DNA from: a bacterium
Lineage (GTDB): Bacteria; Elusimicrobiota; Elusimicrobia; UBA1565; UBA9628
Assembly (NCBI GenBank): GCA_021783355.1
Contig: JAJXTZ010000003.1
Location: 1 to 41,018 of the forward strand
Length of the DNA stretch: 41,018 nucleotides
Reading direction: 5' to 3'
Part shown: in pieces, positions 1 to 41,018 of the stretch
Position numbering within the stretch: position 1 is the stretch's first letter
Layout of the letters: each line of letters begins with the position of its first letter
The notes under the pieces: model-generated
The model's database searches: none
What the model was told of the DNA's origin: nothing
The model's input: only the letters and a program-made list of their open reading frames with translations
Translations under genes and position numbers: made by a program

Positions 1-1052
1 CCGGGCTCGCCCAGCGAGCGGCGGACCGCCAGCAGGTCGGCGCGCGTGCGCGCGGCGTAGTCCGCGTCGTCCAGGAAACGCGCGGCCTCCGCGGCGGCTC
101 GCGCGGGCGTGGCCTCGCGCTGGATGAGTTCGGGCACGACGCCGCGGCCGGCCAGCAGGTTGGCCATCGCGATGTGGCGGACGCGGATCAGCGCGCGCGC
201 GATCGCGTAAGTGGGCCAGGAGAGGCGGTAGACCACCACCATCGGCACGCCCAGCAGCGCGTTCTCGAGCGTCGCCGTGCCCGACGAGCACAGCGCGACG
301 TCAAGCCGCCGTCGGAGGGCGTAATCGGACTCCCGCACGAGCTCCACGCCCTCCGGCGGCCGCCCGTACGCGGCGTCCTCCTGGCCCGATGCGGCGAACA
401 GGAAGCCTCTCGCCCCCGGATGGGTCTTGCGCAGGCGCTCGAACGCGGCGTAGAAGACGGGCAAGTGCCGCCTCAACTCCGAGGCGCGGCTCCCCGGCAG
501 GAGGCCGATCATCGGCGGCCGGCCCGGGGCCTTGGCGGCCGCGGGGGCCGGGATCAGGTCCAGCAGCGGGTGGCCGACGAACTCGACCGGCACCCCGGCC
601 TTCTCGTAGAGGTCTTTCTCGAACGGGAAGATGACCAGCATCTTGCGCACCAGGCGCTTGAGCACCTTCACGCGGCCCGGCCGGCTGGCCCAGACCTGCG
701 GGCTGACGAAGTAGAAGGCCGGGACGCCGGCGTCCTGGGCCAAGGAGAGCACGCGGCGGTTGAAGCCGTAGTAGTCCACGCAGACCAAGGCGTCCGGGCG
801 GCGTTCGGCCAGGAAGGCCTTCAGGCGGCGGCGCAGGTCCAGCAGGAGCGGGACCTTCAGCGCGGGCTCCAGAAAGCCGGTCACGCCGCGCGAGGCCAGG
901 TCTTCCAGGAACTCGTCGGCGACGGCGCGGCACAGAGGGCCGCCGACCGCGGCCGCGCGGGCCGAAGGGTCGCGGCGCTTGAGCGCCCGGATGAGGTTCG
1001 CGGCGTGGAGGTCCCCCGAGGGATCTCCGGCCACGACCAGCACGGTGGTCAA
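1..1052 (-). CDS. lpxB: Lipid-A-disaccharide synthase (LpxB), C-terminus cut by the window edge
   Basis: Reverse frame from TTG at 1052 reads LTTVLVVAGDPSGDLHAANLIRALKRRDPSARAAAVGGPLCRAVADEFLEDLASRGVTGFLEPALK; the AGxPSGDLHxA motif is typical of LpxB. Start overlaps the upstream stop (TTGA). Absent from the ORF track because it has no stop in the window and a TTG start. Confidence 0.88.
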   Translation of the reverse strand, partial: MTTVLVVAGDPSGDLHAANLIRALKRRDPSARAAAVGGPLCRAVADEFLEDLASRGVTGFLEPALKVPLLLDLRRRLKAFLAERRPDALVCVDYYGFNRRVLSLAQDAGVPAFYFVSPQVWASRPGRVKVLKRLVRKMLVIFPFEKDLYEKAGVPVEFVGHPLLDLIPAPAAAKAPGRPPMIGLLPGSRASELRRHLPVFYAAFERLRKTHPGARGFLFAASGQEDAAYGRPPEGVELVRESDYALRRRLDVALCSSGTATLENALLGVPMVVVYRLSWPTYAIARALIRVRHIAMANLLAGRGVVPELIQREATPARAAAEAARFLDDADYAARTRADLLAVRRSLGEP

Positions 1053-2092
1053 CTTCGCAGGATGTCCTTGCCGACGGATTTGGCGAGCTTGCCCAGATCC
1101 TGGGCCCAGCTCGGCACCAGCGACCGGGAACCCGAGTGGCCGGAGAGCTGGTAGCGCTCCAATTCCTCGGAAATCTGCAGGGCCAGCTTCAACGCCTCGA
1201 CGCCGCGCTCGCCGCTGGGCCAGGGCTTGCGGTTGTGCCGGATGCAGTCCAGGAAGTGGGTCTGCTCGTTGCGCAGCGGATCCACGGTGGTCAGCTTCGG
1301 CGTCAGGATCTCCACGTCCTTGAGGCTCTTGATGACCGCGGTCTTCTTGCGGTAGACCTTGAGCGCGGTCCCGCCGTAGTCGAGGGAGACGTAGGAGTCC
1401 TTTTGGAACGCGCGCAGCTTGCGGCTCTTTCCCAGCGAGATGCGGCTGGCGGTCAGGTCGGCGATGCAGCCCGTCTTGAAGCGCACGCGCACGTTGGCGA
1501 TGTCCTCGTGGGAGCTGAGCAGGTGCGCGCCGAGCGCCTCCAGGCTCTCGACCTCCGAGCCCACCAGCGTCAGCAGGATGTCGAGGTCGTGGATCATCAG
1601 GTCGAGGACCACGCCGATGTGGCTCATGCGCGGGTCGTAGGGGCCGAGGCGCTCGACGGTGATGTAGCGCGGGTCGCGGATGTGGCGGACGGCCTCCAGG
1701 ACCGCCGGGTTGAAGCGCTCGATGTGGCCGACCTGCAGGACGAGCTTCTTCGCCTCGGAGAGGGCCAGGAGATCGCGCGCCTCCTCCACGGAGGAGGCCA
1801 GCGGCTTCTCGATGAGGACGTGCGCGCCGGCCTCCAGGGCGGCCCGGCCGACCTCGTGGTGCAGCGGGGTGGGGACCGCGACGATCACCGCGTCCACGCG
1901 GCCCAGCACGTCCTTGTAGTCGCGGACCGCCACGGTGTTGGACTGCCAGGCCGCGAGCTGGGCCTTCCAGACGTTCGTGTCGCAGACCCCGACCAGGTCT
2001 ACCTCGGGCGTCTTGCCCAGGAGCTTGGCGTGGTAGGTGCCCATCTTGCCGGCGCCGACGACGGCGACGCGGAGTTTCGAGGAGTCGGTCAT
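1049..2092 (-). CDS. Gfo/Idh/MocA family oxidoreductase within the lpx cluster
   Basis: 347 aa; N-terminal Rossmann VAVVGAGKMGTYHAKLL and the EKPLA motif of the Gfo/Idh/MocA family. Confidence 0.9.
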   Translation of the reverse strand: MTDSSKLRVAVVGAGKMGTYHAKLLGKTPEVDLVGVCDTNVWKAQLAAWQSNTVAVRDYKDVLGRVDAVIVAVPTPLHHEVGRAALEAGAHVLIEKPLASSVEEARDLLALSEAKKLVLQVGHIERFNPAVLEAVRHIRDPRYITVERLGPYDPRMSHIGVVLDLMIHDLDILLTLVGSEVESLEALGAHLLSSHEDIANVRVRFKTGCIADLTASRISLGKSRKLRAFQKDSYVSLDYGGTALKVYRKKTAVIKSLKDVEILTPKLTTVDPLRNEQTHFLDCIRHNRKPWPSGERGVEALKLALQISEELERYQLSGHSGSRSLVPSWAQDLGKLAKSVGKDILRS

Positions 2093-2925
2093 GGCGGGGG
2101 TCCCTCCGGGGGGAAGCCGGCGACGGCGAGGCCGGCCGCGTCGGCCTCGGCGGCGAAGCGTTCGCGGTCGAACACGAGAGTGGCGCCGGCCTCGAGGGCC
2201 AGGGCCTTGACGCCCGCGGCCTTGAAGCGAGCGAGCGAGTCCAGCCCGACGACGGGCAGGTCGAAGCGAAAATCCTGGCGCGGCTTGGCGACCTTCACGA
2301 CGACGAGCGCGGGCGCGCGGCCGTTGGCGCGGGCGAGCTCCGAGGCGCGGGCGACGCAGGCGTCGGTGCCCTCCATGCCTTCGACGGCGACGACCGCCCC
2401 GTCCTGGGCCACGACGGTCTGGCCGATGTCGAAGCCGGCCACGGCCTTGGCCGCCCGCCAGCCCAGCGCGGCGTCGGCGAGCTGGTCCTTGGCGAAGGCG
2501 CGCGCGGTGAGCGCGCCGATGGGGGCGAGCAGGTGCTCCAGGTAGAGCGCCGAGGAGACGAACTCCAGGCCGTCCTTGGCGAACTCGTCGACGACGGCCT
2601 TCAGGATCGTGTCGGTGCGCTTGTCCTTCAGCGTCAACAGGAGCTTTGCCGCGCGCCAGTCGGGCAGGACCCCTCCGAAGAGCGACACGTGCTGGACCTT
2701 GCCGGCCATCACGACCTTGCGCACGCCGGCGTCCTTGAGGGCTCTGATCGGCGCGTCGATCTGGCCCAGCTTGAACCAGCTCAGGCCTCCGGCGACGGAT
2801 TCGAGCGCCGGATCCGTCACGCCCGGGATGCCGAGCGCCACGACGGGCACGCCCCGGCGCCGCGCCTCCTCCGCCACGAGGATCGGGAAGCGCCCCGAGC
2901 CCGCGACGAGGCCGAGCGGCTCCAT
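2089..2925 (-). CDS. lpxI: UDP-2,3-diacylglucosamine diphosphatase LpxI (DUF1009)
   Basis: MEPLGLVAGSGRFPILVAEEARRRG...VVMAGKVQHVSLF...RRTDTIL-type motif; start set at ATG 2925, as the longer ORF upstream overlaps lpxA. Confidence 0.88.
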   Translation of the reverse strand: MEPLGLVAGSGRFPILVAEEARRRGVPVVALGIPGVTDPALESVAGGLSWFKLGQIDAPIRALKDAGVRKVVMAGKVQHVSLFGGVLPDWRAAKLLLTLKDKRTDTILKAVVDEFAKDGLEFVSSALYLEHLLAPIGALTARAFAKDQLADAALGWRAAKAVAGFDIGQTVVAQDGAVVAVEGMEGTDACVARASELARANGRAPALVVVKVAKPRQDFRFDLPVVGLDSLARFKAAGVKALALEAGATLVFDRERFAAEADAAGLAVAGFPPEGPPP

Positions 2926-2948
2926 CAGAGGGTCGTCCGCATGCGCCG

Positions 2949-3758
2949 CTAGACCGAGGCTTCCTCGAGCTGGGACGCGCCGGCGGCCGGCCGCATCACG
3001 CCGCGCTTGCCCGCGGTCTCGATGAACCCGATCCACTCGGACACCTCGGCGCAGGGCGACGAGGACTTCAGTCGCGCGAGGGCGTCCTGCATGGCCATCC
3101 CGGAGAGGAACAGGGTCTTGTAGGCGTCCTTGACGGCGGACACGGCATCGCGCGAGAAGCCGCCGCGGCGCATCCCGAGGAGGTTCAGGCCGCGCAGGAC
3201 CGCGCGGTCGCCCTGGCAGGTGCCGAAGGGCAGGACGTCCTGGCCGACCATCGAGCCGCCGCCGAGCATCGCGTAGCGCCCGATGCGCACGTACTGGTGG
3301 ACGGCGGCCAGGCCGCCCAGGACAGCGTACGCGCCGACGTGGACGTGGCCGGCGAGGGCCACGGAGTTGACCAGGATCGCGCCGTCGCCGACCTCGCAGT
3401 CGTGGGCGACGTGCGAGTACGCCATGAATAGGCAGCCCGAGCCGATCTTGGTCAGGCCCCCGCCCTGGGCGGTGCCGCGGTTCATCGTCACGCACTCGCG
3501 GACCACGCACTTGTCGCCCATCACCAGGCGGGTCTTCTCGCCCGCGTACTTCAAGTCCTGCGGAGCGGTGCCGACGAAGCAGCCCGGGTGGAGGATGACG
3601 TCGGCGCCGAGCGTCGCGTGCTCGACGACGGCGTGCGCGCCCACCTTGGTGCGCGCTCCGATCACGGCCTCCGGTCCGACGATCGCGCCGGGCCCGATCT
3701 CGGCGGACGGGTCGATTCGGGCGGTCTTGTCGACGACGGCGGTTGGATGGATGGCCAT
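2949..3758 (-). CDS. lpxA: Acyl-[ACP]-UDP-N-acetylglucosamine O-acyltransferase (LpxA)
   Basis: 269 aa hexapeptide-repeat protein: MAIHPTAVVDKTARIDPSAEIGPGAIVGPEAVIG...ECVTMNRGT...GLNLLGMRRGGFS. Confidence 0.95.
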   Translation of the reverse strand: MAIHPTAVVDKTARIDPSAEIGPGAIVGPEAVIGARTKVGAHAVVEHATLGADVILHPGCFVGTAPQDLKYAGEKTRLVMGDKCVVRECVTMNRGTAQGGGLTKIGSGCLFMAYSHVAHDCEVGDGAILVNSVALAGHVHVGAYAVLGGLAAVHQYVRIGRYAMLGGGSMVGQDVLPFGTCQGDRAVLRGLNLLGMRRGGFSRDAVSAVKDAYKTLFLSGMAMQDALARLKSSSPCAEVSEWIGFIETAGKRGVMRPAAGASQLEEASV

Positions 3759-3762
3759 GGGG

Positions 3763-4251
3763 TCAGCTCTGGACCTTGTCCACCAGCGCGAAGGTCATCG
3801 TGGCCTCGGCGGCGAGCTTGCCGTCCACATACGCTTCGCCGCGGAACTTGCCGGCGCGGCCCAGGCGCAGGATCTCGATGTGGTGCTTAAGCACGCAGCC
3901 GGGCAGGACGGGGCTTCGGAACTTGGCCTCGTCGATGCCCATGAAGAAGGCGACCTTGCCCTCGATGCCGCCCTTGGAGAGCAGCATCGCGCAGGCGGTC
4001 TGCGCCATCGACTCCACGATCAGCACGCCCGGCATCACCGGCTGGCCGGGGAAGTGGCCCTCGAAGAAGTGCTCGTTGGCGGTCACCATCTTGGTGCCGA
4101 CGCAGTACTTGTCCTCCTGGATCACGTCGATCTTGTCGACGAGCAGGAACGGGTAGCGGTGCGGGATTGCCTTCTTGACGCCGGCTGTGTCCAGCGAGCG
4201 GACGGGGGCGGCGGCGAACGGATTCGTGGTCGCGGTGGTGTCGGTGCTCAT
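3763..4251 (-). CDS. fabZ: 3-hydroxyacyl-[ACP] dehydratase FabZ
   Basis: IPHRYPFLLVDKI...NEHFFEGHFPGQPVMPGVLIVESMAQTA hot-dog fold motifs. Confidence 0.96.
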   Translation of the reverse strand: MSTDTTATTNPFAAAPVRSLDTAGVKKAIPHRYPFLLVDKIDVIQEDKYCVGTKMVTANEHFFEGHFPGQPVMPGVLIVESMAQTACAMLLSKGGIEGKVAFFMGIDEAKFRSPVLPGCVLKHHIEILRLGRAGKFRGEAYVDGKLAAEATMTFALVDKVQS

Positions 4252-5138
4252 TTCGCCTCCAGGATTCGGGTTTTGGACTTGCGCAGCTTCTTGGCGGCCT
4301 CGTCGAGGCGCTTGGCGAACTCGACGTTGTGCGCGTGGCCGAGGCGCTCGGCCTCGATGCGCATCTTGAAGAGCGGGCGGCCGATCAGCGTCAGGTCGCC
4401 GATCAGATCCAGCATCTTATGGCGGACGAATTCGTCGGCGTAGCGCAGGCCCTCGGAGTTCGTGTGGAAGGTGTCCTTGCCGATCACGATCGCGTTGTCG
4501 AGGGAGCCGCCCTGCGCGAGGCCCTGTGACTTCAAGTAGGCGACCTCGTGCTCGAAGCAGAAGGTGCGGGCGCGGGCCACCTCGGCCAGGTAGCTCTCTC
4601 GGTCGACCGTCATTGACAGCGACATCTTCGGCATCATCGGGTGATCGTGGATCAGGGTCGCGACGATCTCGAACTTGTCGGATGGGACCGCGCGGTAGCG
4701 AGCGCCGTCCTTGGCTTCGTAGGCCACCTCGTGCGGCAGGTGCAGCCAGCGCTTCGGCGCGTCCAGGTCGGTCAGGCCCGCGCGCAGCAGGGCCTCCACG
4801 AACGGCAGCGCCGAGCCGTCCATGATCGGGGGCTCGTTGGCGGAGACGAGCACGTCCAGGTTGTCGATCCCGAGGCCGGTGCAGGCGGAGAGCACGTGCT
4901 CGACGGTGTGGACCTTGGCGTCGCCGAGGCCCAGGTTCGTCCCGCGCACGGTGGTCACGACGAAGCCGAGGCGGGCCGGGATCATAGGGATGCCGGGCAG
5001 GTCCGAGCGGAAGAAGCGGATGCCGGTGTTGGCCGGGGCGGGGCGGAAGACGAGCGCGGACTTGTTGCCGGTGTGGAGGCCGACGCCGTCGAGAGCGACC
5101 TCCTCCTTGATGGTGGTCTGCAGGGGGTGCTGGTTCAT
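4248..5138 (-). CDS. lpxC: UDP-3-O-acyl-N-acetylglucosamine deacetylase (LpxC)
   Basis: [35 protein letters not shown]...HTVEHVLSA...MDGSALPFV...[10 protein letters not shown]; start ATG 5138 with an SD-like AGGAGAAGG just upstream. Confidence 0.95.
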
Positions 5139-6214
5139 CGAGCCTTCTCCTGGGGGGCGGCCTCGCCGCCCGTCCCGAGCTTCTTTTCCAACGCCTTCAG
5201 GCGCTCGACGATCTCCGGGAGCCTCCCGTAGAGCGCCTGCAGCTTGAAGGCCTCGCGGTGAGGGCGGCCGGGAGAACCGAAGAGGGTGGTGCGCGGGGGC
5301 ACGTCGCTCATCACGCCGGTCTGGGCCGTGATGATCGCGCCGTCGCCGATGGTCAGGTGACCGGCGACGCCGGCCTGCCCGGCCAGGATCACGTTGTTGC
5401 CCACGGTCGTGGAGCCGGCGATGCCGGTCTGCGAAACGACGAGGCAGTCGCGGCCGATCTTCGCGTTGTGTCCGAGCTGGACCAGGTTGTCGATCTTGGC
5501 GCCGGGCCCGATCACCGTGGAGCCGAGGGTCGCGCGGTCGATGGTCACGTTGGCGCCGATCTCGACGTCGTCGTTGATCACCACGTTGCCGATCTGGGGG
5601 ATCTTCGTGTGGCGGCCCGTCTTGCGGTCGGTGGTGAAGCCGAACCCGTCGGAGCCGATCACCGTGCCGGAGTGGACGATCGCGCGGGCGCCGAGCACGC
5701 ACTCCTCGCGCACGACGACCTGTGGGTAGAGGAGCGCGTCGCGCCCGATCTTGGCGCCGCGGCCGACATAGACCTGGGGCAGCAGGGTCGCGCCGTCTCC
5801 GATCTCCGCTCCAGCCTCGACGACGCAGAAGTCGCCGACGCGCACGCCCTTGCCGAGGCGCGCTCCAGGGTGGACGGAGGCCTTCGCGCTGATCCCCGCG
5901 GGGATCTCGGCGCGCTGGGCGGCGTCCACCAGGCCCAGCAGGACCGCGAAGGCGGCCTGGGGGTCCGCCACGACGACTTTGGCCTTGGCCGCGCACGGGG
6001 CGTCGGCCGCCTGGGGCGGGACCAGCAGGCAGCCCGCGGGGACCTGCGCGGCGGCGGCCGCGTACTTCATGTTGTGCAGGGAGGCGGCGTCCTTCGGGCC
6101 GGCCCCGGCGACCTCGCTGACGGCCTCGATCACGAGGCTCTTGTCGCCGACGACGCGGCCGCCCACCAGCGCGGCGATCTCGGCGACGGTCTTGGGCTCG
6201 GGAAGCGGCATCAT
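5135..6214 (-). CDS. lpxD: UDP-3-O-(acyl)glucosamine N-acyltransferase (LpxD)
   Basis: 359 aa; N-terminal LpxD domain followed by hexapeptide repeats, [10 protein letters not shown]...[49 protein letters not shown]. Confidence 0.96.
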
Positions 6215-7086
6215 GGCGCGGGGCTCCGTTCCAGTTCGGCGAGGACCTTGTCGGTCAGGTCCATCGCGGGATGTCCGTAGAGCAGAGACGATTTGTCGAT
6301 GACGACGCTGACGCCCTCGCGCTTGGCGACCGCGCCGATGGCGCGGTAAAGGCGGGCGAGGACGCGGTCGGTCTTGCGTCCCTCGGCGGCGAGGAGATCC
6401 TTGTCGGCGCCGTCGTGGACCTGCGAGAGCTCGGTCTCCTTGGAGGCGATCTCCGCCTGCAGGGCCAGGATCTTGGCGTCGAGCGCGAGGAGCTGGTCGG
6501 CTTTGCCCTTCGGGGGGGCGGAGGCCGCGGGCGACGCGGCCGCGGCGCTGGAGACGGCGACGGGCGCCGCGGCGGCGGGCGCCGTCGCGCTGGACGCGGA
6601 CGGGGGCGCCATCGGCGCGGAGACGTCCGGGGTCATCCCCGGGAGGGCGAGGGCGCCGGTGGAGAGCGCGAGGGCGGGCGCGGAGGAGGCGGCGACGGCG
6701 TCGGGCGCGGCGGGCGTGGAGACGGACACATCTGCGGGAGCGGGCGCGGCGGCGGTGGAGGCGGCGATGGGAGCCGGAGCGGCCGGGACGGCCGGGGTCT
6801 CCGGGGCCGCGGCCAGGGCCGCGCGCTCGGCGCGGGAGGCGTCCAGCTCGCGCCCGAGTTTCAAGAGCTCGGCCTTGCGCAGGTTGACGCGCTCCTCGGC
6901 CTGGCGGATCAAGTCTTGAAAGCCCTCCTTGGCCTTCTGGGCGTCGGGACTGGAGTCGAAGAGGCGCTGCATGTCCACGAAGCCGACGCTGCCGCTCTCG
7001 GCGCGGTTCTCCTCCAGGGAGAGCTCGATGGCGCGCACCGGGGCGGCCAGGAGCAGGACGGCGAAGGCGGCGAGGATCGTTTTCAT
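6211..7086 (-). CDS. OmpH/Skp-family periplasmic chaperone with a long Ala/Pro/Ser insert
   Basis: Signal peptide [19 protein letters not shown], then [49 protein letters not shown] and C-terminal [33 protein letters not shown]; between them about 100 aa of low-complexity A/P/S. Confidence 0.85.
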
Positions 7087-9569
7087 CAGAAGAGAGGACC
7101 GAGGCCGAAGTTGATCTGGTAGAGCTTCTCGCCCGGGCGGTGATTGAGGCCGTAGCCGTAGTCGAGGCGGATGGGGAAGGCGGGCGTCACGAAGCGCAAG
7201 CCCAGGCCGACGTCCGACTTGAGGTCCCGGGTGTCTCCGCCCATGCGCAAGGTCATGTCGCCGGGCGTGTTCCAGGCGCCGCCGATGTCGAAGAACGCGA
7301 CCAGCTTGACGATGCTGCGGTGGTGCTCGCGCGCGAGCGGGGCGCCGAACTCGAGGTTGGCGACATCGTAGATCGTGCCGCCGTTCGGGAAGCCGGCCTC
7401 TCCGGACGGGGAGTAGCCGCGCAGGGAGTCCTGCCCGCCGATGTAGAAGCGGTCCTGGACCGCCACGCTCTTGGAGCGGCCGAACTCGGTGATGTAGCCG
7501 CCGCGGTTGAACATCGACAGCACGAACGGCCACTCGCCCCAGTTGAACATCGTCCAATGGGCCTGGTTCGACACGTATGGCTTGAAGAAGTCGATGTCGC
7601 CCATCAGCGGGCCGCCGGACAGCTGGACCCCGATGGAGTTGCGCGTGCCGTGGGTCGGGTCCCAGATGCTGTCGCGGGTGTCGCGCGCCAGCTCCGCGCC
7701 GAGCAGGGATTGGACGCTGGTCCCGGGCGTCAGCGCGCCCTGGAAGTCGACGTTCGGGTCGATGCCGTCGATGGCGATCTTCTGCAGGGTGTAGGTGAAG
7801 TTCAGCTGGTACTTGTCGTCCTGGAAGCGGGGCCCGACGCGGATGCTGCCGCCGGTCCGGTGCTCGGTGTAGGCGGCCAGGTCGCCCTGGAACGGGTTGA
7901 TGCGGCGGGTGTGGAACGCGTCGAAGCCGAGGCTGATGGGCTTGTCGTCCACCCAGGGGGTGGTCCAGCTCACCGAGTAGTCCTGCACGCGCTTGCCGAA
8001 CGACCACTGCAGGGACACGCGCTGGGCGCGGCCCAGGAAGTTCAGGTGCTGGACGGACAGGGTGCCGATCAGTCCGTCGATGGACGAGTAGGCCGCGCCG
8101 GCGGTCAGCATGCCGGGCTTGCCCTCGGTCACGTCGAAGTCCATGTCCACCTTGTTCGGGTCCTCGGCGGACGGCTGGAGGTCCACGTTGACCTCGTCCA
8201 TGAAGCCCAGGTTCATGATCTTCTCGCGGCTCTTGCGCACGCGCGCGGCCGAGAAGCGCTCGCCGGGCTTGACGATGATCTCGCGCTTGATCACGTAGGT
8301 CTTGGTGGCCTTGTTGCCGTCCACGTCCACGTGGTCCACATAGGAGACCGGGCCCTCGACGATGTCGAAGCGCACGTTCATGCGGTCGGTCTTGGGATCG
8401 AACGACTTCTCGGGGATCACGCGGGCGCGCAGCCGTCCCACGTCGGCGTAGAGCTCTTGGACCGAGCGGATGGTGTCGTCGAACTGGCCCTGGTTGAAGA
8501 CCTTGCCCGGCCGGTAGTCGACCGCGTGGTAGAGCTCGGAGGAGGTCAGGACCAGGTACCCGGAAAAAGTGGTCTCGCCGAACCGGTACGAGCGGCCCTC
8601 GTCGACGCCGAGGGCGATCGAGATCCGGGACTTGTCGGGAGAGAGGGTCACAAGCGGCGTGCTCACGCGCACGTCCAGATAGCCGTTGTTCTTGTACTCG
8701 TCCACGATCTTCTGGACGTCCTCGTCCAGGTCCTTCTGGACGTAGACCTTCTTGTAGCGGTTCTTCATCAGCCCCAGCAGCTTCTTGGGCTTGAAGGCCT
8801 TGACTCCGGAGATCTCGACCAGGGAGATGCGGGACTTGGGGCCTTCCTGGATCTTGAAGGTCAGGTCCGCCTTCGACGCCGCGGTGTCGATCGAGACCGA
8901 GAAGTCCACCGTCGCGTCCAGGAAGCCCCTCTCGCGGTACTTGTCCACCAGCTTCTGGCGCGCCTCGTCGGCCTTGAACTGGTCGTACGGGTCGTATTCC
9001 TTGATGGAGATCGCGTCGGCCAGGACGCCTTTGGAGATGCCCTTCTCGCCCTCGAAGAGGATCTTGCGCAGGATCGGCTTCTCCTTGACCATGAAGGTCA
9101 GGCGCACCTCGCGGTCGGTGCCGGCGGTCTTGAGGAGGCGCTCGGGAACGGGCTTGTCCAGCAGGGTGAGCTCGGCGCCCACGCGCTCGAATTGGCCCAA
9201 GCCGAGCAAGGATTGGATGTCGCGGTCGAGGTCCGGCCGGTCGTAGAGGTCGCCTTTGCGGGCCTTGATCTGTCCCCGGATCGTGGACATGCGCACGTTC
9301 TTGAGGCCTTTGGCGTCGATGTCGCCCAGCACCCAGGGGCGGGGCACGATCCCGGCGGGCAGGCTCTGCGGCGCGGGCGGCGACCAGGGCGCCGTGGACA
9401 GCCCGGGGAGGGCGGCGGGGGCGGAGGACATGGACGGCGCGCCCGCGAAAGCGGAGGTCGAGGCCGCGGGCGGGGCCGCGTCCGGGACCGGCCCCGACGA
9501 GACCGTCTGGGCTGAAGCCGAAGACGCCAAAACCACCGCGGCGAGAGCGCTCATGAGGAGCCTTTTCAC
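7086..9569 (-). CDS. bamA: Outer membrane protein assembly factor BamA
   Basis: 827 aa; signal peptide, POTRA repeats, C-terminal surface-antigen barrel ([13 protein letters not shown]...[10 protein letters not shown]...[11 protein letters not shown]). GTG start. Confidence 0.95.
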
Positions 9570-9579
9570 CGGAAGCTGG

Positions 9580-9590
9580 AGTATATCAAA
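9580..9590 (-). promoter_or_regulatory. Extended -10 promoter upstream of bamA (near-leaderless)
   Basis: Minus strand reads TTTGATATACT, then 10 nt, then the GTG start of bamA. Confidence 0.6.
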
Positions 9591-9607
9591 TCGGACGGCG
9601 TCCGAGC

Positions 9608-9636
9608 GGAAAAGAGGAGGGCCCCTTGCGGGGCCC
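9608..9636 (-). terminator. Intrinsic terminator of the inositol-phosphate synthase operon
   Basis: Minus strand GGGCCCC-GCAA-GGGGCCC (7-bp stem, 4-nt loop) followed by TCCTCTTTTCC, 43 nt past the stop of the 9679-11073 CDS. Confidence 0.75.
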
Positions 9637-9678
9637 GCCTTTCCTTATAACTTCACTGATGGCGGCGGACGGCCGGAC

Positions 9679-11073
9679 TCAGCGCGCCGATTTGGCCAGG
9701 GACTTCTTCTTCGCCGCCGGCTTGGGGGCCGCCGCCGTCACCGGAGTCCCCTTCTCGGCGTCGTAGTAATCCAGGCCGGAGTGGTCCAGGACTTCCTCCC
9801 CCATGAGGATGCGCAGGGTGTTCTTGAGCTTCATCTGCTGGATGAACAGGTCGTGCTCGGGCAGCAGGTCCTCGCGGCATTGCGGGGACTTGAAGAAGAA
9901 GGACAGCCACTCCTGGATCCCCTTGAGCCCCGCGCGCTTGGCCAGGTCCAGGAAGAGGACCAGGTCCATCGCGATGGGCGCCGCCAGGATGGAGTCCCGG
10001 CAGAGGAAGTTGATCTTGATCTGCATCGGCATGTCCATCCAGCCGCGGATGTCGATGTTGTCCCAGCCTTCCTTGGCGTCGCCGCGGGGCGGGTAATAGT
10101 CGATGCGGACCTTGTGGTGGAACTTGCCGTAGAGGTCCGGGTAGCGGCCGGGCTCCAGGATGGTGTCGAGCACCGACATCTTGCTCTTCTCCTTGGTCTT
10201 GAAGGAGCCCGGGTCGTCGAGGACCTCGCCATCCCGGTTGCCCAGGATGTTGGTCGAGTACCAGCCGGTCAGCCCCAGCATGCGGGCCTTCAGCATCGGC
10301 GCGATCGTGGTCTTCATCAGGGTCTGGCCGGTCTTGAAGTCCTTGCCGCAGATGGGGGAGCCGGTCTGCTCGGCCAGTTCCACCAGGGCCGGCACGTCGG
10401 CCGACAGGTTCGGCGCCCCGTTGCCGTACGCGATGCCCGACTTGATGGCCGCGTACGCGTAGATCATCGACGGCGGGATCGCGGGGTCGGAGTCCTTGAG
10501 GCCGCGCTCGAGGGCCTCGACATCCTCATGGCAGGCCGCGTGCTCGGGCAGGATCTCGGTGGACCCGCACCACAGCATCACGACGCGGTCGCAGCCGTTC
10601 TTCTTCTTGAACGACTCGATGTCGGCGATCACCTGCTGCGCGAGGTCCCACTTGGACTTGCCCGTCTTCGCGTGCGTGGCCTTCAGGTTCTTCAGGTACG
10701 CGGGGTCGAACACGGCCTTCATCGGCTTGACGGCTTCCAGCTCCTTGCGGACCGGAGCCAGACGGTGCTCGTCGAGGACGCCGGCCTTGAGCGCGGCCGT
10801 CCACATGTCGTCGGGGAACAGGTCCCAGCCGCCGAAGACCAAGGAGTCGATCGAGGCCAGCGGCACGAAATCCTTGATCAGCGGCGAGCGGTTCTCGTAG
10901 CGCTTGCCGAGACGGATGGTCTGCAGCTGGGTGACGGAGCCCACGGGCTTGCCGAGACCCTTCTTGACGAGCTCCACGCCCGCGATGAAAGTGCTGGAGA
11001 CCGCCCCCATGCCCGGGAGCAGGACGCCGAGCTTTCCTTTAGCGGGCGGGATGCGGTTGTCGTGCTTGTTCAT
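9679..11073 (-). CDS. myo-Inositol-1(3)-phosphate synthase family protein
   Basis: 464 aa; KLGVLLPGMGAVSSTFIAGVELV, ICGKDFKTGQTLMKTTIAPMLKARMLGLTGWYSTNILGNRDGEVL...SFKTKEKSK match the MIPS family core. SD-like AGGAG upstream of ATG 11073. Lys/Ala-rich tail (PKPAAKKKSLAKSAR). Confidence 0.88.
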   Translation of the reverse strand: MNKHDNRIPPAKGKLGVLLPGMGAVSSTFIAGVELVKKGLGKPVGSVTQLQTIRLGKRYENRSPLIKDFVPLASIDSLVFGGWDLFPDDMWTAALKAGVLDEHRLAPVRKELEAVKPMKAVFDPAYLKNLKATHAKTGKSKWDLAQQVIADIESFKKKNGCDRVVMLWCGSTEILPEHAACHEDVEALERGLKDSDPAIPPSMIYAYAAIKSGIAYGNGAPNLSADVPALVELAEQTGSPICGKDFKTGQTLMKTTIAPMLKARMLGLTGWYSTNILGNRDGEVLDDPGSFKTKEKSKMSVLDTILEPGRYPDLYGKFHHKVRIDYYPPRGDAKEGWDNIDIRGWMDMPMQIKINFLCRDSILAAPIAMDLVLFLDLAKRAGLKGIQEWLSFFFKSPQCREDLLPEHDLFIQQMKLKNTLRILMGEEVLDHSGLDYYDAEKGTPVTAAAPKPAAKKKSLAKSAR

Positions 11074-12235
11074 GTTCGTTGACTCTCCTGAGGTACAGCA
11101 TGATCCCGAAATAGAGCAGCCCGCCGATCGCCGCGGCCCACAGGAACTCGTAGACGCAGTCCACGAAGGCGAGGAAAACCAGAAGATAGATGAAGTCGCG
11201 CTGGGCGAGCATGTTCTCGAGGCGGGCCAGCCGGGTCTCGAAGCCGCCGAGCGCGGGCTCCTCGGTGACGCCGGCCTCCGAGCGCGCGCCCGCGGCGCGG
11301 AGGGCCAGGCGGTGGCTCCAGGCGGTCCAGGCGGAGACGAAGACGCCGAGGTCGGCCACGGCGGCCAGCGCCAGCGTGTGCGGGCCGTTGCGGCCGAGCC
11401 AGAAGCCGACGCCCAGGCAGGTGAAGAGCGCGAGGTGGACGACGTTGTCGCCCCAGAAGTCGAGGTCGCTGCCCAGCGGGCTCTCTTGGAAGCGAACGCG
11501 GGCCAGCTCCCCGTCGCAGCCGTCCAGCACGGAGTGCAGCCAGACCAGCAGGGCGCCCGGCACGTACCACGCGCGCGACGGGCCCAGGAACAGGGCGGCC
11601 CCGATCAGGCCGAGCAGGGTGCTGAAGACCGTCATCGCGTTGGGGGTCACGCCGGTGTCGAGGAGGAGGCGCGAGACGGACAGCGAGATGTGACGGTCGA
11701 AGTTGCGGGCCATGAAGCCGTCCTGGCTCTTGGGGCCGGTGGCCATCAGCCAATCCACCGTCTCCTCCCCGCCGACCGGAGCCTCCAGGCGCCGGTAGGT
11801 CCCGGGGGCCAGGACCTGCTTGGACCGGGTCGTGCTCTCGTCGCGGGAGACGACCGCCTGGATCACGCCGAGGCCCGCGTCGTCCTCGTAGGAGACCGAC
11901 TGGCCGAAGGACTGGCGCGCGACGTGGGCGAGGGCGTCCACGCGCACGAAATGGTCGCCGGAGAGTCCCAGGTAGGGCGGCTCGCAGGCGACGAGCGCGT
12001 CGCCGTCCCGGGACACCCAATGCACCGTCAGGCCGGGCGGCACGCGCAGGCCGGCGCGCAGGGCGGGGTCGGGCTCGTGGGTGCCGACCCAGACGCTCGT
12101 GATCCCGGCGCGCGCGGCGGTGAAGAGCTGGCGCTCGAGCACGCCGAGGCCGCCCGCCTTCAGCCACATCAGGGACGGGTGGGGGACCCAGAGGATCGCG
12201 CGCGGGATGCGCGCCGGGGCCGCGGCCTCAGGCAT
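11039..12235 (-). CDS. CDP-alcohol phosphatidyltransferase with nucleotidyltransferase-like (IPCT-like) N-terminal domain
   Basis: 398 aa; CDP-OH-P signature DGCDGELARVRFQESPLGSDLDFWGDN (DGx2ARx8Gx3Dx3D) followed by TM segments; layout KSQDGFMARNFDRHISLSVSRLLLDTGVTPN resembles bifunctional IPCT/DIPP synthases. Confidence 0.85.
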   Translation of the reverse strand: MPEAAAPARIPRAILWVPHPSLMWLKAGGLGVLERQLFTAARAGITSVWVGTHEPDPALRAGLRVPPGLTVHWVSRDGDALVACEPPYLGLSGDHFVRVDALAHVARQSFGQSVSYEDDAGLGVIQAVVSRDESTTRSKQVLAPGTYRRLEAPVGGEETVDWLMATGPKSQDGFMARNFDRHISLSVSRLLLDTGVTPNAMTVFSTLLGLIGAALFLGPSRAWYVPGALLVWLHSVLDGCDGELARVRFQESPLGSDLDFWGDNVVHLALFTCLGVGFWLGRNGPHTLALAAVADLGVFVSAWTAWSHRLALRAAGARSEAGVTEEPALGGFETRLARLENMLAQRDFIYLLVFLAFVDCVYEFLWAAAIGGLLYFGIMLYLRRVNEHEQARQPHPAR

Positions 12236-13214
12236 GGGCCGCCTCCCGCGCGCCGTAGGCCGCGCGGATCGTCTCCAGGCAGAAGCCGGCCTCGTCGAGA
12301 TTGGCGCCGCGGTCCGCGCCGGCGCACTCGGCCGCGAAGGCGGGCCACATCGCCGCCAGCCAGTCGGGGTGGGCGGACCCTCCCGAGAGCCTCTCCGGGA
12401 AGCGGACCGTCTCCTCGTGCCCGCCGGAGCGCAGGATCAGCTCGTCGTCGCGCAATTCGGCGGCTCCCTTCTCGCCGACGACCAGCGCGGAGTTCGAGCG
12501 TTCGGCGGCCTTCCAGGTGAGGAAGATCGTGCCGCTCGCGCCGGGCGCTTCGAGCAGGACCGTCGCGGTCTCGTCGACGGAGTCCGCGGGGGTCAGGACG
12601 GCCGAGGACAGGCGGGCCCCGGCCCCCAGCAGGCGCCGCATCAAATACAGATTGTGCCAGCCGTGGTCCACCAGGATGCCGCCCCCGGCCACCGCCGGGT
12701 CCTTGCGCCAGTCCCCGGGCAGCGCCGAGACCGACGGCCGCGTGCGCAGGACGCGGATCTCGGCGTGGCGCACCGCGCCGAGGGCGCCGGAGGCCGCGGT
12801 CTTGAGCAGGAGCGACCACTGCGGAGAATGGGCCCAGTTGTTGACCGAGTAGGCGCAGACGCCGCGCTTGGCGGCCTCGGCGCGGATGGCGGCGTACGCC
12901 TCCGGGTCCAGAGTCAGCGGCTTCTCGCAGAGGACGTGCAGCCGCGCCTTGAGCCCGTCCAGCACGGCGCCGGCGTGGAACGACGGCGGGGTGGCGACGA
13001 TCAGGGCTTCCAGGCCCTTCTCCTTGGACAGGAGGTCCTTGTGGCCGGCGTGGACGCGGACTCCGGGCAGGAGCTTGGCCGCCGCCTGGCGGCGCGATTC
13101 CGTCGCCTCGGCGACCGCGACGATCTCGACCCCGAGCCCGCGCAGGGCGGGCAGATGGGCGTGCTCGGCGATCGCTCCGAAACCGACGAGGCCGACGCGG
13201 CGGGGACCGCTCAG
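12228..13214 (-). CDS. Gfo/Idh/MocA family dehydrogenase (probable CTG start)
   Basis: Frame extends upstream of the annotated GTG (12965): SGPRRVGLVGFGAIAEHAHLPALRGLGVEIVAVAEA... (Rossmann), then HVLCEKPLTLDPEAYAAI. The only plausible start before the Rossmann fold is CTG at 13214, overlapping the upstream TGA. Confidence 0.8.
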   Translation of the reverse strand: MSGPRRVGLVGFGAIAEHAHLPALRGLGVEIVAVAEATESRRQAAAKLLPGVRVHAGHKDLLSKEKGLEALIVATPPSFHAGAVLDGLKARLHVLCEKPLTLDPEAYAAIRAEAAKRGVCAYSVNNWAHSPQWSLLLKTAASGALGAVRHAEIRVLRTRPSVSALPGDWRKDPAVAGGGILVDHGWHNLYLMRRLLGAGARLSSAVLTPADSVDETATVLLEAPGASGTIFLTWKAAERSNSALVVGEKGAAELRDDELILRSGGHEETVRFPERLSGGSAHPDWLAAMWPAFAAECAGADRGANLDEAGFCLETIRAAYGAREAAHA

Positions 13215-14554
13215 AGGCCGCGCCTCCGGCTCACGGCGTCGAGGGACTCGTCGAGAAGGGCCAGGCCCTTCAGGGCGTCCGTCTCGGAGATCACCAGCGG
13301 GGGGTTGATGCGCAGCGACGGGTTGTAGGCCATCGTGAGGACGCCGCGCTTGAGGCCCTCCTCGAAGATCTCGCGGCAGACCGCCTTGTCGAGCGGCTTG
13401 CCGTCCTTCGGGTTCACCAGGTCCACGCCGATCATCAGGCCTCGGCCGCGGACCGAGCCGATCGCCGGGCGCTTCGCCTTCATCTCGGTCAGGCGCTTGA
13501 GCATCGCGGCGCCGACCTTGGCGGCGTTGTCGACGAGCTTGTCGCGCAGGATCACCTGCAGCGTCGCGTCGCAGGCGGCGGAGGCCAGCGGGTTGCCGCC
13601 GTAGCTCGACGAGGAGCCCGAGGGGTTCGCCCAGGGCTTGGCGGAGGCGAGCTCGGTCGAGGCGACGACGCCGGAGACGGGGAAGCCCCCGCCGAAGCCC
13701 TTGCCGATCGTCATCATGTCGGGGATCACTCCCTCGTGGTCGCAGCCGAACATCTTCCCGGTGCGGCCGAAGCCGGTGATCATCTCGTCGGAGACGAACA
13801 CGGCGCCGATCTCCTTGGCGAGCTCACGCACGCCCTTGAAGAAGCCGGCCGGCGGGATCACGTTGCCGTTGGTGCCTTGGACCGGCTCCATGATGACCGC
13901 GGCGACCTGTCCGGTGGTCTCGCGCTTGATCTTCTCGCGCAGGAACTCCAGGCAGTGCGCGCCGCAGTCGTGCTCGCCCTTGGTCCCCAGCGGGCACTTG
14001 CGCGCGTCGGGGTACGGGGACAGGTGCAGGCCCGGCATCATCGCGCCGTAGTTGTTCTTGAAGCCGTCGTTCAGGAGGCCCATGACGCCCATCGTCTTGC
14101 CGTGGAAGCCGCCCCAGAACCCGATCACCTCGTACTTGCCGGTCTTGGACTTGGCCAGGCGCAGAGCGGCCTCGACGGCCTCGGCGCCGGAGCTGTAGAG
14201 CTGGCAGCGGTCGAGCCCCTTCGGGGTCACCGAGGCCAAGGTCTTCAGGAAGTTCAGGCGGTGCGCCGAGGTGAAGGAGCCCACCGCGGTCTTGGCGGCC
14301 TGCTCGGCGACGGCCTTGGCCCAGTCCGGGTGGCCGTAGCCCAGCGACGCCACGCCGATGCCGGCGACGAGGTCCAGGTAGGTCTTGCCGTCCAGGTCGC
14401 GGATCGTCGCGCCGGAGCCGGACTCGACGGCGATCTGCGCGTAGAGCGCGATCGTCTGCAGACCGGGGGCGATATACCCCTGCTCCTCGTCGAACAGGGC
14501 CTTCGATTTGGGTCCGGCGGAATAAGGCGTCTCGGCGAGAGTCTGCGGGGTCAT
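13211..14554 (-). CDS. Class III (fold type I, PLP) aminotransferase
   Basis: 448 aa; DLDGKTYLDLVAGIGVASLGYGHP, SSGAEAVEAALRLAK, VSDEMITGFGRTGKMFG and PLP-Lys region MMTIGKGFGGGFPVSG. Confidence 0.92.
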   Translation of the reverse strand: MTPQTLAETPYSAGPKSKALFDEEQGYIAPGLQTIALYAQIAVESGSGATIRDLDGKTYLDLVAGIGVASLGYGHPDWAKAVAEQAAKTAVGSFTSAHRLNFLKTLASVTPKGLDRCQLYSSGAEAVEAALRLAKSKTGKYEVIGFWGGFHGKTMGVMGLLNDGFKNNYGAMMPGLHLSPYPDARKCPLGTKGEHDCGAHCLEFLREKIKRETTGQVAAVIMEPVQGTNGNVIPPAGFFKGVRELAKEIGAVFVSDEMITGFGRTGKMFGCDHEGVIPDMMTIGKGFGGGFPVSGVVASTELASAKPWANPSGSSSSYGGNPLASAACDATLQVILRDKLVDNAAKVGAAMLKRLTEMKAKRPAIGSVRGRGLMIGVDLVNPKDGKPLDKAVCREIFEEGLKRGVLTMAYNPSLRINPPLVISETDALKGLALLDESLDAVSRRRGL

Positions 14555-14556
14555 GG

Positions 14557-15399
14557 TCAGGCCTTCCTTGCGGCCGCCTGGCGCAGGCGGGCGCGCAGGC
14601 GGCGGGCGATCTGGACCGAGGCCTCGGCGCGCACGCGCGCGAAGCTCGGCCACGAGTTGATGTCGATGATATAAATCTTTCCATCGGGAGCGACGATCGC
14701 GTCGCCGCCGTAGACCTCCAGGCGGACGCACGAAGCGGCGAGCTCCGCCTGCGAGGCCAGGTCCTCCACCTCGAACGGCAGGCGGCGGGCGACGGAGGGG
14801 TCGTGATAGAACCAGGTGAACCACTGGCCCGGGCCGACGCCGTAGAACTTGATCAGGTCGCCGTCGATGTGGCGCTGAACGGCCATGTCCTTGATCTCGC
14901 GGCTCTCGAACTCGCGGCGGATCTCCCGCGCCTCGTCCCAGTCGGGCGCGAAGACGACGTCGTGAGTGCAGGTGTTGTGCACGTCGCCGCGCTTGAGCCA
15001 CCAGCCGCCCTCGGCGTCGAAGGCCGGGGGGCGGGCGTTGGCGTCGGCGGAGGTGCGCCGCACCTCGGTCGCGGGGTAGGACAGGCCGGGGGTCGCGGCG
15101 AAGGACTCCAGCATCCGGGTGCGGTAGCAGCCCAGGACCGAGTCCGCCGGGTTGACGAAGACGGCCCCGGTCTTGGGCTCCAGGGTCTTGAGCCGCATCA
15201 GGCGGGGGTAGGTCTCGCACATCGGCACGATGATGTCGAATCCGGCCAGGTCGGCCCCGTCGAACGCCTCCGGGGTCATCAGGACCGTCTCGGTCTTCAG
15301 GATCGAGAGCTGGTCCATCACGGCCTTGAGGATCAGGGCGTCGTCCGTCTCGCGGTTGGGCGAGTTCTGGACCTCACGGAAGATTCCGAGCGCTTTCAT
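14557..15399 (-). CDS. ATP-grasp fold protein, possibly inositol-phosphate-kinase (ITPK)-like
   Basis: 281 aa; WWLKRGD (candidate ATP-binding Lys), AVQRHIDGDLIKFYGVG and C-terminal DAIVAPDGKIYIIDINSWPSF typical of ATP-grasp metal/nucleotide-binding strands. Confidence 0.7.
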   Translation of the reverse strand: MKALGIFREVQNSPNRETDDALILKAVMDQLSILKTETVLMTPEAFDGADLAGFDIIVPMCETYPRLMRLKTLEPKTGAVFVNPADSVLGCYRTRMLESFAATPGLSYPATEVRRTSADANARPPAFDAEGGWWLKRGDVHNTCTHDVVFAPDWDEAREIRREFESREIKDMAVQRHIDGDLIKFYGVGPGQWFTWFYHDPSVARRLPFEVEDLASQAELAASCVRLEVYGGDAIVAPDGKIYIIDINSWPSFARVRAEASVQIARRLRARLRQAAARKA

Positions 15400-16106
15400 C
15401 GTGTCTTCTCCGTCGCCAGGTAGGCGTCCGCGGCCGCCACGTCCTCCGGGCGGTCCACGTCCAGCGTCTTGGACAACGCGACTCCGGCCACGCGCGTCCC
15501 CGAGGAGACGAGCGCGCGCCAGAAGTCGCGCAGCCGGCCGTGCGCCGCGGCCTCGGGGAGGCGCGCGGCGGCGGCGCGGGTCAGGTAGTAGAGCCCGCCG
15601 GTCACGCGGCGGCGGGTGCGGGCGTCGTCGCCCACGGCGGTCACCAATCCGGCCTCGTCGAGGTCCGCCCAGAGGGGCTTCTCGTCGTCGACGTGGTCCG
15701 TCAGGGCCAGGCCGGCCTCGGCGCGCGCGGCGCGGCACTCGTCCCAGAAGCGCCGGACGTCGGTGGCGGGCAGCAGAGCGTCCGCGGTGCTGACCATGAA
15801 ATCGTCGCCGCGCTCGGCCAGGCGCCGCGAGACCAGGCGGAAGCTCTCGAACGACGAGGCGGTGTCGGCGCTGACGAAGTCGAAGGCGAGGTCCGGGAAG
15901 GCGGCCGCCAGGCTGGGCGGGATCGCCCCGCCGTGTCCGTTGGTCAGGACGGTGAGCTCGCGCGCGCCCGCCGCGGCCAGGCCCGACGCGACCCAGTGGA
16001 TCAGCGGCCGCCCGGCGACCGGGACCAGGGGCTTGGGGAGGCCCGGATGGCTCGCGGCGAGGCGCGAGCCCCGGCCCGCGGCGATGACGCCGGCGCGCAG
16101 GCTCAT
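15396..16106 (-). CDS. NTP-sugar/polyol nucleotidyltransferase
   Basis: 237 aa; AGVIAAGRGSRLAASHPGLPKPLVPVAGRPLIHW, the intact GxGxR...KPL signature of NTP_transferase enzymes. Confidence 0.88.
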   Translation of the reverse strand: MSLRAGVIAAGRGSRLAASHPGLPKPLVPVAGRPLIHWVASGLAAAGARELTVLTNGHGGAIPPSLAAAFPDLAFDFVSADTASSFESFRLVSRRLAERGDDFMVSTADALLPATDVRRFWDECRAARAEAGLALTDHVDDEKPLWADLDEAGLVTAVGDDARTRRRVTGGLYYLTRAAAARLPEAAAHGRLRDFWRALVSSGTRVAGVALSKTLDVDRPEDVAAADAYLATEKTR

Positions 16107-16768
16107 GAGAGGAGGGCCTCCAACTCGACGACGGAACGCACGGTCCAGTCCTGGCCTGCCGCGGGAGGCTCGGGATCGATGCTGACCAGGGCCGTTTTCA
16201 TGCCCGCCGCGACGGCGCCCCTCATGTCGCGCTTGACCGAGTCGCCAACCATCATGCACTCGGCGGGAGCGGCGTCCAAGGCGCGGGAGGCGTGGAGGAA
16301 TATCCCCGGCTCGGGCTTGACGACCCCGAGGACCCCGGAATCGGCCACCACGGAGAAAAGGTCGCGCAGGCCTTCGGCGCGAAGGATCCCGTCGAGGTTC
16401 CCGTAGAAATTCGACACGACCCCGAGCCGGTAGCGCGCCGTCAGGCGCTCGAGCACCGGGCGCAGGCGGCGGAACTGCCCGCGGCTGTCCGCGGCGAAGC
16501 GTCCGGCGATCGCGCCGGCCAGGGGCGCGCGCTGCGGCGCCAGCGCGGCCAGGACATCGCCGACCTGGAGGCGCAAGGTCTCTTCCAGGTCCAATCCGGC
16601 CAACGCGTGACGGGCGGGGAGGGCGTCGTCGGAATCGTAAAAGGCGCGGTCGAAGCGGTCGCGGGGGAGGTCCACGCCGTTCTCTTTATAGATCGGGTAG
16701 AAGCGTTCCAACCATGTGGACCCGTCGGCGTCCAGCGTCCCGCCGTAATCGAAGAGGACCGCCTTCAT
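16103..16768 (-). CDS. HAD-superfamily hydrolase
   Basis: 221 aa; MKAVLFDYGGTLDADG, GVVSNFYGNLDGIL, KPEPGIFLHASRALDAAPAECMMVGDSVKRDMRGA (HAD motifs I-IV). Confidence 0.92.
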   Translation of the reverse strand: MKAVLFDYGGTLDADGSTWLERFYPIYKENGVDLPRDRFDRAFYDSDDALPARHALAGLDLEETLRLQVGDVLAALAPQRAPLAGAIAGRFAADSRGQFRRLRPVLERLTARYRLGVVSNFYGNLDGILRAEGLRDLFSVVADSGVLGVVKPEPGIFLHASRALDAAPAECMMVGDSVKRDMRGAVAAGMKTALVSIDPEPPAAGQDWTVRSVVELEALLS

Positions 16769-16774
16769 CCAAAA

Positions 16775-16783
16775 ATTGTATCA
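16775..16783 (-). promoter_or_regulatory. Extended -10 promoter of the inositol cluster (leaderless)
   Basis: Minus strand TGATACAAT, 6 nt (TTTTGG), then ATG of the HAD gene. Confidence 0.55.
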
Positions 16784-16833
16784 CATCCTCGTCGGCGGGA
16801 GGACTCTGGTCTCGCCGGCGGGGAAGGGCAGGC

Positions 16834-16862
16834 TTGACAGGGCGGGGCGGGACTGTTATCAA
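16834..16862 (+). promoter_or_regulatory. Sigma70-type promoter P1 upstream of the pil operon
   Basis: TTGACA (16834-16839), 17-nt spacer, TATCAA (16857-16862). Confidence 0.6.
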
Positions 16863-16915
16863 CAGGGCACGCGCAGGCCGGACGACGCGTTTCCCGCATG
16901 TTCACACGCGAGGTC

Positions 16916-16944
16916 TTGACAGTGCCGGGCAAACCTGTTATAAA
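16916..16944 (+). promoter_or_regulatory. Sigma70-type promoter P2 upstream of the pil operon
   Basis: TTGACA (16916-16921), 17-nt spacer, TATAAA (16939-16944). Confidence 0.75.
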
Positions 16945-16964
16945 TCACTGCTTTACAAAAACAC

Positions 16965-17014
16965 GCGCCGAGTCCGACCCGCCGGGAAAAACGGCGGGGC
17001 GGCGGCGCTTTTTT
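16965..17014 (+). promoter_or_regulatory. Terminator-like leader hairpin (candidate attenuator) directly before pilM
   Basis: Outer stem GCGCCG (16965-16970)/CGGCGC (17003-17008), inner stem CCCGCCG (16978-16984)/CGGCGGG (16992-16998), then T6 (17009-17014); ATG at 17016. Confidence 0.5.
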
Positions 17015-17015
17015 A

Positions 17016-18176
17016 ATGGCTGAATCGAAAACGAAGGCGAAAACGGACGCGCTGAAAGCGCGATTGGGCGCCCTGAAGGGTCTGGGGGAATTGTTCCTCG
17101 GTCCGCGGGACGTCGTGGCCGTCGACGTCGGGAGCTACGCGGTGAAGGTGGCGCTGCTGAAGCAGGAGGGCCCCTTCCTGCAGCTGAAAGCGTGGGGCCA
17201 TCTTCCCATCGGCGCCAAAGCCGAGGCGTCTCCCGACGAGCGCCGCGCCGCGGTCGTCAACTCCCTGCGGGCGTTCCTGATCGAGAAGGGCGTCAAAGTC
17301 CGCGAGGCCGCCACCTCCCTCTCCGGCAACGCGGTGATCGTGCGCTACGTGAAGTTCCCGCGCCTGACCCGGACCGAGCTGCAGGCCACGCTGGCCACCG
17401 AAGCCGAGCCCTTTATCCCTTTCGACATCAACGAAGTCCAGCTCGGCTTCCACATCCTCAGCGAGATCGTCGAGGAAGGCCAGAAAAAGATGGAGACCGT
17501 CCTGGTCGCCGCGAAGAAGGACCTGGTGTCCGCCCGCCTGGACGTCCTCCAGGGGGCGGGCTTCACTCCGGCGATCGTCGACGTGGACAGCTTCGCCCTG
17601 GAGAACGTCCACGAGAAGATCCGCGACCCCAAGGAGGGGCCGGGGGCGACCCTTTACCTTAATATCGGCCACATGGTGACCAATCTCTCCATCATCGAGA
17701 ACGGGGTGACGCGCGTCGTGCGCGACGTGTTCATCTCCGGGCAGACGATGACCAAGGCGATCGCCAAGGCCTTCCAGTGCGAGCCCGCGAAGGCCGACGA
17801 GCTCAAGAAGATCTTCGGCGTGATCGTGGACCCGGCCGAGAAGGAGAAGGCCCTGGCCGACGGCAACCGCGAGGCGCTCGGCGTCTCCCAGGCCATCGGG
17901 CAGGTCGCGCGCGACCTGGTCGGCGAGGTGCACCGTTCGGTGGATTTTTACCTGTCCCAGGGTCCGGACCGGGCGATCGGCCGCATCGTCCTGTCCGGGG
18001 GCTCGGCTCGGACCAAGAACCTGGACAAGCACCTGGCCGGGGAGCTCAAGGTCCCGGTGTCCGTCCTGGACCCGTTCTCGTTCGTTCGAGGCGCGGAGAC
18101 CGTTCCGGAGGAGCTCCGGTCCTCCTTCGGAGTGGCGGTGGGACTGGCCCTGCGCCGCAACCGGGATTGGGAATAG
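17016..18176 (+). CDS. pilM: Type IV pilus assembly protein PilM
   Basis: 386 aa; DVVAVDVGSYAVKVALLKQ...PFDINEVQLGFHIL...LYLNIGHMVTNLSIIENG...IVLSGGSARTKNLDKHLAGEL actin-like fold. Confidence 0.93.
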   Translation: MAESKTKAKTDALKARLGALKGLGELFLGPRDVVAVDVGSYAVKVALLKQEGPFLQLKAWGHLPIGAKAEASPDERRAAVVNSLRAFLIEKGVKVREAATSLSGNAVIVRYVKFPRLTRTELQATLATEAEPFIPFDINEVQLGFHILSEIVEEGQKKMETVLVAAKKDLVSARLDVLQGAGFTPAIVDVDSFALENVHEKIRDPKEGPGATLYLNIGHMVTNLSIIENGVTRVVRDVFISGQTMTKAIAKAFQCEPAKADELKKIFGVIVDPAEKEKALADGNREALGVSQAIGQVARDLVGEVHRSVDFYLSQGPDRAIGRIVLSGGSARTKNLDKHLAGELKVPVSVLDPFSFVRGAETVPEELRSSFGVAVGLALRRNRDWE

Positions 18177-18179
18177 GCG

Positions 18180-18728
18180 ATGATCAAGGTCAACCTCGTC
18201 CCCGCGGAGATCCTGGCCAAGGCGCGCCAGCGGCAGCTCCTGCTCCAGGCTTCCCTGTTGGGCGGCCTGCTGGTCATCGCGATGGCGCTGGTCTCGGTCG
18301 GACATTGGTTCGGCCTGCACCAGCTCAACAACGAGTACAAATACAAGGAATCCACCCTGCAGAAGCTCTCGGCGATCGTGTCCAAGGTGGAGGAGCTCGA
18401 GAAGGCGTCCAGCGCGGTGCGCGCCCGGCTGGGCGTCATCGACAGCCTGCTCAAGGGGCGCGCGTTCTATCCCCTGTTCTTGTCGGAATTCGCCGGCACC
18501 GTGCCCCCGGGCGTGACCGTCACGAACGTGACGACGGCCGTCCAGCCCGACGGGTCCTTGACGCTGGCCATCACCGCGACCGCCGGCAACAACGACGACA
18601 TCGCCGCCTGGCTGAGGACCCTGGGCGCCGACACCCATTTCTCGAAAGTGGAACTAGGGGCCGTCCACGCCAGCGGCAAGGACCGCTACGGATTCTCCAT
18701 CGGCGTCGGCTACGCGCTCAAGCTCTGA
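18180..18728 (+). CDS. pilN: Type IV pilus assembly protein PilN
   Basis: 182 aa; MIKVNLVPAEILAKARQRQ, single TM then periplasmic domain; position between pilM and pilO. Confidence 0.85.
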   Translation: MIKVNLVPAEILAKARQRQLLLQASLLGGLLVIAMALVSVGHWFGLHQLNNEYKYKESTLQKLSAIVSKVEELEKASSAVRARLGVIDSLLKGRAFYPLFLSEFAGTVPPGVTVTNVTTAVQPDGSLTLAITATAGNNDDIAAWLRTLGADTHFSKVELGAVHASGKDRYGFSIGVGYALKL

Positions 18729-18729
18729 C

Positions 18730-19275
18730 ATGGCCATCAAACTCACGAAGGAACAGCAGCAGTACGCGGGCGCGGGAGCGATCCTGTTCGCCATGCTGGG
18801 CTTCGTCTACGTGAAATTCTTCTGGCTGCCGATCTCCGAGAAGAAGGACGCCCTGACCGACCAGATCCAGCAGATCGACGGCAAGATCGCCAAAGCCAAG
18901 GCCGAGGCCTCCCGGCTCCAGCGCCTGCAGGACGAGCTTTCCACGCTGAACCGGCAGGCCGGCGAGGCCGAGAAGCGCCTGCCCAAGAGCAAGTCCGTGC
19001 CGGACATTCTGGTGTCCCTGTCGCGCTTGGCCGACCGCTACCACGTCTCGATCATCAGCTTCTCCCCGGGCCCCGAGAAGGCCCAGCAGTACTTCATCGA
19101 GCTCAGCTATCCGATGACTGTCCTGGGCACCTATCACGACGTCGGGCGCTTTCTGGCCGCGATCGCTTTGGAGGAGCGCATCTACAACGTGCGCGGCATC
19201 ACGCTCCCCGCCCCGGACTCCTCGGGCCGGATGACGGTGACGTTCACTCTCCTCTCTTACCAGTACAAAGGATGA
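18730..19275 (+). CDS. pilO: Type IV pilus assembly protein PilO
   Basis: 181 aa; N-terminal TM, coiled coil, VSIISFSPGPEKAQQYFIELSYPMTVLGTYHDVGRFLAAIALEERIYNV. Confidence 0.87.
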   Translation: MAIKLTKEQQQYAGAGAILFAMLGFVYVKFFWLPISEKKDALTDQIQQIDGKIAKAKAEASRLQRLQDELSTLNRQAGEAEKRLPKSKSVPDILVSLSRLADRYHVSIISFSPGPEKAQQYFIELSYPMTVLGTYHDVGRFLAAIALEERIYNVRGITLPAPDSSGRMTVTFTLLSYQYKG

Positions 19276-19754
19276 CCGCCCTCCTCGCCGCCGCCCTGCT
19301 CAGCGTCTCCGCCGCGGCCGCCGCGCCGGCGCCCCGGCCCGCGCCCGCGGGGCCGGTCGTCTCGACCCAGGCCCTCGCGGGCCTGAGCCTGAGCACCTAC
19401 ACGGTCTCGACCCTGTACACCGGGGACCGGTACCGCGACCCGTTCCTGGCGTCCTCCGCCGGCGGGGCCCGGGTCGCGCGCCGGACGGAGGGGCCGACGC
19501 AGGTGGACATCCACTCGCTGCAGCTCCACGGCATCATGCAGGACTCCTCCAGCGCGTTCGCCCTCTTCAGCGCGGACGACGGCACGACCTTGATCCTCCG
19601 CGGCGGCCGTCTGTACGACCCCGCGAACAAGCTCGTTCCCGGCATCACCGGCCACATCTGGATCAAGCGCAGGCGCGCCGACCTGATCACGGCCGACAAG
19701 GACGTTCAGATTTACAGCCTCGGCGCGGCCGACGGCGGCGACGAGGCGAAATGA
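19272..19754 (+). CDS. pilP: PilP-like pilus lipoprotein/periplasmic protein
   Basis: 160 aa; signal peptide, YRDPFLAS motif, SLQLHGIMQDSSSAFALFSADDGTTLILRGG; syntenic between pilO and pilQ. Confidence 0.7.
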   Translation: MTALLAAALLSVSAAAAAPAPRPAPAGPVVSTQALAGLSLSTYTVSTLYTGDRYRDPFLASSAGGARVARRTEGPTQVDIHSLQLHGIMQDSSSAFALFSADDGTTLILRGGRLYDPANKLVPGITGHIWIKRRRADLITADKDVQIYSLGAADGGDEAK

Positions 19755-22045
19755 ACCGAGCCAAGGACGGCCTGCGGGAGACGACCATGACCACGCGTGA
19801 CCTTTTGAAGAAGACGACGGCGGCGCTGCTCGCGGCGGCGCTGCTCGTCCCGCAAGGGGCCGTCGCCGCGGCCGCGGCCGAGGCGGCCGCCCCGGTCAAG
19901 AGCGCCGCGAAGCCCGCGGCGGTCAAGGCCGGCCCGGTCCTTGCCGTCTACGACGGCGTCGCGGTGAGCGACGACTTCGTCGCCGTCCGTCTGAGCAGCG
20001 CGGTGCCCTACAACAGCTTCCTGACCCGCACCCCTCCCCGCCTGGTTCTGGAGCTCCTCGACACCAGGCACGCGGCGAGGGTCCGTTCCGTCCCCGGCAA
20101 GGGCAAGTACCTGCTCCGCGTCCGCTCGGCGCAGTTCGAGCGCTCGCCGCGCATGATCACCCGCGTCGTGCTGGACCTGGCCCGCCTGGCGGGCTACAAG
20201 GTCGAGGCGATGAAGGGCGGCCTCGGCGTCCGGCTGATCGGCGGCGCGGACGAGGCCTCCGCGCCCGCTGCGGCGGCGAAGACGGCGGCCGCCCCGGTCG
20301 CCGCGCCGGAACCGACGGCCGCATCGCGGCCGGCGTCCATCCTGACGAAGCCGGCGCCCCAGCCGGCCGTCGCCCGCGCGCCCGCTCCGGTCCCCGCCGC
20401 CAAGCCGACGGCGGCCGCTCCGGCGATCGCGCCCAAGCCCGTGGCCGCCGCTCCCAAGCCCAAGCCCGCGCCCGCCGTCGCCCGCGCGGCGGCTCCCGCG
20501 CGTCCCGTCGTGAAGATCCCGGCGCCGGTTCGGGAACCCGCGGCCGCGGCGCCCGCGCCGAAGCATCCTCGCGACGGATCCGCGATGGCGGCGTTCCGCC
20601 GCGCCGGTCTCGTCGGGCGCATGAACACCGAGCTGGCCGCGGCCGTCCAGGCCGAGGACGCCAGCAAGGGGGCGGTCAAGATCCCGGCCGGGGACGATTC
20701 CAGTTCCGAGGGCGAGCGCCGGCTCGGCGGCCGCATCTACCGCGACCTGCTCAGCCGCCTGCCGAAGGACCGGGTCTCCCTGGACTTCGACAACACCGAC
20801 ATCCGCGACGTCCTCAAGCTGATGGCGGCCAAGGCGCGCATCAACATCATCTACGGCCCGGACGTCACCGGAACGCTCTCCCTGCACCTGACGCGCGTCC
20901 CCTTCGACGACGCCTTCCGCACGGTCCTGTCCATGATGGGGCTGACCACCGACCAGGTGGGCAGCAGCGTCCTGCGCGTGATCACCCCCGCGGCCCTGAC
21001 CGCGCAGCGCACCTCCGGGAGCGCGATCACGAAGGTCATCCCGCTCAACTACGCGAAGGCCTCGGACGTGAAGACGACCATCGACCAGGTGCGCACGGCC
21101 GAGGGGCGCACCGGCTCCTCGAGCGTGGACGCGAAGACCAACTCGATCATCGTGACCGAGTCGCTGGAGGGGCTGGCCGCCACGCAGAACCTCATCGCCC
21201 AGCTCGACCAGCGGCCGCGCCAGGTCCTCATCGAGGCCAAGCTCATCGAGGTCAACGAGAACTCCGGCTTCAACTACGGCATCCAGTGGGACGCCTTCAG
21301 CCAGGAGTCGGGCGCGATCGGCGGCAAGCAGGGCACCACGCTGATCGGATCGTCCGCGGGCCTCATCGGCCCGGCGCTCAACAACCCGCTCAACGGGAAC
21401 GCGATCCAGACCAACGTGACCGCGGCCGGCGGCGTCGGGGCCGGCGGCCGGGGCACCGGCGTGAACCTGGCCGCGGACAAGATCTTCGGCGCGCTGACCT
21501 TGGGCCGGATCACCAACAACTACCTGCTCAACGCGACCATCACGGCCGCGGCCTCGGAGGGCAAGGCCAAGGTGCTCTCGGACCCGAAGATTACCACCCT
21601 CAACAACCAGGCGGCCAACATCAACGTCACCACGCAGATCCCGTACGTGACCTCGAACGTGGCCTCGACCGGGGTGACGACCCAGCAGGTCTCGTACGTG
21701 ACGACCGGCATCCAGCTGACGGTGACGCCCAGCATCAACGCCGACGGGCGCATCCTGCTGCAGATCAACCCGAACGTCAGCCAGCCGTCGGTCACCGCCG
21801 CGGGCAGCTCGCTCACCGGCGCGCCGGCCGTGGACTCGCGCAACGCCAACACCACGGTCCTCGTGCGCGACGGCGAGACCATCGTCATCGGCGGCTTGAT
21901 CAGCGACAGCCTGCAGGACACCATCGCGAAGATCCCGCTCCTCGGGGACATCCCGATCCTGGGCTGGCTCTTCAAGAAAAAGTCCAAGACTCGCGTGCGC
22001 AACGAGCTGCTGATCTTCGTCACGACGCGCATCCTCCCCGACTGA
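19751..22045 (+). CDS. pilQ: Type IV pilus secretin PilQ with AMIN domain and Ala/Pro/Lys linker
   Basis: 764 aa; AMIN-like N-terminus, A/P-rich linker, secretin N domains (VSLDFDNTDIRDVLKLMAAKARINIIYGPDVTGTLSL) and secretin core (VLVRDGETIVIGGLISDSLQDTIAKIPLLGDIPILGWLFKKK). Confidence 0.95.
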   Translation: MNRAKDGLRETTMTTRDLLKKTTAALLAAALLVPQGAVAAAAAEAAAPVKSAAKPAAVKAGPVLAVYDGVAVSDDFVAVRLSSAVPYNSFLTRTPPRLVLELLDTRHAARVRSVPGKGKYLLRVRSAQFERSPRMITRVVLDLARLAGYKVEAMKGGLGVRLIGGADEASAPAAAAKTAAAPVAAPEPTAASRPASILTKPAPQPAVARAPAPVPAAKPTAAAPAIAPKPVAAAPKPKPAPAVARAAAPARPVVKIPAPVREPAAAAPAPKHPRDGSAMAAFRRAGLVGRMNTELAAAVQAEDASKGAVKIPAGDDSSSEGERRLGGRIYRDLLSRLPKDRVSLDFDNTDIRDVLKLMAAKARINIIYGPDVTGTLSLHLTRVPFDDAFRTVLSMMGLTTDQVGSSVLRVITPAALTAQRTSGSAITKVIPLNYAKASDVKTTIDQVRTAEGRTGSSSVDAKTNSIIVTESLEGLAATQNLIAQLDQRPRQVLIEAKLIEVNENSGFNYGIQWDAFSQESGAIGGKQGTTLIGSSAGLIGPALNNPLNGNAIQTNVTAAGGVGAGGRGTGVNLAADKIFGALTLGRITNNYLLNATITAAASEGKAKVLSDPKITTLNNQAANINVTTQIPYVTSNVASTGVTTQQVSYVTTGIQLTVTPSINADGRILLQINPNVSQPSVTAAGSSLTGAPAVDSRNANTTVLVRDGETIVIGGLISDSLQDTIAKIPLLGDIPILGWLFKKKSKTRVRNELLIFVTTRILPD

Positions 22046-22049
22046 GCGC

Positions 22050-23516
22050 GTGCTCGCGGTCCTGGTCGGCGTCCAGCTGGCGGCGGGACTGCTGCTGCGG
22101 GGCGCCTGGGACCTGTGGGCGCAGTCGGCCGTCCTCCTCCTGCTGATCGCCGGGACGGCCGTCTGGCTGATGCTGGGCTTGGCGCGCGGGCGCGTCCCGC
22201 TGCCCTCCTCGCGGCCGGCGGCGTGGGCCGCCGCGTTGATCCTGCTGTCCCTCGTCTCGGCGCGCTTCGGCGCCGTCCCCGTCTACTCCCTGCCCGCCTG
22301 GGCCGCGGCGGCGGCGGGGCTGTGGCTGATCCCCGCGGCGACCCTCTTGTCGCCGCGCGACCGCGACTGGGTCGAGGAGGCGGTGCGCGCCGCCGCGTGG
22401 CTGCTGGTCCTTCTGGCCGTCTATCAGCGCCTGCACGGCGAGCCGCGTCCGCCGTCGGCTCTGCTCAATCAGAACGTCTTCGCCGGAGCGATCCTGCTCC
22501 TGCTCCCGGTCTCGGTGCGGCGGGGCGACGGCTTCCTCGCCGCGGGCCTGCTGCTCTGCCTGTGGTGGACCCGCTCGGTCGGGGCGTGGCTCGGGCTGGC
22601 GGGGGCGCTGCTCCTGCACCGCCGCGCGGTCGGGGCGGCGGCGTTCTGGGCCGGCGCGGCGGCCGGTCTCGCCGGCCTCATCGCGGCGTACGCCAAGCTC
22701 CAGTCCCCCGAGGTCCTCCATCGCCTGGCCTGGTGGTCCGCGGCCTGGCGGATGTCGGCGGGAGCGCCGTGGCTGGGCCTGGGACCCGGGTCCTACGCCT
22801 ATGCCCTGCCCGCCTTCGTCGCCGTGCGCCCGGAGCTGTATTCGCTGTTCGCCCATCAGCATTTTCTCGAGACCGCGGCCGAGCGGGGCTGGCCGTATCT
22901 TCTTCTCTGGGTCGCGGGGCTGGCCGCCCTCCTGCGCCGGGCGGAGCCCGGCAAGCGCTTCGGGCCGGTCGCGATCCTGATCCACGGCCTCTTCGACTAC
23001 GCCCTGAGCGTGCCCGGCGTCTTCTGGCTCTTCTGCCTGTCCTTGGCCTGGTCCCTGCCGCAGTCGAACGAGGCCGAGCCGCTGCGCGCCGGGCGCAAAT
23101 TGCCGGCGGCCGCGCTGACCCTCTTGCTCGCCGTCGGGGCGTCGTCGTGGGTGCTGGGCAACTGGCGCGCCGACCGCCTGCGCGCGCGCGCCGCGGCGGC
23201 CCTCTCGAGCGGAGGCGACCCCGCGGCGGCGGAGGCGGACCTGCGCGCCTCCGAGGCCGTGCGTCCGGACCCGGAGGCATCGCGCCTGCTCGCGATCCTG
23301 GCGCTGTCGCGCGCCGCGCGCAGCCCCGAGCCGCGCCGCGACTTGGAGAGCGCGGCCGGGGACTTGGAGCGCGCCGCGGCGCTGGATCCGTACCGCGCGT
23401 CCAATTGGAGCCTCCTGGAGGCCGTGTACCGCAAGATGGGCCGCCCGGGCGCCGCGCGCGAGGCCCTCGAGCGCGGCGCGCGCACCTGTCCGTCCCTGCG
23501 CGCGGAAGGGGCATGA
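22050..23516 (+). CDS. O-antigen ligase/polymerase (Wzy_C-type) membrane protein with C-terminal repeat (TPR-like) region
   Basis: 488 aa multi-TM; WLGLGPGSYAYALP...LFAHQHFLETAAERGWPYLLLW matches the Wzy_C pattern; C-terminal helical repeats (LERAAALDPYRASNWSLLEAVYRKMGRPGAAREALERG). GTG start. Confidence 0.82.
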   Translation: MLAVLVGVQLAAGLLLRGAWDLWAQSAVLLLLIAGTAVWLMLGLARGRVPLPSSRPAAWAAALILLSLVSARFGAVPVYSLPAWAAAAAGLWLIPAATLLSPRDRDWVEEAVRAAAWLLVLLAVYQRLHGEPRPPSALLNQNVFAGAILLLLPVSVRRGDGFLAAGLLLCLWWTRSVGAWLGLAGALLLHRRAVGAAAFWAGAAAGLAGLIAAYAKLQSPEVLHRLAWWSAAWRMSAGAPWLGLGPGSYAYALPAFVAVRPELYSLFAHQHFLETAAERGWPYLLLWVAGLAALLRRAEPGKRFGPVAILIHGLFDYALSVPGVFWLFCLSLAWSLPQSNEAEPLRAGRKLPAAALTLLLAVGASSWVLGNWRADRLRARAAAALSSGGDPAAAEADLRASEAVRPDPEASRLLAILALSRAARSPEPRRDLESAAGDLERAAALDPYRASNWSLLEAVYRKMGRPGAAREALERGARTCPSLRAEGA

Positions 23517-25477
23517 GCCGCGAGGCCGGGCCCGGCCCGGAGGCCGTCGCGGCCGCGGCGCTGGCCGGGGCCGTCGCCCTCTTCTTCGCCCCGCTCTGGC
23601 TGGCCGGCCGCAGCCCGTTCTGGGGGGACCTGACCTACCTGCACCAGGCCTGGCGCGCGTCGCCGGCCCAGCAGATCCAGGCCGGGCGGCCGCCGCTGTG
23701 GGAGCCGTCCTTGTACCTGGGCATGCCGATGGCGGCCTCCCAGCAGGGCGGCCTGTTCTATCCGCTGACCGTGCTGTACTACCTCTTCGGCTTCGCGACG
23801 GCCACGGCTCTGTTCCAGGCCCTGCACTACTTCCTCGCCGCCTGGCTCACCGCGCTGTGGCTGCGCTCGCTGCGCCTGTCGTGGGGCGCCAGCGCCGGGG
23901 GCGGGCTCTCGCTCGCCTTCGGCGGGGTGATGATCAGCCGCCTGCCGTTCCTGAACCACCTGGCGGTCCTGGCCTGGGCGCCCGCGCTGGCCTTGCTCTT
24001 CCGCCGCCCGGCCGCTCTGGCCGGAGTCTTGTCGTTGATGTTCCTGGCGGGATATCCGGCGTTCCTGCCGGGCGCGGCGGCCGCGGCCTGGGGGCTGGCG
24101 CTGGCCCTGCGCGCGCGGGGCGCGCCAGGACCCGCGTCCTGGGCGCGGGCCTGGACCGGGGCCGCGGCGCTGGCTCTGGCGCTGTGCGCCGTCCAGCTCT
24201 GGCCCGCGCTGGAGCTGGCGCTGCGCTCGCACCGCGCGGCGGGGCTGGCTCCGGAGGAGATCCTGCGCTGGGGCTTCTCCCCGGCGGACCTGCGCCAATG
24301 GGTGTCTCCGTTCCTGGTTCCCCTCTCGCGCTTCCGCCCCGCCGTCGAGTGGTGGAAGTGCGTCTATCTCGGCCTCGCCGCTTCGGCCGCGGCCGCGTGG
24401 GGGCTGGCCCTCCTGCCGCGCCGCCGCGCGGCGGGACTGGCGCTCCTGCTGACGGCGACGGCCGTGCTCATCCTCGGCGGCTCCGACCCGCTCTCGCGTC
24501 TGCTGTGGACGGCGCCGGGCAGCCCCCTGCGCCTGGTGCGCTACCCGGGCAACCTGTCCTACCTGGCGCTGCTGCCGCTGGCCGCGCTCGTCGGCGCCGG
24601 GCTGTCGCGCGCGCGTCTCGCGCCGGCGTGGACCGCGCTGATGCTGGCGGAGTTGGCCGTGTTCGGCTGGCGCTCCACGCCGACCGCGCCGCGCGCCCTC
24701 TTCACCGACGCCGGGCCGCTGGTGCGCGACCTGCAGGCGCGCCAGGACGGAGCGCGCTACCTGATCTCCCCGCGCGCGCTGGAGGCCTCCCGCGGCCGCG
24801 GCGTCGCGGACTGGAAGACGCGCCTCTACGGCCTGACCAACGCGCCTTACCGCCTGCGTTCCGTCGGGAACTTCGGCGAGCCCTTGGTCCCGCAGTCGAA
24901 CTACGAGTTCATGGACCGCGTGTACCGCGCGCGGGACGCCGCGGAGGCGGCCGCGTGGATGCCGTGGGCGGGAGCCTCGCGCCTGCTCACCCCGGAGCCC
25001 CCGCCGCCCACGCCGCTGCTCGTCCCCGAGGGGCGCGAGCTCTGGAGCGTCTCGCGCTCCGCGCGTCCCGTCGCGCTGGCCTATCTGCTGTCCCCGGAGG
25101 CGGGCGCGGCCCTGCCCGCGGCCCTGCCCGCCGCCGCGCCGCGTCCCGAGGGCGCGCCGCTCGCCGAGGTCCGCCCGCGCGCGGACCGCTTTTCGGTCTC
25201 CGGGGAGGGCGCCGGCTGGGTCTTCCTCGCCGAGCCGCGCTATCCGGGCTGGCGGGCGACCCTCGAGACGCCGCGCGGCGAGGGTCGCGTCCGACCCCTG
25301 CCCGCCTTGGGGCCTTTCCAAAAAGTCCCCGTCCCCGAGGGGCCTTGGACCCTGCGCTTCCGGTACGATCCCGCGTCGTGGCGCGGCGGCGTCCTCGTCA
25401 CCCTGCTCGCGTTGCTGGCCTTCGGCGGGTATTGGTATGATGGCCTCGTTCGCGGCGACGCCGGCGCGATCATCTGA
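23513..25477 (+). CDS. YfhO-like multi-TM membrane protein (copy 1)
   Basis: 655 aa from ATG 23513; WGDLTYLHQAWRA...RPPLWEPSLYLGMPMAASQQGGLFYPLTVLYYLFG and C-terminal RYPGWRATLE...FRYDPASWRGGV are typical of YfhO-family proteins. Confidence 0.78.
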   Translation: MSREAGPGPEAVAAAALAGAVALFFAPLWLAGRSPFWGDLTYLHQAWRASPAQQIQAGRPPLWEPSLYLGMPMAASQQGGLFYPLTVLYYLFGFATATALFQALHYFLAAWLTALWLRSLRLSWGASAGGGLSLAFGGVMISRLPFLNHLAVLAWAPALALLFRRPAALAGVLSLMFLAGYPAFLPGAAAAAWGLALALRARGAPGPASWARAWTGAAALALALCAVQLWPALELALRSHRAAGLAPEEILRWGFSPADLRQWVSPFLVPLSRFRPAVEWWKCVYLGLAASAAAAWGLALLPRRRAAGLALLLTATAVLILGGSDPLSRLLWTAPGSPLRLVRYPGNLSYLALLPLAALVGAGLSRARLAPAWTALMLAELAVFGWRSTPTAPRALFTDAGPLVRDLQARQDGARYLISPRALEASRGRGVADWKTRLYGLTNAPYRLRSVGNFGEPLVPQSNYEFMDRVYRARDAAEAAAWMPWAGASRLLTPEPPPPTPLLVPEGRELWSVSRSARPVALAYLLSPEAGAALPAALPAAAPRPEGAPLAEVRPRADRFSVSGEGAGWVFLAEPRYPGWRATLETPRGEGRVRPLPALGPFQKVPVPEGPWTLRFRYDPASWRGGVLVTLLALLAFGGYWYDGLVRGDAGAII

Positions 25478-25481
25478 CCAC

Positions 25482-27335
25482 ATGTCGCGCAACGACCTCC
25501 TCGTCCTCGGGCTGTGGTGCGCCGCGCTCCTGGCCTTGCTCTCGCCCGTCTGGGCCCGTCCCGGCGCGGTCTTCTTCAACCACGGCGACCTCTACACCTA
25601 TCACGTCCCGCTGCGCTCGGTGACCGCCGGCGCCCTGCAGTCCGGCCGCCTCCCGTTCTGGGACCCGTACATCCTGCTCGGCGTGCCGCAGGCGGCCAAC
25701 CCGCAGGCCGCGCTGTTCTACCCGGCGGCCCTGCTGGAGAGCCTTTTTCCCGTCGCGCGCGCGCTGGCCTGGGACCAGATCTTCCACCTGCTGTGGGCGG
25801 GCCTGGGCGTCTTCCTGCTGGCGCGCTCCCAGCGCCTCGACCGCGCGGGCGCGGCCGTGCTGGCCTCGGCCTACGCGCTGTCGCCGTTCCTCGTCTATCG
25901 CGTCACGGCCGGCATCCCCACCTTGCTGGCCGCGCTGGCCTGGGCGCCGTGGCTGTGGCTGGCCTGGCTCTCCGGCGGGGTCCTGATCCTGGCCGCGGCG
26001 CTCTCGCTCCAGCTCCTGTCCGGCCACGGGCAGTTCCTCGTCGTCAACCTGGCGGCGATGGGCGTCTGGGGGCTCCTGCACGACGGGCGCGGGGTCCTGC
26101 TCGGGCGCCTGGCCGCGGCGGGCGCGGCGGCGCTGGCGCTGACCGCGGCGCAGTGGATGCCGACGCTCCAGTACCTGCGCCACTCGGTGCGCTCGGACTG
26201 GGGGGGCGCGATGAGCGGCGCCTACGCCCTGCCGCCGGGCGCGCTCTGGTCCTGGCTGAACCCCGACGCGCTGGGCACGCCGCTCAACGGCGGCTGGCGC
26301 GACGCGATCAGCGTGTTCTACGAGACCTGCGGCGGGAACGTCGGCCCCATCGCGCTGGTCCTGGCCGCGTGGGGGCTGGTCCGCGGGCGGCGGCGGCTCG
26401 CCGCCGCGCTGCTGGCCGCGGCCGGGGTGCTGCTCGCGTTCGGGCCGCGCGGCCCGCTGTCGCGCGCCTTCCTCGGCTTCGCCGTGCTCTCGTACCTGCG
26501 CACGCCGTCGCGCTGGCTGTTCCTGTCCGTCTGGGCGGCGGTCCTGTTGGCGGGGACGGGCTGGGCCGCCTGGAGCGGCCTGCGCCGGCGGCCCGGCGCG
26601 CGCCTGCTCGCGGCCGTCGCCGGGTTCCTGACGCTCGCGTTCTGGGACGCGGGGTTCCTGCGTCCCCAGGACCCGGCGCCGTTCCTGGCGCCCCGCGCGC
26701 GGGTGGCCGAGGCCCTCGGGGGGCGCCCGATCCGCGTGCTGACCGACCCGGACCTCGCCAACCCGGACAAGACCGAGCTCTACCGCCTGCGCAACGTCAA
26801 CGGCTACGAGGCCTTCTACCCCGAGGGCGTGCCGGCCTGGGCCGCGCGCGCGCAGGGGGCGCCGGCCGCCGACGCCAGCCGCGTCTTCGTCTCGCGCTGG
26901 CCCTCTCCGGAGCTGGCGCGCGCGGGCGTCGCGGCGCGGCTCTCGCCGGCGGGGGTGGAGCGCGCGCCGGCCTGGGCGCTGGCGTCCTTCATCGACGCGC
27001 GGGGGCGGCGCGTCTTCCCGGACCCGCACCTGTTCCCGGAGAGCCCGGAGCGTTGGCGCGTCACCGGCGCCGTGCCGCGCGGCGCCGCCGCGGTCGCGCT
27101 CTCCGAGCCGGCCTACCCCGGCTGGCGCGCGTACGCGCAGGGCCGGGCGGCGGCGCTGGTGCCGTGGGACGGGGTGTTCCAGGCCGTGCCGCTGTCCCTG
27201 CCGGCCGGCGCGCGGCTGGACTTGACCCTGCAGTTCGCGCCCACGGGCTGGGCCTGGCTGGCGGCCTTCACCGCCGCGGCCTGGGCCTGGTGGCTGGCGG
27301 CGCTGTCGCGCGCGGCGCTGGGCGGGCTCGCGTGA
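25482..27335 (+). CDS. YfhO-like multi-TM membrane protein (copy 2, tandem paralogue)
   Basis: 618 aa from ATG 25482; HGDLYTYHVPLRSV...GRLPFWDPYILLGVPQAANPQAALFYPAALL and C-terminal AYPGWRAYAQ...LQFAPTGWAW. Confidence 0.78.
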   Translation: MSRNDLLVLGLWCAALLALLSPVWARPGAVFFNHGDLYTYHVPLRSVTAGALQSGRLPFWDPYILLGVPQAANPQAALFYPAALLESLFPVARALAWDQIFHLLWAGLGVFLLARSQRLDRAGAAVLASAYALSPFLVYRVTAGIPTLLAALAWAPWLWLAWLSGGVLILAAALSLQLLSGHGQFLVVNLAAMGVWGLLHDGRGVLLGRLAAAGAAALALTAAQWMPTLQYLRHSVRSDWGGAMSGAYALPPGALWSWLNPDALGTPLNGGWRDAISVFYETCGGNVGPIALVLAAWGLVRGRRRLAAALLAAAGVLLAFGPRGPLSRAFLGFAVLSYLRTPSRWLFLSVWAAVLLAGTGWAAWSGLRRRPGARLLAAVAGFLTLAFWDAGFLRPQDPAPFLAPRARVAEALGGRPIRVLTDPDLANPDKTELYRLRNVNGYEAFYPEGVPAWAARAQGAPAADASRVFVSRWPSPELARAGVAARLSPAGVERAPAWALASFIDARGRRVFPDPHLFPESPERWRVTGAVPRGAAAVALSEPAYPGWRAYAQGRAAALVPWDGVFQAVPLSLPAGARLDLTLQFAPTGWAWLAAFTAAAWAWWLAALSRAALGGLA

Positions 27336-28318
27336 GCAGGCGCCGGACGGCGTCCGTCGTCGTGGGGCTGGGCGGCACCGCCTTCTTCCTGTGGCTCGCG
27401 GTGCGCAAGGTGGACCTGCGCCTGCTCTGGGGCGCGCTGGCCCGGGCGCACTGGGCCTGGCTGGTCCCGATGGCCGCGATCGTCTTCCTGGACCTGATCG
27501 TGCGCGCCGAGCGCTGGCGCGTGCTCCTCTCGCGCGCGGCCCCCGCGGCCACCGCGCGTGAGCTCTTCCGCCTGGAGGCCATCGGACTGGCGGTCAACAA
27601 CGTCCTGTTCCTGCGCCTGGGGGAGTTCGCCCGCGCGGCGCTGGCCGCGCGGGAGCTCGGCATCCCGGTCCTGGCGGCGCTGGCCAGCGTCGTCGTCGAG
27701 CGCGCGCTGGACGTGGCGGCCCTGCTGACGATCTTCGTCGTCGCGGCCGGCGCGGCCCCCGGGTTCGTGCCGCCCTACGTGCGCACCGTCTCCGCCCTGG
27801 TGCTGGCCGGGGCCGTCGCGGCGCTGGCGATCCTGGCCCTGGCCGAGAGCGCGCTCGCCGAGGGCGGCTGGATCGAGCGCCTGCTGCGGCCGTGGCCGAA
27901 GGTGCACTCCCTCGTCGAGCAGCTGGCGCTGGGGGCCGCCGTCCTGCGCCAGCCGGCGGCGGCCCTGCAGGCGGTGCTGTGGAGCCTCCTCCTGTGGAGC
28001 GTCGACGCCGTGCTCTACTGGGCCGGCGCGCGCGCCCTGGGCCTGGGAGCGCTGATGGACTACCCGCGCGCGGTCCTGACCCTCTCCTGGGCGGGAGCCA
28101 GCTCGGCCCTGCCCGCGGCGCCGGGGGCGCTGGGCACCTTCGAGGCCGTCGTGCAGGACATCCTCGTCAAGTTCGGCGCCACCGCGGCGCAGGCCTTCGC
28201 CTATGCGCTCGTCTGCCACGTGGTGATGTTCCTGCTGGTCACGGTCACCGGCCTGGTCCTGCTCTACCGCGTGGGCTTGTCCCTGGCCGAGCTGCGCGGC
28301 CAGGTGGAGAAGCGATGA
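27332..28318 (+). CDS. Lysylphosphatidylglycerol synthase TM (UPF0104/AglD-like) flippase-like protein
   Basis: 329 aa from GTG 27332; LRLGEFARAALAARELGIPVLAALASVVVERALDVAALL and ALPAAPGALGTFEAVVQDIL. Confidence 0.85.
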   Translation: MSRRRTASVVVGLGGTAFFLWLAVRKVDLRLLWGALARAHWAWLVPMAAIVFLDLIVRAERWRVLLSRAAPAATARELFRLEAIGLAVNNVLFLRLGEFARAALAARELGIPVLAALASVVVERALDVAALLTIFVVAAGAAPGFVPPYVRTVSALVLAGAVAALAILALAESALAEGGWIERLLRPWPKVHSLVEQLALGAAVLRQPAAALQAVLWSLLLWSVDAVLYWAGARALGLGALMDYPRAVLTLSWAGASSALPAAPGALGTFEAVVQDILVKFGATAAQAFAYALVCHVVMFLLVTVTGLVLLYRVGLSLAELRGQVEKR

Positions 28319-29337
28319 GGCTCGCGCTCCTGCCGCTCTTGGCCTGCCCGGTCTGCGGCGGCGACCTGCGCTTCGCCGAGGTGGAGACCCACCCGCGCCT
28401 GGACGACGACGTGCGCGAGGGGTCGCTGTCCTGCGCGGCCTGCCGCCGCGCCTACCCGATCCGCGCCGGCATCCCGCGCCTGCGCCCGCCGGAGGACGTC
28501 CCGGCCGACGCGGAGAAGACGCGCGAGAGCTTCGGCTGGGAGTGGCTGCGCTACCCGGGCTCGCGCCCCGGCGACGAGGCGGTGTTCCTCGAGGAGACGA
28601 TGATCCCGCGCGAGGCGTTCGCGGGCAAGCTCGTCCTCGACGCCGGCTGCGGGATGGGACGCTACAGCGCGGTCGCGCGCTCTCTCGGCGCGGAGGTCGT
28701 GGCCGCGGACATGTCGGACAGCCTGATCCGCGTGGCCGAGAAGGCGGCGTCCGACCCCAAGCTGCACCCGGTCGAGTGCGACCTGCTCAAGCCCCCGTTC
28801 AAGAAGGGCGTCTTCGACCTGGCCTACAGTCAGGGCGTGCTCCATCACACCGCGGACACGCGCCGCGCGTTCGCCGCCGTGGCCGCGCTGGTCAAGCCCG
28901 GCGGCCTCCTGTCGGTGTGGCTGTACGGCAAGGCCGGGCGCTACGCCGACTTCGCGACGAACCCGGTCCGGCCCGGCCGCGAGTGGATCGTCCGGCACCG
29001 GCGCCTGGCCTGGGCGGTGGTCCTGGTCCGCCACGGGCTCAGCGACCTCGTGCGGGCGTTCACCACGCGCCTGCCGGTGCGCGCGGTCTACGCGCTGTGC
29101 TACCCGCTGACCGTCCTGGGCGCGGTCCCCGGACTCAAGTACCTGACCTTCTCCGTGGACCCGGACTTCCAGGCGCGCCTGATCGAGAACTTCGACTGGG
29201 TCTCGCCGCCGTACCAGTGGCATCACACCAAGGAGGAGCTGGTCCGCTGGTTCGGCGAGGCGGGCTTCGCGGCGCTCAAGGTCCTGCCGCACGGCCTGGT
29301 GCCCAAGCCCGGCGTGCTGGGGCGGCGCCAGCGGTGA
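28315..29337 (+). CDS. Class I SAM-dependent methyltransferase with N-terminal zinc-ribbon (Trm112-like)
   Basis: 341 aa; CPVCGG...CAACRRAYPIRAGIPRL, then VLDAGCGMGRYSAVARSLGAEVVAADMS and LAYSQGVLHHTADT. Confidence 0.88.
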   Translation: MRLALLPLLACPVCGGDLRFAEVETHPRLDDDVREGSLSCAACRRAYPIRAGIPRLRPPEDVPADAEKTRESFGWEWLRYPGSRPGDEAVFLEETMIPREAFAGKLVLDAGCGMGRYSAVARSLGAEVVAADMSDSLIRVAEKAASDPKLHPVECDLLKPPFKKGVFDLAYSQGVLHHTADTRRAFAAVAALVKPGGLLSVWLYGKAGRYADFATNPVRPGREWIVRHRRLAWAVVLVRHGLSDLVRAFTTRLPVRAVYALCYPLTVLGAVPGLKYLTFSVDPDFQARLIENFDWVSPPYQWHHTKEELVRWFGEAGFAALKVLPHGLVPKPGVLGRRQR

Positions 29338-30467
29338 GGCCGCTCTCGGTCGCGATGGTCAGCGCCGGCTTCTGGCCCGCGGTCGGCGGGGCGGAGCGCC
29401 AGGCGCTGGAGCTCTCCGCGGCGCTCGCCGCGCGCGGCGCGCGCGTGACGGTCCTGACCCGGCGGCTCGGCGGCCTGCCCGCGCGCGAGACGGTGCGCGG
29501 CGTGGAGGTCCGCCGCCTCCCGGTGGCCGGGCGCGGGACGCTCCAGGCGCTGGTCTTCATGGCCGGGGTCCTGGGCTGGCTGCTGCTGCACTGGACCGAG
29601 TGGGACGCGGTCCACGCGCACCTGGCCGGCTCCCCGGCGCTGGCCGCGGCCGCGGCCGGGCGCCTGCTCGGCCGGCCGGCGATCGTCAAGCTCGGCGGCG
29701 GGCGCGGGATCGGCGAGCTGGCGGCCTCGTCGCGGACCGCGTCGGGCCGCGCGAAGCTGCGCGCGCTGGGCCTCCTGCGCCCCCGCTTCCTGGCCGTCGC
29801 CGCGGACCTCGCCGACGAGGCGGGCGCGTTCCTGGGCCCGGCGCCCATCGAGGTCCTGCCCAACGGCGTGGACGCCGAACGCTTCGCTCCGGCGGACCCC
29901 GCGCGCAAGCGCGCCCTGCGGGCCGGGCTGGTCTGGGACGAGGACGCGTTCGTGTTCCTGTACGCGGGACGCTTCTCCGCCGAGAAGCGCCTACCGTGGT
30001 TCCTGGGCCTCTGGCGCGAGGCGGCGGGGGAGACGGCGCGCGCGGTCCTGGTCGGCGAGGGCCCGGAGCTCGCCGCCGTCGCGGCGGCCGCGGACGACGA
30101 CCCGCGGATCTCCGTCCTGGCCCCGCGCGAGGACCTGGCCGGACTCTACGCGGCCGCCGACGCCTTCTTCCTGCCCTCGACCTCCGAGGGCCTCTCCAAC
30201 GCGCTCCTCGAGGCGATGGCGTCCGGCCTGGCGGTCGTCGCCTCGCGCGTCGGCGGGACTCCGGAGGCGGCGGAGGACGGGCGCACCGCCCTGCTCTTCG
30301 CGCGCGACGACGAGGCCGGGGTCCAGGCTGCCGTGCGCCGGCTGGCCGGCGAGCCGGGGCTCGCCGCGCGGCTCGGCGCGGCAGGCCGCGCCCGCGCCCT
30401 GGAGCGCTTCTCCCTGCCGCGGGTCCTGGACCGCCTCGAGGCGCTCTACCGCGGGGAGGCCGCGTGA
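29334..30467 (+). CDS. GT4-type glycosyltransferase
   Basis: 378 aa; GGAERQALELSAALAARGARVTVLTRR...VLPNGVDAERFAP...LYAGRFSAEKRLPW...LPSTSEGLSNALLEAMASGLAVVASRVGG. Confidence 0.93.
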   Translation: MRPLSVAMVSAGFWPAVGGAERQALELSAALAARGARVTVLTRRLGGLPARETVRGVEVRRLPVAGRGTLQALVFMAGVLGWLLLHWTEWDAVHAHLAGSPALAAAAAGRLLGRPAIVKLGGGRGIGELAASSRTASGRAKLRALGLLRPRFLAVAADLADEAGAFLGPAPIEVLPNGVDAERFAPADPARKRALRAGLVWDEDAFVFLYAGRFSAEKRLPWFLGLWREAAGETARAVLVGEGPELAAVAAAADDDPRISVLAPREDLAGLYAAADAFFLPSTSEGLSNALLEAMASGLAVVASRVGGTPEAAEDGRTALLFARDDEAGVQAAVRRLAGEPGLAARLGAAGRARALERFSLPRVLDRLEALYRGEAA

Positions 30468-31969
30468 GCCGCTCCCGGCGCTTCGTCGCCGACGTCTCCT
30501 GGAGCCTCGGCGGCCAGATCACGCTGGCGCTGATCAATCTCGCCGTCATCCCCGTGATGGTGCGCGGCCTCGGCACCGAGGGCTACGGCCTCTACGTGAT
30601 GATGCACTCGGCGGCCTCGTACCTGCCGGCGCTGTGCCTGGGCGCCGGCGCGGCGCTGGTCAAGTTCCTCTCCGAGCACGACGCGGCCCGCGCCGGGCGC
30701 GCGGTGCGCGACGACCTGCGCGTCGCCGCCCTGATCCACGGCGGCGCGGCGCTGCTCGGCGGGGCGGTCCTGTGGGCGTTCGCCCCGGCCCTGGCCCGGG
30801 AGTTCCTGCGGGACCCCGGCACGCGCCTGGCCGACGCGGTGCTGGTCCTGCGCGCGGCCGCCGTCGGCGGCGCGTTCCTGTCCGGACTGCAGTGGGCGAT
30901 GTACTCGCTCCAGGGCCTGCGCCGCTTCGACCAGCAGAACGTGCTGGCCGTGGCCCAGGGCGCGCTGTTGCCCGCCGGCGCGCTCGCCCTGCTGGCCACC
31001 GGGCGCGGGATGGTGGAGATCGCCGTCTGGTATGCCGTCGTCAACGCGCTCTGTTTCGCGGCCGGCGTCGTCCTGGTCCTGCGGCGCGCCGCGTCCGTCC
31101 CCGACCGCGGGCCGCGCGCCGACGGCCGCGCGTTCGTCCTCTTCGGCCTCGGCGTCTGGCCGGGCTCGATGGCGTGGCTGGTCTGCAATCAGGTGGACAA
31201 GCTCTTCATCCTGCGCGTCCAGGAGCTGACCTCGCTGACCCTGTACGCGGTGCCGCTGGCCGCCCTGCAGCGCCTGCAGGTCCTGCCGGCCTCGGTGGCC
31301 GCCGTCCTCCTGCCCACGATCAGCGCCGCCGGCGGCCAGGACGCGACGGAGACCCTGCGCCGCATCTACCTGCGCGTGATGCGCGTCATGCTGGCCCTGC
31401 TCTGGCCCGCGTACGTGCTCCTCTTCGCGTTCATGCCCCAACTGCTGAGCCTGTGGCTGGGCGGGCGCTTCGGCGACGACTCGGTCTGGCCCGCGCGCCT
31501 GCTGGTCCTCGGCCAGGCGTTCGCCGTGCTCGCCTACGTGCCGAACACGGTGGCCCTCGGTCGCGGCCGCCCCGCGTTCTCGTCGGTCTTCGCGTGGAGC
31601 CAGGCGGGCCTCAGCGTCCTCCTGTGGATGGCGCTGGTCCCCCATTGGGGCATCCTCGGCGCGGCCGCGGGCGCGGCCGCGGGCCAGGCGCTGCCCGCCC
31701 TCGCCTACGCGGCCTTCGTGCAGACCCGCCTGCTCGGGCTCGGCTGGCGCAGCTACCTGTGGGACTGCCTCGCGCGGCCCTTCGTCAGCAGCGCGGCCCT
31801 GCTGGCCGCGGCGATGCTCCTGCACGCGCGCGGGACCTCGTGGCTCCTGCTCTTCGCGCTGTGCGGCGCGGGAGTGGCGCTCAGCTACGGCCTGTCGTGG
31901 CTCCTGCTCTCGGGCGACGACCGCGAGCTGGCGCTGGGGATCCTCAGGCGCCGGGCGCGGACGGGCTGA
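30464..31969 (+). CDS. Polysaccharide flippase (Wzx/MOP superfamily)
   Basis: 502 aa; MVRGLGTEGYGLYVMMHSAASYLPALCLGAGAALVKFLSEH, multi-TM; GTG start 30464. Confidence 0.87.
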   Translation: MSRSRRFVADVSWSLGGQITLALINLAVIPVMVRGLGTEGYGLYVMMHSAASYLPALCLGAGAALVKFLSEHDAARAGRAVRDDLRVAALIHGGAALLGGAVLWAFAPALAREFLRDPGTRLADAVLVLRAAAVGGAFLSGLQWAMYSLQGLRRFDQQNVLAVAQGALLPAGALALLATGRGMVEIAVWYAVVNALCFAAGVVLVLRRAASVPDRGPRADGRAFVLFGLGVWPGSMAWLVCNQVDKLFILRVQELTSLTLYAVPLAALQRLQVLPASVAAVLLPTISAAGGQDATETLRRIYLRVMRVMLALLWPAYVLLFAFMPQLLSLWLGGRFGDDSVWPARLLVLGQAFAVLAYVPNTVALGRGRPAFSSVFAWSQAGLSVLLWMALVPHWGILGAAAGAAAGQALPALAYAAFVQTRLLGLGWRSYLWDCLARPFVSSAALLAAAMLLHARGTSWLLLFALCGAGVALSYGLSWLLLSGDDRELALGILRRRARTG

Positions 31970-32963
31970 CGGCGCCGGCGGGGGCGTCCACCGCGTCCGG
32001 GCGCCCGGCGCGCAGGCACTCCAGGTCCCAGCGGACCATGCCCTCGACGAGCGCGCGGAAGCCGACGCGCGGCGACCAGCCCAACAGGCGCCGGGCCTTC
32101 GCCGGGTCGCCGCGCCGCTCGACGGGCTCCGGCGGGCGGCGCCGGGACGCGTCGGCGACGACGTGCTCGCGCCAGTCCAGCCCGACGGCGGCGAAGGCGG
32201 TCTCCGCGAGCTCGCGCACGGAGCGGGTCTCGCCCGTGGCCAGCACGAAGTCGCCGGGCTTTTCGGCGTCCAGCGTGCGGAACATCGCCTCGACGAAGTC
32301 CCCGGCGTAGCCCCAGTCGCGGCGGGCGTCCAGGTCGCCCAGCGCGAGGGTCTTCGCGAGCCCCAGCTTGACGGCCGCCGCGCCCGAGGTGACGCGGCGC
32401 GTGACGAAGGACGGCCCGCGCCGGGGGGACTCGTGGTTGAAGGCGATGCCGCTGACGGCGAACAGGCCGTAGCGCTCGCGGTAGGCGTTCACCAGGTGGT
32501 GCGCGTAGACCTTGGCCGCGGCGTAGGGGCTCCGGGGCGCGAGCGGCGTGCGCTCGTCCTGCGGGGCGCGCTCCGGCAGCCCGAAGAGCTCCGCGGAGGA
32601 GGATTGGTAGAAGCGCGCCTTCGGGGCGAGCCGGCGCAGGGCCTCGAGCAGGCGCGCCGCCCCCAGGCCCGCGACGTCGCCGGTGCGCACCGGGTCGTCC
32701 CAGGAGGTCGGCATGAAGGACTGCGACGCGAGGTTGTAGACGTGGTCGGGCGCGGAGCGCTCGACGGCCGCGTCCACGGCGGCCTGGTCGGAGACGTCGC
32801 CCGCGTGGAGCCGCACGCGCTCGCGCACGGACTTCAGGCGCGGGCAGTCGTCGACCTGACGGGGGAGGACCAGCCCGTGGACCTCCCAGCCGCGCGCGAG
32901 CAGGAGCTCGGCCAGGTAGGAGCCATCCTGGCCCGCCGCGCCGACGATCAAGGCCCTGGGCAT
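31944..32963 (-). CDS. GDP-mannose 4,6-dehydratase-like NAD-dependent epimerase/dehydratase
   Basis: 339 aa; ALIVGAAGQDGSYLAELLLARGWEVHG, YQSSSAELFG, SPYAAAKVYAHHLVNAYRERYGLFAVSGIAFNHESPRRG. Confidence 0.83.
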   Translation of the reverse strand: MPRALIVGAAGQDGSYLAELLLARGWEVHGLVLPRQVDDCPRLKSVRERVRLHAGDVSDQAAVDAAVERSAPDHVYNLASQSFMPTSWDDPVRTGDVAGLGAARLLEALRRLAPKARFYQSSSAELFGLPERAPQDERTPLAPRSPYAAAKVYAHHLVNAYRERYGLFAVSGIAFNHESPRRGPSFVTRRVTSGAAAVKLGLAKTLALGDLDARRDWGYAGDFVEAMFRTLDAEKPGDFVLATGETRSVRELAETAFAAVGLDWREHVVADASRRRPPEPVERRGDPAKARRLLGWSPRVGFRALVEGMVRWDLECLRAGRPDAVDAPAGAVSPSAPGA

Positions 32964-32969
32964 CGGCGC

Positions 32970-32981
32970 AGTATAACAAAA
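32970..32981 (-). promoter_or_regulatory. Extended -10 promoter of the gmd-like gene (leaderless)
   Basis: Minus strand TTTTGTTATACT, 6 nt (GCGCCG), ATG. Confidence 0.6.
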
Positions 32982-32991
32982 GGCCTGCGCC

Positions 32992-33007
32992 GGGGGCCGC
33001 GGCCCCC
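32992..33007. repeat. 16-bp perfect palindrome between divergent promoters
   Basis: GGGGGCCGCGGCCCCC. Confidence 0.8.
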
Positions 33008-33019
33008 TTTTGCTATAAT
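33008..33019 (+). promoter_or_regulatory. Extended -10 promoter (TTTTGCTATAAT) of the 33029 operon
   Basis: TGnTATAAT with a consensus -10, then 9 nt, then ATG 33029. Confidence 0.7.
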
Positions 33020-33028
33020 CCGCGCGCG

Positions 33029-34288
33029 ATGGCCTCCTACCGGGACGTCGAGCGCTGCCGCGTCTGCGGGAACGACGAGCTCGTCCCCCTGCTCTCGCTG
33101 GGCGTGCAGGCCCTGACCGGGGTCTTCCCCCGCGCGCGCGGCGAGCGCGTGACCGCGGGGCCGGTGGACCTCCTGAAGTGCGCCGAGCGCCGGGACGGCT
33201 CGTCCTGCGGCCTGGTCCAGCTCAAGCAGTCGTACGACAAGTCCGAGATGTACGGCTCCGGCTACGGCTACCACTCGGGCCTGAACCAGTCCATGGTCCG
33301 CCACCTGCGCGCGAAGGCCGCCGCGATCCAGGCCCTCGCGCCGCTGCGCCCGGGCGACCTCGTGATCGACATCGGCTCCAACGACGGGACCCTGCTGGGC
33401 GCCTATCCGGCGGACGCCGGCGCGACGCTCGTGGGCATCGACCCGACCGGGGAGAAGTTCCGCAAGTACTACGCGCCGCACGTCCAGCTGATCCCCGAGT
33501 TCTTCTCCGCGAAGTTGGTGCGGGACCGCTTCCCCGGGCGGCGCGCGAAAGTCGTCACCTCGATCGCGATGTTCTACGACCTCGACGCGCCGCTGGAGTT
33601 CATCGCGGAAGTCCGCTCCCTGCTGGCCGACGACGGCGTGTGGACCCTCGAGCAGAGCTACCTGCCGGCGATGATCGAGATGAACGCCTACGACACGATC
33701 TGCCACGAGCATCTCGAGTACTACGGCGCGCGCCAGATGCGCTGGATGCTGGAGCGCTCGGGCCTGAAGGTCGTCGCCGTCGAGCGCAACGCGGTCAACG
33801 GGGGCAGCTTCTCGCTGAGCGTCGCGCGCGCGGAGGCCCCGTATCCCGAGGCGTCGGACGCGTTCGGCGCCCTGCTGAAGGCCGAGGAGGCGTACGCGAC
33901 GCCGGCCCCGTACCGCGCGTTCGCCGCCGCCGTCGCGCGGCACCGCGAGGAGCTTGTCGCCCTGGTCCGCGGCGAGGCCGCCGCGGGCCGGACGATCCTG
34001 GGCTACGGGGCGTCGACGAAGGGCAACGTGATCCTCCAGTACTGCGGGCTGGGGGAGAAGGACATCCCCTGCATCGGCGAGGTCAACGCGGACAAGTTCG
34101 GGGCGTTCACGCCCGGCACGCTGATCCCGATCGTCCCCGAGGCCGAGGTGCGCGCGCGCAAGCCGGACTCCCTCCTGGTCCTGCCCTGGCACTTCAAGGA
34201 CTTCATCGTCGAGAAGGAGTCCGCCTACCTGCGCTCCGGCGGGAAGCTGGTCTTCCCGCTGCCCCGGCTCCACGCCGTCACCGCGTGA
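33029..34288 (+). CDS. NDP-sugar C-methyltransferase-type SAM methyltransferase
   Basis: 419 aa; zinc-binding CRVCGN N-terminus, VIDIGSNDGTLLGAYPADAGATLVGIDPT, YDTICHEHLEYYGARQMRWMLERSGLKVV and C-terminal GYGASTKGNVILQYCGL, as in the NDP-hexose C-methyltransferase family. Confidence 0.88.
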   Translation: MASYRDVERCRVCGNDELVPLLSLGVQALTGVFPRARGERVTAGPVDLLKCAERRDGSSCGLVQLKQSYDKSEMYGSGYGYHSGLNQSMVRHLRAKAAAIQALAPLRPGDLVIDIGSNDGTLLGAYPADAGATLVGIDPTGEKFRKYYAPHVQLIPEFFSAKLVRDRFPGRRAKVVTSIAMFYDLDAPLEFIAEVRSLLADDGVWTLEQSYLPAMIEMNAYDTICHEHLEYYGARQMRWMLERSGLKVVAVERNAVNGGSFSLSVARAEAPYPEASDAFGALLKAEEAYATPAPYRAFAAAVARHREELVALVRGEAAAGRTILGYGASTKGNVILQYCGLGEKDIPCIGEVNADKFGAFTPGTLIPIVPEAEVRARKPDSLLVLPWHFKDFIVEKESAYLRSGGKLVFPLPRLHAVTA

Positions 34289-35085
34289 GGGAGCTGCTCA
34301 AGCGCTGGGTGCCCCGGACCCTGCGCGAGAGGACCTATCCGCTGCGCGAGCGCCTCGGCCGCGTCCCGGTCCACGCCCGCGCCGACGTCCGCCGCTGGCG
34401 CGCGCGGCGCTCCGGCCTCCCGGTCTCGGACTTGACCCTCTTCGAGAAGCGCTACTCGTCGCAGAACGGCGAGGATGGCATCCTCGAGGCGGTCTTCGCG
34501 CTCGTCGGGACGACGAACCGGTACTTCGTCGAGTTCGGCGTGGAGGACGGCCGGGTCTGCAACACCGCGCGCCTGCGCGCGCGCGGCTGGAGCGGGCTGC
34601 AGATGGACCCGCGCGACCCTCCCGGCCCGGGCGTCGCGCGCGAGTTCGTCACCGCCGAGAACATCGAGAGCCTCCTCGAGAAGCACGGCGTGCCGCCGGT
34701 CTTCGACCTTCTGTCCATCGACATCGACGGCAACGACTACTGGGTCTGGAAGGCCATCCGCGCGCGCCGCGCGCGCGTGGTCGTGATCGAGTACAACGCC
34801 ACGGTCCCGCCGTCCGAGAGCCGCACGATCTCCTACGACCCGGCGTTCCGCTGGGACGGGACCGACTACTTCGGCGCGGGCCTGCGCGCGCTGGAGAAGC
34901 TCGGCCGCGAGAAGGGCTATGCGCTCGTCGGCTGCGACAGCCGCGGCGTCAACGCGTTCTTCGTGGACGCCGCGCTGGCCGCGGGGCGCTTCGCGCCGCC
35001 GCCGCTGGAGGCGATGTGCCGCCCGTTCGGTCCGCCCCACGTCGCGCCGCGGCGCGCGCCGGGCCGCGCCTGGGTGGAGGTCTGA
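34285..35085 (+). CDS. FkbM-like methyltransferase-fold protein
   Basis: 267 aa from GTG 34285; YSSQNGEDGILEAVFALVGTTNRYFVEFGVEDGRVCNTARLRARGWSGLQMDP...LLSIDIDGNDYWVWKAI. Confidence 0.7.
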   Translation: MRELLKRWVPRTLRERTYPLRERLGRVPVHARADVRRWRARRSGLPVSDLTLFEKRYSSQNGEDGILEAVFALVGTTNRYFVEFGVEDGRVCNTARLRARGWSGLQMDPRDPPGPGVAREFVTAENIESLLEKHGVPPVFDLLSIDIDGNDYWVWKAIRARRARVVVIEYNATVPPSESRTISYDPAFRWDGTDYFGAGLRALEKLGREKGYALVGCDSRGVNAFFVDAALAAGRFAPPPLEAMCRPFGPPHVAPRRAPGRAWVEV

Positions 35086-36272
35086 TGGCCGCGCCGCTGT
35101 CGATCGCCCTGGAGCTGGGACTCTACGTCGAGTTCAAGCGCGGCATCGACTACTACGTGGACAACGTCGTCGAGGCGCTGGCCGGCGCCGACGCGCGCAA
35201 CCGCTACCTGCTCTTCTCCTATTTCTTCCGCGACCACGCGCGCAAGGCGGCGCGCCTGCCGCACCCGCCCGCCGCGAACTTCGGGACCCTGTACCGGCGC
35301 TTCCCGGAGTCGCTGGTGCGCGCGCTCGACCTGGAGCGCGGCCTGCCGCTCGTCGAGAAGGGCCTGCTCGCCGGGCGGGGCTTCGACGTGTACCACGTGC
35401 TCGCCGGCGGGCGCCTGCCGCACGTGCGCGGCGCCAAGACCGTCGTGACCTTCTTCGACCTGGCCCCCGAGGCCTTCCCGGTCGACGGCTCCGCGCCGGA
35501 CCCCGGGAGGAAGATCTCCTCCCCGAGCACCTGGGACACCGCGCGTCGCGCCGACCGGCTGGTGGCCACCGGCGACTACACGAAGAACGACCTGATCCGC
35601 TACTACGGCCTGCCGGAGGAGAAGATCGCGGTGATCCCGACCGGGGTCAACCTGAAGGTCTTCCGCGAGCCGTCGGCGGAGGAGCGCGCGCGGGCGCGGG
35701 CGCGCTACGCCCTGCCCGAGAGCTACTTCATGGTGATCGGCCCGTTCGTGCCGCCGCGCCGGACCAACGCGGAGAGCACCGTGCGCGCCTTCGCCGCCCT
35801 GAACCGCGCGGGACGCCTCGCCGGGCGCCGCCTGGTGTTCGTCGGCGCGCGCAACGCGCACCTGGAGGGCCTGCTCGCGCTCGCCGCGGAGCTGGGCGTC
35901 GGGGAGCTCTGCGCGGCGACCGGCTACGCGGCGCTGGAGGACCTGCCCGCGCTCTACGCCCTGTCGGACGGCGTCGTGCATCCGACCAGCGTCGAGGGCT
36001 TCGGGTACGGGCTCGAGGTGCTGGCGTGCGGCGCGCCGTTTCTGACCTCCGACCTGCCGGGGGTGCTGGAGTCCGTCGGCGACGCCGCGCTCGCGGTGAC
36101 GCCCAACGACGTGCCCGCGCTCGTGGAGGCGATGGGCGCGCTGATCGAGGAGCCCGCGCTGCGCGCCGGGCTGCGCGCGAAGGGTCCGGCGCGGGCGGCG
36201 CGCTACTCGTACGCGCGCATCGCCGAGCGGCTCGTCGCGCTCTACGAGAGCCTGGGCCGGGGGGGACGCTGA
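35085..36272 (+). CDS. GT4-type glycosyltransferase
   Basis: 396 aa from ATG 35085; VVTFFDLAPEAFP...RADRLVATGDYTKNDLIRYYGLPEEKIAVIPTGVN...HPTSVEGFGYGLEVLACGAPFLTSDLPGVLE. Confidence 0.88.
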   Translation: MAAPLSIALELGLYVEFKRGIDYYVDNVVEALAGADARNRYLLFSYFFRDHARKAARLPHPPAANFGTLYRRFPESLVRALDLERGLPLVEKGLLAGRGFDVYHVLAGGRLPHVRGAKTVVTFFDLAPEAFPVDGSAPDPGRKISSPSTWDTARRADRLVATGDYTKNDLIRYYGLPEEKIAVIPTGVNLKVFREPSAEERARARARYALPESYFMVIGPFVPPRRTNAESTVRAFAALNRAGRLAGRRLVFVGARNAHLEGLLALAAELGVGELCAATGYAALEDLPALYALSDGVVHPTSVEGFGYGLEVLACGAPFLTSDLPGVLESVGDAALAVTPNDVPALVEAMGALIEEPALRAGLRAKGPARAARYSYARIAERLVALYESLGRGGR

Positions 36273-36273
36273 C

Positions 36274-38196
36274 ATGTGCGGCATCTGCGGCGTGGTGCGC
36301 GGCGGGAGCGGAGCCCCGGACCCCGCGCGCTTGAAGGCGGCCAACGATATGATCCGGCACCGCGGCCCGGACGATGAGGGCTTCTTCGTCGACGGCCCCG
36401 TCGGCCTGGCGATGCGCCGCCTGTCCATCATCGACCTGAGCACCGGCCATCAGCCGCTGTCCTACGCGGACGGGCGCTATTGGATCGTCTTCAACGGCGA
36501 GATCTACAACTACCGCGAGCTGCGCGCCGAGCTGGAGTCGCGCGGGCACCGTTTCAAGACCAAGTCCGACACCGAGGCGATCCTGGCGCTTTACCAGGAG
36601 ATGGGTGGGCGCTGCGTCGAGCGCCTGCGCGGGATGTTCGCCTTCGCGATCTGGGACAAGGGGACGAGGAGGCTCTTCCTCGCGCGCGACCGCATCGGCA
36701 AGAAGCCGCTGGTCTACGCCGAGCGCCCGGACGGGAGCCTGCTGTTCGGCTCGGAGCTGAGGTGCCTGTTCGCGCTGGACCCGGGCCTGCCGCGCGAGAC
36801 CGACCCGGCCGCGATCGACCTGTACCTGTCGCTGCAGTACATCCCCTCCCCGAAGACCGCGTACCGCGGGGTCAAGAAGCTCCCGCCGGGCCACGCGCTG
36901 ACCTGGGAGAGCGGCCGGACGACGGTCGAGCGCTACTGGGACCTGCCGCTGGGCGCCCCGCCGGTCACGCGCGATTACGAGGAGGCCAAGCGCCTGCTGC
37001 GCGAGAAGCTGACCGAGGCGGTCCGCCTGCGCATGATCTCGGACGTGCCGCTGGGCGCGTTCCTGTCGGGCGGGGTGGACTCGTCGATCATCGTCGCGCT
37101 GATGAGCCGCCTGTCGGACAAGCCGGTCAAGACCTTCTCGATCGGTTTCGACGACAAGAAGTTCTCCGAGACGCACTACGCGAAGCTGGTGGCCGACCGC
37201 TACAAGACCGACCACACCGAGTTCGTCGTCAAGCCCGAGATGGCCGACGTCCTGCCCAAGCTCGCCTGGCACTACGGCGAGCCCTACGCCGACGCCTCGG
37301 CCCTGCCCACCTACTACGTGTCGCGCGAGACCCGCCGGTTCGTCACCGTGGCCCTCAACGGCGACGGCGGCGACGAGAACTTCGGCGGCTACCTGCGCTA
37401 CTTCGCGATGAAGGCCGCGCGCGTCGCGGACCTGCTGCCGGGGCCGGCGCTGGCCGCGCTGAAGGCGGGCACCGAGCTGCTCCCCGAGCGCGACGCCCCG
37501 TTCGGGACGATCTGGCGCGCGAAGCGCTTCCTGCGCTCCGCGCTCCTCAACGACCTGCCCGGGCGGCACCTGAAGATGATCGGCTACTTCCACGAGGACG
37601 ACAAGCCTCCGCTGTACGCGCCGGAGTTCGTCGCCGCGCTGGGGGCCGACATGGGCTCGGCCAAGGAGTACATGGCGCGCGCGTTCGACGCCTGCAAGGG
37701 CGAGGACTTCCTCAACCGCCTGCTCTACGTGGACTTCAAGACCTACCTGCCCGAGTGCCTGATGGCCAAGGTGGACATCGCCACGATGGCCTGCTCGCTG
37801 GAGGGGCGCTCGCCGCTGCTCGACCACGAGTTCGTCGAGCTCGCGTTCCGGATGCCCGGCGAGTGGAAGCTCAAGGGCCTGCGCGGCCACAAGCACATCT
37901 TCAAGGACGCCTTCCGCGACCTCCTGCCCGACGAGATCCTCGCGCGCGGCAAGATGGGCTTCGGCATCCCGCTGGGGTCCTGGTTCCGCGGCCCGCTGCG
38001 CGACTACTGGGAGGGCCACTGCCTGTCGCGCGAGGCGCTGGGGCGCGGCTACTTCACGGAGAAAGGCCTGCGCGCGCTCTGGGACGAGCACCAGTCCGGA
38101 CGCCGCGACCAGGGCTACCGGCTCTGGGCGCTCCTGATGCTCGAGCTCTGGCACCGCCACGCGGCGGCCGGCGCGGAGCCGGGCGCCTCCTGCTGA
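36274..38196 (+). CDS. Asparagine synthase (glutamine-hydrolysing)-like amidotransferase
   Basis: 640 aa; MCGICGVV (Ntn Cys), RHRGPDDEG, FNGEIYNYRELR, synthase PPi loop LGAFLSGGVDSSIIVALMS, SLEGRSPLLDHEFVE. Confidence 0.92.
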   Translation: MCGICGVVRGGSGAPDPARLKAANDMIRHRGPDDEGFFVDGPVGLAMRRLSIIDLSTGHQPLSYADGRYWIVFNGEIYNYRELRAELESRGHRFKTKSDTEAILALYQEMGGRCVERLRGMFAFAIWDKGTRRLFLARDRIGKKPLVYAERPDGSLLFGSELRCLFALDPGLPRETDPAAIDLYLSLQYIPSPKTAYRGVKKLPPGHALTWESGRTTVERYWDLPLGAPPVTRDYEEAKRLLREKLTEAVRLRMISDVPLGAFLSGGVDSSIIVALMSRLSDKPVKTFSIGFDDKKFSETHYAKLVADRYKTDHTEFVVKPEMADVLPKLAWHYGEPYADASALPTYYVSRETRRFVTVALNGDGGDENFGGYLRYFAMKAARVADLLPGPALAALKAGTELLPERDAPFGTIWRAKRFLRSALLNDLPGRHLKMIGYFHEDDKPPLYAPEFVAALGADMGSAKEYMARAFDACKGEDFLNRLLYVDFKTYLPECLMAKVDIATMACSLEGRSPLLDHEFVELAFRMPGEWKLKGLRGHKHIFKDAFRDLLPDEILARGKMGFGIPLGSWFRGPLRDYWEGHCLSREALGRGYFTEKGLRALWDEHQSGRRDQGYRLWALLMLELWHRHAAAGAEPGASC

Positions 38197-38197
38197 C

Positions 38198-39010
38198 CTA
38201 GGACGGGCGGGACGCCTCGAGGATCGCGCTCCCCGGGGCCTCGGAGACCAGGCGGCAGGAGAACCCCAGCGCCTCCAGCCGGCGGCGGACCTCGGCCGGG
38301 TCCACGCGCGGCGGGTGGACCTCCAGCACGACGCGGCGCGTCCGGGCCAGGGTCTCGGGGGCGCCGTCCATCACGCTCAGCTCGGCTCCCTCCACGTCGA
38401 TCTTCAGATGGTCCACGGGGCCGACTCCCTCCTCCTCGAGGACGTCGTCGAGGCGGCGCACGCGCACGGGGACGGCGGCGCGCCCGGCGGACGCGTGCAG
38501 GGTGTCGGCGGCGGGGTTGTCCGCGGCGTCGTCGGCGACGAAGAGCTCGGCGCGGCCCTCGGCGCCGGCCAGCGCGCAGTCGCGGCGGCTCACCCAGGGG
38601 ACGGCGTTGGCCGCCAGGTTGCGGTCCAGAAGCTCGCGCGTGCGCGGCGAGGGCTCGAAGCAGACCACGCGGCCCGTCGGCCCCACGCGGCGCGCGGCCA
38701 TCAGCGTGAAGGCCCCGATGTGGGCGCCGGCGTCCACGACCGTCTGGCCGGGGAGGATCTCGGCGCCGGAATAGGCGCCGCGCTCGTAGACCTCGTCGAC
38801 GATGCACTGGTCGTGCGGGCGGACCAGCAGGACCGTCCCGTCGGGCATGCGCCGGCGCGTCAGCCAGGTCCGGCTCTTGAGCCCGCGCAGGCCGGTGAGC
38901 CCGACGAGCCGGTCGAAGCGCTCCCGGCCCAGGACCGCGCGGCCCGCGGCCCGCAGCGCGGTCCAGACGCCCTGCGCCGCGGCGAAGAGCGCGACTTTCA
39001 GGCTCTCCAT
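38198..39010 (-). CDS. FkbM family methyltransferase
   Basis: 270 aa; QTVVDAGAHIGAFTLMAARRVGPTGRVVCFEPSPRTRELLDRNLAAN...HLKIDVEGAELSVMDGA. Confidence 0.92.
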   Translation of the reverse strand: MESLKVALFAAAQGVWTALRAAGRAVLGRERFDRLVGLTGLRGLKSRTWLTRRRMPDGTVLLVRPHDQCIVDEVYERGAYSGAEILPGQTVVDAGAHIGAFTLMAARRVGPTGRVVCFEPSPRTRELLDRNLAANAVPWVSRRDCALAGAEGRAELFVADDAADNPAADTLHASAGRAAVPVRVRRLDDVLEEEGVGPVDHLKIDVEGAELSVMDGAPETLARTRRVVLEVHPPRVDPAEVRRRLEALGFSCRLVSEAPGSAILEASRPS

Positions 39011-39014
39011 GCGC

Positions 39015-39764
39015 CTAGGCGCGGGTCCCGGTCCGCCGGGCCCGGAAGATCAGGTTCGGGGTCAGCAGGGCGCCCTCGTGCGCGTAGGACTCGGCGAAGA
39101 GGTAGAGGCGCAGCGCGGCGCGCAGGGGCTTCCACAGCAGCCAGCGCAGGAGGCTGCGCGCGCCGGTGACGACGGGCTCCTCGGCGCGGACCTCGATCGC
39201 GTCGAAGCCGGCGGCGCGCAAGGCCTGGCGCAGGCTGTTCGCCGTGAACGCGAGCTCGTGCGTGAGGTCGCCGTAGCGGACGCGCCCCCAGGCCACGCCG
39301 TCCGCGTTGGGCACGCGGCCGACGAACGCGGAGTCCGGCCCGGGGACCAGCGCCGCGGCGACCAGGTCCAGCAGGGGAAAGAGCTCGTCCTTGCGGAAAT
39401 GCTCGAGGAAGTCGACGGCGACGACGCAGGCGCAGGACCCGGGGCGCGCGCGCAGCGCCTCGACGGCGTCGCCGCGGACCGCCTCGACGGTCCCGCGCGC
39501 CCGCGCGGCGGCCAGCGAGCCCTCGTCCCGCTCGACGCCCTCGATCGCGCGATGCCCGCGCGCGCGCAGGAAGCGCAGGAAGGCGCCCGCGCCGCAGCCG
39601 AGCTCCAGGATCCTCGCGCCGCGGTCCTCCGGAAGGAATCGCCCGAAGTGGCTCTCGAGGACGCGCGGGTCGGGGTCCGCCGCGGTCGCGTCCGGAGCGG
39701 CCGCCCCGTGGGTGCGGGAGTAGTCGCGGTAGAGCCGTTCGCGGTAGTCTTCGTGGAGGGGCAT
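39015..39764 (-). CDS. Class I SAM-dependent methyltransferase
   Basis: 249 aa; ARILELGCGAGAFLRFLRARGHRAIEGVERDEGSLAAAR...CACVVAVDFLEHFRKDELFPLL. Confidence 0.88.
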   Translation of the reverse strand: MPLHEDYRERLYRDYSRTHGAAAPDATAADPDPRVLESHFGRFLPEDRGARILELGCGAGAFLRFLRARGHRAIEGVERDEGSLAAARARGTVEAVRGDAVEALRARPGSCACVVAVDFLEHFRKDELFPLLDLVAAALVPGPDSAFVGRVPNADGVAWGRVRYGDLTHELAFTANSLRQALRAAGFDAIEVRAEEPVVTGARSLLRWLLWKPLRAALRLYLFAESYAHEGALLTPNLIFRARRTGTRA

Positions 39765-39779
39765 GAGGCCGGGCCGCCG

Positions 39780-40391
39780 TCAGCCGATCTTGAGCGCCGA
39801 GAGGATGAACTGCACGCCGATCGCGGCCAGCAGGAGGCCCATCAGGCGCGTGACGATGTTCAGGAAGATCGGGGAGAGCTTCTTGGCGCTCTCGGCGGCC
39901 AGGGTCAGCGTCCAGTAGCTGGCGAGGGCGACCAGCGCGATCAGCGCGAAGAACACCGCCTTGTGGGCGAGCGTCGTCGCGCGTCCGGCCAGCACGATGG
40001 AGGTGGTGATCGCGCCGGGGCCCGCCAGCAGGGGGACGGCGAGCGGCGTGATCGCGATGTCCTCCTTGCTCATGCCCTCGGCGACTTCCTCGGGCGTCTC
40101 CTTCAGCGGCGACTTCTGCGCGCGCAGCATGTCCAGCGCCGAGAGCAGCAGGACCAGCCCGCCCGCGATCTGGAACGCGCTGAGCGTGATGCCGAACAGA
40201 TGAAAGATCGACGGGCCCAGCAGGGCGAAGGCCGCCAGCACGCCCGCCGTCGTGATGCACGCGGTGCGGGCCATGCGGCGCCGCGCGCCGGGGGGGTCGT
40301 TGGAGGTCATCGCCAGGAAGGTGGGGATGGCCGCGAACGGGTCCACGATCGCGAACAGCGAGCCGAAGGTCAGGAACGCGTACTCGAGCAT
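39780..40391 (-). CDS. MarC family integral membrane protein
   Basis: MLEYAFLTFGSLFAIVDPFAAIPTFLAMT...PLAVPLLAGPGAITTSIVL...NIVTRLMGLLLAAIGVQFILSAL. Second ATG (40391) preferred over 40400 because the first ATG overlaps the -10-like TAGAAT. Confidence 0.85.
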   Translation of the reverse strand: MLEYAFLTFGSLFAIVDPFAAIPTFLAMTSNDPPGARRRMARTACITTAGVLAAFALLGPSIFHLFGITLSAFQIAGGLVLLLSALDMLRAQKSPLKETPEEVAEGMSKEDIAITPLAVPLLAGPGAITTSIVLAGRATTLAHKAVFFALIALVALASYWTLTLAAESAKKLSPIFLNIVTRLMGLLLAAIGVQFILSALKIG

Positions 40392-40398
40392 CGCGCGC

Positions 40399-40404
40399 AT
40401 TCTA
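40399..40404 (-). promoter_or_regulatory. -10-like box (TAGAAT) of the marC operon
   Basis: Minus strand TAGAAT, 7 nt, ATG 40391; no TG extension. Confidence 0.4.
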
Positions 40405-40416
40405 GCTTTTTTGCCG

Positions 40417-40432
40417 GGCGCGGCCCCGCGCC
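40417..40432. repeat. 16-nt inverted repeat between divergent promoters
   Basis: GGCGCGG-CC-CCGCGCC. Confidence 0.75.
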
Positions 40433-40436
40433 GCGC

Positions 40437-40447
40437 TTTGATACGAT
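40437..40447 (+). promoter_or_regulatory. Extended -10 promoter (TTTGATACGAT) of the GT9 gene (leaderless)
   Basis: TGnTACGAT, 6 nt, GTG 40454. Confidence 0.5.
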
Positions 40448-40453
40448 AGGGCC

Positions 40454-41018
40454 GTGAGGCCGCTCGAGCACGCGCAGAACCTGCCGACCGCCGTCCTCGC
40501 CGCCCTGCGGCCGCGCCCGGCCCCGCGCCCGGTCCGGCGGGTCCTGGTGCTCGGCTACGGCGGCATCGGGGACACGGTGTTCTTCCTCCCGGCGCTCGAG
40601 CTCCTGCGCCGCGCCCACCCGGAGGCCCGCCTCGTCTGGCTCTCGAACCCCATCCCCGTCGGGACCGAACTGATCCCGGCCGCGGGGCTGGCCGACGAGG
40701 TCTGGCTCTGGGAGCCGGACGGGGCCGTCGCGGCCGGGCGCGCGGCGATCAACGCCCGGATTGCCGCGGCGGATTTCGATCTCGCGGTGCTTTCTCCGGG
40801 CGCTCCGGCCCACGACTTCCTTCCAGGCCTGTCGCGCGTGCCCGTCGTCGTCGGGCACCGGCGGCCGTGGCGGGGGCTCAAGCGCTGGCTCGTGGTCGGC
40901 GACTACGCGCGCCGGCTCGCGGTCACCCTCCCGGTCCCGGCGGTGCCCGGGGAGCACGCGCTCGCGCGCGCCCTGCGCCTGAGCGCCGCGCTGGGCCTGG
41001 CCGCCCCGGAGCCCGCGC
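40454..41018 (+). CDS. Glycosyltransferase family 9 (heptosyltransferase-like), truncated by the window edge
   Basis: GTG start; VRRVLVLGYGGIGDTVFFLPALELLRRAHPEARLVWLSNP...ADEVWLWE... open to the end of the window. Confidence 0.82.
   Translation, partial: MRPLEHAQNLPTAVLAALRPRPAPRPVRRVLVLGYGGIGDTVFFLPALELLRRAHPEARLVWLSNPIPVGTELIPAAGLADEVWLWEPDGAVAAGRAAINARIAAADFDLAVLSPGAPAHDFLPGLSRVPVVVGHRRPWRGLKRWLVVGDYARRLAVTLPVPAVPGEHALARALRLSAALGLAAPEPA

Follow-up and report, generated by a model that had tools for sequence, protein, structure and literature searches.

ATP-grasp inositol kinases are known from eukaryotes and have been reported in Lokiarchaeota, and among bacteria inositol lipids count as a rarity. 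The locus described here raises the question of whether a bacterial ATP-grasp enzyme, encoded in one operon with MIPS, phosphorylates an inositol species or acts as a ligase. The gene lies within a 41,018 nucleotide stretch of an Elusimicrobiota genome, which we refer to as the window. A preliminary description had placed it, correctly, at 14557–15399; we add that it is on the minus strand, with its ATG at 15399 and its TGA at 14557–14559.

Organisation of the operon

The operon is transcribed from the minus strand in the order HAD, NTPt, ATP-grasp, AT, GFO, CDPOH and MIPS (Table 1). The preliminary description had assigned the ATP-grasp gene and MIPS to a shared operon, which was borne out. 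The start of NTPt overlaps the stop codon of HAD (ATGA), the ATG of the ATP-grasp gene overlaps the stop codon of NTPt, and two bases separate the ATP-grasp stop codon from the ATG of AT. No ATG, GTG or TTG was found near the 5′-end of the GFO reading frame (13211–13214, minus strand); its start is probably the CTG that overlaps the AT stop codon (CTGA). The same CTGA junction (TTGA in two) recurred in the same-genus relatives L045–L059 and suggests that this rare CTG start is conserved.

Table 1. Genes of the operon in order of transcription, with positions in the window.
Gene	Position	Strand	Length (aa)	Remarks
HAD-family phosphatase (HAD)	16103..16768	-	221	First gene of the operon; Pfam PF00702, E 1.2e-19
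Nucleotidyltransferase (NTPt)	15396..16106	-		Pfam NTP_transf_3, E 5.6e-12
ATP-grasp enzyme	14557..15399	-	280	Subject of this study; proposed (amino)inositol(-phosphate) kinase
Class-III PLP aminotransferase (AT)	13211..14554	-	447	Pfam Aminotran_3, E 2.1e-100
GFO/IDH/MocA dehydrogenase (GFO)	12228..13214	-		Pfam PF22725 and PF01408
CDP-alcohol phosphotransferase (CDPOH)	11039..12235	-		Pfam PF01066, E 3.2e-11
MIPS	9679..11073	-	464	Last gene of the set; Pfam PF07994, E 3.2e-96, and PF01658, E 6.9e-34

NTPt is probably a CTP:(amino)inositol-phosphate cytidylyltransferase, judging from its similarity to IPCT. It matched IPCT over its full length in profile searches (4jd0, E 2.2e-12; 2xme, E 1.4e-10), with RmlA, MurU and others equally good, and IPCT 4jd0 was ranked fourth by Foldseek (TM 0.79/0.77), with sugar-phosphate nucleotidyltransferases scoring alike. 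The nearest NCBIfam model to GFO was inositol 2-dehydrogenase IolG (TIGR04380, E 5.7e-16), whose cut-off of 355 bits is far above the 58 bits reached. CDPOH retains the DG-x2-AR-x8-G-x3-D-x3-D motif and matched the IPCT/DIPPS model NF041135 (E 2.3e-20) and, in the PDB, 4o6m (E 1.3e-23) followed by PIP synthases. It also carries an extra N-terminal region of ~170 aa, which by eye looks like a degenerate nucleotidyltransferase domain (GVLERQLFTAARAGI...), comparable to IPCT-DIPPS fusions; the operon has its separate NTPt gene besides this possible domain.

The ATP-grasp protein and its conservation

No Pfam or NCBIfam model scored above its cut-off for the ATP-grasp protein. Our literature searches, which covered open-licence papers only and do not thereby prove novelty, found no description of the gene. 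The AlphaFold2 model (pLDDT 96) has an ATP-grasp fold, and hundreds of PDB structures matched it strongly in Foldseek, those at the head of the list being ATP-grasp proteins throughout, which places the protein in this superfamily. Homologues were present in 45 of the 58 related genomes and at 198 places in a named genome collection, whose relatives of the window place it in Elusimicrobiota. Across 70 aligned homologues, drawn from several phyla, K136, R137, K184, Y186, G231, G232 and D233 were invariant, together with D246, N248, W250, P251, S252 and F253. The metal-binding residues D233, D246 and N248 are thus among the invariant positions, which fits the superfamily. The two motifs quoted in the preliminary description, VQRHIDGDLIKFYGVG and VYGGDAIVAPDGKIYIIDINSWPSF, were found letter for letter; given the homologues in 45/58 relatives and the residues invariant across 70 sequences, these motifs are not a chance resemblance.

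Fold and profile comparisons

Foldseek ranked ArgX first for the ATP-grasp model (E 4e-15), followed by Ddl, RimK, maize ITPK1 (E 6e-13, TM 0.69/0.72) and PPIP5K2 (E 1.3e-12). As these five score alike, all within three orders of magnitude, the fold does not decide between kinase and ligase, and fold ranking was rejected as a judge of the two. A PDB search with the single sequence gave noise only. The best match in the PDB-wide profile searches was ITPK4 (7pup; E 0.0024, then 0.00096), with ITPK1 (2q7d) at E 0.056, then 0.0028, and RimK-type ligases at E 0.6–1.2. The Pfam ITPK and RimK models were about equal, matching 10/31 and 8/31 family members respectively (best E 0.0032 and 0.0034); the ten matches to ITPK (PF05770) were weak and did not reach its gathering threshold, and the window protein itself was not among them. 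Against small template alignments, hhalign scored RimK at 58 (94%), ITPK at 41, LysX at 30 and PPIP5K at 22. The queries behind the ITPK, PPIP5K and RimK templates proved near-identical to PDB chains, a confirmation that covered these three and not the Ddl template. PPIP5K, which the motif VKVYTVGP had suggested as the nearest relative, was rejected after scoring poorly in the profile–profile comparison.

The likeness to ITPK that the preliminary description had noticed is therefore real but weak, with ITPK4 and ITPK1 as the best PDB profile matches, and did not extend to membership of the family. That description had also named matches consistently to peptide ligases as the result that would refute its inositol-kinase reading; the matches from Foldseek, Pfam and the profile searches were mixed.

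Catalytic motifs

Three motifs that separate inositol kinases from RimK/LysX ligases were read off the template alignments. The Arg of the D-x-R motif of the ligases is a Lys in ITPK and PPIP5K, and is the invariant Lys184 in the ATP-grasp protein. The metal motif, ExN in RimK and LysX and DxN in the kinases, is the invariant D246-x-N248. The Gly-rich loop of RimK (EGTQGIGV) is absent from the kinases, and the ATP-grasp protein has KRGDVHNTCTHDVVF in its place. An N-x-x-RGG motif, present in RimK and LysX, is missing as well. The protein is like the RimK/LysX/ArgX group in its fold, its similar length and its top Foldseek and hhalign matches, whereas none of the four features, N-x-x-RGG, the D-x-R Arg, ExN and the Gly-rich loop, is present.

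Comparison with ITPK (PF05770) gave a different pattern. The ATP-grasp fold, the Lys in the (Y/F)KV(F/Y)VVG strand, the Asp and DxN metal ligands (DIN in ITPK) and the lack of a Gly-rich loop are shared, whereas the window protein is shorter, falls below the Pfam cut-off and lacks the His of the SH[EK]M motif (SHEM in human and SHKM in potato ITPK1). At the corresponding place, occupied by H146 in the window protein, homologues also have Y, F or other residues, and it is H141 and D147 that are conserved instead. The missing His argues that the protein is not a member of the ITPK family, and the protein has features of its own, a very different N-terminal motif (R-x4-SPN) and a conserved WPSF following DxN. 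As read from these alignments, the three catalytic motifs resemble those of ITPK/PPIP5K rather than RimK/LysX, and the protein is kinase-like without being an ITPK. The points against a kinase are the slightly better hhalign score to RimK (58 vs 41), the amino-acid ligase ArgX at the top of the Foldseek list and the unconserved ITPK His.

Gene neighbourhood across phyla

The seven-gene set recurred in seven phyla, usually, not always, with MIPS. It was found in Elusimicrobiota, Methylomirabilota, Rokubacteria, Myxococcota, Thermodesulfobacteriota and Ignavibacteriota, as well as at one Bacteroidota locus; the completeness of the MAGs was uneven across the compared genomes. HAD adjoined in nearly all loci with sufficient flank, and AT was kept beside the ATP-grasp gene in most loci outside Bacteroidia.

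The loci of Bacteroidia were organised as (MIPS)-NTPt-ATPgrasp-CDPOH-(membrane protein PF03706)-HAD. AT and GFO were absent from all 16 of these loci, ten of which belong to genomes chosen for their close relationship to a Sphingobacterium MAG, while NTPt was present in 16/16, CDPOH and HAD each in 15/16 and MIPS in 13/16. The Sphingobacterium locus L114 read MIPS-NTPt-ATPgrasp-CDPOH, and at L174 NTPt and the ATP-grasp gene were paired with no adjoining CDPOH or HAD. A search for an AT ortholog elsewhere in the tested Bacteroidia carriers found none, the best matches having at most ~41% identity compared with 52–53% in Ignavibacteria-type genomes. The members without AT formed essentially one clade in the ATP-grasp tree (its single unlabelled row, L114, is also without AT), and a change of activity between the two contexts is therefore possible.

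Additional copies of the ATP-grasp gene were seen in two settings. Tandem pairs were present at Ignavibacteria-type loci (L118, 9986–11678; L122 and L124, around 9150–10828), with a third copy elsewhere in G059, one of these tandem-copy genomes. The pairs hint at two substrates or at two consecutive steps that need ATP. A second ATP-grasp locus occurred in the genus of the window (L055, 2525–3394; L056, from 10001). Its neighbours include CDPOH and a universal-stress-like gene, and at L055 also MIPS; HAD, NTPt, AT and GFO are missing. This paralogue was set aside in weighing the readings, since there is a 100-N scaffold gap in L055 and the genome it comes from is 73% complete.

Co-occurrence of ATP-grasp and NTPt in Bacteroidia

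A single even sample of 395 genomes of Bacteroidia was searched with thresholds of E<1e-50 for the ATP-grasp protein and E<1e-20 for NTPt. Eight genomes carried the ATP-grasp gene (G058, G226, G292, G323, G352, G395, G470 and G491), and an NTPt ortholog was found in exactly the same eight. The chance of an identical eight is 7e-17 under independence, a figure that shared ancestry raises. The two genes were adjacent or nearly so in seven carriers; in G352 a stretch of ~5 kb with further genes separates them. MIPS was present in 6/8 carriers vs 31/395 genomes overall (Fisher p 3.6e-6), and 40 of the 42 ATP-grasp carriers searched had a MIPS-type match, two of these being weak. In G395 and G491 MIPS was not found and NTPt-ATPgrasp-CDPOH-HAD was kept. 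This gene set fits a salvage route that needs an inositol kinase, though the absence of MIPS may be a genome gap.

These results bear directly on the alternative offered in the preliminary description, a ligase acting on the amine made by AT. Such an amide- or peptide-type enzyme would join an amino acid or another acid to the AT product, giving an acylated aminocyclitol head group. It would agree with a fold and profiles that are no further from RimK/ArgX/LysX than from ITPK, and with the position of AT directly downstream of the ATP-grasp gene (the 2-base gap) and its conservation there in most loci outside Bacteroidia. However, as AT is absent from 16/16 Bacteroidia loci, the ATP-grasp enzyme cannot generally serve the AT product; Bacteroidia keep the gene without an AT ortholog, and it tracks NTPt perfectly (8/8). 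The invariant Lys for the D-x-R Arg, DxN for ExN and the lack of both the Gly-rich loop and N-x-x-RGG also argue against it. We consider a ligase unlikely.

Proposed pathway

An ATP-using enzyme tied to NTPt is most simply a kinase that makes the phosphorylated substrate of NTPt after HAD has removed the MIPS phosphate. On balance we favour the reading in which a lipid head group derived from inositol is made by the operon, with the ATP-grasp protein as the cyclitol kinase of the pathway; the catalytic assignments, the sequence of reactions and the resulting lipid are inferred from the gene set, conservation, the pairing with NTPt, the fold and the motifs. Gene context is the strongest evidence for a kinase acting on an inositol species; the three catalytic motifs and the ITPKs at the head of the PDB profile matches also speak for it, and AtITPK1, which phosphorylates the MIPS product Ins3P (PMC7618535), gives a precedent among ATP-grasp kinases. 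The idea of an inositol kinase put forward in the preliminary description thus gains strong support from the linkage to NTPt, CDPOH and HAD, with its catalysis still inferred, and loses its identification with the ITPK family.

MIPS would convert glucose 6-phosphate to inositol 3-phosphate, from which the HAD enzyme would strip the phosphate. Where present, as in the window organism, GFO would then oxidise the ring and the class-III AT would aminate it. The ATP-grasp enzyme would use ATP to convert the (amino)inositol to (amino)inositol phosphate, NTPt would convert this to CDP-(amino)inositol, and CDPOH would transfer the phospho-cyclitol to a lipid. In a variant of this scheme, the ATP-grasp enzyme would phosphorylate inositol 3-phosphate first and HAD would then remove the old phosphate, leaving a phosphate on another ring position. 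A pathway free of any kinase is chemically possible, because NTPt could use Ins3P directly.

The ATP-grasp enzyme might alternatively act late, on a lipid- or CDP-linked cyclitol, as a phosphoinositide-like kinase or head-group modifier with HAD as the opposing phosphatase. The minimal four-gene set NTPt-ATPgrasp-CDPOH-HAD, which retains both HAD and the ATP-grasp gene, would suit such a role, but the tightest co-occurrence is with NTPt, a soluble early step, and the L174 pair has no adjoining CDPOH or HAD, and we regard late action as improbable. Least probable of all is that the protein is a genuine inositol polyphosphate kinase of the ITPK type, whose soluble inositol phosphates would serve signalling and have no lipid role: ITPK4 and ITPK1 head the PDB profile matches and MIPS would supply Ins3P, which AtITPK1 phosphorylates (PMC7618535). 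Yet the gene is constantly linked to one resembling cytidylyltransferases and to one for a CDP-alcohol phosphotransferase, which points to head-group synthesis; the His canonical for ITPK is unconserved, and the PF05770 cut-off was not reached.

Comparison with known systems

In the CDP-inositol route of IPCT/DIPPS, which serves CDP-inositol lipid synthesis in Rhodothermus, the product of MIPS is used directly; the route is not known to involve an ATP-dependent kinase, an aminotransferase or a dehydrogenase. Like the window operon, it has an IPCT-related nucleotidyltransferase, a CDP-alcohol phosphotransferase and MIPS. The streptomycin-type inosamine pathway, which consists of MIPS, a phosphatase, StrI, StsC and the kinase StrN, follows the same logic of inositol phosphate, dephosphorylation, GFO oxidation, transamination and phosphorylation by ATP. 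It differs in the class of its aminotransferase and the fold of its kinase, and the window set adds CDP activation and a lipid transferase.

A putative alternative inositol lipid cluster has been described in Bacteroides vulgatus and Prevotella, proposed to act via CDP-inositol (Heaver et al. 2022, PMC9246714). It comprises an NTP transferase, a CDP-alcohol phosphatidyltransferase, a HAD hydrolase and MIPS, with a lysylphosphatidylglycerol-synthase-like membrane protein nearby (PMC9246714). The window and the Bacteroidia loci share the NTP transferase, CDP-alcohol phosphotransferase, HAD and MIPS with this cluster, whose make-up the Bacteroidia loci match, whereas the loci analysed here always pair an ATP-grasp gene with NTPt, and the window and six other phyla add AT and the dehydrogenase. 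The text of PMC9246714 contains no occurrence of an ATP-grasp gene. The B. vulgatus locus tags are spaced so as to leave a single unnamed gene between those for the NTP transferase (BVU_RS13095) and the phosphatidyltransferase (BVU_RS13105). In most of our loci the ATP-grasp gene occupies this slot, so that gene order predicts an ATP-grasp product for the unnamed gene. In favour of the lipid reading, S. spiritivorum is reported, as cited in PMC9246714, to make ceramide phosphoryl-myo-inositol, and the Sphingobacterium locus L114 has the ATP-grasp gene together with MIPS, NTPt and CDPOH.

The perfect pairing of the ATP-grasp gene with NTPt argues that the published Bacteroidetes scheme lacks a step, and we propose that the ATP-grasp enzyme is the component missing from it. 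More tentatively, and as a possibility short of a probability, a new bacterial family of ATP-grasp cyclitol kinases may both feed an unrecognised MIPS-derived phospho-aminoinositol membrane lipid in the window organism and several other phyla and complete the alternative route of Bacteroidia. That route is still unconfirmed, and with the ATP-grasp gene there is one gene whose knock-out could probe it in Bacteroidetes that can be cultured. Should the enzyme prove to be a kinase, ATP-grasp inositol kinases would be extended to bacterial lipid synthesis; the extension by AT and the dehydrogenase predicts a new class of aminoinositol lipid in little-studied phyla.

Surroundings of the operon

The inositol genes are followed on the same strand (1049–9569) by genes for BamA, OmpH/Skp, LpxD, LpxC, FabZ, LpxA and LpxI, arranged like an outer-membrane and lipid A operon; a second GFO/IDH/MocA gene also lies within this minus-strand group. 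Elsewhere in the window, the region 22001–32000 has a GC content of 75–78%, a strongly negative AT skew of about -0.2 to -0.4 and long plus-strand ORFs. It encodes an O-antigen-ligase-like protein and a glycosyltransferase, the remaining ORFs having no Pfam match.
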